DNA of 64,000 bases from Martelella endophytica (lineage in GTDB: Bacteria > Pseudomonadota > Alphaproteobacteria > Rhizobiales > Rhizobiaceae). The position numbers and the translations under genes were made by a program. This document shows positions 1 through 64,000 of this stretch, in pieces. Below the pieces are notes generated by a model that was given only the letters and a program-made list of their open reading frames with translations, was not told the DNA's origin and did not search any database. Within the stretch, counting starts at the first letter, position 1. Each line of letters starts with the position of its first letter. The stretch is from positions 2,073,944-2,137,943 of the forward strand of contig NZ_CP010803.1 in the NCBI RefSeq assembly GCF_000960975.1, in the 5' to 3' direction.

Positions 1-2356
1 TTTTGCAGATTGCCAGACCGACGCCCATGCCATCCTTCTTGGTGGTGAAGAATGGGTTGAACAGCTTGGCGAGATTATCGTCTGAAATGCCGGGGCCATT
101 GTCCGAGATCGTGATGATGGCAAGTCGGTCAGAGGTCTCGTGCGCGCGAACGGCAATTTCCATCTGTCGTTCCGTGGCGGGGCGCTCACGCATGGCCTGG
201 ATGGCGTTCGTTATCAGGTTCGTCAGTAGCTGCTGCATCTCCAGACGGTCGGCCTGGATGAAGATCGAGGGCTCAGCAAGCCGGAATGCGACTCGCACGC
301 GTGCGGTCAGCAACTCACGTTCCATAAGATCAAGCACTTCTGAAATCAGCGTCTTGACCTCAAGAGCTCCTACGCTTCGCTTTTCGCCACGCAGCAATTC
401 ACGCGTCTTCTGAATGATCTTGCTGGCCCTGAGGCTGTGCTGAACCGCACGCTCGGCGGCTTTCGTCGCCGACTGTATATCGGGCGGGCTTGCAGCAAGC
501 CAGCGCATGCAGGCCTGTGCGCTCATCACGGCTGCCCCGATAGGTTGGTTCACCTCATGGGCAATGGAAGCAGATATGGCCCCGACTGTTGCAATCCGTC
601 CGGCGCGAGCCAGCTCCCCTTGCGCCAGAAGCATCGCTTCGCGGGCATGTTCGCGCTCCGTGATGTCAACAATAGCGCAAGCAACTCGCTCGAGCGCATT
701 CGACGGCAGCGCCAGTACGATATGGACCAGCCGCTCTCCTCCATTTCGGTCGATGAGCGCCGTCTCGGTTTCGAGTTGCGATGCACCAGCCGAAAGTGCG
801 GCAAGCATCTTAACCGGCAATTCGCTTTCGGGCGGAAGAAATACGCTGATCGGTCCCAAAACCTCGCTCGCTCGTTCACATCCGAGCAGCTGAAGCGTTG
901 CGCGGTTCGCATCGGCGAGAAGGATGAGATCGCCGAAGCTTTCTGGATTTTGCGGTCCGCATTTAGGTGAGGTCGCGCCGCGGTGTTGGCTCGGTTCCTT
1001 TGCCTCGTTGATCACCAAATCGGCGAGCTGTGAGAGGTCAATTTCGCACAAGGCGATGTGATTCTGTTCGAAGATGGAGCGGTACCGTGCCTCGCTCTTT
1101 GATAGGTCGGAAAGCGCACGTCGTCTGGCGCTGGCGTCGAAGGCGACGAGACTAATCCCACCCATGAGCGTTACATAGAAGCCTACGGCCACAAGCCCGC
1201 TCATATTGGCGAGCGTTTGAGAGATGATCGGCGAGAAAGCGCCACCAAGAATGCCGCCGATGTTGAAAGCAACAGACGTTCCGGTGTAGCGCACACGGGC
1301 AGGAAAGAGGCCTGGCAGCCAAGCGCCGAGTGGACCATTGACGACGCCCATGACGGTAAGAGAAAAGGCGAGCAGCATGAATATCGTCACCAGAGAGCCG
1401 CTGCCAAGCATGGGCGCAAGCACTATTCCGGTGACGATCGTGCCGTAGCAGCCGAACATCAGTACGCGTTCGGCATCCTGCCGGTCGGACCACCAGCTTG
1501 CCAGGATGATCGCCACTGCCATGAAGCCGATCGCGGCCAGCTCAATCATCAGGAAGGTTGAGCGTTCGTAGCCGAGTACGCCCGTGCCGTAGCCGAGCAT
1601 GAATGCAGTGACCGTATAGTAGAGCGAAAAGCAGGCAATCACCCCAAGGGCACCGATGATGACTTCACGCCACTGGTTCTTGAACACCTCGAGAAGGGGA
1701 ACCGATGCCGGACTTTCATCCGCCATGGCCTCGGAGTATTCGCGTGTTTCTACCAGATTAAAGCGAACCCAAAGCCCGAGCCAGACTAGTGGAGCGCTTG
1801 CAATGAATGGAATACGCCATCCCCAATCGGCAAAATCTTCGGGTGTCAGGCAAAGCGTTAGGATTAAGAACAGTCCATTGGCCAGCACAAACCCAACAGG
1901 CGCGCCAAGCGGCGCGAACATCGCATAGCGCGTTTTCCAGCCTGGCGGGGCGTTTTCAAAAGCGATGAGCGCCGCGCCGGTCCATTCGCCGCCGAGCGCC
2001 AGGCCCTGACCGAACCGCAACAGGCACAGCAGCAGTGGAGCGAGCCATCCAGCCACGGCATAGGTGGGGAGGAAGCCGATTGCGGCGCTACAAATGCCCA
2101 TGAGCAGCAGTGAGATGACCAGTGTGGTCTTGCGGCCGACACGATCGCCGAAATGCCCGAACAGCGTGCCGCCAAGGGGGCGGGCGATGAAGGCAATGCC
2201 GAAGCTTGCGTAGGCGCCGAGAAGTTCTGCCGAGGAGACGCCTGAGGGAAAGAAGATCGGTCCGAAGATCAGGCTTGCGGCCGTTGCGTAGATGTAGAAA
2301 TCGTAGAACTCGACCGAGGTCCCGATCAGGCTCGAGAGCAGGATGCGTCTGGTCAT
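1..2356 (-). CDS. MFS (MHS-type) transporter fused to PAS/histidine kinase, 3' end beyond window
   Basis: One uninterrupted minus-strand frame runs from an ATG at 2354-2356 off the left edge (785 codons seen). Residues about 1-410 form a 12-helix MFS permease of the metabolite:H+ symporter type (SLIGTSVEFYDFYIYATAA near the start, FGDRVGRKTT loop). From about 420 a PAS-like segment begins (SEARYRSIFEQN), then a DHp helix with SIAHEVNQP (phospho-acceptor near His600), an N box (LITNAIQAM) and a G box (FFTTKKDGMGVGLAIC). Kinase and permease therefore share one chain, so the permease part is probably the signal sensor or a transport-coupled switch, as proposed for CbrA-type transporter kinases. 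A TTG at 2396-2398 is an alternative start; an in-frame stop lies at 2435-2437. It is divergent from a FixJ-like regulator, its likely partner. The frame reading is direct; the ligand is unknown. Confidence 0.85.
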   Translation of the reverse strand, partial: MTRRILLSSLIGTSVEFYDFYIYATAASLIFGPIFFPSGVSSAELLGAYASFGIAFIARPLGGTLFGHFGDRVGRKTTLVISLLLMGICSAAIGFLPTYAVAGWLAPLLLCLLRFGQGLALGGEWTGAALIAFENAPPGWKTRYAMFAPLGAPVGFVLANGLFLILTLCLTPEDFADWGWRIPFIASAPLVWLGLWVRFNLVETREYSEAMADESPASVPLLEVFKNQWREVIIGALGVIACFSLYYTVTAFMLGYGTGVLGYERSTFLMIELAAIGFMAVAIILASWWSDRQDAERVLMFGCYGTIVTGIVLAPMLGSGSLVTIFMLLAFSLTVMGVVNGPLGAWLPGLFPARVRYTGTSVAFNIGGILGGAFSPIISQTLANMSGLVAVGFYVTLMGGISLVAFDASARRRALSDLSKSEARYRSIFEQNHIALCEIDLSQLADLVINEAKEPSQHRGATSPKCGPQNPESFGDLILLADANRATLQLLGCERASEVLGPISVFLPPESELPVKMLAALSAGASQLETETALIDRNGGERLVHIVLALPSNALERVACAIVDITEREHAREAMLLAQGELARAGRIATVGAISASIAHEVNQPIGAAVMSAQACMRWLAASPPDIQSATKAAERAVQHSLRASKIIQKTRELLRGEKRSVGALEVKTLISEVLDLMERELLTARVRVAFRLAEPSIFIQADRLEMQQLLTNLITNAIQAMRERPATERQMEIAVRAHETSDRLAIITISDNGPGISDDNLAKLFNPFFTTKKDGMGVGLAICK

Positions 2357-2543
2357 CCGGTCTTTGGTGAAGGTCTTGGCTTGGTTCAGATTGGGCAATG
2401 CATCGGCCGTGCAGCAGAGGATCCAGACACGACCTTATAGGTCGGGCGACATGAGACGACAGTTTGCCCGCCCCGATGGCCCATGTCATCTGAACTCATG
2501 GATAGGTACACGCGTGGAAGCGGTCATGCGAAGCTTTCATCGA

Positions 2544-2553
2544 ATCGTATGAC
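2544..2553. promoter_or_regulatory. ATCGTATGAC motif, copy 1
   Basis: The 10-mer ATCGTATGAC lies in the divergent region between the transporter-kinase fusion and the FixJ-like gene, 44 bases before that gene's ATG. The identical 10-mer recurs at 3289-3298 upstream of the next gene. A binding site for the local FixJ-family regulator is an inference. Confidence 0.4.
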
Positions 2554-2597
2554 ATGCCCGCGCGATCGCCGGCACCAGTGAGCAAAGAGAAACTTTC

Positions 2598-3266
2598 ATG
2601 TCACCTCTGGCAGGCGGTAGCCCAAGCGGCAGCACACATGCGCTCTCAGGCAAGACCGACAGCAAGCCGATGGTTGTTGTTGTCGACGACGACGAGGGCT
2701 TGCGCACAAGCCTTATTGATGTATTGCGCTCCGTAGGCGTCGAAGCAGTGGGATACGGCTCAACTGCTCCCCTGCTTGACGGTTCCTTGCCGGCGCAAGC
2801 GGCCTGTATCATCCTGGATATCCGGCTGCCAGGGATAAGCGGGCTTGATTTTCAGGACAAGCTGCAGGCGAGCGGCATCCACCTCCCCATCATCTTTATG
2901 ACCGGATTCGGCGATGTTCCGATGAGTGTGCGCGCGATGAAGGCAGGGGCGCTGGACTTCTTGACCAAGCCGTTCCGCGATCAGGAGATCATCGATGCCG
3001 TCTCGCTTGCGATCGAGCGAGATACCGAACGGCGTCAGCAGCTCGCCCAACGGCGTAACCTAGAGATGCTTGTCGCGACGTTGACGCCGCGAGAGAGTGA
3101 AGTGATGGGACATGTCATTGCGGGTCTTCTGAACAAGCAGATCGCGTTTGAGCTCGGATTGAGCGAAATCACCGTGAAGATTCATCGCGGCAATCTGATG
3201 AGGAAAATGAAGTGCAACTCGGTGGCCGAGCTTGTTCTCAAGACCGAGCCGCTACGCCAGATCTAG
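2598..3266 (+). CDS. FixJ/NarL-family response regulator
   Basis: 222 residues. An N-terminal receiver (VVVVDDDEG acidic pocket, phospho-acceptor Asp in LDIRLPG, Lys in FLTKPFR) is followed by a LuxR-type helix-turn-helix (LTPRESEVM, IAFELGLSEITVKIHRGNLMRKM). This is the FixJ layout: phosphorylation by a sensor kinase should release DNA binding and activate transcription. It starts from the divergent region opposite the transporter-kinase fusion, so that kinase is the probable partner. A close homologue lies at 11646-12272 in a second cluster. The first 24 residues precede the receiver core, and the start could be a little further in. Confidence 0.9.
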   Translation: MSPLAGGSPSGSTHALSGKTDSKPMVVVVDDDEGLRTSLIDVLRSVGVEAVGYGSTAPLLDGSLPAQAACIILDIRLPGISGLDFQDKLQASGIHLPIIFMTGFGDVPMSVRAMKAGALDFLTKPFRDQEIIDAVSLAIERDTERRQQLAQRRNLEMLVATLTPRESEVMGHVIAGLLNKQIAFELGLSEITVKIHRGNLMRKMKCNSVAELVLKTEPLRQI

Positions 3267-3288
3267 AAGCATTAGCCCACTGCATACC

Positions 3289-3298
3289 ATCGTATGAC
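3289..3298. promoter_or_regulatory. ATCGTATGAC motif, copy 2
   Basis: Second exact copy of the 10-mer found at 2544-2553, here 63 bases upstream of the TTG start of the stand-alone receiver gene. The repetition in front of two adjacent signalling genes is what makes it notable; no factor is proven. Confidence 0.4.
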
Positions 3299-3361
3299 TA
3301 CCGCTCGACGTGAGCGACGCTATTTTCTTTTTGGAACCGTCTGAAGAGAGAGGAGCCTTGC

Positions 3362-3727
3362 TTGCTGTCGGTTGATAGGAAAACAGTCGCTATAGTGGAT
3401 GATGACGACGACCTGCTGGAGGCGACGGCATTCTTCCTAGAATCGATGGGCTATGACGTGGTTTCCTTCGCATCCGGCGAGGCGTTTCTCGCTGCAGGCG
3501 GCGCCCATCGCGTCGAACTGCTGCTTAGTGACATCAACATGCCGGGCATGTCTGGGCTCGAGCTCCAGGATATCGTCAGGCACCGTTTTCCCAAGATCAA
3601 AGTCATCATGATGACAGCGCTTCGAGATGAGGCTCTCAAAGAGAAGGCTCTGGCCAACGGTGCTCGTGATCTGCTGCAGAAACCGATCCTCGCCGACGAC
3701 CTGGTAAATTCAATCGAGAAGGCGTGA
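3362..3727 (+). CDS. Stand-alone receiver (CheY/FixJ-N-like) protein
   Basis: 121 residues consisting only of a receiver domain: acidic cluster VDDDDDL, Asp in LLSDINMPGMSG, Thr in MMTALRD and Lys in LLQKPI. There is no output domain, so it probably works as a phosphate sink or intermediate for the neighbouring kinase, or by protein contact. The start is a TTG preceded by AGAGGAG at good spacing. It follows the FixJ-like gene by 95 bases with its own ATCGTATGAC motif and ends at a strong hairpin terminator. A second receiver-only protein is found in the other signalling cluster (11237-11614). Confidence 0.85.
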   Translation: MLSVDRKTVAIVDDDDDLLEATAFFLESMGYDVVSFASGEAFLAAGGAHRVELLLSDINMPGMSGLELQDIVRHRFPKIKVIMMTALRDEALKEKALANGARDLLQKPILADDLVNSIEKA

Positions 3728-3766
3728 GCTACGCATTGGCGTCGATGCCATCCCGCCGCGCCATAT

Positions 3767-3809
3767 AAAAGGGAGCCTCCCTCCTGAACGAGCGGAAAGG
3801 CTCCCTTTT
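3767..3809. terminator. Bidirectional rho-independent terminator
   Basis: Inverted repeat AAAAGGGAGCC ... GGCTCCCTTTT with A-run and T-run flanks, between the convergent receiver gene and the cysteine hydrolase gene. It can serve both strands. Confidence 0.85.
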
Positions 3810-3852
3810 ATGCACGAGGAAGCTTTTGCTTCTTTGCGGCTTGTCCTTGTCC

Positions 3853-4581
3853 TCAGCGCCTAACGGCGGCGGCTGAAGCGAGGCGGTCAACGGCGTCATC
3901 CGTAGTCCAGATCGCGTTGGCGAACCATCGGAAATTGATCAGCGCGGCCAAGTAAGCGTCACCCTCTGGCAGTTTGCTGCCCGCGGTGGCGTCCCGCACC
4001 ACTGCCACTTCGAAGCCCTTCTCGACGAGGTCACGCAGATGGGATTCGACGCAGAAATTGGCCGCCATGCCCGCCAGGATAACCTGATCGACCTTCTTCT
4101 TGCGAAGCTGGAATACGACATCATTGGTCTGCGGACCGGCGATTTTGTGGGGCGAGCAGACGATGGTCCTCTGGTCCTCGATCAGCGACTTGTATTCTGG
4201 CATCCAGTCGGCGCCCGATCCATCGAAGCCCTCCAGCGAAAGCGGATCCTTGCGGTCGAACATCCTGAGTTTGTGCATCAGGGATTCACCAGTGGCTGCA
4301 AAGTCCCAGCGGTGGTCGAAGGGATAGTAGTAGTGGGGCGAGATGACAACTGGAATGCCTGCGCTCTTTGCCGCTTCCATCAACCTGCCGATGTTCTGCA
4401 CAGTGTTGTGCTCGCGAATGCTCTCGCCGAATGGTCCCCAGGCGGCTCCATTAGGGGAGAGGAAATCGATCTGAGGATCAGTGATCAAAAGTGCGGCGCG
4501 CGAAAGATCGAGGTCGACATCGATCTTCGGCAATGCCGGCTCGGCGGGATCGGCATATACAGCGATATTGTTGAAGGTCAT
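3853..4581 (-). CDS. Isochorismatase-family cysteine hydrolase
   Basis: 242 residues from the ATG at 4579-4581, which has an AAGGAG ribosome site 9 bases upstream; an in-frame TTG eight codons further out is less likely. The fold is recognisable from LLITDPQIDF (catalytic Asp about 35), a central PHKIAGPQTN segment carrying the Lys, and GMAANFCVESH with nucleophile Cys177. Such enzymes hydrolyse amides or vinyl ethers (nicotinamide, carbamoyl sarcosine, isochorismate, biuret). The substrate cannot be told from sequence. It has its own terminator and is divergent from an aldo/keto reductase. Confidence 0.85.
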   Translation of the reverse strand: MTFNNIAVYADPAEPALPKIDVDLDLSRAALLITDPQIDFLSPNGAAWGPFGESIREHNTVQNIGRLMEAAKSAGIPVVISPHYYYPFDHRWDFAATGESLMHKLRMFDRKDPLSLEGFDGSGADWMPEYKSLIEDQRTIVCSPHKIAGPQTNDVVFQLRKKKVDQVILAGMAANFCVESHLRDLVEKGFEVAVVRDATAGSKLPEGDAYLAALINFRWFANAIWTTDDAVDRLASAAAVRR

Positions 4582-4782
4582 CGGAGTGCTCCTTGATTGT
4601 AACACTTCAAACCTAGCTCTCTACCTCAATGCTGCCTTGTAATATCCGGCGTTTGCAATCAGCTACATGCCAAAATGAATGGGCCGATCGAACAATCTGC
4701 GTGGTCAGTCTTCTGCGATTTTGACACCCCGGGCACGCCCTCGGGAGCGTCCGCGCCCAATATCATTCGAAGAGACAAACTC

Positions 4783-5676
4783 ATGAGACCGCAGTCCCTA
4801 CCCCCCTCCCGGACATTCCACATTGGCGGTGAGCGAGAGGTTGTCCGTCTCGGCTTTGGCGCGATGCGCCTCACCGGGCGAGGTGTCTGGGGCGAGCCGG
4901 CTGATCGTTCAGCAGCGCTTGCTCTGCTGGAGAACCTGCCTAATTTGGGTATTAATTTCATCGACACCGCCGATGCCTATGGGCCGGATGTCTCCGAGCT
5001 TCTCATTCGTGAGGCGCTTCACCTCTACCGATCCGACAACGAACTTCGACCGCTAACGGTTGCTACCAAGGCGGGTCTCGTGCGAACTGGTCCTGGTCAG
5101 TGGCACCCGGTTGGTCGGCCCGAGTATCTTATCCAGTCGGCCTATCGCAGCGCAGCCAAGCTCGGTGTCGAGCAGATCGATTTATGGCAGTTGCACCGCA
5201 TTGACACCATGGTGCCAAGCGATGAACAGTTCGATACGATCCGGCAGTTGATCAGCGCTGGCATCGTGCGTCACGCCGGGCTGTGTCAGGTTTCAATCCT
5301 CGACATCGAGACTGCTCGGGAATTTTTCCCCGTCGCGACGGTACAGAACCGCTACAGCCTTGCCGATCGTAGCAGCGAAGATGTTCTTTGCTACTGCGAG
5401 GAGAATGGTATTGGTTTCATTCCCTGGTTTCCGCTGGCAGGTGAACTCGCCGCCCTTGGATCGCCGCTTTCGGCGATCGCTGAGGCTCATGCTGCGACAC
5501 CGGCTCAAATTGCGCTAGCCTGGCTTCTGATGCGCAGCCCCGTGATGCTCCCTGTACCCGGGACGTCAAGCATAGCCCATGCGCGGGAGAATGCAGCCGC
5601 TGCGGCGATCATCCTCACGCAGGAGGAGTTCCTTGCGCTGGACGTCCTAAACCGGGGCGGCGCAAGTCAGGATTGA
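4783..5676 (+). CDS. Aldo/keto reductase
   Basis: 297 residues from ATG 4783, chosen because GAAGAGA sits just upstream and the protein then begins close to the family core; an upstream in-frame ATG at 4675 would add 36 residues of unlikely sequence. The TIM-barrel AKR tetrad is visible: Asp and Tyr in [10 protein letters not shown], Lys in VATKAG, His in LWQLHRID. The C-terminal NADPH loop has [19 protein letters not shown]. It should reduce aldehydes or ketones with NADPH; the substrate is unknown. The upstream neighbour is the divergent cysteine hydrolase and a hairpin terminator follows. Confidence 0.9.
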
Positions 5677-5716
5677 GTCCAACCGCGACGTCCCAATTTG
5701 CGTTGGCGCACAAGGG

Positions 5717-5747
5717 AAAAGGCGCAGGTGTTTTACCTGCGCCTTCT
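5717..5747. terminator. Hairpin terminator between convergent genes
   Basis: A perfect 9-bp stem GGCGCAGGT/ACCTGCGCC (5721-5729 and 5735-5743) with AAAA on the left, which makes a T-run for minus-strand transcripts, and a weaker TTCTAT on the right. It separates the aldo/keto reductase from the minus-strand gene ending at 5776. Confidence 0.75.
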
Positions 5748-5775
5748 ATAGGTTGACCAGTTTCAGCCCTGCTGA

Positions 5776-6501
5776 CTAACTAGCTAGGTGGAGTTCGTCG
5801 TCAAGCGCGCTGACGCGGGCGTTGCCGAGGTAAAGTCCGGAGAGCCTTTCCAACGCGGTAGGCGCTATTCGACCCAGCGCGTCATTACGGATCACGAGCG
5901 TCGCCTTGTCGCGTCCGCCGAGCAGGCCACGCGGCTCTTCCAGCGCGCGGATATCGTAGCGATGATGCAGATATTGTGGATGCCACAGAGGAATGATCAG
6001 CCACTCACGACGGGCATAGGCGTCCTCGAAACGATCGAAGCAATCTGCTTCTGTTCCTGTTTCGAAGTGATAGCCTGCCTGCCCGAGACCGTAGGCCTCG
6101 ACAATCGCTTTTGAAAAGCGGCTGATGCCGGCGCCTGGGTTTATCCCCTGAATCAGTCTGTCCATCCGCGAAAGCGCGAGCGGTCTCAAGAGATCAGCAA
6201 CGCCGGCAATCTCCCGCGGCACGTAGTCGGGCACGCCCCAAATGCAATAAGGCTCATATAGCACCGTGATTTTCGTCACATCGGCTTCGATCGGTGAGAG
6301 ATAGACGTCGTGGCTGGCGGGAAGCCAGGCAGAAACCAGAATATCGATTTCCGCGCGGCCAAGCCTCTTGAACATCTCTTCGTGCGGACCCGTGTCGCTT
6401 TCGATGACGTGACCATTTTCCTTTAGGATGCGTTCAACTTCGTGGGCACTGGCGTCGTGAAAGGAAAGATCGATGTGCCCGACTTTCAGTGGTATCGGCA
6501 T
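5776..6501 (-). CDS. OpuAC-like glycine-betaine-type ligand-binding protein without signal peptide
   Basis: 241 residues resembling the substrate-binding domain of glycine betaine/choline ABC systems (early KVGHIDLSFHDA, aromatic cage candidates in VSAWLPASHD and IPLWHPQYLHHRYD). The N-terminus MPIPLKVGHIDL has no signal sequence or lipobox and no transporter subunits are adjacent, so it is probably cytoplasmic, perhaps a ligand sensor or carrier. It begins one base after the stop codon of the upstream Yellow-family gene, so the two are co-transcribed. The lack of export signal is direct; the role is inference. Confidence 0.75.
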   Translation of the reverse strand: MPIPLKVGHIDLSFHDASAHEVERILKENGHVIESDTGPHEEMFKRLGRAEIDILVSAWLPASHDVYLSPIEADVTKITVLYEPYCIWGVPDYVPREIAGVADLLRPLALSRMDRLIQGINPGAGISRFSKAIVEAYGLGQAGYHFETGTEADCFDRFEDAYARREWLIIPLWHPQYLHHRYDIRALEEPRGLLGGRDKATLVIRNDALGRIAPTALERLSGLYLGNARVSALDDELHLAS

Positions 6502-6502
6502 T

Positions 6503-7654
6503 TCACTCTTCCGTCTTATTCAAGATAACCGGGCCGCCGTCTATGGCGATGCGGAAGAGCTTGTAGGGTTTGACTCGAAGGTCTTCGCCATTGTTGAAGC
6601 CGGCCTGGCGGTTCAGCTGATTTGCAGTAAAGTAGAGATAGCCGTCGGCGGCGACGGAGAGCGTGTCCGGCCACTGGATTTCATCCGATTGGCTGATCGT
6701 CGACCATGACCCGTCTTCCAACACGCGGATGGAATGATTTTCGTAGTCGCCACCGTAAACCCTCCCATCATCATCAGATTCCAGCCCATCGGAAGCGCCC
6801 TTGAGACCTAGGTCTCGAACCTTACCAGACAGCGTCTCTTCGGCGACATTTTCGTCATTAAGTGCTGCGGTGGGAACCGAAAAAAGGTGCCGGCTGGTGA
6901 GTGGGCTGAAATAGAGTGTCTTGCCATCGGGAGATATAGCAATGCCATCGCTGGCGATATGGACAGGCGCCGACGGGCCATCGGGTGGCGTGTTTTCAAG
7001 CGGTATACCGTCGATCTTCGCCACGAAGCCAGGTTCCGGTGCGGTCGATGCGTCTCCATTCAATCTGCGCGTCGCTTTGCCCGTCGCCAAGTCGATCACG
7101 ATTATGGCACCAGGCCCGCTGAGTGAGCTGTCAGTTACATAGGCTACGCCTTCCGCGCCCTTCGTCATGTCAAAACGCATATCGTTGACATAGGTCGTGG
7201 GCAGGATCACCTCGTCTGGGAAAACCACAGTCTTGACGATGCGGTTTGTTTCCAAGTCGACTGCCACCAGCTTTGGGGCGCCCTTCACGGGTGCGCTAAA
7301 TGCCGGTGCGCCGGTATCAAGGATCCATAGGCGGCCTTCGGGGCCTACGACAACGCTTTGTACGCTGAGCAGGCTCGATGCAGGGTGATCCTCGTCGGGT
7401 CGGTTGAACGCAGCATCGGGATAGGCAACCGCCTTTCCATCGATGAGCTCGGCGACGGTGAAGGGGACATCATCTCCCCAACGCGGATAGTTCACGAAAA
7501 TGCGGCTGTCGCTGGTCACAGTAACGCCGGTCGGCATTGCATCGAAAAAGGTTGCGACGAGTTCGAGCTGGCGGTTTTCCTGTTGTGCGTCTGCCGGTGT
7601 CCAGGCGGTAAGGAACGTAGTGGCGATAAGAAATGCGGAGGATGTCAGCTTCAA
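6503..7654 (-). CDS. Secreted Yellow/major-royal-jelly-family beta-propeller protein
   Basis: 383 residues if started at TTG 7652-7654. That codon follows GGGAGAAACACA and directly opens a clean signal peptide (KLTSSAFLIATTFLTAW, cut after ADA). A more distal ATG at 7696 lacks a ribosome site. The mature part shows repeated beta-propeller blades (VVVGPEGRLWILDTG, DGIAISPDGKTLYFSP, YVNDMRFD, SDGLESDDDGRVYGGDYEN) typical of bacterial Yellow/MRJP and SMP-30-like proteins. These are periplasmic or extracellular; some bind or hydrolyse lactones, but no activity can be assigned. It is the first gene of a two-gene operon with the OpuAC-like protein. Confidence 0.85.
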   Translation of the reverse strand: MKLTSSAFLIATTFLTAWTPADAQQENRQLELVATFFDAMPTGVTVTSDSRIFVNYPRWGDDVPFTVAELIDGKAVAYPDAAFNRPDEDHPASSLLSVQSVVVGPEGRLWILDTGAPAFSAPVKGAPKLVAVDLETNRIVKTVVFPDEVILPTTYVNDMRFDMTKGAEGVAYVTDSSLSGPGAIIVIDLATGKATRRLNGDASTAPEPGFVAKIDGIPLENTPPDGPSAPVHIASDGIAISPDGKTLYFSPLTSRHLFSVPTAALNDENVAEETLSGKVRDLGLKGASDGLESDDDGRVYGGDYENHSIRVLEDGSWSTISQSDEIQWPDTLSVAADGYLYFTANQLNRQAGFNNGEDLRVKPYKLFRIAIDGGPVILNKTEE

Positions 7655-8121
7655 TGTGTTTCTCCCGATTCGGATGATAGGGGCACGCCGTCGCATTTGT
7701 GCGAAGCGAGAATGAGCGCCGGAAAAGCCCTGTTGAGGTGTCGGTACGCTTTTCCTGGCGTAATCAGGAGATAGTCGGGATGTCGCTGCGCGGATTGTAT
7801 CATTCGCCGAGACCGTGTCCCGCAGCGTGGAGTAGTTGACGGGTGGTCACCAGTGTTTTTCCGGTAAGGTCGGGTTGTTGAAGCTCAACCTGATGGAAAG
7901 ACCACCGATGACCAATGCTGGCCGCTGGCATAACAAGGAAGACCATTTCAGATACCTGACCGCAAGCATGTCGCGAGGCAGCTATAGGAGCGGTCATTCG
8001 AATAGTTCGGCTGGGGTTTCTAAACCTTTGTTTCGGGTAAGACCTTCCCCTGCTCAATCGTCAGAGGTCGCGGCGATCTGCATCATCGGAGGCATCGAAA
8101 GATTGACCAAGGACACCTCCC
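7655..8121. other. Divergent intergenic region
   Basis: 467 bases between the Yellow-family gene and the divergent AraC-type gene. It must hold both promoters. Short reading frames here lack family character or ribosome sites. I see no strong inverted repeat. Confidence 0.5.
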
Positions 8122-8613
8122 ATGAATGCCAATTCGACCACTTCTCTCGCTCCTTCTACCATGGATCGCGGTTTTCTGCAGGACCTTCCGAACGCAGCCT
8201 CCCAGGGTGAGGCTCGGCCCTCCTTTTTCCCCGATGCAGATGGCGCTGCGGTCTATCGCGGCGGTCTCACCACTTGGCAAAAGCGCAAGATCATCGCCTA
8301 TGTCGAGGAGAACCTGAGCCACGCAATTCGCATCGAAGTAATGGCCGCGCTTGCGCGCCTCAGCAAAAGTCATTTCTCAAGGGCTTTTCGTGAAAGCTTC
8401 GGGGACTCCCCTTACAATTATGTAATTTCCCGACGTGTTGCCCGGGCCAAGGAGCTAATGGTGGCATCCGAGGCGCCTCTGAGCGAGATCGCACTCGACT
8501 GCGGAATGTTCGACCAGGCGCATTTCTGCAAAGTCTTTAAACGCGCGGTGGGGACCAGTCCCAATCGCTGGCGCCGACCGAATATGCCGGGACCCCAGAT
8601 GACACTACACTAG
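8122..8613 (+). CDS. AraC-family regulator, DNA-binding domain only
   Basis: 163 residues. Residues about 50-150 are the double helix-turn-helix of AraC/XylS proteins (ALARLSKSHFSRAFRESFG, the connecting RRVARAKELM, SEIALDCGMFDQAHFCKVFKRAVGTSPNRWRR). There is no ligand domain; the 45-residue N-terminus is low-complexity, as in short SoxS/MarA-like or CRP-independent regulators common in rhizobia. The ATG follows AGGACACCTCCC. It is divergent from the Yellow/OpuAC-like operon, an obvious candidate target. Confidence 0.85.
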   Translation: MNANSTTSLAPSTMDRGFLQDLPNAASQGEARPSFFPDADGAAVYRGGLTTWQKRKIIAYVEENLSHAIRIEVMAALARLSKSHFSRAFRESFGDSPYNYVISRRVARAKELMVASEAPLSEIALDCGMFDQAHFCKVFKRAVGTSPNRWRRPNMPGPQMTLH

Positions 8614-8908
8614 AGCAATTGGGCTTGAACGCTGAGCAGGTAGCCGGAAGGCCGGGCCGGCCAAAGGTCCCGGTGGCATACGGCTGCACTCGGCGGGCTG
8701 ATCCATAATCGCTCTGAAACGGTCCGGTATCTCTGATGCCGGACTTCAAACGTTTGTTCCTTAAGACTGGTGCCTCGGTACCTGAAATTTCCGTCACCCA
8801 AAACGTCACTCGATCCGCAAGCCGAGTTCAACCGGCGGCGGATCGAGACAGGTCACAAATGCTCGGGCATCAGCGCAGTCATGCCACGCCGATGCCGAGG
8901 GAGCAGCA

Positions 8909-9154
8909 TTAGTTGCTGTTCTTTTGGGAGCGCTCGATGAGCTTGAGCTTGTGGTCCGGGCCGACAACGTAGGTTTCCACGTAATGCTGACCATTGCTGT
9001 AGAAGTCGTTGGTCATGGCGGAGCCAACTGGCGACTTGGCGAGCTGACCGTACTGCGAGCCGCCATAGGTGATGCTACCGGGGATAGGCTGGAGCGCGAA
9101 GGCCGGAGCGGAGATCGTGCCGAGTAGGGCGATTGTTGCGATGATCGTCTTCAT
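8909..9154 (-). CDS. Small exported protein of unknown function
   Basis: 81 residues with a good signal peptide (MKTIIATIALLGTISAPAFA) and an AAAGGACCC ribosome site before the ATG. The mature 60 residues contain GGSQYGQLAKSPVGSA and HYVETYVVGPDHKLKLIE, with no cysteines. It looks like the short periplasmic proteins frequent in Rhizobiales; I do not recognise a named family. It stands alone between the AraC-type gene and the divergent sensor kinase. Confidence 0.7.
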   Translation of the reverse strand: MKTIIATIALLGTISAPAFALQPIPGSITYGGSQYGQLAKSPVGSAMTNDFYSNGQHYVETYVVGPDHKLKLIERSQKNSN

Positions 9155-9334
9155 TTTAGGGTCCTTTATGTTGGAAGCACCGGAGAACCATTCCCCGGTT
9201 GCAAGGAGATCATCGTCGAAACGGCCATTTATCTATTGTAGCTTGCGAGCGGTTTTGGCTGATCCACGCATGCCATTCATCCAACTGAGAAGTCATGCGC
9301 AAACCTGTGAGCGAGCAGTATCGTCAAAGATACC

Positions 9335-11251
9335 TTGACGAGCGCTCACCCGAGAGACTTACTAGGATGCAAGGGGAAGCCCTGGGCACCAATATCTGTT
9401 TTGATCACGGACGCTGAATTGGTAACTATTTGTCGCTGGATACTGGCGGCTTGCGCCGCCTTGCTGGCCGGCTGCGAGCTTTTCGTTTGGCACGCGCTCG
9501 GTTCGGAGACGAGAGTGACCGGCGGCGCTGTGACACTGCTGGGCGCGTGTCTCGGTCTGACCGCAATCGGAACCGTTCTCGCTGAGCGACTGTTTGCAGC
9601 GCGCGATCGTATCTCGGAGACCCCAGAAGAAATCGGACTGCTCGATCGAGTCCCGCAATTTGTCTGGCGCGCAAATGCTACGGGCCAGGTGGATTTCTTC
9701 AACAGTGAGTTCCGTGAGCTCACTGGCGAAGATCCGGGGCAGGCCGTCACCCGTAACGACTGGCGACGCCATATACATCCAGACGATCTCGCAGACTTCG
9801 AGGGGCGCTGGTCAGAGGCTGTTGCCCGAAAAAGCGACGTGCGGACCCTGTTTAGGATTTTACACACCGGCGGCGAATACAGATGGATGAGGGGGTATGG
9901 CCGACCTTCGTACGATCCGCAAACAGGAGCGGTCTTGGGCTGGTATGGCGGTCTCCACGACGTCCACGAGGAGATTCTCGCCAAGCAGAAGGCAGAAGCA
10001 CTGATCGCTCACCTTGATGATGCTGTGCGCACACGGACACGCGAACTGCTGCAGAGCGAGGAGCGTTTCCGTACGCTTTTCGATGACATGAATATTGCCT
10101 ACGCCGAGCAGTATATTGGTGAGGCCAAGCGAATGATCGACGGGCTGAGGGCCGCAGGGATCACGAATTTCAGGGCTTATATTGTGGCCAATCCACATTT
10201 CGTCGACAAATGCCTCGCCAGCATTCGTGTCAACCGCGTCAACGGTGCTCTCTTGAACATGATGGGCTATCGCGATCATGAAGAACTCGTGGCAAAACCC
10301 CCAACCGAGAATGCCGTCGATTCGAGAAGGGTGATGACCCAGCAGCTTGAGGCAATGTTCGACGAGCGCCATCATTTCATGACGACTGCAACGCTCTTGG
10401 GAAAGGATAACCGTCGGGTTACCGTCGCGGTCGGCGTCAACGCTTCTGCCGACTGGGCGGTCTCGCTCTCCACTCATATCGATATCACCGAGCGGCTTCA
10501 GGCCGACGAGATGGTGATGGAAGCCCGTGGAGAGCTTGCCCGCGTCAACCGTGCCCTGACGATCGGTGCCCTTTCCAGTTCGCTGGCGCATGAGTTGAAT
10601 CAGCCGCTTCTTGCGCTGGGCATGTCGGCTCAGGCCGCCAAACGGTGGCTTGCACGAACGCCACCAGATATCGCGCAGGCCGAGGCGACCCTGGAGAAGG
10701 TCACCTACAATGCGGAGCGAATGGATGCCATAATCCGGAACACGCGCCTGAAACTTGTCCGTGGGGCAAGTCCGCTGGTGTCGATAGAGCTGACGGACGT
10801 CTTGGCGGAAACGGCCATGCTTCTCGAACACGACGTAGAGACAAAGCGGGTGCGGCTGATTGTGGCGCCCTCTCCCCGGACCTTCTACGTCAAGGCGGTT
10901 CGCATTGAACTGCAGCAGGTCCTGACCAATATTGTCCTCAATGCGGCAGAAGCGATGCAGCATGTCCGAGACAATCGGATTATTCGGATCAGCATCGAGC
11001 CGCAAGGAAGTACCGTTGCGATCGTGATTGCAGACAATGGCCCTGGCATCGCCAAAGAACATCTTTCCCATATCTTTGAGCCCTTCTTCACCACGAAGGC
11101 GGGCGGAATGGGAATGGGACTGCAGATATGCAGAAACATTGTCGACGGTTTCAATGGGGCACTGAAGGCGGAAAACGGGCCGCAGGGCGGAGCCATCTTC
11201 CGGATTGAACTGCCCCTCGCAGCAACCGATGAAATGCTAACCACCGATTGA
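9335..11251 (+). CDS. Membrane PAS sensor histidine kinase
   Basis: 638 residues from a TTG. Two N-terminal membrane helices (about 33-52 and 62-80) lead to a PAS domain (about 100-215, FVWRANATGQVDFFNSEF). A coiled segment SEERFRTLFDDMN follows, then a second sensor region (to about 390), a DHp helix with SLAHELNQP (His419) and a HATPase domain (IVLNAAEAM, DNGPGIA, FFTTKAGGMGMGLQIC). The linker and catalytic part resemble the kinase half of the transporter-kinase fusion at the window start. Its last 15 bases overlap, tail to tail, the receiver gene 11237-11614. A start further in is possible because no clear ribosome site precedes the TTG. Confidence 0.9.
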   Translation: MTSAHPRDLLGCKGKPWAPISVLITDAELVTICRWILAACAALLAGCELFVWHALGSETRVTGGAVTLLGACLGLTAIGTVLAERLFAARDRISETPEEIGLLDRVPQFVWRANATGQVDFFNSEFRELTGEDPGQAVTRNDWRRHIHPDDLADFEGRWSEAVARKSDVRTLFRILHTGGEYRWMRGYGRPSYDPQTGAVLGWYGGLHDVHEEILAKQKAEALIAHLDDAVRTRTRELLQSEERFRTLFDDMNIAYAEQYIGEAKRMIDGLRAAGITNFRAYIVANPHFVDKCLASIRVNRVNGALLNMMGYRDHEELVAKPPTENAVDSRRVMTQQLEAMFDERHHFMTTATLLGKDNRRVTVAVGVNASADWAVSLSTHIDITERLQADEMVMEARGELARVNRALTIGALSSSLAHELNQPLLALGMSAQAAKRWLARTPPDIAQAEATLEKVTYNAERMDAIIRNTRLKLVRGASPLVSIELTDVLAETAMLLEHDVETKRVRLIVAPSPRTFYVKAVRIELQQVLTNIVLNAAEAMQHVRDNRIIRISIEPQGSTVAIVIADNGPGIAKEHLSHIFEPFFTTKAGGMGMGLQICRNIVDGFNGALKAENGPQGGAIFRIELPLAATDEMLTTD

Positions 11252-11614
11252 GCGCCCCGTGGCGGTTTCGAGCGCCGGGATCAATGCTTCGGGGCGAAAT
11301 GGCTTTCCGAGGAACAGCGTCGCCCCTTTCTGCATTGCCCTGTTAGTTATCTGTTCTTCGTTGTGAGAGCTGATGACGACGACCGGCATGGTCTCTCCGG
11401 CGCCACGGAGCCGCGCTAGGAGTTCCAGGCCGTCCATTCCGGGCAACTGAATGTCCAGGATGAGGCAATCGTACTCCGCACCGGCGCTTGCCAGATAGTC
11501 TTCGGCAGAGGAGAAGGACCAGGTGTTGCAACCGTGGGATCTGAGGAGATCCTCATAGGCAAGTCTGACCCAGTCATCGTCTTCGACGATCGCTATATTC
11601 AGCACATGTGACAA
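11237..11614 (-). CDS. Stand-alone receiver protein
   Basis: 125 residues, receiver domain only: acidic pocket IVEDDDW, phospho-acceptor Asp in LILDIQLPGMDG, Ser in VVISSHN and Lys in FLGKPFRPE. It is encoded downstream of the FixJ-like gene (31 bases apart, same strand) and convergent with the kinase, which it overlaps by 15 bases. It mirrors the receiver at 3362-3727. It is likely a phosphorelay intermediate or sink for the kinase. Confidence 0.85.
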   Translation of the reverse strand: MSHVLNIAIVEDDDWVRLAYEDLLRSHGCNTWSFSSAEDYLASAGAEYDCLILDIQLPGMDGLELLARLRGAGETMPVVVISSHNEEQITNRAMQKGATLFLGKPFRPEALIPALETATGRSIGG

Positions 11615-11645
11615 TTTCGGAACCTGCCTATGGACCGTTGCGAGC

Positions 11646-12272
11646 TTATTGTGCGAGGTCCCGACGGTCCAGCTTTTCCATCTTTCGCACCAGATCAGCC
11701 AAGGACCGCGCCTCCATCTTGCGCATAGCGTTGCCTCTGTGAAGTTTCACCGTGACCTCGCTGATTCCAAGGTCGGCAGCGATCTGCTTGTTCATCCGGC
11801 CTGTGATCACAAGGTCGCAGACCTCTCTTTCGCGTGTCGTGAGTGTCCCATAACGTTCGTGCAGGCGGGCATTGCGCTGACGAAGATCTTGTTCGGCCGC
11901 GTCCTTTCGGAGTGCACTTGCGACAGAATCGAGCAAAGCCTGTTCTCTGAACGGCTTCGTCAGGAAATCGACTGCGCCGGCCTTCATAGCCTTAACGGTC
12001 ATCGGGATGTCGCCATATCCGGTCATAATGATCACCGGGCGGGGAATATTTCGGGCCTGCAACTGCTGCTGAAAGTCGAGTCCGCTAGCACCGGCAAGCC
12101 TTACGTCTAGTATAATGCAGCCCGGCCGGCTGAGATCCTCGCACTGGAGAAGCTCGCTGGGCGAGGCAAAGGTTGTTGCCGTGAAACCAGCCGACTTCAG
12201 AAGATTGCTCAGTGAATCTCGCACCTCCGGATCGTCGTCTATGATGCGCACTATCGCCTGACCCGTCTGCAT
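11646..12272 (-). CDS. FixJ-family response regulator
   Basis: 208 residues: receiver (RIIDDDPEVRDSL, Asp in ILDVRLAGASG, Thr in IMTGYGDIPMTVKAMKAG, Lys in FLTKPFRE), then a LuxR-type helix-turn-helix (LTTREREVCDL, IAADLGISEVTVKLHRGNAMRKME). It is clearly paralogous to the regulator at 2598-3266, sharing the GDxPM(S/T)V(R/K)AMKAGA block. Probably co-transcribed with the receiver gene that follows and phosphorylated by the kinase at 9335-11251. A 10-bp inverted repeat lies 80 bases upstream. Confidence 0.9.
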   Translation of the reverse strand: MQTGQAIVRIIDDDPEVRDSLSNLLKSAGFTATTFASPSELLQCEDLSRPGCIILDVRLAGASGLDFQQQLQARNIPRPVIIMTGYGDIPMTVKAMKAGAVDFLTKPFREQALLDSVASALRKDAAEQDLRQRNARLHERYGTLTTREREVCDLVITGRMNKQIAADLGISEVTVKLHRGNAMRKMEARSLADLVRKMEKLDRRDLAQ

Positions 12273-13430
12273 ATCTTCATCGCATTCCTGGTTACGTCAT
12301 CTGCCTTCACCGGTGATGACAGCGCGTGTTTCCGATATCTGCCTGATTTCCGATCCAAATCGTTCCGGCGGACGATTTGGACCAACCTTCCTAAACGGAG
12401 GTAACACCAGACTTTCTGTTCCGGCAATCCCGCTTGCGCAGTCGGCTCCCAGCTCCTGTGTTGCTGGAAGACAACGGTAGATTTTAGCGCTGCGGAGGAG
12501 GTTGCATAGCTGTTCCTAGGGATAGGTCGTGGTAAGAGGTCATGAAGATGACTGTATCGCGGATTCCCGTCTGGTGGGGTGTTGCTGCCACAGATTGGGC
12601 GCTGCTAAACCGCCCAATCATCGGCGGTAAGGTTCCGGTCGCTCTCAGCTGTCCGAAACTGTTCATGGCTGGCAGTATCGCGATGGAACTGGGCGGGCTC
12701 GCGAGTGCTGCTTCTCTTCCCATTGCGGTGGACGAGCGGGGCACTTGGCATTGCCGTTTTCGGTGGCGTCATGACAGCGCCGGTTCTGCGCGGATCTTAC
12801 GTGTCACACCAAATCTAATTCACCGGCGGTCATCAATGGCGGCCTGGGGAGTGATCGCATTGATGCCCGATGCATTTGGACCGGCCACCGTATCTGCTTT
12901 TGGCGCTGCCGTAAAAGAACGTCCGAGATTGGCGTCAGTGTTATGGCTTTTGCGTTCAAACCGTCTTTAACGCTCGCTGGCACAGTCCTCGTGACGGCCG
13001 GGCAGAAGCCGGGCTGATGTCATTGGTCGCGCTTAGGCAACCTGAGCACAGGCGCGCAAGTGTGCTTTGAATGCCGGTTCTGCCACCCCATTGAGGATTG
13101 ATTTAACGTCGCGCACGGAGGCAATAAAAAACGACTTCAACAATGCGCCAGGGGCGCGGGTCTTTGATCACACATTGGCGGCATCGTTCTTTGGAAGCAG
13201 TTATTGATCCATCTCTGATGATACATAGGTGCAACGCCGTCCTTCATCGCTGAACGCCCTTTGATCGTCAAATTGGTGGGTTCCGGAAGCAGAACTATGC
13301 AAGTCTTTATGCTACTTCTGCTTTTCTTTCCGTTTTGTTTTTTCACAAAAATCGAGCACTTTTGATTCATCAAGGCTCCTCGCACGCCGGGGGTAAAATT
13401 CCCTTTGAACCGGAAAGTGGATGCAAAGAA
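12273..13430. other. 1.16-kb region without a confident gene
   Basis: Open frames here (12484-12744 minus, 12542-12970 plus) show no family features. A frame around 12738-12790 reads GALGIAVFGGVMTAPVL, like the last membrane helices of RND efflux pumps, then hits a stop, so this may be eroded sequence. At 13145-13157 is a small GC repeat (GCGCC-AGG-GGCGC). Because the mobilization genes start at 13431, the transfer origin may lie in the last 400 bases, but I see no nic motif I would trust. Confidence 0.4.
12354..12381. repeat. Perfect 10-bp inverted repeat upstream of FixJ-like gene
   Basis: Arms TCCAAATCGT (12354-12363) and ACGATTTGGA (12372-12381) around an 8-base GC-rich spacer. There is no T-run on either side, so a dimer operator is more likely than a terminator. 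It lies 82 bases before the minus-strand regulator start. Confidence 0.55.
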
Positions 13431-13757
13431 ATGGCTGGACGCCCAAGAAAAGCCGAAGCGGAAAAGAGCAAACAGAGGGAAGTGTGGACGACAGATTGTC
13501 GTTGGGCGGAGATCCGTCACGAGGCAAAGGCTGCGGGAATGACGATTTCAGCCTATCTCTGCCAGAGGCGTACTGACCGCCCGATCAGCGCCAGGCAGGG
13601 ATTGCTGATCATCGAGACCTTGCAAGCTATCCGGGATCGGCAGGACCATCTGGTCGATGTGATTGACAGGAACGGCGGGAATGCTCAAGTGCTTCAGGCG
13701 CTTCTCCGACTTGAGCGTGCCTATGATCGTGTCGTTGACGGCTTGGTGTTCCGATGA
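13431..13757 (+). CDS. MobC-like mobilization accessory protein
   Basis: 108 residues from ATG 13431 (AAAGAA ribosome site); an in-frame upstream ATG is less likely. A basic start (GRPRKAEAEKSKQREVW) precedes a ribbon-helix-helix-like segment (RWAEIRHEAKAAGMTISAYLCQRRTDRP), then a helical tail. This is the arrangement of MobC/relaxosome accessory proteins, which help the relaxase bind and melt the transfer origin. Its stop overlaps the relaxase start by four bases (ATGA), showing translational coupling. Confidence 0.75.
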   Translation: MAGRPRKAEAEKSKQREVWTTDCRWAEIRHEAKAAGMTISAYLCQRRTDRPISARQGLLIIETLQAIRDRQDHLVDVIDRNGGNAQVLQALLRLERAYDRVVDGLVFR

Positions 13758-15739
13758 TTCTGGGATGGTCGCCGCATAGCGGAGCGGATCTGCGGAGTAA
13801 TCTGATGGCAGCGATCCGGTATCTGATCGCGCAGCGCGTAACCAAGGACATGAACGGGCAGCGCCTTGCTGTTCTCCGCGACCCTGCGCCGGAAGTCCTG
13901 ATCAGTGACCCGCGGCTCGTGCTGGCTGCGATGCAGCTTCTGGAGTCCAAGCATCGCTATTCGGTCGCGACCCTGTCCTTTGATCGCAGCGATATTGATG
14001 TCGCCGCATTCAATGCCGGCCATGCCGCCTCGCGAATGAAGGTTGGCCAGACATTGGACCTCTTCTTCCATGTGGCCTATGCCGGGCTGCCGCAGAGAGC
14101 CTGCCTTCATCCGCTTGTCGGCACGCACACGCATACCGGTCGACTGGAGGTGAACATCATGCTGCCACGCACGGTTTTGAAAGCAGATGGTAGCCCGCGC
14201 GCCTATAACGCCAATCCACCCGGGCGGGGCAGCCGCAGCCTTTGGGATTCCTTTCGTGATACGGTCAATGGCCGTTTCGGGTGGGCAGACCCTCTTTCAC
14301 CGCTGCGAAAGCGCGATTTTGCAATGCCCGACAGGCAGCTAAAGCAAAGACGCGAGGCCGAGCGGAATGGCAATGATCCTGGCGCCGATCTGCGTGACAG
14401 GATCATCGAGATTGCCGCAGCCCACCTTGATTACACCCGCATATTTTCGCGGGAAATGCTTCTTGATGCTATTGCGCCGGAGCTGTCTGAGCTCGGCATT
14501 CGCGTCAAACGCAAGAACCTTCGTACGACAACGTTCACAGGCCCCGGTCTGGAACGTGATATCCGGCTGTCCGGCTATGCCTTTTCAGATTTCTTTCGCG
14601 AGGAAGACCCGCGACATAGCCTGTCGATGGGCGAGCGTCTGATCGAAAGAGCGGACGAGCTCCGGCGGGCGCCATCACTTTTGGCCGAGGGAATGGAAAG
14701 GCGTGCGGCGCTCAATCGGTCCCGGTTGCGGTACCACTATCCGGATACGGTGCTGGAACGGCCCGGTGATATTCTGAGCGGACCGGGACTTTCACTGCCG
14801 GCCTGCCATCAGGACCACCTGGCGCTTTCCGGCACCTTGTTCAGGCAGAGGTTCAAAAGAGCTGCAAACCGTATCTGGACAGAACGGGACGGCGAGACAG
14901 CACCATGGTCGGAAAAGGTTCGGATATCGAGCGACCTCGATATTCATCGATCACCGTTGTCCGCAGACGCCAGATCAGCGGGAACGAATAAGATCACGCG
15001 TCGGATTGGAGAACTGTTCAGGCGTCTGCTCGGCCGCCTGATTGAACGGCAGGCGTCTCACCTTTTGGCGAAGTCGCTTTTGCGCCTTGATCAGGCACGG
15101 TGGAGATCCCTTGAAAAACGATTGGAGTCAATGAATGGAAAAGAGGAAGGAAGCGCAGGTGAACTGGGAGGAGCTCGGTCGGGACATCAAGCGCCTGACA
15201 GCGCTGATCGACCCGTTGGAAATGCTTTTGATGCAGGAGAAAAATCCGGATATCTCGGCCCGGATCGAGCGGTTCATAGACCAGATCCAGCGCGTGGCGG
15301 ACCAGATGGATCGCGCGGTGACGGCGCTGGAGGCCGATCAGGAAACGCGGCGGAAAGTGAAGCATATCGAGACGCAGATCCTGGCGCAGACACAAGATAT
15401 ATCGGCAATGAGAAACGATCTTTCAAAGGTCTTGGCGGCGCTGGGCCAGCCGCTGGGAACGTAATAGCACCGCCGACAAGGGCAGAGCTGATCCGGAGAG
15501 TGGCGGAGGCAGCGGCACAGCGCGGTCAAACCATGCCGCGTGTCAGTTTCGTTGTCTATCAGGGCCAGGAGATGCTTCGTGGACAGACCCCCGACGGACA
15601 TTTCCTTTATGACGGAAGCCGTGCATTGGACTTCAATCGCGACGGCCTTGTGCGTGAGTTGAGGGTTGGGGCAGTAGAGACGGCATCACCCTTCGAGGAT
15701 GGTGACCCCGATGCAGCGCCTGACTTGCCGGAATTGTGA
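13754..15739 (+). CDS. MobA/VirD2-like relaxase (probable)
   Basis: 661 residues. The N-terminal 200 residues fit a conjugative relaxase: an early helix with RYLIAQRV, then HPLVGTHTHTGRLEVNIM, which resembles the three-histidine metal motif followed by an Asn, and a long basic helical part after 200. It should nick the transfer origin and lead DNA out using a conjugation apparatus supplied in trans, since no type IV secretion genes are here. Residues about 460-570 read as Gly/Arg/Asp/Pro-rich low-complexity sequence exactly where a second gene (15135-15464) is encoded in the +1 frame. The last 80 residues look protein-like again (ELIRRVAEAAAQRGQTMPRV). Family call is moderate. Confidence 0.6.
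   Translation: MILGWSPHSGADLRSNLMAAIRYLIAQRVTKDMNGQRLAVLRDPAPEVLISDPRLVLAAMQLLESKHRYSVATLSFDRSDIDVAAFNAGHAASRMKVGQTLDLFFHVAYAGLPQRACLHPLVGTHTHTGRLEVNIMLPRTVLKADGSPRAYNANPPGRGSRSLWDSFRDTVNGRFGWADPLSPLRKRDFAMPDRQLKQRREAERNGNDPGADLRDRIIEIAAAHLDYTRIFSREMLLDAIAPELSELGIRVKRKNLRTTTFTGPGLERDIRLSGYAFSDFFREEDPRHSLSMGERLIERADELRRAPSLLAEGMERRAALNRSRLRYHYPDTVLERPGDILSGPGLSLPACHQDHLALSGTLFRQRFKRAANRIWTERDGETAPWSEKVRISSDLDIHRSPLSADARSAGTNKITRRIGELFRRLLGRLIERQASHLLAKSLLRLDQARWRSLEKRLESMNGKEEGSAGELGGARSGHQAPDSADRPVGNAFDAGEKSGYLGPDRAVHRPDPARGGPDGSRGDGAGGRSGNAAESEAYRDADPGADTRYIGNEKRSFKGLGGAGPAAGNVIAPPTRAELIRRVAEAAAQRGQTMPRVSFVVYQGQEMLRGQTPDGHFLYDGSRALDFNRDGLVRELRVGAVETASPFEDGDPDAAPDLPEL
15135..15464 (+). CDS. 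Nested coiled-coil mobilization protein (MobB-like position)
   Basis: 109 residues encoded wholly inside the relaxase gene in the +1 frame, with its own GGAG seven bases before the ATG. The product is helical with heptad character (WEELGRDIKRLTALIDPLEML, FIDQIQRVADQMDRAVTALE, KHIETQILAQTQDISAM) and normal amino-acid composition. The relaxase frame over the same bases is degenerate. This is the same trick as mobB inside mobA of RSF1010, although I see no sequence likeness strong enough to use that name. It probably belongs to the relaxosome. Confidence 0.7.
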   Translation: MEKRKEAQVNWEELGRDIKRLTALIDPLEMLLMQEKNPDISARIERFIDQIQRVADQMDRAVTALEADQETRRKVKHIETQILAQTQDISAMRNDLSKVLAALGQPLGT

Positions 15740-15930
15740 TCCCGGTGCTCGTTGTCGATGCTGAACGCGCCGGTGCCAAATGGCGCGTCATGTGTCCGTC
15801 CTCTGACCTGATGCTCTTTATGGAGAATCCTGAGTTTTTGCCGGTCCTGTTTCGGCAGTTTTCCTTGTTGCGTTCCGTTTGGCCTGAGGCTCTCTCATGT
15901 TCTCTTCCAGGATGCCGGTATCCGGTGTGA
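15736..15930 (+). CDS. Possible small ORF coupled to relaxase stop
   Basis: 64 codons from a GTG overlapping the relaxase stop (GTGA). The first 30 residues look plausible (IPVLVVDAERAGAKWRVMCPSSDLML); the second half runs antisense to the end of the FtsH-like gene. It may be a real coupled gene whose end was replaced by that neighbour, or chance. Confidence 0.25.
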   Translation: MIPVLVVDAERAGAKWRVMCPSSDLMLFMENPEFLPVLFRQFSLLRSVWPEALSCSLPGCRYPV

Positions 15931-18115
15931 TGCTCTCGAGCATTTTCTCGAGGCGAGCACCGACCAGTTCGCGGTCCTCCATCAGTGCTTTTGCCATCGC
16001 TTCCAGCTCGAAATGATGGCGCTGGAGGATTCCGGTTGCCAGCGTCTCCGCGTTCAGGAGACGCTGCTGGACACGCTGTCTCTGGGCGGGGTCATGAAGT
16101 GCAAGTCCGTCGGCATCACCGCGCCAGACCGGACCATAGGCGCCAAGCCCCAGCTGATGGTCGATCTGCAGGGCCATGTTCGTGGCTCGGGCAAGATCCG
16201 ACTGTCGGCTGCCACCCGCACCTGCCGAAATCTCGCCGAGGACGAGACGCTCCGCCGCCCGCCCGGCCATCAGGCACGCGATCTCAGCGTGGACATCACG
16301 CAGTAGGGATTGATTGCGACGGTTCTGCGTCACGGTTTCGCCGCCCAGCGGTTCCAGCATGATGCGCGTGACCGGACCGAGCGCGAGCGCGGTGGCGACG
16401 ATGGCATGGCCGCACTCATGCAATGCGATGCGCCAATCGAGCGCCTGGTCGGCCTCGGAGTGGGAATAGCCGATAAGCGTGCGGAGGTCTTGGAACTCAA
16501 GCGCCCTGTTCTGGCTGCGTGCGATCGACTTTGCCTGCCTGACGGCGGCATCCACATCGGCAGCGGTCATGCCGATTGCGGCTCGCGCCAGGTCATCGAT
16601 ATCTGACAGTGAGAATTCCGCCGGAAGCCGGGATCTGAGAATGCCCGCAATCTCCACCTTTCCAGGCAGCGGTACCTGAACCTTGCGGTCGAAACGTCCG
16701 GGACGCAGGATGGCGGGATCAAGGCCCGCGATGTCATTGCAGGCGCCGATCAGGAGAACACCCTCCTCGCGCATCAGCAGATCGATCTGCTCAAGAACGG
16801 CGTTGATGACCTGTCGCCTGTATGAACTGTTATGATTATCCGTGTCGTAGCGGCTGCCGGCGGCGTCGACCTCATCGATGAACAGGATCGAGGGTTTCTT
16901 TGCAATCGCCCCCGCGAACGCCCGGCGCATGGCCGCCAGCATGTCCCCGAGATGCCCGGCGCTCTGCCACTCGGCAAAGGAACCCTGAACGAAAGAAATC
17001 CCGGCGCTTGCCCCCATGGCGCGGGCCAGCCAGCTTTTTCCGGTTCCCGGAGGACCGTGGAGAATCATTGACCGCGTCAGTTCCGACCATTCGCACGTGC
17101 CCTCCTTCCATGCGGCGAGGTCGGCGACCATGTGCCGCGCCGCCTGCAGGGCCGGACTGTTGCCGTCCATATCCTCCAGCCGAGGACCGTCTGGTTTTTG
17201 CCTCTTCGATGATTTCTCCGCTGCCGATGACAGCCGGTCCACGACCCCGCGCGCCGTTGGCGCACGCAGTGCAGCGGACAGGACCGAGCCAGGCAGTTCC
17301 GTGAGCGCCTTTTTATCCGGAAGCCGCTCAAGTAAGGCGGCGTGGTCTTTTCCATCGCTAAGCCCGTGACTGTAGCGCAGATGTTCGCCACAGATCGCCC
17401 GGCTCAGTGGCGCAATCGGCACTGGCGCAGGCAGGGCGCGTTTCAGATCTGGCGGGAACTCGCACCCTCTGGGAACCAGGACGAACAGACGATCAGGAAG
17501 CGATAAAGCCGTGCGGATGTCGGATCCGAAAATAGTGAGTACACGTTCAGCAACCCGGCCATTGGTGATCTCGGGAGCCAGCAGGCAAAGTGCGTTCGGC
17601 TCGCCTTTGAGCATCCTCGCCTCGGAGGCTACAATCCATCCGGGTGGCATGACGATCAGTGTCAGGAGATCCTGCGCGAGGGCCACTTCCTGCGGCTCGA
17701 TATTCCCTAACACGAAGACCGAACTGGCCGCGCCAAAGCAGGCGATGAACGCATCCTCGCTGCCAAAAGTGGCTGCAAGTTTCAGTGCCAGCGAGAGCGT
17801 CGGGTGCGGAATCGGCTGCATTGGTGATGGGCTGTCCTCCTCAGACATGGAAATATCAAGCGCATCGCCGTCGAAATCAGGGTGACCGGTGAAGTCGCCT
17901 TCATCGCTTTCCTCGTCCACATAGGATGGGGCGCGCTTGTTGAGAAAATCCAGCAAACCTGGCTGCGCATGCTCTTGTGTTCTATGCGGGCCAACGCTGT
18001 TCCACTTGTTGACCGAGCGGCCAGGGTGGCGATCCAGCTGCGGGTTTAGGCGAAGTCGGCGGATGAGCTCTTCGCCATATGCGGCCCATGCGGGGCGTGG
18101 TGCGTGATCCGTCAT
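15818..18115 (-). CDS. Soluble FtsH-like AAA+ ATPase/M41 metalloprotease
   Basis: 765 residues; GGAGGATCCGCC precedes the ATG. The C-terminal half is FtsH-like: Walker A GPPGTGKS (354-361), Walker B ILFIDEVDA, second region of homology NDIAGLDPAILRPGRFDR, then the M41 zinc site HECGH (566-570) and the third-ligand segment SDLARAT. FtsH unfolds and degrades membrane and soluble proteins. Unlike FtsH, the first 340 residues have no membrane helices; they form an acidic low-complexity stretch and an unfamiliar domain (AFIACFGAASSVFVLGN). It is therefore probably a cytoplasmic protease with its own substrate-selection domain. It converges with the mobilization operon and overlaps the small ORF there. 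Protease and ATPase sites look intact. Confidence 0.85.
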   Translation of the reverse strand: MTDHAPRPAWAAYGEELIRRLRLNPQLDRHPGRSVNKWNSVGPHRTQEHAQPGLLDFLNKRAPSYVDEESDEGDFTGHPDFDGDALDISMSEEDSPSPMQPIPHPTLSLALKLAATFGSEDAFIACFGAASSVFVLGNIEPQEVALAQDLLTLIVMPPGWIVASEARMLKGEPNALCLLAPEITNGRVAERVLTIFGSDIRTALSLPDRLFVLVPRGCEFPPDLKRALPAPVPIAPLSRAICGEHLRYSHGLSDGKDHAALLERLPDKKALTELPGSVLSAALRAPTARGVVDRLSSAAEKSSKRQKPDGPRLEDMDGNSPALQAARHMVADLAAWKEGTCEWSELTRSMILHGPPGTGKSWLARAMGASAGISFVQGSFAEWQSAGHLGDMLAAMRRAFAGAIAKKPSILFIDEVDAAGSRYDTDNHNSSYRRQVINAVLEQIDLLMREEGVLLIGACNDIAGLDPAILRPGRFDRKVQVPLPGKVEIAGILRSRLPAEFSLSDIDDLARAAIGMTAADVDAAVRQAKSIARSQNRALEFQDLRTLIGYSHSEADQALDWRIALHECGHAIVATALALGPVTRIMLEPLGGETVTQNRRNQSLLRDVHAEIACLMAGRAAERLVLGEISAGAGGSRQSDLARATNMALQIDHQLGLGAYGPVWRGDADGLALHDPAQRQRVQQRLLNAETLATGILQRHHFELEAMAKALMEDRELVGARLEKMLESITPDTGILEENMREPQAKRNATRKTAETGPAKTQDSP

Positions 18116-18334
18116 GGCGGATCCTCCTTGTGATGGTTGCTCGTTGACCGAAGCAAGATGAAAGCTGAGGACGGCGATGCGCTCTCCGGCAGTCCATTCG
18201 GAGCGGGACTGCGGTTACCTCGGCGCTTGCCGGTTCTCATTCCGGATGTTCAGCATCGGGTCCCGCAAAGGCCTCGTTCCGAAACGCCGGGCGGCATCCG
18301 GAACGACGGCTGACGGCGACCCAACACAATGCTG

Positions 18335-18355
18335 TTCTGGAATAGCATTCCAGAA
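18335..18355. repeat. Perfect palindrome TTCTGGAAT-N3-ATTCCAGAA
   Basis: Nine-base perfect arms with a 3-base loop, about 220 bases upstream of the FtsH-like gene start and between it and the GIY-YIG gene stop. It is one of three related palindromes in this 100-base stretch. Confidence 0.6.
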
Positions 18356-18361
18356 AATGCC

Positions 18362-18428
18362 CCGTATCCGGTTATCGGAACCGGAATACGGACGTTTTGA
18401 AACAATTCCTGGAAAACTGTTCCAGAAT
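18362..18428. repeat. Two further imperfect palindromes
   Basis: At 18362-18391 CCGTATCCGGTT pairs with AACCGGAATACGG (one bulge). At about 18404-18428 ATTCCTGGAA pairs with TTCCAGAAT (one bulge), repeating the arm sequence of the palindrome at 18335. The rest of 18116-18435 holds no gene I can support; the set may be an operator array or a replication/recombination site. Confidence 0.45.
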
Positions 18429-18435
18429 GGCATGT

Positions 18436-19488
18436 CTATCCGGAAGATCTCGGCTTTCCTGACCGTGGCGAAGTTTGCTGGTTTGCGGTTGCCGCTTTGA
18501 GATGCGTGAGCACATGCGGGAGTATGTCTGCCCGATAGATTTCCGTTTTGACGTTGATCCAGTCTGCGAGTTCGTTACAGGGGATGACCCAATCCGGAAA
18601 ACGCTGCCGTAGTTTGCCGTGCAGGGCCTTTTCCGTTTTCTGGGCGATATGGCCGGTCGGCATGGGAAACCGATACAGGACCCGGGCCTCAACGGAACCC
18701 GGAATGCCCAACTGATAACGCAAGCGGCTTTCCGGATCGCGCGAATAGCCAAGCTTGATGAAGCTGCCCTTGTGTGGAACTTCAAACGCGAGAACATAGA
18801 TCTCGCTCGGTGCTGCGGACCAGCATGTGCCGCATTGCTCGCATCCGACGCGACCAGTGATGATGTTGGCGATCGCGATCCTCTGGGTGTGACCGCAGCC
18901 ATCATGTCTATATGAGCGGTAGTTCGGGTTTGCTTCCGGATCGGGGCCGAGCAGTGTCCATCCCCGAGCGGCAGCATCCGAACTCAGTCTGGCCGTATAG
19001 CAGGTCGGGCAGTGGAAGCCCGCTCTGCCGGCGGCCTTTCCCTCGCGCGCAAGTCGCTCGACCCGGCCGAATTGCAAGCGCGCGGCATGGCCGCATGGAA
19101 GTCGGTAATGTCCATATTTGTGGTGCATCTCGTCGCGCTCGAGCAGTTCGAAACCGCATTTGGCGGCATCCTGCAACCGGCGGGTCTCAAGGCAACCGCC
19201 GCAAATGGGCTGGGCTGTGCGCAGCACATAAGCTTTCTGGACCGTATCGGCGCCACATGCCTGGCATCGAAGGACAACGTGGCTACGATCACGGACGCGG
19301 CCGACAATTGAAAAACCTTTGGCTTCGGCGACTTCCTGCCATTGCGGCGGAACCGGACCGGGATAATTGCGCCGCCACTCGCTGTCCGGCACATGCCGTG
19401 ATCGATGCGGGATGTGCAGGCGTCGCCGGGATTGGCTGGACGCTGAATTGCGTTTGCCAGATGACTGGCGACCTTGTCTTTTTGACAT
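18436..19488 (-). CDS. GIY-YIG (T5orf172/Mug113-like) protein with tandem zinc ribbons
   Basis: 350 residues from the ATG at 19486-19488, which has a perfect AGGAGG ribosome site; an ATG 50 codons upstream does not. After a basic, Ser/Arg-rich start, three zinc-ribbon-like modules follow: CQAC...CGGC (75-99), PCGH...CPTC (132-163) and GCGH...CEQC (198-219). A GIY-YIG domain covers about 229-310 (EIYVLAFEV, FIKLGYSRDPESRLRYQLG, later TEKALHGKL). Such proteins are structure- or site-specific DNA endonucleases; the ribbons probably give DNA contacts. It lies in the mobilization island upstream of the FtsH-like gene on the same strand. Target and role are unknown. Confidence 0.75.
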   Translation of the reverse strand: MSKRQGRQSSGKRNSASSQSRRRLHIPHRSRHVPDSEWRRNYPGPVPPQWQEVAEAKGFSIVGRVRDRSHVVLRCQACGADTVQKAYVLRTAQPICGGCLETRRLQDAAKCGFELLERDEMHHKYGHYRLPCGHAARLQFGRVERLAREGKAAGRAGFHCPTCYTARLSSDAAARGWTLLGPDPEANPNYRSYRHDGCGHTQRIAIANIITGRVGCEQCGTCWSAAPSEIYVLAFEVPHKGSFIKLGYSRDPESRLRYQLGIPGSVEARVLYRFPMPTGHIAQKTEKALHGKLRQRFPDWVIPCNELADWINVKTEIYRADILPHVLTHLKAATANQQTSPRSGKPRSSG

Positions 19489-19722
19489 GATTGTTCCTCC
19501 TGAACGCAGGATGAAAGGGGGTGCACACCGGGCCGACCTGGTGCGATGCTGATCTCTTGATGGAATAGTCGCGGTCACCACTTCCAACCGGCAATGATGG
19601 TGGCCGGAAGGGCGCGGCAGGACAGGGCTGACACGCATGGCGAAAGCCGGAATGCGTGCCGCAAAGGAAGCGGTGTCAGGATCTGGGAAAACCGAAAGGC
19701 CTTTGCCAACTCCGAAGCGCGG

Positions 19723-20259
19723 CTATCCGGAAAACGTTGGTTCCGTATTCAGGGAAGGCTCGTTTCCGGCATCATGGGCTTCCCGGAACAGCTCCAGTTT
19801 CTGCAACGCCTCGATCAGGCACGTGCCTTGCTGCACGAGCCGGAATGCCCGGTGTCCCTCGGATGTCTTTGTGGGGAACTGCAGCAGATCGGGCAGGCAG
19901 GCCGCCTTGACGCGCGCAATTGCCGCTTCATTCGCGGTTTGCGCACTGATGAGCCCGGACAGGATCCCCGTGAAATGCAGCAACACGCCATCACCCTCGC
20001 AGCACTTCGGCAGAAGCTGCAGGGCGGCAACCGTATCGGTCAGCCGGTCCAGTGCGTTTTCCGCATCATGCAGCCAGGCAGCACAGGCAGGATCAAAGAC
20101 TCGGGCGACGCCGTCGATCTCGTGCTCGGTTTCAATGAAAACCTCGAGACGCAACAGCATGGCCGCAAAAAGCAGTGAAATCGGAGAGCTGGTGAGTGTT
20201 GATGGAGAGTATAAGTCTTCATCCGCCGCATGCGGCGTGATAGGAGCGTGAATAGCCAT
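19723..20259 (-). CDS. Hypothetical helical protein
   Basis: 178 residues with CAAGAGG before the ATG. It is rich in helix-forming residues (SPISLLFAAMLLRLEVFIETEHEI, WLHDAENALDRLTDTVAAL, CLPDLLQFPTK) with four cysteines and no signal peptide. I recognise no family. A plus-strand frame of similar length covers the same bases, but its composition is that of a shadow and it has no ribosome site. It sits upstream of the GIY-YIG gene (235 bases apart, same strand) and is divergent from the ribbon-helix-helix gene. Confidence 0.55.
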   Translation of the reverse strand: MAIHAPITPHAADEDLYSPSTLTSSPISLLFAAMLLRLEVFIETEHEIDGVARVFDPACAAWLHDAENALDRLTDTVAALQLLPKCCEGDGVLLHFTGILSGLISAQTANEAAIARVKAACLPDLLQFPTKTSEGHRAFRLVQQGTCLIEALQKLELFREAHDAGNEPSLNTEPTFSG

Positions 20260-20377
20260 GATAACCTCTTGTACAGGTTTGAGTGGTCAGAGCGCTGGTC
20301 GAGGTTGCAGCCTTGCCAGCGCTCGTTTTTTATGCCATTACGAGACTCTGATGTCAACATCAAAAGGTGAAAAAGTG

Positions 20378-20536
20378 ATGGCTCCACCCAGAAAAGACAA
20401 TATCCCCCTCACGCTTCGTGTTTCTCAGGAACTGCTGAAAGCGATTGACGATCGACGTCGCGAGGAAGAGGACATACCGACCAGGCCGGAAATGGTCCGC
20501 CGGATATTACAGGACTATTTTGACAGGGGCCGGTAA
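20378..20536 (+). CDS. Small ribbon-helix-helix protein
   Basis: 52 residues from ATG 20378 (AAGGTG nine bases upstream); starts at 20351 or 20258 would add unlikely residues. The pattern NIPLTLRVSQELLKAIDDRRR ... PTRPEMVRRILQDYF is that of Arc/MetJ or CopG-type DNA-binding dimers (beta strand, helix, turn with PTR, helix). It may regulate the divergent hypothetical gene or act as a partition or antitoxin-like protein. No toxin partner is visible next to it. Confidence 0.65.
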   Translation: MAPPRKDNIPLTLRVSQELLKAIDDRRREEEDIPTRPEMVRRILQDYFDRGR

Positions 20537-20597
20537 CGTCCGCGACCACATTTATCGGCTCTGATATGTCGTTCGGGTTGTTCCAGCGGGTTGATGC

Positions 20598-21205
20598 TCA
20601 CGCATCCTGCGTCAGAAACCCGAACAACGACAGGGCGGTATTCTCGTCGAGCGACGTCGCGAGCCGGACGATCCGGTTTCCGTGTCGCATGTTGATCCGG
20701 TAGTTGATCGACGCCCCATGCGCGCGCCAAGCCCGATGATCCGGGAGGTCGTGTCGGCGGCCGTGACCATCGACAGTGCGGCGGTCATGCCGGCAGGCCC
20801 GCTGCCCGCCACGACGAAGCCCGGCACAATGCCGCCCGATGCGAATGTCTGCCCCTTCATGTGCGGATTGTCGATGAAGATCTCGCCGATCTCCTGGAGT
20901 TTGCCCTCCCGCTGCAATCCGGATGGCAGCAGCCGGAATGCGAATCTCGCACTTTTCAGTCTGTTGATCCCCCACAGGACCGCCACATTGATGAGCACAC
21001 CCAACGGATAGCCAGCACTCTCCGGCAGGAAGCCAAGCGGGCCGTTCACCAGATAGAAGGCGGAGGGCATTGCCAGGAACATCAGCGGGACGAACATCAA
21101 GATCATTCTCCCGATCGAAAGCCCGGCGCCCTTGCCGGTGATGAGAAGGCCATCGCCTTGCTCCTCGACCTGGAAACCGCGATCGAACGTTGCCGCGTTT
21201 GTCAT
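20598..21205 (-). pseudogene. Frameshifted two-helix membrane protein of unknown family
   Basis: The gene starts at ATG 21203-21205 with AAGGAG upstream. It encodes about 40 soluble residues, two membrane helices (MILMFVPLMFLAMPSAFYLV, YPLGVLINVAVLWGI), a basic loop and an exposed C-terminal part (PHMKGQTFASGG). Near 20725, in a GCGCGC run, the frame changes: the sensible ending (ASINYRINMRHGNRIV ... LFGFLTQDA) is in another frame, while the original frame continues as Arg/Ser/Thr-rich shadow to 20612. A one-base indel or sequencing error explains it. It follows the large secreted protein gene by 65 bases on the same strand, so the two form an operon. Confidence 0.6.
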
Positions 21206-21270
21206 GAGAGACTCCTTGCAGATGCCGGCAGCGGGCCGACCGAGTATGGAAACCGGAATGAAGTGAGAGC

Positions 21271-23013
21271 TCAAAGCTCGTGTCGGGCAAAGACCGGAGG
21301 CAGGCTGTCGGCATCGGCGCCATAGACATGCGGCGTGCCGTCCACCGAATGAACGATCACCACCGATCCGTCGGATGCCTGCACCGCGACGGATGTGAAT
21401 TCGCTGCTGCAGACATGCGCCCGGCATCCGCCATGGACATACCAGCCGTCCTTCTCTTCGAAACCGCCTGCGCTGACTGCCGATGACCGCTGCAGCGCTT
21501 CGATATCGGCATTGCCGATGACAGCCTTGATTGCCGGGAGGAACCGGTCATCCTCAAAGATCTCGTAGGCCGTCAGACTTTCCATATCGCCGGGCAGGAT
21601 GCGGTGGCCGGCAAGGTCGGCGGAAGCCGGAGCCGGGACCGTCACGTCCCGCGGCGCAAGCGTGAAGATCAGCGGCGTACGGTCCTCGGCGCCATCGACG
21701 GCGTAAAGCGTGATCTCATGGTTGATGGTGCCGCCCTGCCAGGGATCGGTCGGGCGGATATATTCCGGCGATCCTCCCATGTCATCGCCGAGGATGTAGC
21801 GCGCCGCGACTGCGTGTCCGGACGAGAAATGCTGCCCGCCCGTATCGCCCCGCAGCCATTCCGGATGATAGGCAATCTCGACATCCGAGCGCAGAAAGGC
21901 ATCGACATTGTCGCCGAGCATCGCCTCGATCGCCGCGACATGATCTGCTCCGGGCAGGTCGACAACGCCTTCGGCGCGCGTCAGTTTCCATTCATCCTCG
22001 ATCCTGTCGAAGATGAGAACGCCGCAGGCATCCGCGAGATGCGGTGTGCCGCAGTCAAGCCCCCTTCCTGTCGGATTGGTATCGATCTCGCCGAGAGGAA
22101 GACGCGTCCGCGCCATGAAATCCTGATTGGCGAAAGTCCCGGCGACCATATCGCCATCATTGCCGAAGCCGACCCGGAATTGCGCAGCCTCGCCCAGTTC
22201 TTCCTCTTCGATCCGGCCACCGATCATCCGGAACCGGCCATCGTCATAGGCACCGTTATCACTCACCGCGAAACCGTAGCCGGCGGACAATGCATCCCGG
22301 ACAGCGCTCCAGTCCGATCCGATCGGCGGGAGGGATGCCGCGGCAATAATGTCTGCCTGTGTCCTCTGGACCAGCGCCTCGACCGCCTCGTCATCGAGCG
22401 CCTGCGTCTGCGGGGCATGGGCCATGCTGGCAATAATGCCGCCATCGCCGTCGACATAGTCGAACTGGTAGAGCGTGGCGAGCAGCCCGTTGGCATGTCC
22501 AGGATCGCGACGGAAGTCGCCCGCGCGCAGGATGGCCGAGTTCAGGGAAGATGACGCCTCCCGTTCCCTGATAGCGCGTCCTTCTTCCGGCGTTGCCGGC
22601 AGGATCGCGTAATCGCTGCCGTTGGAGAACCGCAGTCCGCCCCCGACCCGCAGATAGGTGCCCGGTGCAAACAGGCTTACCGGAAATCCGCCGCGTGCCG
22701 CGTCATAATCACCAAGCCTGACGGACGCCCGGATCACCACGTCCGTATCGGTTCCGATCCGCGAGTGCCGCGCCTCAAGCCGCGCCATCTGCTCGGCCAG
22801 AACCGCATCCCGGGCGAATTCATTCGCAGCCCTGTATTCCGACGTCCGCTTCGCCAGCGCCTCGAAATCCGGCCCGTCACCGGCCAGCGACTGCGTCAGC
22901 GCCCGCCAGAAGTCATCTTCGGGGAATTCGATGGTTTCTGCCTGCGCCGGCAAAGACAGAAACGCCAGCATGCCAGCGATAATGAGGGATGGAAGTCGCA
23001 TGGAATGGGTCAT
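21271..23013 (-). CDS. Large secreted protein with Ivy-like C-terminal motif
   Basis: 580 residues. A signal peptide (LPSLIIAGMLAFLSLPAQA) opens the protein; the ATG may be at codon 1 or 5. Residues about 30-480 are an all-beta-looking region I cannot name with confidence, with one disulfide candidate (GLDCGTPHLADACG). The last 90 residues contain WYVHGGCRAHVCSSEF, a CxxHxC loop like that of Ivy-type vertebrate-lysozyme inhibitors (CKPHDC in E. coli Ivy), followed by beta strands. It could protect peptidoglycan from lysozyme, but the large front part implies another role. It is divergent from the XRE regulator across a perfect palindrome and upstream of the frameshifted membrane protein gene. 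Confidence 0.6.
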   Translation of the reverse strand: MTHSMRLPSLIIAGMLAFLSLPAQAETIEFPEDDFWRALTQSLAGDGPDFEALAKRTSEYRAANEFARDAVLAEQMARLEARHSRIGTDTDVVIRASVRLGDYDAARGGFPVSLFAPGTYLRVGGGLRFSNGSDYAILPATPEEGRAIREREASSSLNSAILRAGDFRRDPGHANGLLATLYQFDYVDGDGGIIASMAHAPQTQALDDEAVEALVQRTQADIIAAASLPPIGSDWSAVRDALSAGYGFAVSDNGAYDDGRFRMIGGRIEEEELGEAAQFRVGFGNDGDMVAGTFANQDFMARTRLPLGEIDTNPTGRGLDCGTPHLADACGVLIFDRIEDEWKLTRAEGVVDLPGADHVAAIEAMLGDNVDAFLRSDVEIAYHPEWLRGDTGGQHFSSGHAVAARYILGDDMGGSPEYIRPTDPWQGGTINHEITLYAVDGAEDRTPLIFTLAPRDVTVPAPASADLAGHRILPGDMESLTAYEIFEDDRFLPAIKAVIGNADIEALQRSSAVSAGGFEEKDGWYVHGGCRAHVCSSEFTSVAVQASDGSVVIVHSVDGTPHVYGADADSLPPVFARHEL

Positions 23014-23051
23014 GTCAGGATGCTCTGCTATATGGGATCAAATTACATAAA

Positions 23052-23082
23052 GATGAGTATACTCCGTGGCTATATACTCATC
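23052..23082. promoter_or_regulatory. Palindromic operator in divergent promoter
   Basis: Perfect 10-bp arms GATGAGTATA (23052-23061) and TATACTCATC (23073-23082), 11 bases apart, centred between the secreted-protein gene start (23013) and the XRE gene start (23092). The position and symmetry suit autoregulation by the XRE dimer and control of the divergent operon. Confidence 0.65.
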
Positions 23083-23091
23083 AACCCATCG

Positions 23092-23316
23092 ATGATCCGG
23101 ATCATGGAAATCCGGGAAATCTTCGCGCAAAATCTCAAAGCAGCCCGTAAGGCCAAAGGTATCTCCCAAGAGGAGCTTGCGCATCGGGCGGGCATCGACA
23201 GGACCTATGTCGGCGCCCTTGAACGATGCCGTTACGCCGTGAGCATTGATGTCGCGGATCGGCTTGCGGTGGTACTGGAAACTGAGGTGTGGAGACTTTT
23301 GCAGCCGAAGGACTGA
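23092..23316 (+). CDS. XRE-family transcriptional regulator
   Basis: 74 residues from ATG 23092 (ATG 23104 is also possible). The whole protein is a Cro/C1 helix-turn-helix: NLKAARKAKGISQEELAHRAGIDRTYVGALERC followed by a helix around DVADRLAVVL. There is no sensor domain. The gene lies ten bases after a perfect palindrome and divergent from the secreted-protein operon, so it is likely a repressor of that operon and of itself. Similar short regulators also accompany restriction-modification systems, but no such genes are present. Confidence 0.85.
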   Translation: MIRIMEIREIFAQNLKAARKAKGISQEELAHRAGIDRTYVGALERCRYAVSIDVADRLAVVLETEVWRLLQPKD

Positions 23317-23460
23317 TCTCGGGGTTCGATCGGACAGTGGGCGTCTTAAGCGGTTCTGAACGTCGATGCACTGGCGGATGTCAGATATTGTTTCATAAAT
23401 CCGGGAAGCCTCCAGTGTGGTGGCTTGACCGCACCGTAGTAAGATACATTTTTTGGATAG

Positions 23461-25243
23461 ATCATCGATATTGCGGGCACAGTGTCGGGCAATGTCGTCT
23501 CATCCCGCGGCGGCAACGTCACCGCGCCAAACCCGGCGGACGGGACGGTTACCCTCGCCGCCGCGCCCGGCCTCAGTCTTTTCCTGAACCAGGGCACCGG
23601 CACCTTTGTCACCGGCGCGATCGCCGATGTCGACGGGATCGTCAACGCTGGGACGATGGATATCGGCGGCGAGTGGAACACGATCGAAACCACGGTCACC
23701 GGCGACCTCGTCGGTGTCGGCACAGCGGATGCGGGCAGCCCCTATGACGCGGCAGACCTCGGCCTTCCGGCCACGTTCTCGCCGTTCAGCTATTCTCACT
23801 GCAGCGAAAAGCTGGACTGGCGGACTTCGACCGCCAGTAGGGGTGGTCTCATCGCCGGCCTGGACGTCGACATGGAGCGCGTGCTCGCGGACAAGCTGTT
23901 GATCCAGGGCGACTTTGCAGGTCGCTGGGGTGTTGATGTCAACGGCAATGCGCTTTTGCCGAATACGCGCACGGAGTTCCTGAAGGTCGAAGGCGCCGAC
24001 AGTTCGGATCTATCGATCCTGCCGTCGCTGGTCTTTGACTTTACCGATGTCACGACCTCGTCGGCCGGCTGGACCGGGTTCTCGGTCGCAAGTGCCCATT
24101 TCGCGGATAACGGCGTTTCGCTTGGCCGCAATGGAAGCCAGGTTTCCTCGGCGATGCAGCAAGCCTGGAATAGAATTGAGGACGGTTCGGCAACGGAGGT
24201 GAAGTTCGGCGCCGACGAGATCTCGCTCGGTCAGGTCTTTGGCGCCCTCCACCAGTCGACGCCGGAGACCTTCTTCGACATGCTTCTGGAAACGACCTCG
24301 CAAACGGTCGCCGTGCCGTTTTCGTCTTCGCCCTCCGCTGCGATCAGCGCTGCCAACAGCGTGCTGTCATGCCCGGCCTTCGAGACGTCAGGCGTGATGC
24401 TGGATGAGGGCTCCTGTGTCTGGAGCCGTGCCCTGGGCGGAGAATCGACGCAGGACAGTCAAGGCGACGCCGCCGGCTTTACCCAATCGACCGGCAGTCT
24501 ACAGATCGGCGGCCAGAAGGAACTCGGCGACGGCTGGTTCCTGGGCTCCGGCTTGACCTATGAAAGCAGCTGGTTCCGCAATGACAGCGGCTCCCAAAAG
24601 CTGGATCATGATTCCTTCGTGGCCGCGGTTGCGTTGAAGAAGGAAGTCGGTCTCTGGCTGCTCGGCATCGGCATCGGCATCGGCATCGGCGGCGGTGGTG
24701 GTTACAATTGGGACTATTCCAAGCGTTATATCAACCTCGACACGCTTTCGGCGACAGCAACCGGAAGTCCGGATTCGGCAATGGTCTTCGGCCGTTTCCG
24801 GGCATCCTACGAAATCGCGCTCGGCGACGAATACTACATGCGCCCCAAGGTCGATCTCGATGTCATCAACATGCATCAGTATGGCTATACCGAAAGCGGC
24901 GCAGGCGCGCTCAATCTGATGGTCGATGGCAATTCCGACACGGCTTTCGGCGTGACGCCAGGGATCGAGTTCGGGGCCCGGATACCCTTCCTCGAAGACT
25001 GGCCGGCCAGATTTTACGGCAATCTCGGCGGACGAATGGGAGACGACGTCGCGGTTTGCCGGCCTGTCATCGATGGACAGCTTCTCGACCTTTACGCCGA
25101 TCGCCGATACGGTGGGACATGTTACCCTCGGCCTCGACCTTGCCAAACGGCAGGGCATGGAGCTGAAACTGCAATGTGACGGCTCCTTCGCCGAGGACTA
25201 TCGCTCCCACACCGGATCGCTCCGCCTCGGGTACAGATTCTGA
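23461..25243 (+). pseudogene. Decayed autotransporter: passenger end plus beta-barrel
   Basis: The open frame begins in the middle of a passenger domain (AGTVSGNVVSSRGGNV, VDGIVNAGTMDIGGEW), right after an in-frame stop at 23458-23460, with no start, ribosome site or signal peptide. From about 24430 it is a type V barrel (VWSRALGGESTQDSQGD, GDGWFLGSGLTYESSWF). Near 25050 the frame shifts by one base: the true ending (FAGLSSMDSFSTFTPIADT ... SLRLGYRF, stop 25241-25243) is in the next frame. A GIGIGIG Gly/Ile repeat at about 24662-24690 comes from a GGCATC tandem. Cut at the 5' end and frameshifted, it should not make a working protein. Confidence 0.8.
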
Positions 25244-25685
25244 GACTTTCTGCGCGCAGGGCGGGACGGCAGGGTTGTGCAGACAGGGCACCGGAACGGC
25301 ATGCCAATCGGTGTGGCTCCGCTGATTGAGAGCGAACCCCTTCGCGCGGAGAGGGTTTCTGGCCAAGTTGGATGAGCCGGGAACGCGTGGAGAGCCGCTC
25401 CACTGGCAGCCGTTGACACTCTCCGCATTGTGCTACATCGGGTAGGATATGTTACCGAAAGCCATGCTTACGCTTGAGTGTTGGAATTTCCAGGGCTGCC
25501 AAGGCTCAGAGCGACAGGGTGTCGATGGTTCGAACCCTTCGAGACCCTCTGCTCACGCCCACTGATTTGTCGATCATGGTCAAGATCGTAAACGGCATTA
25601 AGTTTGGCGCCGCAGTTGAGCTTATGCCGCAGCCAAAAATTGGCGTAAGTCACAAGCTGGTCATCGTCAATGTGTCCTCAAACCT
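25244..25685. other. Intergenic region, convergent
   Basis: 442 bases between the autotransporter remnant and the end of the AraC-type gene. A short run GGTTCGAACC near 25526 resembles a tRNA T-loop, but no acceptor or anticodon stem fits around it. The two ORFs of 60-100 codons here have no family features. Confidence 0.4.
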
Positions 25686-26714
25686 TCATTCGATGGCGGA
25701 TCTTTTTCGGAAGGTGCTGGGGGGCAATCCCATGTGTTGGGAAAAGGCGCGCGTCAGATGCGTAGAATCGCTGTAGCCAAGGAGATGGGCGATCTCGGTC
25801 ACCGGCATGTCAGCGTTGATTAGCAGCGCTTTGGCCCGCTCCATCCGCACTTCGGTAACAAGCTGCCGATAGGTGTTGGATTCAGCCCGTAACCTGCGTT
25901 GTAGGGTTCTTGGTCCAAGACCGAGACGATCTGCGGTGGTATCGATATGCGCCGTACCCACCAAAAGATCGATATGGATCGTTTCACGCACGAGCGACGA
26001 AAACGTTCTGGGAGGACCTTTCTTCACCATGTATTTCAGATGGTGGCGACTGATTTGAGACATTGCTCCCGTCTGGCTCCGCCGCGGCCGGTCAAGAAGG
26101 GCCGAGGAGAAGGCGAACGCCATGGCCGCATTGCCATGGTGGATCGGGACCCCGAGCCGTTTGGCCATTTCCTCGATGCGCTGATCATAGCCGACATCCA
26201 GTTCGATCCAATCCGGCCTCCAGTCATCTCCGGCGTAAACCTGAAACGTGTTCAGCAAGGCGGGGATCGTGTGTTGCAGATGCTGCAGGCGTTGGGTAGG
26301 ACGCTTTCCAAAGATGCGATAGGAATAAAGCGCCCGCCCTCCGTTGGTCGCCAGCGCTAGTTCAGTGCCGGTCTGATGATATTCTATTGCCTTGGAAGCA
26401 CGCGCCAGACATGCGCGCAGTGTGGGGGCCGTGCGTGAATAGTCCACCCAGGTGCCATAGTCGTCGATCATTTCCTGTCCCGCCTTCAGTCCGAACAGCG
26501 GATCGCCGGTCATGGCGGCGGCGGCCTCGTAAAGCGCGATCAGGCTATTGAGCGGCAACATCCGGTCGGCTTCCCGCGCCACATCGACCGGCAGGCCGAC
26601 TTCGGAAAAAACATGATCGGCGGCATAACGGCCTTCGCGGCTGTCGATCAGCGCGGGAAGCGGGCCGATGCCCCGAACCGAGGTCATGGCGATTGAAGTT
26701 TCCAATCGAGGCAT
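25686..26714 (-). CDS. AraC-family regulator with AraC_bd-type N-domain
   Basis: 342 residues. Residues about 20-210 match the long N-terminal domain of OruR/ArgR-like AraC regulators (LPLNSLIALYEAAAAMTGDPLFGLKAG, GTWVDYSRTAPTLRACL). The C-terminal 90 residues are the double helix-turn-helix (DTTADRLGLGPRTLQRRLRAE, VTEIAHLLGYSDSTHLTRAFSQHMGLPPSTFRK). It is divergent from the two-partner secretion genes, with 222 bases between the starts, so control of that adhesin is a fair guess. Ligand unknown. Confidence 0.85.
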   Translation of the reverse strand: MPRLETSIAMTSVRGIGPLPALIDSREGRYAADHVFSEVGLPVDVAREADRMLPLNSLIALYEAAAAMTGDPLFGLKAGQEMIDDYGTWVDYSRTAPTLRACLARASKAIEYHQTGTELALATNGGRALYSYRIFGKRPTQRLQHLQHTIPALLNTFQVYAGDDWRPDWIELDVGYDQRIEEMAKRLGVPIHHGNAAMAFAFSSALLDRPRRSQTGAMSQISRHHLKYMVKKGPPRTFSSLVRETIHIDLLVGTAHIDTTADRLGLGPRTLQRRLRAESNTYRQLVTEVRMERAKALLINADMPVTEIAHLLGYSDSTHLTRAFSQHMGLPPSTFRKRSAIE

Positions 26715-26936
26715 AACGGAACTCTGTCGTGAAATGGCAGGCTAATACTTTTTGATTCTAATAGACCTGAATGCGGGTGCGGCGGTCAAGGTTCCGCTTT
26801 TCGGGCGGGAAAGCCTGAAGCGGGAGGATTGTGTGTGATCTCTGGCGCGTGTTTGGCGGAGCTTTTCGACTGTACCCGCAATGTCTGCCAGTCTTGCCTT
26901 CGGAAGGGCGCCATTCTGGATTCGGGGAATTTCGAT

Positions 26937-29900
26937 ATGCCAATGCCATCCATTGCCGATCGCCATCTTGCGCTTGCGCCTTTTGCCGGGGGCGAGCGGC
27001 ATGCCTTTCGGCCCAGGTGGTTGCAAGCCGTTCTTCTCGCGACTGCCGCAGTTTCGGCGCTTGGCGCGAGTCCGGCCTTTGCCGAAGGCGGGTTGCCGGG
27101 TGGCCCCAGCGTGGTCTCCGGTACGGCCAATATCGCATCGACGGGTTCGGCCATGACCGTCACGCAGGGCTCTGATCGCGCCATCGTCAACTGGCAGAGC
27201 TTCAATGTCGGCCAGGGCAACAGCGTCAATTTCGTTCAGCCGGGCATCAACGCGGCGATCCTCAACCGCGTCACCGGCAACACCCGGTCCTCGATTGCCG
27301 GCGCGATCAGCGGCAACGGTCAGGTTTTCCTCGTCAACCCCAATGGCATTGCGATCACGCCGACCGGAACGGTCAAGGCCGGCGGCGGTTTCGTTGCTTC
27401 CACACTCGATATCACCGATGACGACTTCATGTCCGGCAATATGGTGTATCGCGGCAATGGTGCATCGAGCACGGTTTCCAATAAAGGCGTGGTGACGATC
27501 GGGCGCGGCGGCTATGTCGCGCTGATGGGCGGAAAGGTGAAGAACAGCGGTTTGATCGCCGTGCCCTATGGCAAGGCGGGGCTCGGCGCGGGCGAGGAGG
27601 TTACGCTCGATCTGTCCGGTGACGGCTTCATGCAGGTGGCCGTTCCATCCTCTCTCATCGATGACGGCGAGGCGCTGGTCGAGAACTCCGGCACGGTGAC
27701 GGCCGAGGGCGGCGTGATCGTGATGAAGGCGGCGACCGCGCGGGCAGCGGCGCGCAATGCCGTCAACCTTTCAGGCGTCGCCGAGGCGCGCTCGGTCTCG
27801 GGGCGCAACGGCAAGATCACGCTCGGCGGCGGGGCGGGCGGCAAGGTCAGGGTTTCCGGCACGGTCTCGACCCGCGCCAAGGCCGCCCAGCCGAAGACCA
27901 CCGAGGGCGGCGCGATCGAAATCACCGGGCTCGAGATCCGGCTTGACGACGCCGTGATCGATGCCTCCGGCTATGCCGCGGGCGGCAAGGTGCGCATCGG
28001 CGGCGACTGGCAGGGCGCCGGCGATATTCCGCATGCCGATATCCTGACGGTCAGCGCTGGCACGATGATCAGCGCGGATGCGGTGAGCCAGGGCACTGGC
28101 GGCTCGGTTGTGCTGTGGTCCGACACCCGCACCGACTTTGCCGGCCAGATCAGCGCCACCGGCGCCACCGGAACCGGCGGCGATGTCGAGGTCTCCGGCA
28201 AGGCGCTGCTTTCCTATACCGGTTTTGCCGATCTGACGGGCGCTGCAGGCTTCGGCTCGCTGTTGCTCGATCCCTATAATGTGACCATCTCGAACGCCGC
28301 GGACCAGACGTCTTCCGGCTTCACCGCTTCGGGCAATGACAGTGTCATCAATGTCGCCACGCTGCAAAACGCGCTTGCCGGCGCCAATGTCACGGTTTCG
28401 ACCGGCGCGGGCGGCAGCCAGGACGGCGATATTACCGTTGCCGACGCCGTCACCTGGACCTCGGGCTCCACGCTGACGCTGTCGGCCTATCGCAACATCG
28501 CCGTCAATGCCAATCTTGCAGGCGGCGCGGGGTCGAAGATCGTGCTGCGCGCCGACAGCAGCGCCACCGGCAGCGGCACGGTCAGTTTCGGTTCCGGGAT
28601 CACTGCCACTGCGGACGGTGGCGTTTCGCTCTACTACAATCCGGCGTCTTACAGCGCGCCGGTCGATTATTCGACAAATGCAGGCAGCGGCACGATGCTG
28701 ACGGCTTACATGCTGGTCAACACGCTCGGCAATCTCCAGGCGATCAACGCCACCACCAGCAGTCTCGCCGGCACCTATGCGCTCGGAACGGATATCGACG
28801 CCAGCGCGACCGCCGGCTGGAATGGCGGCGCAGGTTTCGAGCCGATCGGAAATGGAAGTTCGCAGTTCACAGGCACATTTGACGGGGAGGGGCATGTGAT
28901 CACCGGGCTGACGATCAATCGCTCCGATACGGATTATGTCGGCCTGTTCGGATCTGCCGGTTCCGGTTCGATCCTGCGCAATGTCGGCCTTGTGGGTGGC
29001 AGCGTTTCGGGCAGCGGCTATGTTGGTGGGCTGGCCGGGTACAATTATGGCAAGATCAGCAATGCCTATGCGACCGGCAGCGTTTCGGGCGGCAGCTACT
29101 ATGTAGGCGGGCTGGTCGGGTTCAATGATGATGGCACGATCAGCAATGCCTATGCGACCGGCAGCGTTTCGGGCGGCGGCGATGTCGGCGGGCTGGTCGG
29201 GTTCAATAATGATGGCACGATCACAGCATCCTATTTCGATACGGACACGACGAAACAGTCGAATGGCGTCGGCGGAGGCTCCGCTGCCGGCGTGACCGGC
29301 TTGACGACCGCCGAGGCACGCACGCAAGCCGGCTACACAGGCTTCGATTTCGACAACACCTGGTATCAGGCCGGCGATATGCGCCCGATCCTTCGCTCCG
29401 AAGCGGCAGCGCCCGTGGATGGGGTGATCACGGTGTCCAACCTGCACCAGTTGGCGCTGATGGGCGCCGATCTTTCCGCAAGCTACCGGCTTTCCGGCGA
29501 TATTGATGCCAGCGCCACGGACGCCGCAGCCGACGATTACGATGCGAGCGGCATCTGGGGTGCTGGCGGCTTCGTGCCGATCGGCACGAGTTTCAGTTCG
29601 GCTTTCGCCGGCACGTTTGATGGTGACGGGCATGTGATCCGCGGGCTGGCGATCAATCGTCCCGGCACGGATTACGTCGGCCTGTTCGGGCTTGCAGATT
29701 CCAGGTCGATCCTGCGCAATGTCGGCCTTGATGGTGGCATCGTCACGGGCAACTTATATTTCGGCGGGCTGGTCGGGGTCAATGCTGGCACGATCAGCAA
29801 TGCCTATGCGACCGGCAGCGTTATGGGCAGCGGCGACTTTGTCGGCGGGCTGGTCGGGTTCAATCGGGGTACGATCAGCAATGCCTATGCGACCGGCAGC

Positions 29901-32900
29901 GTTGCGGGCGGCTCCCATGCCGGCGGGCTGGTCGGGTACAATGAAGGGGGCACGATCAACAATGCCTATGCGACCGGCATCGTTACGGGCGGCTACGATG
30001 TCGGCGGGCTGGTCGGGTACAATGATGCTGGCACGATCAGCAATGCCTATGCGACCGGTAGAGTTACGGGCAGCGGCTACTATGCCGGCGGGCTGGTCGG
30101 GTATAATGATAGGGGCACGATCAGCAATGCCTATGCGACCGGCAGTGTTTCGTCCCCAGACCATGTCGGCGGACTGGTCGGCGGCACTCTTTCTGGCACG
30201 ATCAGCTATGCCTATGCGACCGGCAGCGTCACGGGCGGCTCCTATGTCGGCGGGCTGGTCGGGTCCAATTCCGGTGCCAAGATCACAGCATCCTATTTCG
30301 ATACGGACACCACGAACCAGTCGAACGGCGTCGGCTCAGGCGACGGCGAAGTGACCGGGCTGACCACCGAAGAGTTTCAGGATACGGCCGAGTTCTACGC
30401 ACGGGCTTTGGCCGGCTGGAATTTCGAGACGGTCTGGGCGCCGCCGAGCGAAGGCTATTATCCGGAGCTCTACGCACTTTCCGATGTGGTCTTCGTCAAG
30501 ACCGACGGCCAGACGATCACCTATGGCGATGCGCCGGGCACACTCACCTATAGCGTTTACGGTGGTCACAGCGGCGCGGGCGTTTTCGCGCCGACGCTGA
30601 CAACGGATGCCACGGCGACATCCAATGTCGGCAGCTACGCCATCACCGGCCAATCGAGCCTTGTCGGCGATGACGGGATCACATACCGCACCGTCTACGG
30701 GCCCGGCGCGGTGACGATAAACAGGGCGCCGCTGAGGGTCACTGCCAATAGTGGCTCGATGATCTATGGCGACGATGTTCCTGGCGATATCGGCTACACC
30801 GCAACCGGGTGGAAGAACGGTCAGACGAGCGCACTTCTGACGGGTGTCAGCGTCGATACCAATGCGACCAAGACCTCGAATGCCGGAACCGGCTACGCCA
30901 CCACAGCCTCTGGCGGCACGCTGTCGGGCGCTGCGGCCGGCAATTACGCGATCAGCTATGTCGGTAGCGGTTTCGAGGTCAACAAGGCGCCGCTGAGGGT
31001 CACTGCCGATAGTGGCTCGATGATCTATGGCGACGATGTTCCTGGCGATATCGGCTACACCGCAACCGGGTGGAAGAACGGTCAGACGAGCGCACTTCTG
31101 ACGGGTGTCAGTGTCGGCACCAATGCGACCAAGACCTCGAATGTGGGAACCGGCTACGCCACCATAGCCTCTGGCGGCACGCTGTCGGGCGCTGCGGCCG
31201 GCAATTACGCGATCAGCTATGTCGGTGGCGGTTTCGCGGTCAACAAGGCAGAACTGACGGTCACTGCCAATAGTGGCACGATGAGCTATGGCTCAACGCC
31301 GCCGACCGATCTCGGCTACACGGTTTCCGGCTGGAAGAATTCCGACATCGGCAGCGTGACTGGCGCAAGCGTCGTTACCGATGCGATGTCGACCTCGAAC
31401 GTTGGCAGCGGCTACGTCACCACCGCGTCCGGCGGGATGATCACAAGCACGGCCGCGGGCAATTACGTTCTTTCCTATGCGCCTGGCAGCTTCTCGGTTA
31501 CCCCACGTGCCTTGAAGATCAGGGCCAAGGGCGCATCGAAGACCTACGGCGAAGTCGCCAGCCTGACCGCCTATTCGGTCAACGGCCTTGTCAACGGCGA
31601 CACGGTAAGCACGGTCACGTTGACGAGCGCGGGCAGCGCCGCGTCCGCAAATGCCGCCACTTATGATATCATTGCCTCCAACGCGACCGGCTCGGGCCTT
31701 TCCAACTACGCGATCGACTATGTCGATGGCGCGCTGACGGTTGCAAAGGCCAAGCTGACGGTCACGGCTGATAACGGCTCGATGATCTACGGCGATGCCG
31801 TGCCGATGATCGGCTACGCTGTCAGTGGCTGGAAAAACGGACAGAGCGATGCGTTTCTGGTCGGGGTGATCGTCACCACGAATGCGAACCCGACCTCTAA
31901 TGTCGGTACCTACTATTCAACGATGGCGGCCGGCGGGCAATTGGGCGGCGCGGCCTTCGGCAATTACACTCTCGACCATGTCGATGGTAAGTTCGCTGTG
32001 ACCCCGCGGGCCCTGACAGTGACGGCATCGGATGCGGTCAAGACCTATGGCGATACAGCCAGCCTGACCGGTTTCACCACCACCGGGCTCGTTAATGGCG
32101 ACAGCGTCGCCGCCGTTTCCGAAAAGAGCCTTGGCGCGGACGCAGAGGCTGACTCCGGCGTCTACGACATCATTGCCAGCGCCGCGAAGGGCACGGGTCT
32201 TTCGAACTACGACATCAATTACGAGAAAGGCACGCTGACGGTCGACAAGGCGGCGCTGACGGTCACGGCCGATAGCGGCTCGATGATCTATGGCGATGCC
32301 GTGCCCATGATCGGCTACGCGGTTTCGGGCTGGAAGAACGGCCAGAATGGACCGCTGCTTTCCGGGGTTTTCGTGACGACGGATGCGACATCGTCTTCCG
32401 ATGTCGGGAGCGGCTATAGCACCGCCGCTTTTGGGGGCGCGCTTTCGGGTGCTGCGGCGGGCAATTACGACATCAGCTATGTGGCCGGGTCGATGGCGAT
32501 CCAGCGCCGTGCGATCACGGTTGTAGCCGATGCTGGTGCCAAGATCTATGGCGATCTCGGCCTGTTGACCTACACGGTCGGCGGGATGGGGCTTGCCAAT
32601 GGCGACAGGCTTTCAGGCAAGCTGGAGAGCGACGGCCAGGCCATGCTGGCGAATGTCGGTTCTTATGCCGTCACCCAGGGTTCGGTGACAGACGCCTTCA
32701 ACCGCAATTATGCAATCAGCTATCGTGCAAATACGCTCGCCGTCATGCCGCGGCCGATCACCCTGATTGCCGACGATGCCGTCAAGCAGCTTGGCACGCA
32801 AGCAGGCGTGATGGGCTGGCAGGTCACGGCAGGCAATCTCGTCGATGGCGGCGCGTCGCTGAACGGCAGTCCCGCAAGCCGCGGCGCACCGACTTCTGCG

Positions 32901-33203
32901 ACGGTCGGCACCTATGCTATTACCGCAGGCAGTCTAACCGACGCCGAAAATCCCAACTATGCCATCACATTTCTGCCGGGCAAGCTGCAGGTGATGCCGG
33001 TTCTGGCGCCGTCGGCTCCGGCTGGTGGCGTTCCGCTTCCCGGCCAGCAATTCGATCCGTTTACGGTTGCCGGCGGGTCGCTTCAGGAGGCGCTCCTTGC
33101 CGACAACATCAATCCGCCGGGAACGCTGACCGTCACCAGTCAATCCCCCGTTTCCAATGCCGCCTGCGATGCAGGGCCTCAAATCCTGTTCATATGCCCA
33201 TAG
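26937..33203 (+). CDS. TpsA-type exoprotein/adhesin with TPS, GLUG and MBG-like repeats
   Basis: 2088 residues from ATG 26937 (GGGGAA upstream); a GTG at 26835 after GGGAGGA would give a longer leader, as some TpsA proteins have. A signal peptide (WLQAVLLATAAVSALGASPAFA) precedes the TPS/haemagglutination domain (NWQSFNVGQGNSVNF, NPNGIAITPTG), which the TpsB partner recognises. The middle holds GLUG repeats (YVGGLVGYN...ISNAYATGSV). From about residue 1175 tandem MBG-like modules of roughly 85-90 residues follow (GSMIYGD..., GWKNGQ, GNYAISYV), ending in a Pro/Gly-rich tail. It is secreted across the outer membrane and probably mediates attachment or biofilm. tpsB follows 68 bases downstream. 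Confidence 0.9.
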   Translation: MPMPSIADRHLALAPFAGGERHAFRPRWLQAVLLATAAVSALGASPAFAEGGLPGGPSVVSGTANIASTGSAMTVTQGSDRAIVNWQSFNVGQGNSVNFVQPGINAAILNRVTGNTRSSIAGAISGNGQVFLVNPNGIAITPTGTVKAGGGFVASTLDITDDDFMSGNMVYRGNGASSTVSNKGVVTIGRGGYVALMGGKVKNSGLIAVPYGKAGLGAGEEVTLDLSGDGFMQVAVPSSLIDDGEALVENSGTVTAEGGVIVMKAATARAAARNAVNLSGVAEARSVSGRNGKITLGGGAGGKVRVSGTVSTRAKAAQPKTTEGGAIEITGLEIRLDDAVIDASGYAAGGKVRIGGDWQGAGDIPHADILTVSAGTMISADAVSQGTGGSVVLWSDTRTDFAGQISATGATGTGGDVEVSGKALLSYTGFADLTGAAGFGSLLLDPYNVTISNAADQTSSGFTASGNDSVINVATLQNALAGANVTVSTGAGGSQDGDITVADAVTWTSGSTLTLSAYRNIAVNANLAGGAGSKIVLRADSSATGSGTVSFGSGITATADGGVSLYYNPASYSAPVDYSTNAGSGTMLTAYMLVNTLGNLQAINATTSSLAGTYALGTDIDASATAGWNGGAGFEPIGNGSSQFTGTFDGEGHVITGLTINRSDTDYVGLFGSAGSGSILRNVGLVGGSVSGSGYVGGLAGYNYGKISNAYATGSVSGGSYYVGGLVGFNDDGTISNAYATGSVSGGGDVGGLVGFNNDGTITASYFDTDTTKQSNGVGGGSAAGVTGLTTAEARTQAGYTGFDFDNTWYQAGDMRPILRSEAAAPVDGVITVSNLHQLALMGADLSASYRLSGDIDASATDAAADDYDASGIWGAGGFVPIGTSFSSAFAGTFDGDGHVIRGLAINRPGTDYVGLFGLADSRSILRNVGLDGGIVTGNLYFGGLVGVNAGTISNAYATGSVMGSGDFVGGLVGFNRGTISNAYATGSVAGGSHAGGLVGYNEGGTINNAYATGIVTGGYDVGGLVGYNDAGTISNAYATGRVTGSGYYAGGLVGYNDRGTISNAYATGSVSSPDHVGGLVGGTLSGTISYAYATGSVTGGSYVGGLVGSNSGAKITASYFDTDTTNQSNGVGSGDGEVTGLTTEEFQDTAEFYARALAGWNFETVWAPPSEGYYPELYALSDVVFVKTDGQTITYGDAPGTLTYSVYGGHSGAGVFAPTLTTDATATSNVGSYAITGQSSLVGDDGITYRTVYGPGAVTINRAPLRVTANSGSMIYGDDVPGDIGYTATGWKNGQTSALLTGVSVDTNATKTSNAGTGYATTASGGTLSGAAAGNYAISYVGSGFEVNKAPLRVTADSGSMIYGDDVPGDIGYTATGWKNGQTSALLTGVSVGTNATKTSNVGTGYATIASGGTLSGAAAGNYAISYVGGGFAVNKAELTVTANSGTMSYGSTPPTDLGYTVSGWKNSDIGSVTGASVVTDAMSTSNVGSGYVTTASGGMITSTAAGNYVLSYAPGSFSVTPRALKIRAKGASKTYGEVASLTAYSVNGLVNGDTVSTVTLTSAGSAASANAATYDIIASNATGSGLSNYAIDYVDGALTVAKAKLTVTADNGSMIYGDAVPMIGYAVSGWKNGQSDAFLVGVIVTTNANPTSNVGTYYSTMAAGGQLGGAAFGNYTLDHVDGKFAVTPRALTVTASDAVKTYGDTASLTGFTTTGLVNGDSVAAVSEKSLGADAEADSGVYDIIASAAKGTGLSNYDINYEKGTLTVDKAALTVTADSGSMIYGDAVPMIGYAVSGWKNGQNGPLLSGVFVTTDATSSSDVGSGYSTAAFGGALSGAAAGNYDISYVAGSMAIQRRAITVVADAGAKIYGDLGLLTYTVGGMGLANGDRLSGKLESDGQAMLANVGSYAVTQGSVTDAFNRNYAISYRANTLAVMPRPITLIADDAVKQLGTQAGVMGWQVTAGNLVDGGASLNGSPASRGAPTSATVGTYAITAGSLTDAENPNYAITFLPGKLQVMPVLAPSAPAGGVPLPGQQFDPFTVAGGSLQEALLADNINPPGTLTVTSQSPVSNAACDAGPQILFICP
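29035..30290 (+). repeat. GLUG-coding DNA repeats (two blocks)
   Basis: About ten copies of a roughly 75-base unit encoding GGLVG-N-GTISNAYATGSV, in blocks at about 29035-29230 and 29755-30290. The phrases GGCGGGCTGGTCGGG and AATGCCTATGCGACCGGC recur almost unchanged, giving ample substrate for slippage or recombination that would change the adhesin length. Confidence 0.8.
30725..31507 (+). repeat. 261-bp tandem repeats encoding MBG-like modules
   Basis: Copies begin near 30725, 30986 and 31247, exactly 261 bases (87 codons) apart. The first two are almost identical at DNA level, including GGCTCGATGATCTATGGCGA and the following 130 bases; the third is more diverged. Further degenerate modules continue to about 32500. 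Confidence 0.8.
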
Positions 33204-33271
33204 ACCTCGCGGAGCATGAATATCAACGGCCCTGATCTGCGGGCAAGCCAAGAACGCTGGAGTGACTTCCA

Positions 33272-35005
33272 ATGCTAATTTCCAGGACCGCCGTAGCGCT
33301 GGCGGGCGCGCTTGTACTCGGCGCGCTCCAGGCGGGAGCCGTGTATGCCCAAACCGCCGGTCAGGTGGTTGAGCCGTCCTATGCGCCGCCGGTGATCCGC
33401 CAGCAAGGCGGCGCGCTCACGCTGCCGCAAGTCGTCGGCCAGGAAGCGCCGGAAGGGGCGGATCAGCTGTTGGTCATGCCCTCGGGTCTCGATATCGAAG
33501 GCGGGCTTCCGGCCCTTGCCGCTGAAACCGCGCGCATTGAGGCGGAGTTCACCGACAAGCGGGTCAGCGCCGCTGATCTGTTCAGGGCGGCCAACGATCT
33601 GGAGCTTGCCTATATCCGCGCCGGCTATCCGCTGGTGCGCGTGTCGCTGCCGCCACAGACGATCGAGGACGGGCAGGACCTGAAACTGGTGGTCAGTTCC
33701 GGCTATGTCGAGGGCGTCGACACCGCGGCTTTGCCCGAGACCGTAAGGCGCCGGGTGGATGCGGTCATGGCGCCGCTGGTCGATGCCGAGAACCCGAGCG
33801 AGGCGGAAATTGAACGCCGTCTGCTGCTCGCGGGCGATACGCCCGGCTATGACATGAAGTCGACCCTCAAGCGCGGCGATACGCCCGGCGGTACACTGCT
33901 GGAGCTTGCCGGCCGTTACGATCCGGTGACAGGCTTTATCGGCGTGGCAAACGACCTGACGGAAGAGCTCGGCGATTATTCGATCAGCGCCGGCGTCAAT
34001 TTCAACAATCTCTTGGGCCTCGGTGAGGTCGGCTACCTGCAGATCGGCGGCTGGCCGGGCTTCTCGGAGGGTAATTTCTTCTCCGACGATCCGCGCAACC
34101 GCCAGATCGTGGCCGGTTTCACCGTGCCGCTCGGCACGGATGGCGTCTGGCTCAATGTCGAGGGCGTCGACAGCCGGACGCGCTCGGATACCGGTCTCGG
34201 CTATGACCTGCCCGATCATTACCAGCGGCTTTCCGCCAATCTCGGCTATGACTGGCTGAGAAGCCGCGCCGCGAATGCGTCGACCACCATAAGCTTCGAT
34301 ATTGTCGACGAGGAGCAGACATTCAGGTCGCCTGGGCTTACCACGCCGTTCACGCTGGACCGGTTGCGAGTGATCCGCCTGACCCAGTCCGGCGACTATT
34401 TCTTTACCTCCGGCGCAAGGGTTTCGGGTGCAGCGACCCTGTCGCTTGGTCTCGACGGGCTCGGCGCCTACGAGCCGACGGCTTCGCTGCCGATGTCGCG
34501 CGACGGCGCGGAGCCGGACTTTCAGAACCTGAAGGCCGAGGGCAGCTATCTTCAGCCGCTCGGCGAACTGTTCAATCTGTCGCTGACGGCCAAGGCCCAG
34601 ACCTCGTTCGGCAAGCCGCTGGCTTCGTCGGAACAGATGGGCCTTGGCGGTCTCAACTGGGTTTCGGCCTATATGGTGAGCGAGATCGAGGCGGATACCG
34701 GCGCGGCGATGCGCGCCGAGCTTGCCTACCCGACCACGTTCCGTCCATTTGAAAGCCATACCGGCTTTGCGGTCTCGGCCGCGCCTTACGTGTTTGCCGC
34801 CGGCGGCATCGCCAAACTTGAGCAACCGACCGTGCTCGAAGACGAGATCACCCGCGCTGGCGCCTTCGGCATCGGCATCCGCTTCGCCGCCGCCGAGATC
34901 GACAGCCCCTATGGCGGCAGCCTGACGCTCGAATACGCCCATGGCGCCAGCAACGCCGATGGAGAGGCAAACCGCTTCAACCTCAGCTTCGTTAGTCGGT
35001 TCTAA
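33272..35005 (+). CDS. TpsB outer-membrane transporter (FhaC/ShlB/HecB-like)
   Basis: 577 residues. Signal peptide (ALAGALVLGALQAGAVYA), then a periplasmic POTRA part (about 60-200: LFRAANDLELAYIRAGYPLVRV) and a 16-strand barrel with the FhaC signature region (GFTVPLGTDGVWLNVEG) and a C-terminal Phe (FNLSFVSRF). It exports and folds the upstream TpsA protein, to which it is coupled in one operon. No frameshift or missing segment is evident. Confidence 0.9.
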   Translation: MLISRTAVALAGALVLGALQAGAVYAQTAGQVVEPSYAPPVIRQQGGALTLPQVVGQEAPEGADQLLVMPSGLDIEGGLPALAAETARIEAEFTDKRVSAADLFRAANDLELAYIRAGYPLVRVSLPPQTIEDGQDLKLVVSSGYVEGVDTAALPETVRRRVDAVMAPLVDAENPSEAEIERRLLLAGDTPGYDMKSTLKRGDTPGGTLLELAGRYDPVTGFIGVANDLTEELGDYSISAGVNFNNLLGLGEVGYLQIGGWPGFSEGNFFSDDPRNRQIVAGFTVPLGTDGVWLNVEGVDSRTRSDTGLGYDLPDHYQRLSANLGYDWLRSRAANASTTISFDIVDEEQTFRSPGLTTPFTLDRLRVIRLTQSGDYFFTSGARVSGAATLSLGLDGLGAYEPTASLPMSRDGAEPDFQNLKAEGSYLQPLGELFNLSLTAKAQTSFGKPLASSEQMGLGGLNWVSAYMVSEIEADTGAAMRAELAYPTTFRPFESHTGFAVSAAPYVFAAGGIAKLEQPTVLEDEITRAGAFGIGIRFAAAEIDSPYGGSLTLEYAHGASNADGEANRFNLSFVSRF

Positions 35006-35374
35006 GCGGCCATTGTCGTCTTGCCCTTCGACGGCTCTTCCACAAAGTCTATTGTTATCACGTTGTTCGGGTTGCAGAGCATATTTCTCGGGGAGGCGTG
35101 CGAAATCGAAATTCTCACCCAGTGTAGAGTTGGAAGTCTCGAGCGTCTTGCTAAGTGGACTTCCGCCTTGATTATACTGCCACCGTTATTGGTACCAGCT
35201 TGCGAGTGTCTTTGAGGAGAACGAGATCTCAGCCTTTATGAAGATCGGTGGTCAAGCGATTCGGATAGTGTTGCAATACCTGCACTAATAGGAATAACTA
35301 TTCGATACTGTCGAAAGGACTTTACGCTTCCGGTCGGCTGCGGCACTCGGCTTTTCAACTTGTCGGAGTAAAAC
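35006..35374. other. Intergenic region
   Basis: 369 bases after tpsB, lower in GC than its neighbours. No coding or hairpin feature stands out; GGAG at the end serves the next gene. Confidence 0.4.
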
Positions 35375-37171
35375 ATGCCATCGCTTGAAAGTGGATTGCT
35401 TGAAGATGTCGAAACCGCCATATCGGCGCATTTGAGCGCGACCTCGGTTCTGGAACACCTGCCGGTCGGCGCTTATGTGTACGCTCCAGACGGTCGGATC
35501 ATTCGCTACAACATGGCGGCGGCGGATTTATGGGGTCGCACGCCAATTCCAGGAGCGGACGAGCGTTTTTGTGGCTCTCATCGCCTGTTCGACCTGAGTG
35601 ATCGTCACATCCCGCACGCAGATTGCCCGATGGCGGTCGCGCTGGCCACAGGACGAGACTTTCGCGACCAGCCGATCAAGATCGAACGCCCGGATGGCAC
35701 CCGGATAACCGCGCTGGTGGATATCCAGCCGCTCAGGGACGACAGCGGCGCCGTCGCCGGCGCTGTCAACATATTCCGGCAGTCCGAGCCTCCAGCACAA
35801 GTTCCCGAGCCTGAACTTCCCGGCAATGTATCGCTCGTTCAGACGCTGCAGGCTCTGCCAGCGGCAATCTACTTCACCGACGCCGACGGTAAGATCACGA
35901 TTTACAACCAAGCGGCGGCCGAAATGTGGGGAGTGCGCCCCGAAATTGGCCGCAGCGAATTCTGCGGTTCATGGAAGCTTTTTCGTCCGGACGGCACGCC
36001 ATTGCCGCATGATCAGTGCCCCATGGCGGTCGCACTGAGAGAACAAAGGGCGATCAGCGGTGAAGAAGCTGAGGCTGAGCGACCCGACGGCACGCGCGTT
36101 CCTTTTCTGGCTTACCCTACGCCGTTGTTTGATGAATCCGACACGCTTGTCGGTGCAGTGAGCATGCTTGTCGACATCAGCGGCCGAAAGTCCGCGGAAG
36201 TGGCCAGCCAGCGCTTGGCTGCAATCGTCGAATCGTCGCACGACGCGATCCTGTCCAAGGATGTGAACGGCATCATCACGAGTTGGAACCGTGGCGCCGA
36301 ACGGCTTTATGGCTACCGAGAAGACGAGGTGCTCGGACGGTCGGTCACTCTTCTCATCCCGCTCGACAGACAGGATGAGGAACCGCGGATTCTTGCTCGT
36401 ATCCGAAGCGGCGAACGTATCGAGCATTACGAGACCGTGCGGCAGAAAAAGGACGGTAGCCTGGTCGATGTTTCGCTGTCCGTGTCGCCGATTTTTGATG
36501 GGGCCGGCAAGGTCATCGGGGCCTCGAAGATCGCAAGGGATATCTCCGAGCGGCGGCGCGCTGAAGAACAGAAGGACTTGTTCCTGCGCGAGATGGACCA
36601 CCGTGTGAAGAATCTCTTCGCGCTCGCGAGCGGCTTGGTGAATGTCAGCGCGGGCGGTGCGGCATCCGTAGGCGACCTGGTGTCCGACCTGCAGAGCAAG
36701 TTCAGGGCACTCGCACGGGCGCATGCGCTGACGCTTTCGACGACAGGGAACGATTCCGACCGTACCGCGACGCTGCACAATCTTATCGCCGAAATAACCG
36801 AGCCCTATCGCGGGGAAGACGGCGTCTCCCGCGTCAGAGTGTATGGGGAGGATTTCCCGCTTGGACGCACAGCCGTGACAAGCATCGCACTTCTGTTGCA
36901 CGAATTCGCAACCAATGCCATCAAATATGGCGCGTTGGGGAATCCGGATGGCGAGGTGCTGGTCGAGATATCCTCCGTCGGCAACGAAGTGCGTATCATA
37001 TGGCGCGAGGCTGGAGTGAGCCAGCAACGCGAGGGCTCATCCGGCGATGGTTTCGGCAGCCGTCTGGCTCGCGCGACCGTCGCGGCCCTGGACAGTCGTT
37101 TTGAGCGGAACTTCAGCGACCTTGGTCTCGAGATTGTGCTCACTATTCCCCGAGCTAAAACCCAGCTATGA
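35375..37171 (+). CDS. PAS-containing HWE-family sensor histidine kinase
   Basis: 598 residues, no membrane helices. Two related PAS-like domains (about 20-135 and 150-270) share GSHRLF/GSWKLF and DCPMAVALATG/QCPMAVALREQ; a third, classic PAS covers about 280-395 (SSHDAILSKDVNGIITSWNRGAERLYGY). The kinase core has the HWE signature: EMDHRVKNLF with His409, HEFATNAIKYGAL and IIWREAG. HWE kinases are typical of Rhizobiales and often sense light, redox or stress through PAS, working with separate response regulators; none is adjacent. GGAGTAAAAC precedes the ATG. Confidence 0.9.
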   Translation: MPSLESGLLEDVETAISAHLSATSVLEHLPVGAYVYAPDGRIIRYNMAAADLWGRTPIPGADERFCGSHRLFDLSDRHIPHADCPMAVALATGRDFRDQPIKIERPDGTRITALVDIQPLRDDSGAVAGAVNIFRQSEPPAQVPEPELPGNVSLVQTLQALPAAIYFTDADGKITIYNQAAAEMWGVRPEIGRSEFCGSWKLFRPDGTPLPHDQCPMAVALREQRAISGEEAEAERPDGTRVPFLAYPTPLFDESDTLVGAVSMLVDISGRKSAEVASQRLAAIVESSHDAILSKDVNGIITSWNRGAERLYGYREDEVLGRSVTLLIPLDRQDEEPRILARIRSGERIEHYETVRQKKDGSLVDVSLSVSPIFDGAGKVIGASKIARDISERRRAEEQKDLFLREMDHRVKNLFALASGLVNVSAGGAASVGDLVSDLQSKFRALARAHALTLSTTGNDSDRTATLHNLIAEITEPYRGEDGVSRVRVYGEDFPLGRTAVTSIALLLHEFATNAIKYGALGNPDGEVLVEISSVGNEVRIIWREAGVSQQREGSSGDGFGSRLARATVAALDSRFERNFSDLGLEIVLTIPRAKTQL

Positions 37172-37541
37172 CCTTCACGCCAGTCAGGGTGAGAAATCTG
37201 ATGGAGTGCGCGTCCTTTGCACGGCGTTGAAGGTCAACCGAGGACGCGGCCCATGATCTGAAATTCAAAGCGCGTTAACGCGCGCATCTTGCTCTCGTGT
37301 CGTTGCGCATTTCCCCTAAAAAAAGCGTCTACCGGTCCGGTCGCGATTGTCGCTTCCTTCCCGGTGAAATTTGCCAAACCGCAGGCTCCCCTGCAGTCTG
37401 ACGAGAAAACGCAATAATGATTCGGATTCCTGCCGGGTTCGCAACATGTTAGGCTCGGCGCAAGGTAGCGATCCGGAGGCTCACACCTGAGTCTTAGATC
37501 GGCGTGCGGATCGAAAGGCTACCACACGGGAGGATGGCATC
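37172..37541. other. Intergenic region with 14-bp palindrome
   Basis: 370 bases between the HWE kinase and the c-di-GMP gene. It contains a perfect palindrome GCGCGTTAACGCGC at 37270-37283. I see no gene. GGAGG at 37530 belongs to the next GTG start. Confidence 0.5.
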
Positions 37542-40500
37542 GTGTTCCGGCGCAAGGGTTTCGCTTTTCGTTTTGTGGTCTTCTTCGCGCCCCCGGCGGC
37601 AATCGTGGTCGTGGCACTTCTCTTGGCCATCAATGCCAGCATAGCAAGCAAGATCGAAATCCTTTTCGTCCAGAACAACGAAACGGTGTCGCGCGGCGAA
37701 GTGGTCATTGACAACAATATGGAAGCGCCGGTCAGGGATATTTCCTATCTGGCCAATAATGGCGTTTTGAACCGACTGCTCGAAAATGACAATGTCTCTA
37801 CGAGGCGCGAGCTGGAGCTGGATTGGATCACGTTCGCGCGCGAGGAAGGCCGGTATGACCAGATCAGGTGGATTGACGAGACCGGCATGGAGCAGGTCCG
37901 GATAGAGCATGTAAGAGGCGAGATTGCGGCTCTTGACCCTCAGCTCCTGCAGGATAAATCCGAACGGTACTACTTCCAGAATTCGGAGCAACTGACGCGT
38001 GGCGAGATTTATGTTTCGCCGCTCGATCTCAATGTCGAGATTGGAATCGTTGAGGCACCCGAAAAGCCTGTCATCCGTTTTGCCACGCCGGTTTTCGATA
38101 GCACAGGCGCTCGCCGCGGCGTGATAGTGCTTAATTACCTCGCGCGGCCTTTATTGACGGAGCTCCAAGCCTTAGGAGAGCGCAACCTTTGGCTGGTCAA
38201 TCAGGACGGCTACTGGCTACAGGGACCGAACCTTGCCGTAGAATGGGGATTTATGTACGGTCTGCCCGACATGAGCCTCGGTACGCAGTACCCGGATATG
38301 TGGGCCACGATCCAGCGAGACGCGGAGGGACAGATTGAAAGAGCGGACGGGATATGGACATTCAAGTCCGTCGATCCGTTCGAACCCTCGGATGCAAGCG
38401 CGGAGCCTGGCGGCGCGGGTCGCTTGGGCCGACTGGAACTGAATGAGGGGCAGCAATGGTATCTCGTCCATTTTCTGCCAAGAGCGGATTACGCCGAAAT
38501 CGCGCGTGCATCCTGGCGCCGGGGCGGAATGGCCACCGCGCTTGTTCTCGGCCTTCTGGCTATCGTCAGCTGGAGACTGGCGCGCGCTCACATTCGCGAG
38601 GAGCAAATTGCTGCGGCGCTGGCGCAGAGAAATGACAGCCTGAGCGAAAAGACCGAAGCATTGCAGCAAGAGGTGGAGCTGCGAAAGGGGGCGGAGAAGG
38701 AACTGCAGTCATCCGTGGAGCTATATCGCGCAATCCTGAGAAATTCCGTCGAGAGCTTCATCCTGCTGGATCGCCAGGGGCGGATCAAGGAGGCAAACGA
38801 GGCGTTCTGTTCGTTGATCGGCCGGCGCGCCCAGCAGATCGTCGGCCGCAACATTTCAGAGCTGGGTTTTGACGAGGTCGATGCCGACCTGCGCAGCCTC
38901 CTCGCGAAGATCAACTATCGCGGACAGAACAAGGTCGAGGCCGGCCTGAAGATTACCGGCGGCCAGGAACTGTTCGTGGAGATGAACCTTGTTTATCTCT
39001 ACCAGACCGACAATGTTTTCGCGTTCATGCGTAACATAACGGACGAAAAAATCCATCTCGGCGAGTTGCAGCGTTCGGCCTATTACGACGTCCTGACAAA
39101 CATACCCAACCGCATGCTGCTGAACGAGCGCCTCAATGAGGCGATCGAGAAGGCCGCAGTCAGCGGGACGATGATCGCCCTGCTGTTCATCGACCTCGAC
39201 GGCTTCAAGCAGATCAACGATCAGTTTGGCCATGCGGCGGGCGATCACCTGCTGATCACGATCGCGGAACGGTTTGCCGAATGCGTCCGGCCGCAGGATA
39301 CCGTGGCGCGCATCGGCGGGGACGAGTTTGCAGCCCTTTTGGTGAACATTACAAGTATCGAAGACTGCGCGTCTGCCGCTCAACGCCTCCTCAAGGCTGC
39401 AAGCAAACCGGTTGAGACCCCGCAGGGCAGTCATGGCGTTTCGGCAAGCATCGGCATAGCGCTGCTCAGACAGGACGAGTATGCGGATGGCGAAACGCTG
39501 CTCAGGCGGGCCGACCACGCCATGTACCAAGCAAAAATCCAGGGGAAGAACCGCTACCATGTCGCCGGCGAGACCGATGGTCAGGTTCCGGAAGGAGACG
39601 AGTATGACGCCGGAGCGATCTGGCATGCTCTGGAGCAGGAGCAATTCGAACTCTACTATCAGCCGAAGGTCAACGCCAATACCGGCACGGTCGAAGGCTT
39701 CGAGGCGCTGCTGCGCTGGAACCACCCGACCAACGGGCTTCTTCTGCCAGGCGTTTTTCTGCCGCAGATCGAGCAGCATCCGGTGTCCCTTGATCTGGCG
39801 AAATGGGTCATTCGGACGGCGATCGGACAACTCGATGAGTGGACTCGAAACGGCAGGACGCTTTCGATATCGATCAATGTGTCGTTGCAGGTGCTGCTCG
39901 ATGAGCGTTTCGTCTCGAACCTGGAGGCGGCCCTTGCGGAAAACCCGCATGTCTCGGCCGGACAGGTCGAACTGGAACTGCTCGAGACCAGCGACTTCGT
40001 TGAAAACCCGGACGTGGTGGAGACGATTTTCCGCGCGACGAAGCTTGGGGTCGGATTCGCCATTGATGACTTTGGCACCGGCTACTCATCCCTTGCCCAG
40101 CTCAAGCGATTGTCGATCTCGACGCTGAAGATCGATCGAAGCCTGATCGCCGAGGTGACGGACGATCCCGACATCCTCTCGATCCTGATTGCTATCATGA
40201 GCCTGGCGGAGGCCATGCAGTGCAAGGTGGTCGCCGAGGGCGTCGAGACGCTGGAGCAGGGGATCGTTCTCAGGCAACTGGGCTGCGAAACCTTCCAGGG
40301 GTATTTTGTGGCGCGCCCGATGCCGGCGCATCTCGTCACCGATTGGGTGAAGAATTGGTCGTCGCCTGATGCGTGGCAGGCGCAGGGAGCGATATCGCGA
40401 GAGATGGTGCAGCTTCTGGTCGCCTGCACCTATCATCGCGTATGGATGCGCCGCCTCAAGGCCGCGGTCAGGGATCGCTCGCTTGAGCCCCCGGAGCTTG

Positions 40501-40760
40501 ATCATACCTTGTGCCGGTTTGGCGTCTGGCTGCATTCGGATGCCGGCCAAGAGCTCTGCAAGGCGTATCCGGAAGCGCGGCAACTGGAGGAAATTCACCA
40601 TGAGCTGCATGTGGTCGCGAGGCGATCCTTGTCTGAAAACAACGGTATTACTTCACCCGAACATGATGACGATATGACACGTCTCGACGAAACCGGCCAA
40701 CGCATGAGAGCGGTCGTCGCATCGGTCCTGGGCGCTGAGGGCGCTGGCGCAGAGGGTTGA
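37542..40760 (+). CDS. dCACHE-like/PAS/GGDEF/EAL protein with C-terminal CZB zinc-sensor domain
   Basis: 1072 residues from GTG (GGGAGGATGGCATC upstream). An N-terminal membrane helix, a periplasmic dCACHE-like sensor (about 35-325) and a second helix (MATALVLGLLAIVSWRLA) lead to a coiled coil, a PAS domain (about 400-510), GGDEF (GGDEF at 592-596) and EAL (EALLRW from 721; DDFGTGYSSL intact). After EAL comes a CZB domain: His965 in TYHRVW, CRFGVW with Cys991, and HHELH with His1019 and His1023. Both c-di-GMP synthase and phosphodiesterase motifs look active. CZB domains bind zinc and control DgcZ and chemoreceptors, so zinc may switch this enzyme's net activity. It may control attachment through the adjacent adhesin system. 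Confidence 0.9.
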   Translation: MFRRKGFAFRFVVFFAPPAAIVVVALLLAINASIASKIEILFVQNNETVSRGEVVIDNNMEAPVRDISYLANNGVLNRLLENDNVSTRRELELDWITFAREEGRYDQIRWIDETGMEQVRIEHVRGEIAALDPQLLQDKSERYYFQNSEQLTRGEIYVSPLDLNVEIGIVEAPEKPVIRFATPVFDSTGARRGVIVLNYLARPLLTELQALGERNLWLVNQDGYWLQGPNLAVEWGFMYGLPDMSLGTQYPDMWATIQRDAEGQIERADGIWTFKSVDPFEPSDASAEPGGAGRLGRLELNEGQQWYLVHFLPRADYAEIARASWRRGGMATALVLGLLAIVSWRLARAHIREEQIAAALAQRNDSLSEKTEALQQEVELRKGAEKELQSSVELYRAILRNSVESFILLDRQGRIKEANEAFCSLIGRRAQQIVGRNISELGFDEVDADLRSLLAKINYRGQNKVEAGLKITGGQELFVEMNLVYLYQTDNVFAFMRNITDEKIHLGELQRSAYYDVLTNIPNRMLLNERLNEAIEKAAVSGTMIALLFIDLDGFKQINDQFGHAAGDHLLITIAERFAECVRPQDTVARIGGDEFAALLVNITSIEDCASAAQRLLKAASKPVETPQGSHGVSASIGIALLRQDEYADGETLLRRADHAMYQAKIQGKNRYHVAGETDGQVPEGDEYDAGAIWHALEQEQFELYYQPKVNANTGTVEGFEALLRWNHPTNGLLLPGVFLPQIEQHPVSLDLAKWVIRTAIGQLDEWTRNGRTLSISINVSLQVLLDERFVSNLEAALAENPHVSAGQVELELLETSDFVENPDVVETIFRATKLGVGFAIDDFGTGYSSLAQLKRLSISTLKIDRSLIAEVTDDPDILSILIAIMSLAEAMQCKVVAEGVETLEQGIVLRQLGCETFQGYFVARPMPAHLVTDWVKNWSSPDAWQAQGAISREMVQLLVACTYHRVWMRRLKAAVRDRSLEPPELDHTLCRFGVWLHSDAGQELCKAYPEARQLEEIHHELHVVARRSLSENNGITSPEHDDDMTRLDETGQRMRAVVASVLGAEGAGAEG

Positions 40761-40995
40761 GCTGGCGAGTCTGGCGACCTTCGGGACAAGCCCGAAGGTC
40801 TAGAGAAAGTGGGCGGGTTTCGCCAGTATGTTGTAGTCCATTATTGTCCGTCGTTCTTGAGGGAAACCGTTTCAACCCGTGTGATTAGGCGTGGAATAAG
40901 GACCCCGTTAGAGGGGTGATCGGCTTCCAAAAGGGACCCCTTCTGGCACAGGGGTTACAACAGCCTCCGGTTTATCTCGGAGGCTTTTTATTTGG

Positions 40996-42108
40996 ATGCT
41001 TGTTGTGGAAACAATTGCGAAGATACGCCGGCTTGCCCTGACGCAAGGCATGCCGATCAAAGCGATCTGCCGGGAATTGGGCATTTCGCGTAAAGTGGTA
41101 CGGAAGGTTCTGCGCGGTGGTGAGACAGCGTTCTCCTATGAGCGCACGACGCAGCCTCGCCCGAAGCTTGGACCGTGGCAGGACCAGCTCGATGGAATAC
41201 TGCTCGCCAATGATGCCAAGCCGTCGCGCGAACGGCTGACGCTCATCCGGATATATGAAGATCTGCGCGATCAAGGTTACGAAGGCGGCTACGATGCCGT
41301 CCGGCGTTATGCCCGCAAATGGTCTAAGGAGCGCGGTTCTGTTTCGACAGAAGCCTATGTGCCGCTCTATTACGCACCCGGTGAGGCCTACCAGTTCGAC
41401 TGGAGCCACGAGATTGTCGTGCTGAACGGCGTGACGACAACCATCAAGGTGGCGCATGTCCGGCTCTGCCACAGCCGGATGATGTATGTAAGGGCCTATC
41501 CGCGAGAGACACAGGAGATGGTCTTCGACGCCCATGACCGGGCATTCGCCTTCTTCGGCGGGGCTTGTACGCGCGGGATCTATGACAACATGAAGACCGC
41601 GGTGGAGACGGTCTTTGTCGGCAAGGAAAGGCAATACAACCGCCGTTTGTCTCACAGATGTGCAGTCATTTCCTTGTCGAGCCAGTGGCCTGTACGCCGG
41701 CGTCCGGCTGGGAGAAGGGACAGGTCGAGAACCAGGTTAACCTGGTCAGGGAGCGCTTCTTCACACCAAGACTACGCTTCAAGTCCTATGGGGAGCTGAA
41801 CGGGTGGCTGCTGGACAAATGCATCAATTACGCCCGTGCCCACAAACATGTCGATCAGCCACAGCGCACGGTCTGGGACGTCTTCGAGGAAGAGCGATCC
41901 AATCTGATCGGATACCCGGGCAAGTTCGATGGCTTCCATGCTGTTCAGGCCGCGATCGGCAAGACTTGCCTCGTCCGCTTCGACAACAACAAGTATTCCG
42001 TACTGTCGACCGCTGTGGGCCGTCCGGCCGAGATCCACGCATACGCTGAGCACATCGTCATTCGCCAGGATGGCGTCGAGATCGGTCAGCATGAGCGCTG
42101 CTTCGGCC
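40996..42108 (+). pseudogene. istA: istA transposase, frameshifted and 3'-deleted
   Basis: IS21 transposase: N-terminal helix-turn-helix (MPIKAICRELGISRKVVRKVL), DDE parts FDWSHEIV and IYDNMKTAV, then the Glu segment GWEKGQVENQVNLVRERFF. At about 41655 the frame changes (RQYNRR is followed by a shadow; the true continuation MCSHFLVEPVACTPASGW is one frame over). After QHERCFGR near 42105 the gene stops matching because a deletion joins it to istB. Confidence 0.8.
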
Positions 42109-42222
42109 GTGTTTGGCGACGCAAAGATGACCGCTGCGCTCCTCGACCGGCTCACGCACCACTGCGAGATCATCGAAACCGGAAACGAATCCTGGCGCTT
42201 CAGAAACCGTTCTCAAAGCTAA
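42109..42222 (+). pseudogene. istB: istB ATPase, C-terminal fragment
   Basis: The frame reading [20 protein letters not shown] and [13 protein letters not shown] is the conserved end of the IS21 helper ATPase. The nucleotide-binding part is absent, removed by the same deletion that ended istA. Confidence 0.8.
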
Positions 42223-42369
42223 AGCCGAAGAAGCCAAACAACCCGCGCCCGCAAGCCTCTACGCTAAATTGATGGCTCCGGGCCTGCGCGCGCTGATCGC
42301 CGAGTGCAACCCAAGGGAGGGGTTCCTTTTGGACGCCTAAATGGGGTCCCATTACAACGCTGATTGACA

Positions 42370-42733
42370 CCCGGCAAGCAATGTCTTGTGTTTCATTGTT
42401 TTCCTCCTCCAGGAACTTCGCAGCATAACGTCGTTCGGACCTTCGCGCTGCTGCCCGCGCGAAAAAACAGGACTGACGAAGCCCATCAACGGCACAAGCC
42501 CGGCCTCCTCGCCGGATCAAGCTTTCGCAATATTGGTAAAGTTGATAAAGTTTGTCAAACGACTTCTGATAACAATCATCTCGATGAAATTTTTATAGAT
42601 ATTAAATATTTGTATTTTATTGATAAAATTGTCATCCGATGAAACGTCGGCGGGTTTTGGTTCAAAACTTCAACTTGACAACTTGTTCGTTGGGCTGCTT
42701 TTTGATGCCGGAATGGAGTGGAGGAGCATGCGC
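42370..42733. other. Promoter region of catabolic cluster
   Basis: 364 bases between the IS21 remnant and the Asp-box protein gene, much richer in A+T than its surroundings from 42530 to 42640. It holds a short palindrome GTTTGTCAAAC (42550-42560) next to a related TTGATAAAG half. This may be the operator of the downstream operon; the factor is unknown. Confidence 0.45.
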
Positions 42734-43924
42734 ATGTCGCCGGAGGATATTGCCCGAAAGATGACGGGAAAGCTGGAGGTGCGACCTGGCGGCAGGCAGG
42801 CTATTCTGCCGGCGCCGACGGTGCAGAACCATGCCGCCTTTTTGTCGCGGCTTCCCGGCGGACGCCTTGCCTGCTGCTGGTTTGGCGGCACGCTTGAGGG
42901 TAAGTCGGATATCTCCATCTATGCTTCGGTTCTCGACACCGAAGGCAAGGCATGGGGCGAGGCCGAAAAGCTGACGGATGATCCCGGACGCTCGGAGCAG
43001 AACCCGGTCATTTTCGTCACGCCGGCCGGCGATATGCTTCTGTTCAACACCGCCCAGCCCGCCGGGAATCAAGATGAGGCGCGGGTTTTTGTTCGCAAGC
43101 TTGTGCTTGAAGAAGGGCGGCTGGTGGCAGATGCCGGGCGCGATACCGGCCTTCCGGCCGGCACATTCATTCGCGCAATGCCATTCGTCCGGAATGACGG
43201 CGCATGGTGTCTGCCGCTGTTTCGCTGCAATCCGCGCCCGGGTATCCGCTGGACGGGTGCGTTTGATACCGCAGCCGTTGCCGTCAGCACTGATGAGGGT
43301 GAAAGCTGGGCTGTTGCCGATGTAGCGAATTCGCCCGGAGCGGTTCACATGACGCCCGTCGCCATGGGCGATGGAGACATGATCGCGCTTTATCGCCGCC
43401 GTCAGGCCGACTTCGTACATCGCTCCGAAAGCCACGACGGTGGACGCAGCTGGAGCGCGCCATCGCCGACGGATGTGCCGAACAACAACAGTTCCATCAA
43501 TGCGGTGCGGATTGCCGGTGACGTGGTCGCCATGGTCTGCAATCCGGTTTCTGCTGCCCAGTCGGCCGCGCGCCGCGCCTCGCTTTATGACGAGCTTGAG
43601 GGTAACGACACGCGGCCGGAGGCCAGTGCGGGCTGCAGACCGGTGTGGGGGGTGGAGCGTGCGCCGCTTGCGCTGTGTCTTTCCGGCGATGGCGGGCGAA
43701 CCTTCCCGGTGCGCTACACGGTCGAGGAAAGCCCCGGCACCTGCCTTACCAACAACTCGCTTGATGGCAGGAACAAGGAGCTTTCCTATCCGGTGCTTCT
43801 GCTGCGCGACGATGGTGGGCTCGATATCGCCTATACGCTTTACCGCCGTGCCATCCGGCATGTTGAGCTCAATGCCGAAACGGTTGCCGCGCTCCTCGCA
43901 CAGGTGCCGGGCCGCAGATCGTGA
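42734..43924 (+). CDS. Sialidase-fold (Asp-box/BNR) protein
   Basis: 396 residues from ATG 42734, chosen for GGAGGAG seven bases upstream; ATGs at 42713 and 42728 are alternatives. The six-bladed propeller is marked by Asp boxes STDEGESWA, SHDGGRSWS and SGDGGRTFP, with an early ILPAPTVQNHAAF. No signal peptide, so it is cytoplasmic. Families with this look include exo-sialidases and putative glycosyl hydrolases or lyases such as those acting on unsaturated or acidic sugars. It leads the operon with an iron alcohol dehydrogenase (11 bases on), opposite the DUF1537/GntR pair. The substrate is not deducible. Confidence 0.75.
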   Translation: MSPEDIARKMTGKLEVRPGGRQAILPAPTVQNHAAFLSRLPGGRLACCWFGGTLEGKSDISIYASVLDTEGKAWGEAEKLTDDPGRSEQNPVIFVTPAGDMLLFNTAQPAGNQDEARVFVRKLVLEEGRLVADAGRDTGLPAGTFIRAMPFVRNDGAWCLPLFRCNPRPGIRWTGAFDTAAVAVSTDEGESWAVADVANSPGAVHMTPVAMGDGDMIALYRRRQADFVHRSESHDGGRSWSAPSPTDVPNNNSSINAVRIAGDVVAMVCNPVSAAQSAARRASLYDELEGNDTRPEASAGCRPVWGVERAPLALCLSGDGGRTFPVRYTVEESPGTCLTNNSLDGRNKELSYPVLLLRDDGGLDIAYTLYRRAIRHVELNAETVAALLAQVPGRRS

Positions 43925-43935
43925 AAGGAAAGACA

Positions 43936-45060
43936 ATGAGCAGCATGGATCGCCCGATCACGCTCCATCAGCCGAAGCGGCTTGAAATCGGTGTCGGTAC
44001 GGCGGCAAAGCTCGGTGATTGGGCGGCATCAGCTAAAAGGCCTTTCGTCATCGCCGGTGGCCCGACTGCGCAATATGTAGACCGGCTTCGCCTTGCGGGC
44101 GACGTTCGGGTCTATGCGGAAGCGCCGCCGGAGCCTGACCTTCCTGCATTCGAGACGGTTCTGGAGGCGGCCCGCACGCACAAGCCGGACCTCATCGTAG
44201 GGCTTGGCGGCGGCTCTGTTCTCGACGTTGCCAAGCTGACGGCCGCGCTCTGGGATGCAGGCCAGTCGGTGCGCGATGTCGTCGGTCCGAACAAGGTTTC
44301 CGGCCGGCGAACAGCGCTTGCGCAAGTCGCGACCACGGCCGGTACCGGCTCTGAAGCCGGCATCCGGGCGCTGCTGACCGACCCTGAAACCAAATCGAAA
44401 CTTGCGGTCGAAAGCCCGTTTCTTCTGGCCGATATCGCCATTCTGGATCCCGAATTGACCTATTCGGTGCCGCCGGCGGTGACGGCTGCGACAGGCATCG
44501 ATGCACTCGCCCACTGCGTTGAGGCGTTTACCAATATTCGGGCGCACGATCTGGTCGATGGTTATGCAAGGCTCGGCATCGGTCTCATCGGGCGTTATCT
44601 TGGCCGCGCGGTTGCCAACGGAAACGACGCCGAGGCCCGTGCCGGCATGATGCTTGCGTCCTATTACGGCGGCATCTGTCTCGGGCCGGTCAATACGGCC
44701 GCGGGCCATGCGCTGGCCTATCCGCTCGGCACCAGGCTCAGCCTGCCCCACGGGCTCGCCAATGCTATCATCTTTCCGCATGTGCTGGCCTTTAACCAGC
44801 CGGTGGCCGCAGAAAAGACCGGCGAGATCATGCGAGCGCTCGGCCTTGCCGCGGCTGAAAACCCGGATGCCGTGCATCAGGCAGCCCACGGCTTCTGCGC
44901 GAAACTGGGTGTCGAGATGAAGCTTCGCGCCCATGGCGCGGGCGAGGCGGAGCTGAGGCAATGGGCGGAGGAAGCGTATGCCATCCGCAGGCTCATGGAC
45001 AACAATCCGCGCGACATGTCGGTCGATGACGTGTACGCGATCTACCGAAGCGCGTTCTAG
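43936..45060 (+). CDS. Iron-containing (group III) alcohol dehydrogenase
   Basis: 374 residues from ATG 43936 (GAAAGGAAAGAC upstream; the in-frame GTG at 43921 contains this ribosome site). Features: NAD-binding GLGGGSVLDVAKL, TTAGTGSEAG, and the metal site GIDALAHCVEAFT with LPHGLANAIIFPH. These enzymes interconvert alcohols and aldehydes, and related members act on 4-hydroxybutyrate, lactaldehyde or maleylacetate. It is coupled to the Asp-box protein gene and convergent with the GntR gene. In this cluster it may oxidise or reduce a sugar-acid intermediate. Confidence 0.9.
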   Translation: MSSMDRPITLHQPKRLEIGVGTAAKLGDWAASAKRPFVIAGGPTAQYVDRLRLAGDVRVYAEAPPEPDLPAFETVLEAARTHKPDLIVGLGGGSVLDVAKLTAALWDAGQSVRDVVGPNKVSGRRTALAQVATTAGTGSEAGIRALLTDPETKSKLAVESPFLLADIAILDPELTYSVPPAVTAATGIDALAHCVEAFTNIRAHDLVDGYARLGIGLIGRYLGRAVANGNDAEARAGMMLASYYGGICLGPVNTAAGHALAYPLGTRLSLPHGLANAIIFPHVLAFNQPVAAEKTGEIMRALGLAAAENPDAVHQAAHGFCAKLGVEMKLRAHGAGEAELRQWAEEAYAIRRLMDNNPRDMSVDDVYAIYRSAF

Positions 45061-45101
45061 GGGCGAGCACTCTGGGGGGAAGGCGGGCCGCCGGTCGGCA
45101 T

Positions 45102-45842
45102 TCACAACGAAAGATCGAACAGGCCGCCACCGAACAGCCGCTCGCGCGAGTGCTCTATATGGACGCGCATCGCGGCTCGCGCGGCATCCGGCGCACGCTC
45201 CCTGATGGCGGTGTAGATCGCCCTGTGCTCGGCTAGAACCTCCTCAAGCGCCCAGGCGCCATCGGACATCAGCGTTTCGCCATGCAGCTTCATGCCGACA
45301 TAGATGTGGGCCCGCAGCGCCTTCAGCGTTTCCTCGTAGTACTGGTTGTTGGTGGCCTGGGCGACAGACTGGTGGAAGGCGAAGTCCGCATCCTCGCGGT
45401 GAAGCTGCTGGCCGGTCGCATCTGACAGAAGGTGCAGCGCGCGCTCCATCTCGGCGAGGACGGCATCATTGCATCGCAGCGCGGCAAGGGCGGCGGCATC
45501 GGTCTCCACGGTCAGGCGGAACTCATAGCAGCGCTGGATATCGGCGATCGTTTCGACGGGGGTGTAGCCGAGCGCTGTCTCGCGTTTTATCCGCACGAAA
45601 TTGCCGGCGCCCTGGCGCGAATAGATCAGCCGCTCGTCGCGCAACCGTTCAAGCGCCACGCGCAATACAGGACGCGACACGCCGAATTTGAGGGAGAGAT
45701 CCTTTTCCGCCGGAAGCTTTTCATTGGCGCCGTAATCGCCACGCATGATCCGGCCGCGCAGCGCCTCATAGACCTTGTCCGAAAGAGAGGTGCGCCGGGG
45801 CGAGGTGCCGCCATCTGCTTCATTGTCCAGATTGTCGGTCAT
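45102..45842 (-). CDS. GntR/FadR-family regulator
   Basis: 246 residues. Winged helix (SLSDKVYEALRGRIMRGDYG, LPAEKDLSLKFGVSRPVLRVALERL, IYSRQGAGNFV), then an FCD ligand domain (RCYEFRLTVETDAAALAA, DADFAFHQSVAQATNNQYYEETL, HRAIYTAI, MRVHIEHSRERL) with the Asp/His metal set typical of regulators that bind sugar acids. It is encoded 15 bases after the DUF1537 kinase on the same strand, so it probably controls this cluster in response to its substrate. Confidence 0.9.
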   Translation of the reverse strand: MTDNLDNEADGGTSPRRTSLSDKVYEALRGRIMRGDYGANEKLPAEKDLSLKFGVSRPVLRVALERLRDERLIYSRQGAGNFVRIKRETALGYTPVETIADIQRCYEFRLTVETDAAALAALRCNDAVLAEMERALHLLSDATGQQLHREDADFAFHQSVAQATNNQYYEETLKALRAHIYVGMKLHGETLMSDGAWALEEVLAEHRAIYTAIRERAPDAARAAMRVHIEHSRERLFGGGLFDLSL

Positions 45843-45857
45843 CGAATGTCCTCTTCG

Positions 45858-46895
45858 TCATTGGCTGACGTCCGCCATCGTCTCGGTAAGGATCTCGGCG
45901 AGAAGGGATGGCGTACCAAAGCCACCGGATTTTGTCACGAGTTGTAAATTACCCCACGGCGTGATCGCTCTGCTGACCGGCAGGCCGGGTCGCAGCTCCG
46001 CTTCCACTTGTAAACTTCTGATCGCGAGACGATCCAGTATGCCATTGCAGCTCTCCCCGCCGGAGATCAGCAGGGATTGGGGCTTGTATGTGTGAAGCAG
46101 CTTGTCAATACTTGCACAAAAGCGCGCACCAGCGACATCGCCGGCTTCACCGCCGCCGCCATCGCTGATCGTGATGGCGAAGGAGCGCTCGCGGACAAGC
46201 GGGACCGCGCCGTCGGGCGCTTCGATGAGCGGTGTCAGTGCGCCGAGGCGTTCGATCTGCGCAAGCGTGATCGGATCGCGCGACCCGTTGACGATCATCA
46301 GTGGTGGCGCAAGGCGGGAACGGTGTGTCTGCACGGTTCCAGCCTCGCCCGCCAGCGCAAAGGCAAGGCCTCGGGCACCGACCCACAGTGTGTCGTTTCC
46401 GGCCTGCGCGACGATCGCCGCCATGTCGCGGTCGTTCGCCACATCGGGGATTTCGGCGGAAACGCCAAGGCGCTCTGCCACCGCGATTGGCTGCGCAATG
46501 CCGTTGCCGCTCAGTAGGCCGCCTCGGACACAGCGGCCCATGGTGGGGATTGCAGGTGCCGCAATGACGCGGCGGCTGCCGAGCGCATTCTGGAGAATGG
46601 CCATTTCGGCAGCGATATTGCCCTTCAGTCGCGAGTCGACCTTTTTCATGATCACGGGAACGTCGTTCAGCGGCAGCGCGGCGAGGGCGGCCGTCATGCG
46701 TTTCGCGGCCGTCTCAGGGGCGCACTCCCGACTCGCGGTATTGACGGCGAGGACATTCGGTCGGCGGTCCAGAAGGTCGGGAATGGCGTCGGCATGACGC
46801 GCGACGAGCACAGATCGCTCCGGTCCCGCAAAGGCCACGCTCGAATCGAGCGCACCTGTCAGGTCATCGGCAATGATCAGAACCTCTGGAGGCAA
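45858..46895 (-). CDS. Four-carbon acid sugar kinase family (DUF1537) protein
   Basis: 345 residues, shorter than most members (about 420). Hallmarks: start VLIIADDLTGALDSSVAFAG, MKKVDSRLKGNIAAEM, nucleotide-binding LISGGESCNGIL and TKSGGFG near the end. Family members (OtnK, DtnK, LtnK and relatives) phosphorylate erythronate, threonate and similar acids at C4. Divergent from a pdxA2-type gene, whose enzyme oxidises such 4-phospho-acids, so a kinase-dehydrogenase pair is expected. Regulation through the GTAAT/ATTAC repeat at 46913 and the downstream GntR gene is an inference. Confidence 0.85.
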   Translation of the reverse strand: MPPEVLIIADDLTGALDSSVAFAGPERSVLVARHADAIPDLLDRRPNVLAVNTASRECAPETAAKRMTAALAALPLNDVPVIMKKVDSRLKGNIAAEMAILQNALGSRRVIAAPAIPTMGRCVRGGLLSGNGIAQPIAVAERLGVSAEIPDVANDRDMAAIVAQAGNDTLWVGARGLAFALAGEAGTVQTHRSRLAPPLMIVNGSRDPITLAQIERLGALTPLIEAPDGAVPLVRERSFAITISDGGGGEAGDVAGARFCASIDKLLHTYKPQSLLISGGESCNGILDRLAIRSLQVEAELRPGLPVSRAITPWGNLQLVTKSGGFGTPSLLAEILTETMADVSQ

Positions 46896-46912
46896 TCATT
46901 CTCTCCCATGTT

Positions 46913-46926
46913 GTAATTATTATTAC
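46913..46926. promoter_or_regulatory. GTAAT-N4-ATTAC operator candidate
   Basis: A 14-base inverted repeat just upstream of the DUF1537 start (46895), within an A+T-rich divergent promoter shared with the pdxA2-type gene (47061). It suits a GntR-family dimer encoded two genes away. Confidence 0.4.
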
Positions 46927-47060
46927 GTATCGATTTTTTGTAAAAAAGGGAATAATTTTCAAGGGAAAACTGCATTCTTAACGAAAGTATGCAGTGGATA
47001 TTGAAACCTGTTTACCTATAAGTTAATAACTTTGTAGCATGTCGCTAACGGGAGGCCTTC

Positions 47061-48035
47061 ATGAACCAGCCAATCGTCATCACCATGGGGGATCCATCCG
47101 GGGTGGGCGCTGAAGTCAGCGTGAGGGCGCTCGCGGCGCGGGATCCTGATCTGCGCCGTCAGGTCCGTGTGGTCGGTGACCGGCCCACTATGGCCCGCGC
47201 GGCGGCGGTCTGCGGCCTCGATCTGCCAGTTCTGGCCCCCGACGATGAAGGCGATGGTATCCGCGTCGAGCACATCGCCGTCGATGGCCTGCCGGAGACT
47301 TTCGGCGTGCTGAGCCCGGCCTGCGGAGAGGCATCCTATCGCTATATCGCCCGAGCGGTGGAGCTTACCATGGCCGGCGAGGCCGCGTGCATCGTCACGG
47401 CGCCGATCAACAAGGCCGCGCTCAACGCAGCAGGTCATCATTATGACGGCCACACCGGCATGCTGGCGCATCTGACGGGGTCGAAGTCGTCATGGATGCT
47501 GCTCGCTTCCGAGCGGTTGAACGTGGTGCATGTCTCGACTCATGTTTCGCTCAAGGATGCAATCGGACGGGCGACGACGGAACGGGTTCTTGAAACCATC
47601 CGCACCGGCCATCGTCATCTCAAACGCATGGGGCTTGCATCGCCGCGCATAGCGGTGGCGGGGATTAATCCGCATTGCGGTGAAAATGGCCTGTTCGGAC
47701 GGGAGGATGACGATGCGATTGCGCCGGCGGTGGCGGCGGCAAAGGCGGAGGGTATCAACGTGGAGGGGCCGATTTCGGCCGATACGGTCTATCACCGCGC
47801 CTATAATGGCGCCTTCGATCTGGTCATCGCCCAGTATCACGATCAGGGGCATATCCCGATCAAGCTTGTTGCCTTCGATACCGCCGTCAACGTCTCGCTC
47901 GGCCTGCCGATCGATCGCTGCTCGGTCGATCACGGCACGGCCTTTGACATTGCCGGAACGGGCAAGGCCAATCACGTCAATATGCTCGCGGCGCTCGATT
48001 ATGCCGCGCGAATGGGAGCCGCCGCGCGCGGTTGA
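47061..48035 (+). CDS. PdxA-family 4-phospho-sugar-acid 3-dehydrogenase (PdxA2-like)
   Basis: 324 residues: [13 protein letters not shown] start, metal/substrate motifs [10 protein letters not shown] and [22 protein letters not shown] and [12 protein letters not shown]. PdxA itself oxidises 4-phosphohydroxythreonine in vitamin B6 synthesis; the PdxA2 group oxidises 4-phosphothreonate or 4-phosphoerythronate, followed by decarboxylation to dihydroxyacetone phosphate. The location beside a DUF1537 kinase favours PdxA2. A GGGAGG ribosome site precedes the ATG. It overlaps nothing and is six bases before the DapA-like gene. Confidence 0.9.
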
Positions 48036-48041
48036 GGAGGA

Positions 48042-48929
48042 ATGATGTCGGAGAAGAAGGAAGCGTTCGTCGCGCTCGTCACCTGTTTCAATGATGACGA
48101 AACGATCAATTACGCCGCCACGCGGGCGCAGGTGCGCCGCCAGGTGGCAGCGGGCAACAACATCATGTGCGCCGGGACAAACGGCGATTTTTCCGCCCTG
48201 ACCTTCGACGAGAAGGTAAGGCTGTGCGGCGAGGTGGTCGATGAGGTCGGCGGCAAGGCCCGCGTCATCGTCAATGCCGGCATGCCTGCGACCTTTGAGA
48301 CGGTAAAGCTCGCTCGAGCATTCGACAGGATCGGTGTCGATGGCATCGCTGTGATCACGCCGTTCTTCATCGCCTGCACGCAGGATGGTCTTGAGCGCCA
48401 TTTCACCACGGTTGCAGATGCGGTGAAGACGCCGATCTATCTCTATGACATCCCGGCGCGGACCCAGAACCATATCGAGCCCGAGACCGCCCGCCGGCTC
48501 GCCGCTCACGGCAACATCGCGGGCATCAAGGATTCCGGCGGCGCGCAGGAAACGCTTGAAGCCTATATGGAGGTCGGTCGCACTGTCGAAGGATTTGACG
48601 TCTATTCCGGCCCGGACCAGCTCGTGCACTGGGCCCTGACGAACGGCGCCAAAGGCTGCATTTCCGGTCTCGGAAACGTCATGCCTGAGGTGCTTGCGAA
48701 GATTGTTTCAGGCGTTAATGCCGGCAATGAGGCGCAGGCGAAGCAGGCACAGGAAATCTTCACGGCCTTCAGGACCGATCTCTACAAGCTCGGCTATCCA
48801 CCGGCACTGGTGAAGCGCGCGCTTTTCCTGCGTGATCCGTCCGTCGGTCTCTCCCGCCAGCCCGCCCTTCTGCCGGACCCTGCGCAGGACCGAGAGATTG
48901 AGAGAATACTGGAGCGCTACGGCCTGTAG
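48042..48929 (+). CDS. DapA/NanA-family aldolase or lyase
   Basis: 295 residues (ATG 48042 or 48045). TIM barrel with GTNGDFSALT in place of the usual GTTGE, Tyr in YDIPART and Schiff-base Lys in IAGIKDSGG. The family includes dihydrodipicolinate synthase, N-acetylneuraminate lyase and 2-keto-3-deoxy-sugar-acid aldolases. Operon with the PdxA2-like gene and the Asp-box/sialidase-fold gene nearby allow a role in cleaving a keto sugar acid. The exact substrate is open. Confidence 0.9.
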   Translation: MMSEKKEAFVALVTCFNDDETINYAATRAQVRRQVAAGNNIMCAGTNGDFSALTFDEKVRLCGEVVDEVGGKARVIVNAGMPATFETVKLARAFDRIGVDGIAVITPFFIACTQDGLERHFTTVADAVKTPIYLYDIPARTQNHIEPETARRLAAHGNIAGIKDSGGAQETLEAYMEVGRTVEGFDVYSGPDQLVHWALTNGAKGCISGLGNVMPEVLAKIVSGVNAGNEAQAKQAQEIFTAFRTDLYKLGYPPALVKRALFLRDPSVGLSRQPALLPDPAQDREIERILERYGL

Positions 48930-48983
48930 CGCGACCGCCTCAGGCCCCACTGCCTGTGTTTGGCGGTGAATAGCCCCGCGTTT

Positions 48984-49845
48984 TGTAGACACCCTCGGTT
49001 TAGATTTTCTGCTGTCGTTCGAAGTCGACGGGCGACAGCATGCCATTGCGGGCATGTTTACGTTTAGGGTTGTAGAACATCTCGATGTAATCGAACACAT
49101 CCCTTCTGGCGTCTTCGCGTGAGCGATAGACCCTTCGGCGTATCCGTTCTCGCTTGAGAAGATTGAAGAAGCTCTCGACGACCGCGTTGTCGCGGCAGTT
49201 TCCCCGGCTGCTCATTGAATGAACCAGATTGTGCTGCTTTAGAAAGGCAGCCCAGTCCATGAAGGTCAAACTGCGATCCCTGATCCGAATGGACCAGCAC
49301 TGGCTGTTTTGGCTTGCGTCGCCATAAAGCGGAAAGCAGCGCCTGTAGAACGACATCTGTCGCCTGACGGCTTTGAAGTGCCCAGCCGATGACGCGGCGG
49401 GAATATAGGTCGATGACAACCGCCAGATAGGCGAAGCCCTCCAAGGTCCGGATGTAGGTGATATCAGTCACCGAGGCCTTATCCGGCACCTCCACGTCAA
49501 ACTGTCTGTCGAGCGTGTTGTCGACGGCAACAGAAGGTTTTCCACCGTGGCTTCCGGGCCGTCGCTTTAAGCCAATCTGGGCCTTGATGCCGGCAAGACG
49601 GGTCAGGCGCGCAACCCGGTTCGGGCAGCACGTCTCCCCCTGATCCAGCAGGTCATCATGCAGTTTGCGGTAGCCGGAAACCTTGCCGCTGTCTTCCCAC
49701 GAAGACCTCAACAGCTCTGTCTGTCGCTTGTCCTCGATGGCCCGGTTGCTCAGCGGTGCTTTGAGCCAGGCGTAAAATCCACTTGGGTGAACCCGGAGAG
49801 GCCGGCACATCGTCCGCACCGAAAACTGCAGCCGATGCACGCCAA
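48984..49845 (-). mobile_element. IS3-family remnant, one end only
   Basis: The element's end TGTAGACACC lies at 48984, close after the lyase gene. Reading inward on the minus strand is OrfB; OrfA and the other terminal repeat are missing and the sequence passes into a glycoside hydrolase fragment at about 49845. A deletion rather than simple insertion is needed to explain this. Confidence 0.8.
49000..49840 (-). pseudogene. IS3-family OrfB transposase, frameshifted
   Basis: The N-terminal part FSVRTMCRPLRVHPSGFYAW and the first DDE Asp (VTDITYIRTLEGFAYLAVVIDLYSRR) and second (LVHSDQGSQF) are in one frame down to about 49270. The ending (MDWAAFLKQHNLVHSM, NAVVESFFNLLKRERI with the Glu, FYNPKRKHARNGMLSP) is in another frame. 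A small indel at about 49270 breaks it. Confidence 0.85.
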
Positions 49846-50444
49846 GCTCACGCGGGAATGGCTGAAGGACTTCGGCAAGCCGTTGTCAACGACGAGTCCG
49901 AATATGAAGGCAATGTCGTTCAATGCTGGGGCAGCATCACGGCGCAGGAACTGGTGCATCGCTTCTGGATCACCGTGATGCGCGGCGGCTATGCGGGTCA
50001 TGGCGAGACCTATTCCCAGCCCGATGACCTGCTCTGGTGGGCAAAGGGTGGCGAACTGCACGGTGAAAGCTACGAGCGGATCGGCTTCCTGCTCGAGATC
50101 CTGAAGGAGGATGTCAGCAATGGGCTAACGCCGTTTGGCCTCACCGGACACCCCTTTCCCTGGACGCGGGTTTCAGGCGCTGCCGACGGTGATGTACGCT
50201 ATGTCTATTTCGGCGAGCACCAGCCGGTGATCTGGTCTTCCGGCTTCCCGCAGGAAGATGGCGACTATGACATCGACATCATCGACACCTGGAACATGAC
50301 CGTCACGCCGCTCCGGTCCCGCATCCCATCCGCCATGGCGCGGTGGTGCGGGGCGGCAAGGCGGACGCGGCGTTTGGCGTGGAACTGCCCGGCAAGCCCT
50401 ATCTGGCAGTGCGCGTGCGGCCGCGCGGCAAAAAGTCGAACTGA
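49846..50444 (+). pseudogene. Glycoside hydrolase (DUF5060/DUF5605-like) C-terminal remnant
   Basis: The fragment begins at the IS3 junction with TREWLKDFGKP, loses one base near 49885, continues as VVNDESEYEGN, TAQELVHRFWITVMRGGYAGH and DDLLWWAKGG, then shifts again near 50310 to reach [18 protein letters not shown] and a stop at 50442-50444. The motifs fit the end of a TIM-barrel glycoside hydrolase plus a small beta domain. Missing its front and twice frameshifted, it is dead. It stands 14 bases before the MalK-type gene, suggesting an original sugar-uptake operon. Confidence 0.75.
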
Positions 50445-50458
50445 CAGGGAGAACGGTC

Positions 50459-51461
50459 ATGGCTTCTGTTGAGATAAAAAACGTGCGGAAATCCTATGGC
50501 GTCGTCAACGTCATACACGGCGTTTCCGTGGATATCGCCGATGGAGAATTCGTCATCCTCGTCGGGCCGTCCGGCTGCGGCAAGTCGACGCTTCTGCGGA
50601 TGATCGCCGGTCTGGAGACCATCACCGGCGGTCACATCTCGATCGATGGTCGGGTCGTGAACAATCTCCAGCCCAAGGCGCGCGATATCGCGATGGTGTT
50701 CCAGAACTACGCGCTCTATCCGCAGATGACAGTGGCGCAGAACATGGGGTTCTCGCTTGAACTTCAGGGTGCCAAGAAGGACGAGGTCAAGGCCAAGGTC
50801 GCTGAAGCGGCCGCCATTCTCGGGCTTGAGCCCTTGCTCGAACGCAAGCCGGCCCAGCTTTCCGGGGGCCAGCGCCAGCGTGTCGCGATGGGGCGCGCAA
50901 TCGTGCGCGACCCGAAGGTCTTTCTGTTCGACGAACCGCTTTCCAATCTCGACGCCAAGCTCAGGGTGCAGATGCGCTCGGAGATCAAGGCGCTGCATCA
51001 GCGCCTTGGCTCCACCATCGTTTACGTCACGCATGATCAGATCGAGGCGATGACGATGGCTGACAAGATCGTGGTATTGCAGGGCGGCAATATCGAACAG
51101 GTCGGCGCGCCGCTGGAGCTCTATGACAGCCCGCGCAACATGTTTGTCGCAGGTTTTCTTGGCTCGCCGGCTATGAACTTCCTGCGGGGTAAGATCGACC
51201 TTGGCGGCGGTCGCGGTTGGTGGCCCCGAAGCTGTCGGCGCAGAAGTGGAGTTGATCGAGCCGACAGGATCGGAAACCCATCTCAATGCCAGCCTCGACG
51301 GCAAGAGCGTGGTGTGCGTTTTCCGAAAGCGTGTGGACCACAATCCGGGCCAGTCAATAAGGCTGTCCTTTGCCTCGGATGCGGTGCATTTCTTTGACCC
51401 CGAGACGGAACTCCGGATCACCGAGGACCTGTCACGGGAAACGGAAAAGAGCAACGCATAG
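50459..51461 (+). pseudogene. MalK/UgpC-type sugar ABC ATPase, deleted and frameshifted C-terminus
   Basis: The ATPase domain is intact: Walker [11 protein letters not shown] loop [11 protein letters not shown], signature [14 protein letters not shown], Walker [13 protein letters not shown]. After NFLRGKIDL (about 51200) the frame becomes shadow. The true end ([20 protein letters not shown] ... [12 protein letters not shown]) resumes in the next frame with some 40-50 residues of the regulatory TOBE region missing. The product would have a scrambled C-terminus and no transporter partners nearby. Confidence 0.8.
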
Positions 51462-51576
51462 CGTTGGAGCCGCAGGGGTGCCGTGCAGGCGTGCGGGCAC
51501 CGGCCGCGGAGACAAAAACGATCAAATCGACAGGCGTGTGTCAGGTAATGATGCCGCGCATTCTCGGAGCGAGATC

Positions 51577-51803
51577 CGCCTATTGTCGACGAACCGTCGG
51601 TCGGCATCGCCCATGGTCTAAAGGGACGGATATCTAAGGCGATATATCTCCACCCGAACACCTCAAAACCGGCGTCAAGCCGCAAAATCCATCGCTACTT
51701 CCTGCGAAAGCTGGCGGATACCCGGTCCAATCAGGTCTGGGCTATGGGCCAGCCTAAATCCGCATCGCGCGGCTCCGCCTATTTCTGCATCGGAGCGGCC
51801 TAG
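51577..51803 (+). mobile_element. IS3-family OrfB scrap
   Basis: A frame from about 51640 to a stop at 51801 reads IYLHPNTSKPASSRKIHRYF, then TRSNQVWAMG, which is the well-conserved stretch before the first catalytic Asp of IS3-family transposases; upstream, RRTVGRHR in another frame fits the same protein. It is a decayed fragment of a different IS3 subgroup than the copy at 48984. Confidence 0.6.
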
Positions 51804-51939
51804 GAAGCACTTGCCCATTATGGCACGCCGATAACTTCACCACAGATCAGGATTCGAAATTCACCTCTGTCCTGATTTCAAACAGTCGTTGAACTCGCTT
51901 GCTGCGACCTGCAGATAACAGCGTGACATTGACAAATAT

Positions 51940-51956
51940 GATTATTTTACTCATGT
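51940..51956. promoter_or_regulatory. Shared 17-bp motif upstream of binding protein 1
   Basis: GATTATTTTACTCATGT, matching 15 of 17 bases (in the same orientation relative to the downstream gene) with the site before the fecC-like gene at 55792-55808. It overlaps the TTGACA-containing promoter region (51929). A binding site for an iron- or metal-responsive regulator is an inference. Confidence 0.5.
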
Positions 51957-51994
51957 ATTATCATTGCAATTTGGTTGTTTCGGGGGCTTTGCTA

Positions 51995-52927
51995 GTGCCA
52001 TTCAAATGTCTTGCTGTCGCACTCATCTCCCTGGGGCTTTTGTCGGGGGGCGTTGCTCGCGCAGAAATCACGATCGATCACGCGATGGGGTCGGCCGCTG
52101 TGCCTGATATGCCTCGGCGTGTCGTTACGCTGACGAACGAGACCACGGAGGCAGCCCTTGCCGTCGGTGTGGTGCCGGTCGGCGCGACCCGCTCCTGGTA
52201 TGGAGATCCGTGGTATCCGCATCTTGACGACAGGCTGTCCGGTGCCGAGGTTCTTGGCACAGAGCTTGCGGTAAACCTTGAACTGCTCGCAGCCCTTCAG
52301 CCCGATCTCATCATCGGCAGCCGCAAGCGGGATGAGGAAATCTATGGCCAGCTCTCGGCAATCGCGCCGACCGTTTTCGTGGAAGGGCTTGGTGCATGGC
52401 AGGAGAACCTGGCGTTTGTGGCGAAAGCGCTGAACCGCAGCGCGGAAGGGACCGCGGCGCTGGCCTCCTATGAAACCCGCGTCGAAGCGCTACGGGCTGG
52501 GCTTGGCGATCGTCTTGCCGAGCGCGTCTCCGTCGTGCGTTTCGTGCCGGGCCAGACCTATCTCTATCTGGAAGGCAGCTTTCTGGGCCATTTGCTGTCC
52601 GATGTCGGATTTTCCAGGCCCGTCCAGCAGCAGGGTGACGGTCTCTCGCTTGCGGTCGGGCGCGAGAGCATTCCGGACATGGATGGCGACCGGATTTTCT
52701 GGCTGACCTATGACAGCGGCGACGGCAAGGGAAAGCAGATGGCGGATGCGTTTCTGTCGGATCCGCTGTGGGTCCGCCTCGGCGCAGTCGAGGCCGGACG
52801 CGTCCATGCGGTGGATGACGGCATCTGGGCGACGGCGGGCGGCTGGTTTGCCGCGCAGGCCATGCTGGATGACCTTGCTGCTGTCTACGGCGTGACCCTG
52901 CCGCTGGCGCGAGGCGCCGGGCGGTAG
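51995..52927 (+). CDS. Iron/siderophore ABC substrate-binding protein (FecB/FepB-like), copy 1
   Basis: 310 residues from GTG 51995, preceded by GGGGG and opening a signal peptide (FKCLAVALISLGLLSGGVARA); upstream in-frame ATGs at 51938 and 51953 lie in the promoter. Class III binding-protein fold: RRVVTLTNETTEAALAVGV, LLAALQPDLIIGSRK, long connecting helix, GLSLAVGRESIPDMDGDRIFWLTYD. It captures a ferric chelate in the periplasm for the adjacent convergent permease/ATPase operon. Paralogous to the protein at 55824-56732 on the other side of that operon. Confidence 0.85.
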   Translation: MPFKCLAVALISLGLLSGGVARAEITIDHAMGSAAVPDMPRRVVTLTNETTEAALAVGVVPVGATRSWYGDPWYPHLDDRLSGAEVLGTELAVNLELLAALQPDLIIGSRKRDEEIYGQLSAIAPTVFVEGLGAWQENLAFVAKALNRSAEGTAALASYETRVEALRAGLGDRLAERVSVVRFVPGQTYLYLEGSFLGHLLSDVGFSRPVQQQGDGLSLAVGRESIPDMDGDRIFWLTYDSGDGKGKQMADAFLSDPLWVRLGAVEAGRVHAVDDGIWATAGGWFAAQAMLDDLAAVYGVTLPLARGAGR

Positions 52928-52935
52928 AAGAACAG

Positions 52936-53730
52936 TCAGATCGTCGCGCGGGCAAAGGGCACGATGACAGGCTTGTCCTCGCCCGGCAGCGCAAGCATGC
53001 GGCAATTGATGTTGAACACGCTGCTGATCCGTTCCGCCGTCAGCACCTCGGATGTCGGTCCCTCGGCGGCAATTTTCCCATCGTCGAACAGGACCACGTG
53101 ATCGGAATAGCGCAGGGCGTGGTTGAGATCGTGCAGAACGATGACGAAACTGCGTTTTTCCCGCAGGTTCAGTACGCGCAGCAGATCGAGGATTTCCAGC
53201 GCGTGGCAGATGTCGAGATGGTTGGTCGGTTCGTCGAGGAAGATGCGCGGAGATTCCTGGGCCAGCGTCATTGCGATCCAGGCGCGCTGAACCTGTCCGC
53301 CCGAAAGCTGTCCGAGGCTGCGTTCGCGAAGGGCGTGCAGCCCCGTCGTTTCCAGCGCGCGGTCTACCGCCTGTGCATCTGCGGCGGAGGGAGCGGAAAA
53401 GCGGCTGCGCCGGGCGTAACGGCCAAGCATGACGAGGTCGGCGACCGTCATGTCGGAAGGTGCGTCAGGTGACTGGCTGAGCATGGCGATCTCGCGCGCA
53501 AGCTCCCGGGCGGTCCAGTCGGCAAGCGGCCGTCCGGCAACGTCCACCGTCCCGGACTGCGGCATGTGGAGCGCCCGCAGCACTTTCAGCGCGGTGGATT
53601 TGCCGCTGCCGTTCGGCCCGCAAAAGGCGATCACCTTTTCTTCTGGGAGAACGAGATCGATCTCATCGAGCGCCCTGAAGCTCTCGTAACCTGCCGAAAG
53701 CGCGGTGAGGGTGGCGAGGGTGTCAGCCAT
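52936..53730 (-). CDS. FecE-type ABC ATPase
   Basis: 264 residues. Walker A GPNGSGKST, signature LSGGQVQRAWIAM, Walker B RIFLDEPTNHLDI, H-loop VLHDLNHAL. It powers uptake of iron-siderophore or similar chelates with the two permeases encoded upstream; its start overlaps the FecD-like gene by eight bases. Last gene of the operon, ending nine bases from the convergent binding-protein gene with no obvious terminator between. Confidence 0.9.
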   Translation of the reverse strand: MADTLATLTALSAGYESFRALDEIDLVLPEEKVIAFCGPNGSGKSTALKVLRALHMPQSGTVDVAGRPLADWTARELAREIAMLSQSPDAPSDMTVADLVMLGRYARRSRFSAPSAADAQAVDRALETTGLHALRERSLGQLSGGQVQRAWIAMTLAQESPRIFLDEPTNHLDICHALEILDLLRVLNLREKRSFVIVLHDLNHALRYSDHVVLFDDGKIAAEGPTSEVLTAERISSVFNINCRMLALPGEDKPVIVPFARATI

Positions 53731-54736
53731 TGCGTCGGTGCCTCCTGAGGATAAGCGAGAGGAAAAGCGGCGCGCCGATAAGCGCTGTCACCGCGCCTGC
53801 AGGCAGCTCCAGCGGGCTCGCAATCGTGCGAGCCAGCGTATCGGCGGCGAGCACCAGAATGCCGCCGATGAGAGCGGTGGCGAGCAGGTATCCGGGCCGG
53901 AACTGTCCGAGAAACAGACGTGCTGCATGCGGTGCGATCAACCCGACGAACCCGATCGCGCCGACCTGAGATATTGCAAGCGCGGTCAGCAGCACCGAAA
54001 GCACCAGAAGCCCGATCCGGCTGCGGTCGACGGCCAGTCCGGTCGTCACCGCCGTCTGCTGATCGAGCACGATCTGGCGCATCGGCAGGCGCATGAGAAT
54101 GAGGACGGGGAGGCTGAGCGCGAGCCCCGCGGCCACCACGCCGACATCCATCCAGTGGGCGGCGCTGACGGATCCGGTGATCCATTGCAGCGCCTGGCTG
54201 GCGCGATAGACCGGCCCGACGATCATCATCAGGGTGACGCAGGCCTTGGCCAGCGCCGCAAGAGCGATGCCGTAAAGAATCAGGCGCAACGGGTCGCGGC
54301 GGCTCCGGTCGGCGAGCGTCAGCATTCCGACCAGAAGCGCGAAGACGCAGGCACCGAGAATGGCTGCGAGCGGCTGCCAGTGAACCGAAACCGTCAGCAC
54401 ATTGGCCTCGTCGGAAAAAAGCCACAGGAAGGTGACCACACCGAGCGCCGCGCCATCGGTGATGCCGAGAATCGAGGGGGCGGCCATGGGATTGCGCAGC
54501 GCGCGTTGCAGGATCGCGCCGGAAAGGCCGAGCGCCATGCCGGCAAGGGTAGCCAGCGCAACGCGGGGCAGCCTCAGCGTCCAGATGATGATGTCGTCGG
54601 TCCGGCTGCCATGGCCGAAAAGTGCGGCCGCGACCCGCGAGGGGCTGATGAAGCTCGAGCCGAGCCCGGTAGCCAGGATCAGACAGCCGGCGAGCAGCAG
54701 CAGCAAGACGGCTATGCGGAGCGCAGTATTCCTCAC
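53723..54736 (-). CDS. FecD-type iron-chelate permease
   Basis: 337 residues of FecCD family with about nine membrane helices. Typical blocks: LRLPRVALATLAGMALGLSGAI, NPMAAPSILGITDGAALG, IGFVGLIAPHAARLFLG and a C-terminal GAVTALIGAPLFLSLILRR. It pairs with the FecC-like permease (four-base overlap) in the inner membrane. Confidence 0.9.
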   Translation of the reverse strand: MRNTALRIAVLLLLLAGCLILATGLGSSFISPSRVAAALFGHGSRTDDIIIWTLRLPRVALATLAGMALGLSGAILQRALRNPMAAPSILGITDGAALGVVTFLWLFSDEANVLTVSVHWQPLAAILGACVFALLVGMLTLADRSRRDPLRLILYGIALAALAKACVTLMMIVGPVYRASQALQWITGSVSAAHWMDVGVVAAGLALSLPVLILMRLPMRQIVLDQQTAVTTGLAVDRSRIGLLVLSVLLTALAISQVGAIGFVGLIAPHAARLFLGQFRPGYLLATALIGGILVLAADTLARTIASPLELPAGAVTALIGAPLFLSLILRRHRRNG

Positions 54737-55728
54737 ACACCGACCTCGCGCAGCCGCTTTGCCCGCAGAAGATGGATCAGGAAGGGCACGCCGACAAAGG
54801 CCAGCACGGCGCCGATAGGTGCTTCGCCGGGCGCCACGATCAGCCGCGCGAGAATGTCGGCGAAAACGGCAATGATTGCACCTGTCAGCATGGTCAGCAC
54901 GGCCAGTGCGGCAAAACCCGGCCGCTTTGCCGTCAGTCGTCGGGCGATATGCGGGGCGATCAGGCCGATAAAGGTCACCGGTCCCGACATGGCGACTGCG
55001 CCCGCTGAAAGCACCGCCGCCAGCGTCAGCGCCACAAGGCGCGTGCGGACTACATTGACGCCGATGCCGCTGGCGCTGTGATCGTCAAGTCGCAGCGCGT
55101 CGATCGAGGGTGCAAGAAAGGCCGCGCCGGCGACTGCGATCAAGAGCGCGCCGCCGCCGATCCAAAGCAGCGGGAGCGGGCGGTCGGCAAATCCGCCGGA
55201 AAGCCAGAAAAGCAGGGTTTCAAGCGCTGTCTCGTCGAGAAGCAGGATGAGCTGGGTGAGTGCGGCAAGCATGGCCGCCACGGTCACGCCGACAAGCAGA
55301 ATCCCGGTTGGTCCGGTCTCAGGACCGAGCGCGCCTGAAAGGCCGAACACCAGCGCTGCCGCCGCCAGCGCACCGGCTATGGCAAGCACGCCGATACTGG
55401 TAATCGAGAGGGCGCCAAAGAGCGCAAGGCCACCCGCGACCGCGAAAGCGGCCCCGGCATTGACGCCCAGCAGGCCGGGCTCGGCCAGCGGATTGCGGGT
55501 AACGGCCTGCATGAAGAGGCCCGAAAGCGAAAGCGCGGCTCCGGTCAGGACGGCGTTGAGCGTGCGCGGCAGCCGCAATGTGCGGATGATGATGTCATGC
55601 ATGCTGTCACCGCCGCTGGCAAATGTCGACCATACCGTGGCCGGGCCATAGACGTGCACACCGAGATGCAGGCTGGCGATCACGGCAACCAACAATGTCA
55701 GAAGCAGCAGCAACAAGGAGCGTTTCAC
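54733..55728 (-). CDS. FecC-type iron-chelate permease
   Basis: 331 residues from GTG 55726-55728 (AAGGATGG upstream), directly before the first membrane helix (KRSLLLLLLTLLVAVIAS). An upstream TTG at 55779 has no ribosome site. FecCD blocks: LRLPRTLNAVLTGAALSLSGL, NPLAEPGLLGVNAGAAFAV, ITFIGLIAPHIARRL near-match, GAPIGAVLAFVGVPFLIHLL-like end. First gene of the operon, transcribed from the region shared with the second binding protein. Confidence 0.9.
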   Translation of the reverse strand: MKRSLLLLLLTLLVAVIASLHLGVHVYGPATVWSTFASGGDSMHDIIIRTLRLPRTLNAVLTGAALSLSGLFMQAVTRNPLAEPGLLGVNAGAAFAVAGGLALFGALSITSIGVLAIAGALAAAALVFGLSGALGPETGPTGILLVGVTVAAMLAALTQLILLLDETALETLLFWLSGGFADRPLPLLWIGGGALLIAVAGAAFLAPSIDALRLDDHSASGIGVNVVRTRLVALTLAAVLSAGAVAMSGPVTFIGLIAPHIARRLTAKRPGFAALAVLTMLTGAIIAVFADILARLIVAPGEAPIGAVLAFVGVPFLIHLLRAKRLREVGV

Positions 55729-55791
55729 GGCGTTCCATCCTTTTGGGGACGATTTGACATTGCGGAGTGTGACGGTCAACTTTAAAACAAA

Positions 55792-55808
55792 ATATGAGTA
55801 TAATAATC
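55792..55808. promoter_or_regulatory. Shared 17-bp motif upstream of fecC-like operon and binding protein 2
   Basis: On the minus strand GATTATTATACTCATAT, 63 bases before the fecC-like start and just before binding protein 2 (55824). It matches 15 of 17 bases with the site at 51940-51956, so all three transcription units may answer to one regulator. Confidence 0.5.
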
Positions 55809-55823
55809 AAGTTGAGAGATCTG

Positions 55824-56732
55824 ATGTCATCCCTGATACGACTTGCCGGGCTTGCGGCACTGGCCCTGACCCTCTTTTCCACCTCTCTTTCAGCGCGCAG
55901 CATCACGAGCGCGATGGGGACGGTGGACGTGCCCGACCAGCCTCAGCGTGTGGTGGTCCTCACCAATGAGGGGACAGAAGCCGTGCTTGCTCTTGGCGTG
56001 CAGCCCGTCGGCGCAGTCAACTCCTGGCATGGTGACCCGTGGTGGGATCATATCGATGGGGCGATGGGCGACGCCGTGCCCGTTGGCACGGAGAGCGCGG
56101 TCAATCTCGAAATGGTTGCGGCTCTTGAACCGGATCTCATTCTTGCCAATCGTCAGCGTCACGAGGAAGTCTATCCGCAGCTATCTGCCATCGCACCGAC
56201 AGTCATGTCGGAGGAACTGCGCGGTGATTGGAAAGTGAACTTCGAACTCTACGCCGCAGCGCTCGGACAGGACGAAAAGGGCCGGGAGGTGATCGCCGGC
56301 TATGACACGGCCGTTGCCGACCTGCGCGCGAAACTCGGTGATGCCGTCGATGAAAAGGTCTCCGTCATCCGTTTCCTGCCGGGACAGATCCGCATTTACC
56401 AGCTCGACAGTTTCTCAGGCGTGCTGTTGAAGGATATCGGCTTCGATCGGCCCGACAACCAGAATGTCGACGCCTTCGCGATCCGTACCGGCAAGGAAAG
56501 CATTCCCGATATGGATGGAGACCGTATCTTCTACTTCACCTGGGAAACCGGAAACGGCGAGGGCGAGGCAATGGAAGGGGAGGTGCTGAACGACCCGCTC
56601 TGGCAGTCGCTGTCCGCGGTCCAGGCGGGCAGGGTCCACGCCGTTTCGGACGCTGTCTGGAACACGGCCGGCGGCATCATCGCAGCTCGGCTGATGCTCG
56701 ATGATATCGCCCGGATCTACGGGGTCCAGTAA
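55824..56732 (+). CDS. Iron/siderophore ABC substrate-binding protein, copy 2
   Basis: 302 residues from ATG 55824 (GAGAGATCTG upstream; an ATG at 55794 falls in the regulatory motif). Signal peptide SLIRLAGLAALALTLFSTSLSA. Shares with copy 1 PQRVVVLTNEGTEAVLALGVQPVGA, LEPDLILANRQRHEEVYPQLSAIAPTV-like block, GKESIPDMDGDRIFYFTWE and the AGRVHAV end. Divergent from the permease operon. Two binding proteins with one permease set suggest two related ferric chelates. Confidence 0.85.
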   Translation: MSSLIRLAGLAALALTLFSTSLSARSITSAMGTVDVPDQPQRVVVLTNEGTEAVLALGVQPVGAVNSWHGDPWWDHIDGAMGDAVPVGTESAVNLEMVAALEPDLILANRQRHEEVYPQLSAIAPTVMSEELRGDWKVNFELYAAALGQDEKGREVIAGYDTAVADLRAKLGDAVDEKVSVIRFLPGQIRIYQLDSFSGVLLKDIGFDRPDNQNVDAFAIRTGKESIPDMDGDRIFYFTWETGNGEGEAMEGEVLNDPLWQSLSAVQAGRVHAVSDAVWNTAGGIIAARLMLDDIARIYGVQ

Positions 56733-56858
56733 TCGCGGTTGACGAAAGGGCCGCTGCGTTTTCGGGGCGTCCGCTGACAAATCTTTGGCGATTGCCGGAG
56801 GTTGCCAGTAAACAAGAGGCTGCCTCCGCATCGCAGTGCGCGTTGTGCCGCGCATGGC

Positions 56859-57908
56859 TCAAGCGACGGATCGGACAAGCATGCCGAACAGGTCGCGTGG
56901 GTCGTCGGGATCGGCCAGCAGGTCGAGCGGTTGCGAAAACGCGGTGCCGTTGACCTTTTCCCGGACGTAGCGCAGGGCCGAAAAGTCCTCGATCGCGAAG
57001 CCGACGCTGTCGAACAGTGTGACCTGACGCTGATCGCGGCGACCGGCGGCCTCGCCGCGCATGACCTGCCAGAGCTCGGTTACGGGGTGATCCTTGTCGA
57101 GCGACTGGATTTCGCCTTCAATCCGGGTCTGCTCCGGATATTCGACGAAGATGTCGGAACGAAGCAGGATGTCGCGGTGTAGCTCCGTCTTGCCTGGGCA
57201 GTCGCCGCCGATCGCGTTGATATGCTGACCTGCGCCAACCATGTTGTCGGTGAGTATGGTCGCATATTGCTTGTCGGCTGTGCAGGTGGTGATCACATCC
57301 GCCCCTTCGACCGCCCGCTCGGCGGATGTGCAGGCGACGACCTCGAAGCCCTGCGCGGTGAGGTTTCGGCTGGCCTTTTCGGTTGCCCTGGCGTCGATAT
57401 CGTAAAGCCGCAGCGTGTTGATGCCGCAAAGCGCCCGAAACGCCATAGCCTGAAATTCACATTGCGCACCGTTGCCGATCATCGCCATCGTGGCCGCATC
57501 GCGCGGTGCCAGATAGGTCGCCGCCAGTGCCGAAGTCGCGGCGGTCCGAAGGGCGGTCAAAACGGTCATTTCACTTAAGAGAACCGGGTATCCGTTCAAT
57601 ACCTCGGACAATACGCCAAAGGCCGTCACTGTCTGGTGACCTGTCTTGGTGTTCTTCGGATGGCCGTTTACATATTTGAAGCTGTAGAGCGTCTTGTCTG
57701 CGGTCGGCATCAATTCGATGACGCCGCCAGGCACGTGTGCAGCAACACGCGGGGTCTTGTCGAAGTCGGGCCAGCGCTTGAAATCGGCCTCGATGAAGGC
57801 GGCAAGCTCCTTCAGAAAGGTCTCGATGCCGACATGGTGGGTGAGCCGCATCATGTTCTCGACCGAGACGAAGGGCACATAGGCCAGTTCGGAAGGCGGG
57901 ACGGTCAT
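56859..57908 (-). CDS. Ornithine cyclodeaminase/mu-crystallin family protein
   Basis: 349 residues: substrate region VIELMPTADKTLYSFKYVNGHP, LLSEMTVLTALRTAATSALAA, NAD-binding MIGNGAQCEFQAMAF and YDIDARATEK, and the Asp of INAIGGDCPGKTEL. Ornithine cyclodeaminase converts ornithine to proline and ammonia. Its ATG overlaps the arginase stop by one base, so the two steps arginine to ornithine to proline are coupled. Last gene of the operon. Specificity for another basic amino acid is possible. Confidence 0.9.
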   Translation of the reverse strand: MTVPPSELAYVPFVSVENMMRLTHHVGIETFLKELAAFIEADFKRWPDFDKTPRVAAHVPGGVIELMPTADKTLYSFKYVNGHPKNTKTGHQTVTAFGVLSEVLNGYPVLLSEMTVLTALRTAATSALAATYLAPRDAATMAMIGNGAQCEFQAMAFRALCGINTLRLYDIDARATEKASRNLTAQGFEVVACTSAERAVEGADVITTCTADKQYATILTDNMVGAGQHINAIGGDCPGKTELHRDILLRSDIFVEYPEQTRIEGEIQSLDKDHPVTELWQVMRGEAAGRRDQRQVTLFDSVGFAIEDFSALRYVREKVNGTAFSQPLDLLADPDDPRDLFGMLVRSVA

Positions 57909-58837
57909 CAGTAGGCGCTCCTAGTCATTCGGTCCAGCACGCGACGCCCGAAGAGGCTGGCGGTGAGGTCGCAGAGCAGCTTGGCGGTCTTGCCGCGCTC
58001 GTCAAGAAAAGGGTTCAGTTCGACAAGGTCGAGCGAGGAAACGAGCCCGCTGTCGCACAACGTCTCCATGATCAGATGCGCCTCGCGAAAGGTTGCGCCG
58101 CCGGGTACGGTGGTGCCGACCGCCGGCGCTATCGACGGGTCAAGGAAGTCCACGTCAAAGGAGACGTGCAGCATACCTTTGTTCCGCTCGACCTTCTCCA
58201 GGAAGGCTCTGAGCGGCGCCAGAACCCCGGTCTCGTCGATGGCGCGCATGTCCTTGACCGTGATGCCAAGTTCGCGGATACGCGATTTCTCTGCTGCATC
58301 CACGGAGCGGATACCCATCATGCAGACGTTTTCGAGGGCGACCTTCTGAGGCAGCGCGGGAAAGCCGTCGAAACCGGGCTGACCGGTGAAATAGGCGACG
58401 GGTGTGCCATGAAGGTTGCCGCTTTCGGTGCTGTCGAGCGTATGCAGGTCCGGATGGGCATCGAGCCAGAGGAGAAAGAGTGGTCGTCCGGCCTCCGCCG
58501 CCCGACGCGCCATGGCCGGAACCGTGCCAGCGGCCATCGCGTGATCACCGCCCATGAAAACCGGAACGGCGCTCGCCTTGCCGGCGTCATAGGCGGCCCT
58601 GTGCAGGGCCGCAATCCAGGCCGAGGTTTCGGCAAGATGGTGCAGAGCGGGGTTTCTGTGCGCCTTGGGAGCCTGCGGGCCAACGGTCAGATCGCCGAGA
58701 TCGGTCACTTGCCAGCCGAGGGTTGGCAGGTCCTCGGCAAGTCCTGCAGTCCGCAGGCTCGCCGGGCCCATCACGCAGCCGCGCTGGGAAGCACCGGTTT
58801 CGATGGGAACGCCAAGGAGGGCGCAGGTTCGGGACAT
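57908..58837 (-). CDS. Arginase
   Basis: 309 residues from the ATG at 58835-58837 (GAGAGGATTGCCGAT); an upstream in-frame start at 58957 would run through the phosphatase gene end. All manganese ligands are visible: GGDHAM, DAHPDLHTLD and SFDVDFLDPSIAP, with the guanidinium-site sequence VGTTVPGG. It hydrolyses arginine to ornithine and urea in the cytoplasm. It lies between the phosphatase gene (86 bases upstream) and the coupled cyclodeaminase gene. Confidence 0.93.
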   Translation of the reverse strand: MSRTCALLGVPIETGASQRGCVMGPASLRTAGLAEDLPTLGWQVTDLGDLTVGPQAPKAHRNPALHHLAETSAWIAALHRAAYDAGKASAVPVFMGGDHAMAAGTVPAMARRAAEAGRPLFLLWLDAHPDLHTLDSTESGNLHGTPVAYFTGQPGFDGFPALPQKVALENVCMMGIRSVDAAEKSRIRELGITVKDMRAIDETGVLAPLRAFLEKVERNKGMLHVSFDVDFLDPSIAPAVGTTVPGGATFREAHLIMETLCDSGLVSSLDLVELNPFLDERGKTAKLLCDLTASLFGRRVLDRMTRSAY

Positions 58838-58923
58838 ATCGGCAATCCTCTCAAGGTGTGGTTGCGCGCTCCCGATTGGTGCCGCGTTCGAGTGGCGGAA
58901 AAAAGGTGCCTTCTTGCGATAGC

Positions 58924-59514
58924 CTATACGTTTTGCTGGGTGGCCTGAAGCAGCCATTGCAACTGCGCGTCGCTTTCAATGGAATCCGGGAACTGGGCTC
59001 TCACCCTGGCAACTGCTTCTTGCGCGGCGACACCCTGGTCGATCAGAAGCTGCGCAGCCATCATGCCGGACCGGCCCGCACCATAATGGCATGAGAGCGC
59101 CAGCGTTTCGCTTCTGGCAGACATCGCACGACGCTGACCATCGTGTTGCTGCCATGCGTCGATGAAGCCGGCATCAGGTGCCTGGTAGTCCCGGATCGGA
59201 AGATGGATCAGCTGCATGTTGCGTTTGGCGCAGGCTGCAGTGAGCAGGCCGAAGGCGTCCTCGGGCACCTCTTCTTCCTCGACGAGAACGATGAGAAGCG
59301 CGCAGTTCTCAAGCGCAGCGTGGTCGAGTGTCGCCGCCAGCCGTTCCGGGCAAATGAAAGCCTCTCCCTGCGCATCAAAGGCAAAGCCCGGAAAGCCGAG
59401 CGTGACAACCTTGCCGCCCAGCGGCAGCGCAAGACAGGTTCTGATACTCGTCTCGCTTTCCATAAGTCGGGCTTGCTGTTCCGGCGTGTATTTTTCAGTT
59501 TCCACAATGCGCAC
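58924..59514 (-). CDS. Dual-specificity/tyrosine-phosphatase-like protein
   Basis: 196 residues with the cysteine phosphatase P-loop LSCHYGAGRSGMMAA (CX5R; Cys nucleophile) and an upstream Asp in LPIRDYQAPDAGF that can act as general acid. Helical C-terminus with EAVARVRAQFPDSIES. It probably dephosphorylates proteins or a small molecule. A ribosome site (GGACAAC) precedes the ATG. Its place between an amino-acid binding protein gene and arginase is unusual; perhaps it tunes the transporter or the enzyme pair. Confidence 0.8.
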   Translation of the reverse strand: MRIVETEKYTPEQQARLMESETSIRTCLALPLGGKVVTLGFPGFAFDAQGEAFICPERLAATLDHAALENCALLIVLVEEEEVPEDAFGLLTAACAKRNMQLIHLPIRDYQAPDAGFIDAWQQHDGQRRAMSARSETLALSCHYGAGRSGMMAAQLLIDQGVAAQEAVARVRAQFPDSIESDAQLQWLLQATQQNV

Positions 59515-59580
59515 TGTTGTTGTCCTTTTTCAAGCAGTTGTGGGGTGCCAGGCGGGTACGGCCGCCCGGCATTTCATGCA

Positions 59581-60612
59581 CTATCGGATCGGATAGGCGT
59601 ACATCAGGCCGCCATCGGAAAAGGCGGCATTGGCGGTTTCCAAACGGTTGATGCCTAAGGGCGTTTCAGGGCCGAGATTGCGATCGAAGACCTCCGAATA
59701 GGCGCCAACCTGGCTGACAACCTGATAGGCCCAGTCAGAGGGCAGACCGAGTTTGGCGGCCATATCGGCGGTCGCGCCATCGTCGGCGAAAAGGCGCTGG
59801 ACGGCCTGCGGCTGATCTTCAAGATTGGCGATCACCGTATCGATATTCTGGGAGCTCACGCCAAGACTGTCGGCATTCAGCATCAATTGAAACGCCCAGA
59901 AGACGGCCGCTTCCAGATTGGGATCCGGCCGCGTCGCCAGTGTCAGCGGTTCGGCCGAGATGATCTCGGGCAGGATCATGTAGTCGCTGGGATTTTCCGC
60001 CAGAAGCCGGTCGGAATTCAGCGCGGTGACGTCGGAGGCGTAGACATCGCATTTGCCGGAATAAAAGGCTTCGAGCCGTGCAGTCTTGTCGGAAATGTTC
60101 TCGACCCGATAGGAAAGCCCGCGATCGGAGAACCAGTCGGCGATGTTGAGCAGTGTCGTCGAACCGTCCTCGGCACAGACGGTGGCGCCATCGAGCTCTT
60201 TCGCATGGGCGACGCCGAGCGACTTCGGAACCATGAAGCCTTGGCCGTCATAAAAGGTCGTGGCGACAAAGCTCATACCGGGATCGGCGTCGCGCGTGCC
60301 GGTCTTGGTGATCGAGCGGGAGGCCATGTCCGCGCCGCCGGCAGCGAGCGTTTTCATCGAGTCCGAGAAACCGATACCGCGAATATCCGCCTTGTCCGCA
60401 TCCCCGAGGATGGCAGCGGCCGCCATACGGCAGAATTCGGTGTTGAAACCCTGGAAGACGCCATTGCTATCGGGAGCCGAGAAACCGGGCGATTGCGGGT
60501 TCACCAGGCAGATAAGCTTGTCATTGGTCTTGATCGTATCAAACGCCTCGCCGGCCAGTGCCGTGGTTGCGGGGGCGAGGAGAAGCAGTGTCGACAGGAG
60601 AACGGGTTTCAT
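59581..60612 (-). CDS. AapJ-like general amino-acid ABC binding protein
   Basis: 343 residues from the ATG at 60610-60612 (AAAGGATTCGTCC); an upstream ATG at 60678 falls in the operator. Signal peptide MKPVLLSTLLLLAPATTALA. Class-II-type periplasmic binding fold: PGFSAPDSNGVFQGFNTEFC, GGADMASRSITKTGTRD, FYDGQGFMV, VYASDVTALNSDR. The length fits AapJ/BztA rather than short polar amino-acid binders. Downstream of two Aap-type permeases, but with its own TGTATACA box before it, so it may have a separate promoter. Confidence 0.88.
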   Translation of the reverse strand: MKPVLLSTLLLLAPATTALAGEAFDTIKTNDKLICLVNPQSPGFSAPDSNGVFQGFNTEFCRMAAAAILGDADKADIRGIGFSDSMKTLAAGGADMASRSITKTGTRDADPGMSFVATTFYDGQGFMVPKSLGVAHAKELDGATVCAEDGSTTLLNIADWFSDRGLSYRVENISDKTARLEAFYSGKCDVYASDVTALNSDRLLAENPSDYMILPEIISAEPLTLATRPDPNLEAAVFWAFQLMLNADSLGVSSQNIDTVIANLEDQPQAVQRLFADDGATADMAAKLGLPSDWAYQVVSQVGAYSEVFDRNLGPETPLGINRLETANAAFSDGGLMYAYPIR

Positions 60613-60639
60613 GGACGAATCCTTTGAGTGGGAGCAGAA

Positions 60640-60676
60640 GACAGATAAAGTGTACGTGTATACAAGTGTATCTGTC
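60640..60676. promoter_or_regulatory. Operator region with TGTATACA box, upstream of binding protein
   Basis: Outer inverted repeat GACAGATA (60640-60647) and TATCTGTC (60669-60676) enclose the self-complementary TGTATACA (60657-60664). The same 8-mer occurs at 63004-63011 between the permease operon and the gntR gene. A site for that GntR protein is the simplest reading. Confidence 0.55.
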
Positions 60677-60755
60677 AATTGTTTTTGCCGTCAAACTGAA
60701 GAGACCCGATCGCCATGCGCTGCCGATCACGTAACGGGGCCTCCCAAGGGATGAC

Positions 60756-61823
60756 TCAGCCAGCCGGATCAAGGCGCTGAAGCCTTCGACCGACCATCGA
60801 CAGAAAGGCGCAGGAGATGAAGAACCAAAGGCCAATGACGAAATAGGCCTCCAGCGCATAATCGCGCCAAAGCGGATCCGAAAAGGCCATCTTCGCCGTC
60901 GCTGTCAGATCGTGGATACCCAGCACCACCACAAGAGACGTGTCCTTGTAGGCGCCGATCACGCTGTTGACGATGGAGGGAAGCGCCCGCCGCAGTGCTT
61001 GCGGCAGCAGAACCAGCGCCGCCATCTTGGGGTAGGAAAGCCCCAATGCACGCGCGGCATCGCTTTGGCCTTGCGGCAGGGCGGAAAGCCCCGCCCGGAC
61101 ATCTTCCGCGAAATAGGCCGCATGAAACAGCACCAGGGCCACCAGCGTTGCGGTAACCGGCGAAATCCGCACACCCGCGGGCAACATCAGCGGCAGCACG
61201 AAGACGCCGACAAAAAGCACGGTGAGCATCGGCACGCCCCGCGCAATCTCGACATAGGCGGCAGCAAAGCGTCGAAGCAGGCCGTGATGGCCCTGCGTAC
61301 GGGCAAGGGCAAGCAGCACGCCCAGAGGAAAGGCTGCGGCAATAGCCGCGATCGACAGGATTAGCAGGATCGGCAATCCGTTCCAGCGAACACTGTCGAC
61401 CGCTGCAAGGTTGAAAATACCTCCGCCCATGAGAACGAAGCAGGCAATGAGGGCCACCGGCCAGATGACGGCCATATGAAGCGGTCGAATCCGGATGCCC
61501 CCGCCTGTTATCCACAAACCGGTTTGCACGGTGAGCGCAATGAGCAGCAGAGAGGTGGTGATCGGGCGCCAGACGAGCTCGCGCGGATAGGTGCCGAAAA
61601 GGATCAGTTCAAGCTTTTCGGTGACAAAAGGCCAGCAGGCGCCGTCGCGATCGGTGCAGGCCGCAGCGCCTGAAAGGGGCAGGGTTGCATCGGCAACAAG
61701 CCAACGGAGCGAATACCAAACGATGGGCAGCAGTATAGCGAAGGTGAGAAGCGTGAGCGTGAGGGAAAGCGGTGAGGCAAATTTGGTGGGTCGATGCTTC
61801 GCGATGGCGGAGAACGGCTTCAT
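60756..61823 (-). CDS. AapM-like amino-acid ABC permease
   Basis: 355 residues, several membrane helices. Long N-terminal extension typical of AapM/BztC with a periplasmic loop (GAAACTDRDGACWPFVTEKL) and the EAA loop SDAARALGLSYPKMAALVLLPQALR. It forms a heterodimer with the AapQ-like permease; its start overlaps that gene's stop by four bases. No ATPase gene (AapP) is found in the window. Confidence 0.88.
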   Translation of the reverse strand: MKPFSAIAKHRPTKFASPLSLTLTLLTFAILLPIVWYSLRWLVADATLPLSGAAACTDRDGACWPFVTEKLELILFGTYPRELVWRPITTSLLLIALTVQTGLWITGGGIRIRPLHMAVIWPVALIACFVLMGGGIFNLAAVDSVRWNGLPILLILSIAAIAAAFPLGVLLALARTQGHHGLLRRFAAAYVEIARGVPMLTVLFVGVFVLPLMLPAGVRISPVTATLVALVLFHAAYFAEDVRAGLSALPQGQSDAARALGLSYPKMAALVLLPQALRRALPSIVNSVIGAYKDTSLVVVLGIHDLTATAKMAFSDPLWRDYALEAYFVIGLWFFISCAFLSMVGRRLQRLDPAG

Positions 61824-62974
61824 CGGCCCTCCCGCATGCGCAGTCGATCGCTGACCCGGTTGAGCGCGGACGTAAGCCCAAGGCAGATCAGCAGGTAGAT
61901 GGCCATCGTCACCAGCATCATTTCCAGAGGTCGGAATGTCTGGTTGATGATTGTCCCAGACACCGACATCAGATCGGAGTAGCCGACGGCGATGGCGATC
62001 GAGGTGTTCTTGATCAGGTTGACATACTGGTTGTTCATCGGAGGCACGATGATGCGCAGGGTCTGGGGCAGAACGATCAGGCGCGTGACCTGCAGGCTGG
62101 AGAGGCCGAGCGCCCGTGCTGCTTCGATCTGACCTTTGGGGATTGCCTCGATGCCGCCGCGTATGACCTCTGCAATCTGGGCGCCGTGATAGAGGCCGAG
62201 TGTGAGCGCGATGACCATGAATTGCAGCGTTAGCCGCGCACCGCCCCGAAAGTCGAAGCCGGAGAGTACTGGCACGGACCAGGAAAGCGGCATCGAAAGA
62301 AGCGCCAGCACGACCGGCGGGAGAATGTAGATCGCGATCATGACCGGCAGAAGCTGCGGGGCATTCCCTGTTCTTTCGCGCAAGCGCCTGTTGCGGCGTG
62401 CCAGCAGGGCGACCAGCAGCGTGCTCATGAGAAAGCCGCCGATGTGGAGCCAGAGCGCCATATCATTGACGGGCAGGGGAATGACGACAGAACGGTTGGA
62501 GAGATGGACGGGGCCGACAGAAAAAGCCTGCCGGACCTGGGGCAGGCCACCAACTGCGGCGACATAAAGAACCAGCAATATGAGCAGCTTCGGGATATTG
62601 CGGAACAGTTCGACATAGGCTTGCGCCAGCAGGCGCAAGGCCTTGCTCGGTGCTATGCTGGCCAGGCCGACCAGAAGGCCGGCAGCCGTTGCCAGAATGA
62701 GGCTGACGGCTGCGAGAAACAGCGTATTGGTGATGCCGACGAGAATAACGCGGACATAGGTGCTGTCAGCCGAATAGCTGAACAAAGCCTCGCTGACATC
62801 AAAACCTGCGCGCTGGCCGAGGAAGGCAAAGCCGGGGGTGAGGCCGGCCCGGTGCATGTTGTCGAGCACATTGAGCGCAATGAGTGTGAAGAATACCAGC
62901 ACGGTCGCCAGAAGAACAAAATCGCGCAGTGGCAGTCTTCTCTGTTGCGGCGGAGGGGGGCTTGGCGAAATCAT
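61820..62974 (-). CDS. AapQ-like amino-acid ABC permease
   Basis: 384 residues. N-terminal helix LRDFVLLATVLVFFTLIAL and the long insert of general L-amino-acid permeases, then EAA loop IEAARALGLSSLQVTRLIVLPQ and NLIKNTSIAIAVGYSD. First gene of the operon, divergent from gntR with a TGTATACA box between. Substrate of related Aap/Bzt systems is broad; arginase and cyclodeaminase downstream suggest basic amino acids here. Confidence 0.9.
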   Translation of the reverse strand: MISPSPPPPQQRRLPLRDFVLLATVLVFFTLIALNVLDNMHRAGLTPGFAFLGQRAGFDVSEALFSYSADSTYVRVILVGITNTLFLAAVSLILATAAGLLVGLASIAPSKALRLLAQAYVELFRNIPKLLILLVLYVAAVGGLPQVRQAFSVGPVHLSNRSVVIPLPVNDMALWLHIGGFLMSTLLVALLARRNRRLRERTGNAPQLLPVMIAIYILPPVVLALLSMPLSWSVPVLSGFDFRGGARLTLQFMVIALTLGLYHGAQIAEVIRGGIEAIPKGQIEAARALGLSSLQVTRLIVLPQTLRIIVPPMNNQYVNLIKNTSIAIAVGYSDLMSVSGTIINQTFRPLEMMLVTMAIYLLICLGLTSALNRVSDRLRMREGR

Positions 62975-63003
62975 CTGACATCTCTAAAATTGAAATACGA
63001 ACA

Positions 63004-63011
63004 TGTATACA
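63004..63011. promoter_or_regulatory. TGTATACA box in divergent promoter
   Basis: Perfect 8-base palindrome TGTATACA between the permease operon start (62974) and the gntR start (63084), identical to the one at 60657-60664. Probable operator of the adjacent GntR regulator. Confidence 0.55.
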
Positions 63012-63083
63012 GGAGTACTTCTGTTGCGTATAGGCGAAAAACTCGCTATTTGCCTCCTTGCAGCATGAAAGGATCAAAAAAGA

Positions 63084-63686
63084 ATGGTGACCAAGGCTCA
63101 AACCGCGCTCGAAGAAATCAGAAAGCATATATGCGTCAACGGGTTGGATGGCGAGATCGTGCTGTATGAAACGGAGCTGGCGATTGCCTATGGAATGTCC
63201 CGGACGCCGATTCGCCAGATACTGCAGCGGCTCGCCTACGAAAGGCTGGTCTATACGAAATCGGGTGTTGGAACCGTTGTGACGCCGCTTACGGAAAAGG
63301 AGCGGGGCCGCGATCTGCGCACATTCGAGGGCCTTGTCGCCGCTGTGCTGCTGCACGACCTCCCCTCCCTCAGCGTGCTGCAAAGGTCGGATGTTCTGGC
63401 GCTCGGCGCCTTTGCCGATGCCTTCGGCTCTGTCGAGGGCGATATGCTCTATGCCTTTTTCGCAAGATTGCACCCAATGCTGACCGCGCTGATCGAAGAC
63501 CCCATCCTCAGCGACGCTTTCTCGGCCAGTTTCTGGCGCTCGGTGCGCTGGGCGCTTCGCGACCATGGCCTGGCCCCGACGCAGACTGCGGCTCGGTTTG
63601 CGGGCTTCGTCGATAGCCTGGTCAAGGATCAGGTGAAGGACGCGAGCGACCTCTTCAACCGTTGCAGGAGCCTGTTCCCGGCCTGA
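63084..63686 (+). CDS. GntR-family regulator
   Basis: 200 residues. Winged helix (ALEEIRKHICVNGLDGEIVLYETELAIAYGMSRTPIRQILQRL, VYTKSGVGTVV) with a helical FCD-like sensor domain of reduced size that lacks obvious metal histidines. Divergent from the amino-acid transport/arginase operon. The two TGTATACA boxes in that operon make it the likely regulator. Confidence 0.85.
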   Translation: MVTKAQTALEEIRKHICVNGLDGEIVLYETELAIAYGMSRTPIRQILQRLAYERLVYTKSGVGTVVTPLTEKERGRDLRTFEGLVAAVLLHDLPSLSVLQRSDVLALGAFADAFGSVEGDMLYAFFARLHPMLTALIEDPILSDAFSASFWRSVRWALRDHGLAPTQTAARFAGFVDSLVKDQVKDASDLFNRCRSLFPA

Positions 63687-64000
63687 GTTCTCGCCGAGAA
63701 AGGCGCGGCCTCCAAAGCTAAACCTACTCCGGCAAGATCAGCAACATCTGCGCGGCCTTCAGCGAGGCTGGCCCTTTTTGGTGTCGACCCACGCCGACCC
63801 AAAAAGGGGAGACTCAAGATGCTTCGACACCGTTTCGTTTTTTGCCCTGCCATAAACAGACTGCGGCGGTTCCACGTAATCCAGCAGTGCCCAAATCCTG
63901 CCCCCCCAACCAGTTCTGCTTTATCAGTGATAGCAAAAGCCCCCCATGGACACCGCCGCGGGGGCTTTTGCTTTTGGCTGTTTGCGGGCCCCTGTGACCA
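63687..64000. other. Intergenic end region with inverted repeat
   Basis: 314 bases to the window edge. An inverted repeat CCCTTTTTGG ... CCCAAAAAGGG spans about 63772-63808. The small minus ORF over it shows no family features. A terminator follows at 63935. Confidence 0.45.
63935..63969 (+). terminator. Rho-independent terminator
   Basis: AAAAGCCCCC pairs with GGGGGCTTTT around a short loop, followed by GCTTTT. Probably ends transcripts from gntR or an element to the right. Confidence 0.75.

What the first reader, a model, noticed from the sequence alone, without database searches (positions are those of the whole stretch)
15135..15464. Overprinted gene inside the relaxase gene
A 109-codon frame with its own ribosome site encodes a balanced helical protein, while the relaxase frame over the same bases is Gly/Arg/Asp/Pro-rich filler yet stop-free. 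This copies the mobA/mobB arrangement of RSF1010 in a different mobilization family. Selection seems to act mainly on the nested frame.
Basis: partly seen in the sequence, partly recalled or inferred. Interest (0 to 1): 0.7.

Follow-up and report, generated by a model that had tools for sequence, protein, structure and literature searches.

The report
Hidden gene inside a DNA-transfer gene
A small gene for a helical protein lies in a second reading frame inside the gene of a DNA-transfer enzyme, is kept in related bacteria, and carries a trick known from ColE1-type plasmids into a little-noticed branch of transfer modules.

Summary
The nested frame 15135-15464 is very probably a real gene. It lies in the +1 frame of relaxase ORF 13754-15739, with GGAG 7 nt before its ATG. 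Its length alone is not beyond chance. In 18 of 18 loci compared (window included) both frames are open and a helical ORF sits at the same place and frame. In five close pairs the relaxase's third-codon-position share of changes falls from 266 of 481 upstream to 13 of 81 in the overlap (p=1.9e-11). The nested protein keeps similarity between window and Paracoccus yeei (blastp E 1e-26); the relaxase frame does not (E 0.09). The relaxase frame runs on into a shared C-terminal domain, so both frames seem used.

The relaxase carries the HEN motif of ColE1 MbeA, and ColE1-type relaxase genes already contain internal +1-frame mob genes: the arrangement is known. New is the nested protein, soluble and coiled-coil-like, without detected homology to MbeB or MbeD; an MbeD-like nested gene exists in 10 of 18 loci but not in the window's group. 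In 10 related plasmid loci annotation lists one frame, never both, and 6 are typed non-mobilizable. Function (relaxosome accessory) is inferred.

The parts
13321..15740 (+). extent of the mobilization module shared with relatives
   Evidence: DNA similarity of 94.9% to L003 covers 13322-15740 and to L004 13333-15740; the broken second copy in the own genome (L002) covers 13321-14336; L005 runs on beyond to 20459
13335..13757 (+). MobC-like accessory gene (ribbon-helix-helix type, NikA-like); an in-frame ATG at 13431 is the likelier start (inferred)
   Evidence: Pfam PF21983 NikA-like, E 3.1e-7, 30.9 bits against cut-off 27
13754..15739 (+). relaxase gene (MOBP, HEN type), 661 aa, contains the nested gene
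   Evidence: motif III H-x6-E-x-N in 18 of 18 loci; NCBIfam MbeA NF047848 E 4.9e-5, 22.6 bits, far below its cut-off of 500; tblastn relatives on plasmids
13820..13822 (+). codon of Tyr23, likely catalytic tyrosine of motif I
   Evidence: column conserved in the alignment of 18 relaxases, read by eye; role inferred from Y19 of ColE-type MobA (PMC9282650, passages)
14126..14155 (+). motif III HTHTGRLEVN (HEN)
   Evidence: pattern found in 18 of 18 relaxases
15124..15127 (+). GGAG, likely ribosome-binding site of the nested gene; 7 nt before the ATG
   Evidence: GGAG 7 or 10 nt before the nested ATG in 18 of 18 loci, read; the same bases also encode a conserved Leu-Glu of the relaxase, so they are not free evidence
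15135..15464 (+). nested gene, 109 aa, helical, no membrane segment, +1 frame of the relaxase
15476..15736 (+). C-terminal domain of the relaxase frame after the overlap, conserved in relatives; no Pfam or PHROG match
   Evidence: alignment of 18 relaxases

Best explanation
A mobilization module of the ColE1 (MOBP-HEN) type sits in the chromosome of a Martelella-like bacterium. Its relaxase gene carries a second gene overprinted in the +1 frame. Shown by comparison: both frames are kept open, the nested one is under the stronger protein-level selection, and the relaxase frame over it is a poorly conserved Gly/Arg/Asp/Pro-rich stretch linking the relaxase part to a conserved C-terminal domain. 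Inferred: ribosomes start independently at ATG 15135 from the GGAG site on the relaxase mRNA and make a 109-residue soluble coiled-coil protein, which acts with the relaxase and the MobC-like protein at the origin of transfer or at the coupling protein as a mobilization accessory, much as MbeB/MobB-type proteins do, without their membrane segment.
For: Nested ORF, same place and frame, in 18 of 18 loci, relaxase frame open in all 18. Third-position share of relaxase changes 266 of 481 upstream, 13 of 81 in the overlap, 60 of 135 after it; the window with the lowest share starts within 35 bp of the nested ATG in 4 of 5 pairs. 39 changes in the overlap of 4 close clusters: 20 change the relaxase only, 4 the nested only, 13 both, 2 neither; nested omega 0.38, p=0.006. 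Nested blastp E at or below 1e-3 in 9 of 21 lineage pairs, relaxase frame in 1 of 21. Nested gene found in 7 of 13 genus genomes, 8 of 8 matches without a stop. GGAG before the ATG in 18 of 18. Module boundary at the relaxase stop. Relaxase frame open given the nested protein in 29 of 20,000 draws.
Against: No expression or protein evidence. Length alone is chance-level. Relaxed selection on the relaxase frame is not significant in itself (NN/SN 2.3, p=0.15). Two antisense frames and the other sense frame also show some blastp similarity between lineages (E at or below 1e-3 in 4, 3 and 2 of 21 pairs), as shadows of the nested code would, but weaker. In the Sulfitobacter indolifex group the nested protein matches the profile only weakly (3 loci, E 1e-4 to 2e-3) or not at all (L034), so common descent there is likely but not shown. 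Third-position share is also slightly low after the overlap (p=0.03). Function rests on position only.
Confidence: 0.88

Rival explanations
1. The relaxase is not made through the overlap: translation of the relaxase part ends or fades in the filler, and the three products (relaxase, nested protein, C-terminal protein) are made separately, the last from its own start in the relaxase frame.
For: In L041 the record annotates the nested gene and, right after it, a separate 88-aa gene in the relaxase frame. The filler itself is barely conserved.
Against: No stop codon interrupts the relaxase frame in 18 of 18 loci, which random synonymous codons for the nested proteins rarely allow (0 to 65 of 5000 draws in seven lineages).
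Confidence: 0.1
2. The nested protein is an exclusion or regulatory factor (as MbeD is for entry exclusion) and not a relaxosome accessory.
For: MbeD, also nested in ColE1-type relaxase genes, is credited with entry exclusion (PMC2831885, passages). The window's group has no detected MbeD-like gene, so the 109-aa protein could fill that role.
Against: In 10 of 18 loci the MbeD-like gene and the 109-aa gene stand side by side, so the latter is not a mere substitute there; no profile similarity between them (E 0.16 and 0.0097).
Confidence: 0.25
3. The +1 ORF is a chance by-product of GC-rich coding sequence and codon bias, without a product.
For: ORFs of this length in the +1 frame are common in the window (12 of 38 ORFs) and in synonymous shuffles (12,633 of 20,000).
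Against: Codon-position signal p=1.9e-11, nested protein conserved where the relaxase frame is not, same start, site and frame in 18 of 18.
Confidence: 0.03

Closest known systems
ColE1-type (MOBP5/HEN) mobilization modules: mbeC, mbeA with internal mbeB and mbeD
   Same: HEN relaxase, RHH accessory gene just upstream, small helical proteins encoded in the +1 frame inside the relaxase gene. In pSNC3-Kan mobB (2347-2865) and mobD (2872-3105) lie inside mobA (1659-3212), both +1 by my arithmetic (PMC9282650, passages). L047 carries annotated MbeB and MbeD the same way.
   Different: The 109-aa nested protein shows no detected homology to MbeB or MbeD and no membrane segment (hydropathy maximum 0.49, and at most 1.28 in seven lineages, against 1.86-2.21 in three MbeB-type proteins); no MbeB or MbeD found in the window's module; the relaxase runs on into its own C-terminal domain; chromosomal.
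MOBP5(HEN) modules of Paracoccus plasmids pMARC2 and pAES4
   Same: Alphaproteobacterial HEN relaxases with overlapping mobA, mobB and mobC (PMC3832669, passages).
   Different: Described there as similar to pAsal2 proteins; their sequences were not compared here.
RSF1010/R1162 mobA/mobB (MOBQ)
   Same: A small mobilization protein read in another frame inside the relaxase gene (recalled; for pAsa3/pAsal1 mobB overlapping mobA in different frames, PMC4655240, passages).
   Different: Other relaxase family; MobB has a C-terminal membrane domain (PMC4655240, passages), the nested protein here has none.

Membership tests
MOBP-HEN (ColE1 MbeA-type) relaxase | motif III with H, E and N (H-x6-E-x-N) | tested here: met
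   18 of 18 relaxases; motif definition from PMC12857230 and PMC9282650, passages
MOBP-HEN (ColE1 MbeA-type) relaxase | single catalytic tyrosine in motif I near the N-terminus | tested here: met
   Tyr23 column conserved in the alignment, read by eye
MOBP-HEN (ColE1 MbeA-type) relaxase | sequence match to the MbeA family model | tested here: inconclusive
   NF047848 E 4.9e-5, 22.6 bits against a cut-off of 500; L031 gives no match; the relative L035 gives 5.2e-50, also under cut-off; no Pfam match for four N-terminal parts
MOBP-HEN (ColE1 MbeA-type) relaxase | RHH accessory protein (MbeC/NikA type) encoded just upstream | tested here: met
   PF21983 NikA-like, E 3.1e-7
MbeB family | homology to MbeB | tested here: not met
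   hhalign E 0.19 against three MbeB-type proteins, shallow profiles; MbeB-type profile hits none of the window-group loci
MbeB family | membrane segment | tested here: not met
   hydropathy maximum at most 1.28 in seven lineages against 1.86-2.21 in three MbeB-type proteins
MbeD family | homology to MbeD | tested here: not met
   hhalign E 0.16; the separate 62-63-aa nested protein of sister loci does match (E 4e-6)
ColE1-type mobilization module | relaxase-dependent transfer from an oriT | not testable with these tools
   no transfer data; oriT not identified

The most novel reading that the evidence does not exclude
A new family of overprinted mobilization proteins: a soluble coiled-coil relaxosome factor born inside HEN relaxase genes of Alphaproteobacteria, standing beside an MbeD-like nested gene in most sister loci and alone in the window's group, so that one relaxase gene has hosted two or more independently evolved nested proteins in its fast-evolving linker, which serves as a cradle for new genes.
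Probability: 0.4. Interest if true: 0.62.

Novelty: new variant of a known kind. Interest (0 to 1): 0.45.

Why it matters
It gives a clean natural case of overprinting with comparative proof, in a gene where a disordered linker tolerates a second frame. It shows that ColE1-style internal mob genes reach chromosomal and large-plasmid modules of Alphaproteobacteria with a different nested protein. It also has a practical side: of 10 related plasmid loci, 3 have the relaxase annotated, 7 have the nested gene annotated, none has both (the plasmid gene table is known to be incomplete), and 6 of 10 plasmids are typed non-mobilizable. Table 1 of PMC9025767 lists Sulfitobacter indolifex pDSM14862_a, _b and _d with mobility 'no' (passages), though each holds a match to this relaxase. 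Mobility typing of such plasmids is therefore likely too low.

Tried and rejected
Chance ORF length as evidence: rejected. RSF1010 as the nearest relative: replaced by ColE1 MbeA type. Nested protein as MbeB or MbeD: no profile match, but profiles are shallow. Family libraries for the nested protein: only weak composition-type matches, such as GrpE 19.2 bits against cut-off 25.8, NCBIfam hits far under cut-off, among them a cytotoxin-subunit model at 20.5 bits against 360, PHROGs E 0.003 or weaker for the window protein; PDB profile search gave designed coiled coils first (8a3k, E 2.5e-5) and other long helices: read as coiled-coil composition, not kinship. Relaxase N-terminus in viral contigs: 4 candidates, none confirmed. 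Nested profile in 385 class genomes: only the own genome. G222b nested protein in plasmids: no match. Promoter scan: none found, 1.0 expected by chance. Structure prediction of the nested protein was tried nine times and never accepted because the machine was busy, so no fold evidence exists.

Own errors: one search read three unnamed-genome loci (L008, L009, L010) on the wrong strand; repeated correctly. One search used non-ATG starts for L041 and L043; corrected to the ATG. One search stopped with a file error in its second half; that half was rerun. One search failed on a wrong frame; rerun with right coordinates.

Dropped before counts: one search examined 23 loci; the 18 counted are the alphaproteobacterial clade (10 of them plasmid loci); left out were L012, L035, L036, L047 and L048, which are more distant and carry MbeB/MbeD-type nested genes or end early. 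Of the 151 plasmid records I fetched those of 14 annotated-region calls in all (some chosen). NZ_CP084952 and the Paracoccus aminovorans record were not fetched; the first has a nested match of 80.4%.

Full report
Observation. The window holds a MobC-like gene (13335-13757, likely start 13431), then a 661-aa ORF 13754-15739, and inside it a 109-codon ORF 15135-15464 in the +1 frame. GGAG at 15124-15127 lies 7 nt before the nested ATG, and a TGA in the nested frame stands directly before it, so the nested frame cannot be entered from upstream in its own frame.

Is it more than chance? Not by length. 12 of 38 main ORFs of the window have a +1 stop-free run of at least 109 codons and 12,633 of 20,000 synonymous shuffles of the relaxase do as well or better. 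The other direction is more telling: random synonymous codons for the nested protein leave the relaxase frame open in 29 of 20,000 draws; in seven lineages the figures are 1, 2, 8, 9, 1, 65 and 0 of 5000. The plain base rate of an open +2 frame over 109 codons is higher, 1149 of 12,621, so this alone is moderate evidence per lineage.

Homologues. Relaxase searches gave close relatives in the same genus, on Paracoccus yeei plasmids and on Sulfitobacter plasmids. The named near matches are Martelella (nested protein 96-99% identical), so the window is probably Martelella (inferred). Of 18 loci compared, window included, 18 have the nested ORF at the same place in the same frame, GGAG 7 or 10 nt before the ATG, and the relaxase frame open from start to stop. 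A profile of 13 nested proteins matches the window group, four other same-genus loci, four P. yeei and two Sulfitobacter loci strongly; L041, L042 and L043 weakly (E 1e-4 to 2e-3) and L034 not at E 0.01. In the genus, 7 of 13 genomes carry the nested gene, 8 of 8 matches without a stop. It is rare: 1 of 385 genomes of the class, the own one.

Selection. In five independent close pairs the relaxase changes by codon position are 122/93/266 upstream, 47/21/13 in the overlap and 33/42/60 after it; the third-position share falls from 0.55 to 0.16 (Fisher 1.9e-11) and is 0.44 after the overlap (p=0.03). In 4 of 5 pairs the 109-codon window with the lowest share starts within 35 bp of the nested ATG; the fifth pair has only two changes in the overlap. 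The MbeD-like nested stretch of three pairs shows the same direction without significance (7 of 19, p=0.16). Of 39 changes in the overlap of four tight clusters, 20 alter only the relaxase, 4 only the nested protein, 13 both and 2 neither. Nested omega is 0.38 (p=0.006); the relaxase ratio is 2.3 but not different from neutral (p=0.15). Across seven lineages (21 pairs) the nested frame has blastp E at or below 1e-3 in 9 pairs, the relaxase frame in 1, the other sense frame in 2, the antisense frames in 4, 3 and 0. Selection thus acts mainly on the nested frame; the relaxase frame is held open.

Why held open. After the overlap the relaxase frame encodes a domain conserved in the genus and P. 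yeei, less so in Sulfitobacter, with no Pfam or PHROG match. DNA similarity of two relatives ends at the relaxase stop (13322-15740 and 13333-15740). The overlapped stretch reads as a linker between the relaxase part and this domain (inferred). In L041 the record annotates this domain as its own gene, a rival reading kept below.

Kind of system. The relaxase has H-x6-E-x-N in 18 of 18 and a conserved Tyr near the N-terminus (by eye). It meets the MbeA model only weakly (E 4.9e-5); its relative L035 meets it at 5e-50. This places it with or near the MOBP-HEN relaxases of ColE1. In those, internally encoded mob proteins are known: mobB and mobD inside mobA of pSNC3-Kan, both +1 by arithmetic on the printed coordinates (PMC9282650, passages), and overlapping mob genes of HEN modules in Paracoccus (PMC3832669, passages). 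mobB overlapping mobA in different frames is also stated for pAsal1/pAsa3 (PMC4655240, passages). So the arrangement is known.

What differs. A 62-63-aa nested protein present in 10 of 18 loci, upstream of the 109-aa one, is an MbeD relative by profile (hhalign E 4e-6, probability 87). It was not found in the window's group or the S. indolifex group. The 109-aa protein shows no match to MbeB or MbeD profiles (E 0.19 and 0.16; shallow profiles) and no membrane segment, unlike three MbeB-type proteins. Its best profile matches among solved structures are designed coiled coils. More distant relaxase relatives also carry +1-frame ORFs weakly like the MbeD-like profile: 11 of the 18 loci in L012-L020 and L022-L030 at E 2.6e-5 to 0.01 (frames worked out from the coordinates), so nested genes look general in this relaxase group.

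Mechanism. Most likely one mRNA from mobC through the relaxase gives the relaxase and, by internal initiation at the GGAG site, the nested protein in fixed proportion. The nested protein probably works in the relaxosome or at the coupling step, as internal mob proteins of this type do. The start is supported by conserved context; the function is inferred from position only. No structure model could be obtained (nine busy replies).

Print. Eight paper searches in an open-licence library listed no paper on this nested family; subscription journals are missing from it. Papers were seen as search listings or passages only.

Noticed in passing
own genome C1:2568763-2569347 (L002:1501-2088): A second relaxase copy, 93% identical over residues 1-195, broken by an insertion-sequence-like element; the inserted DNA (L002:2084-3313) is 99.9% identical to window 40880-42109, so a copy of that element lies in the window. 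IS21-type by eye only.
   Followed up: partly
L021:2576-2767, L031:4100-4291, L033:4112-4300 and relatives: A second, upstream nested gene of 62-63 codons related to MbeD in 10 of 18 loci.
   Followed up: yes
L031, L034, L041, L042, L043, L045: Plasmids typed non-mobilizable although they carry this HEN relaxase; annotation lists one of the two frames, never both, in 10 plasmid loci.
   Followed up: partly
window 15818-18115 (-): AAA ATPase with an M41 peptidase domain (FtsH-like) next to the module, convergent with the relaxase; parts are similar at DNA level (65-67%) downstream of the module in L003 and L004.
   Followed up: no
L041:3516-3782: The relaxase-frame C-terminal domain is annotated as a separate gene directly after the nested gene.
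   Followed up: no
window 26829-33203 (+): Very long ORF of 2124 aa, not examined.
   Followed up: no
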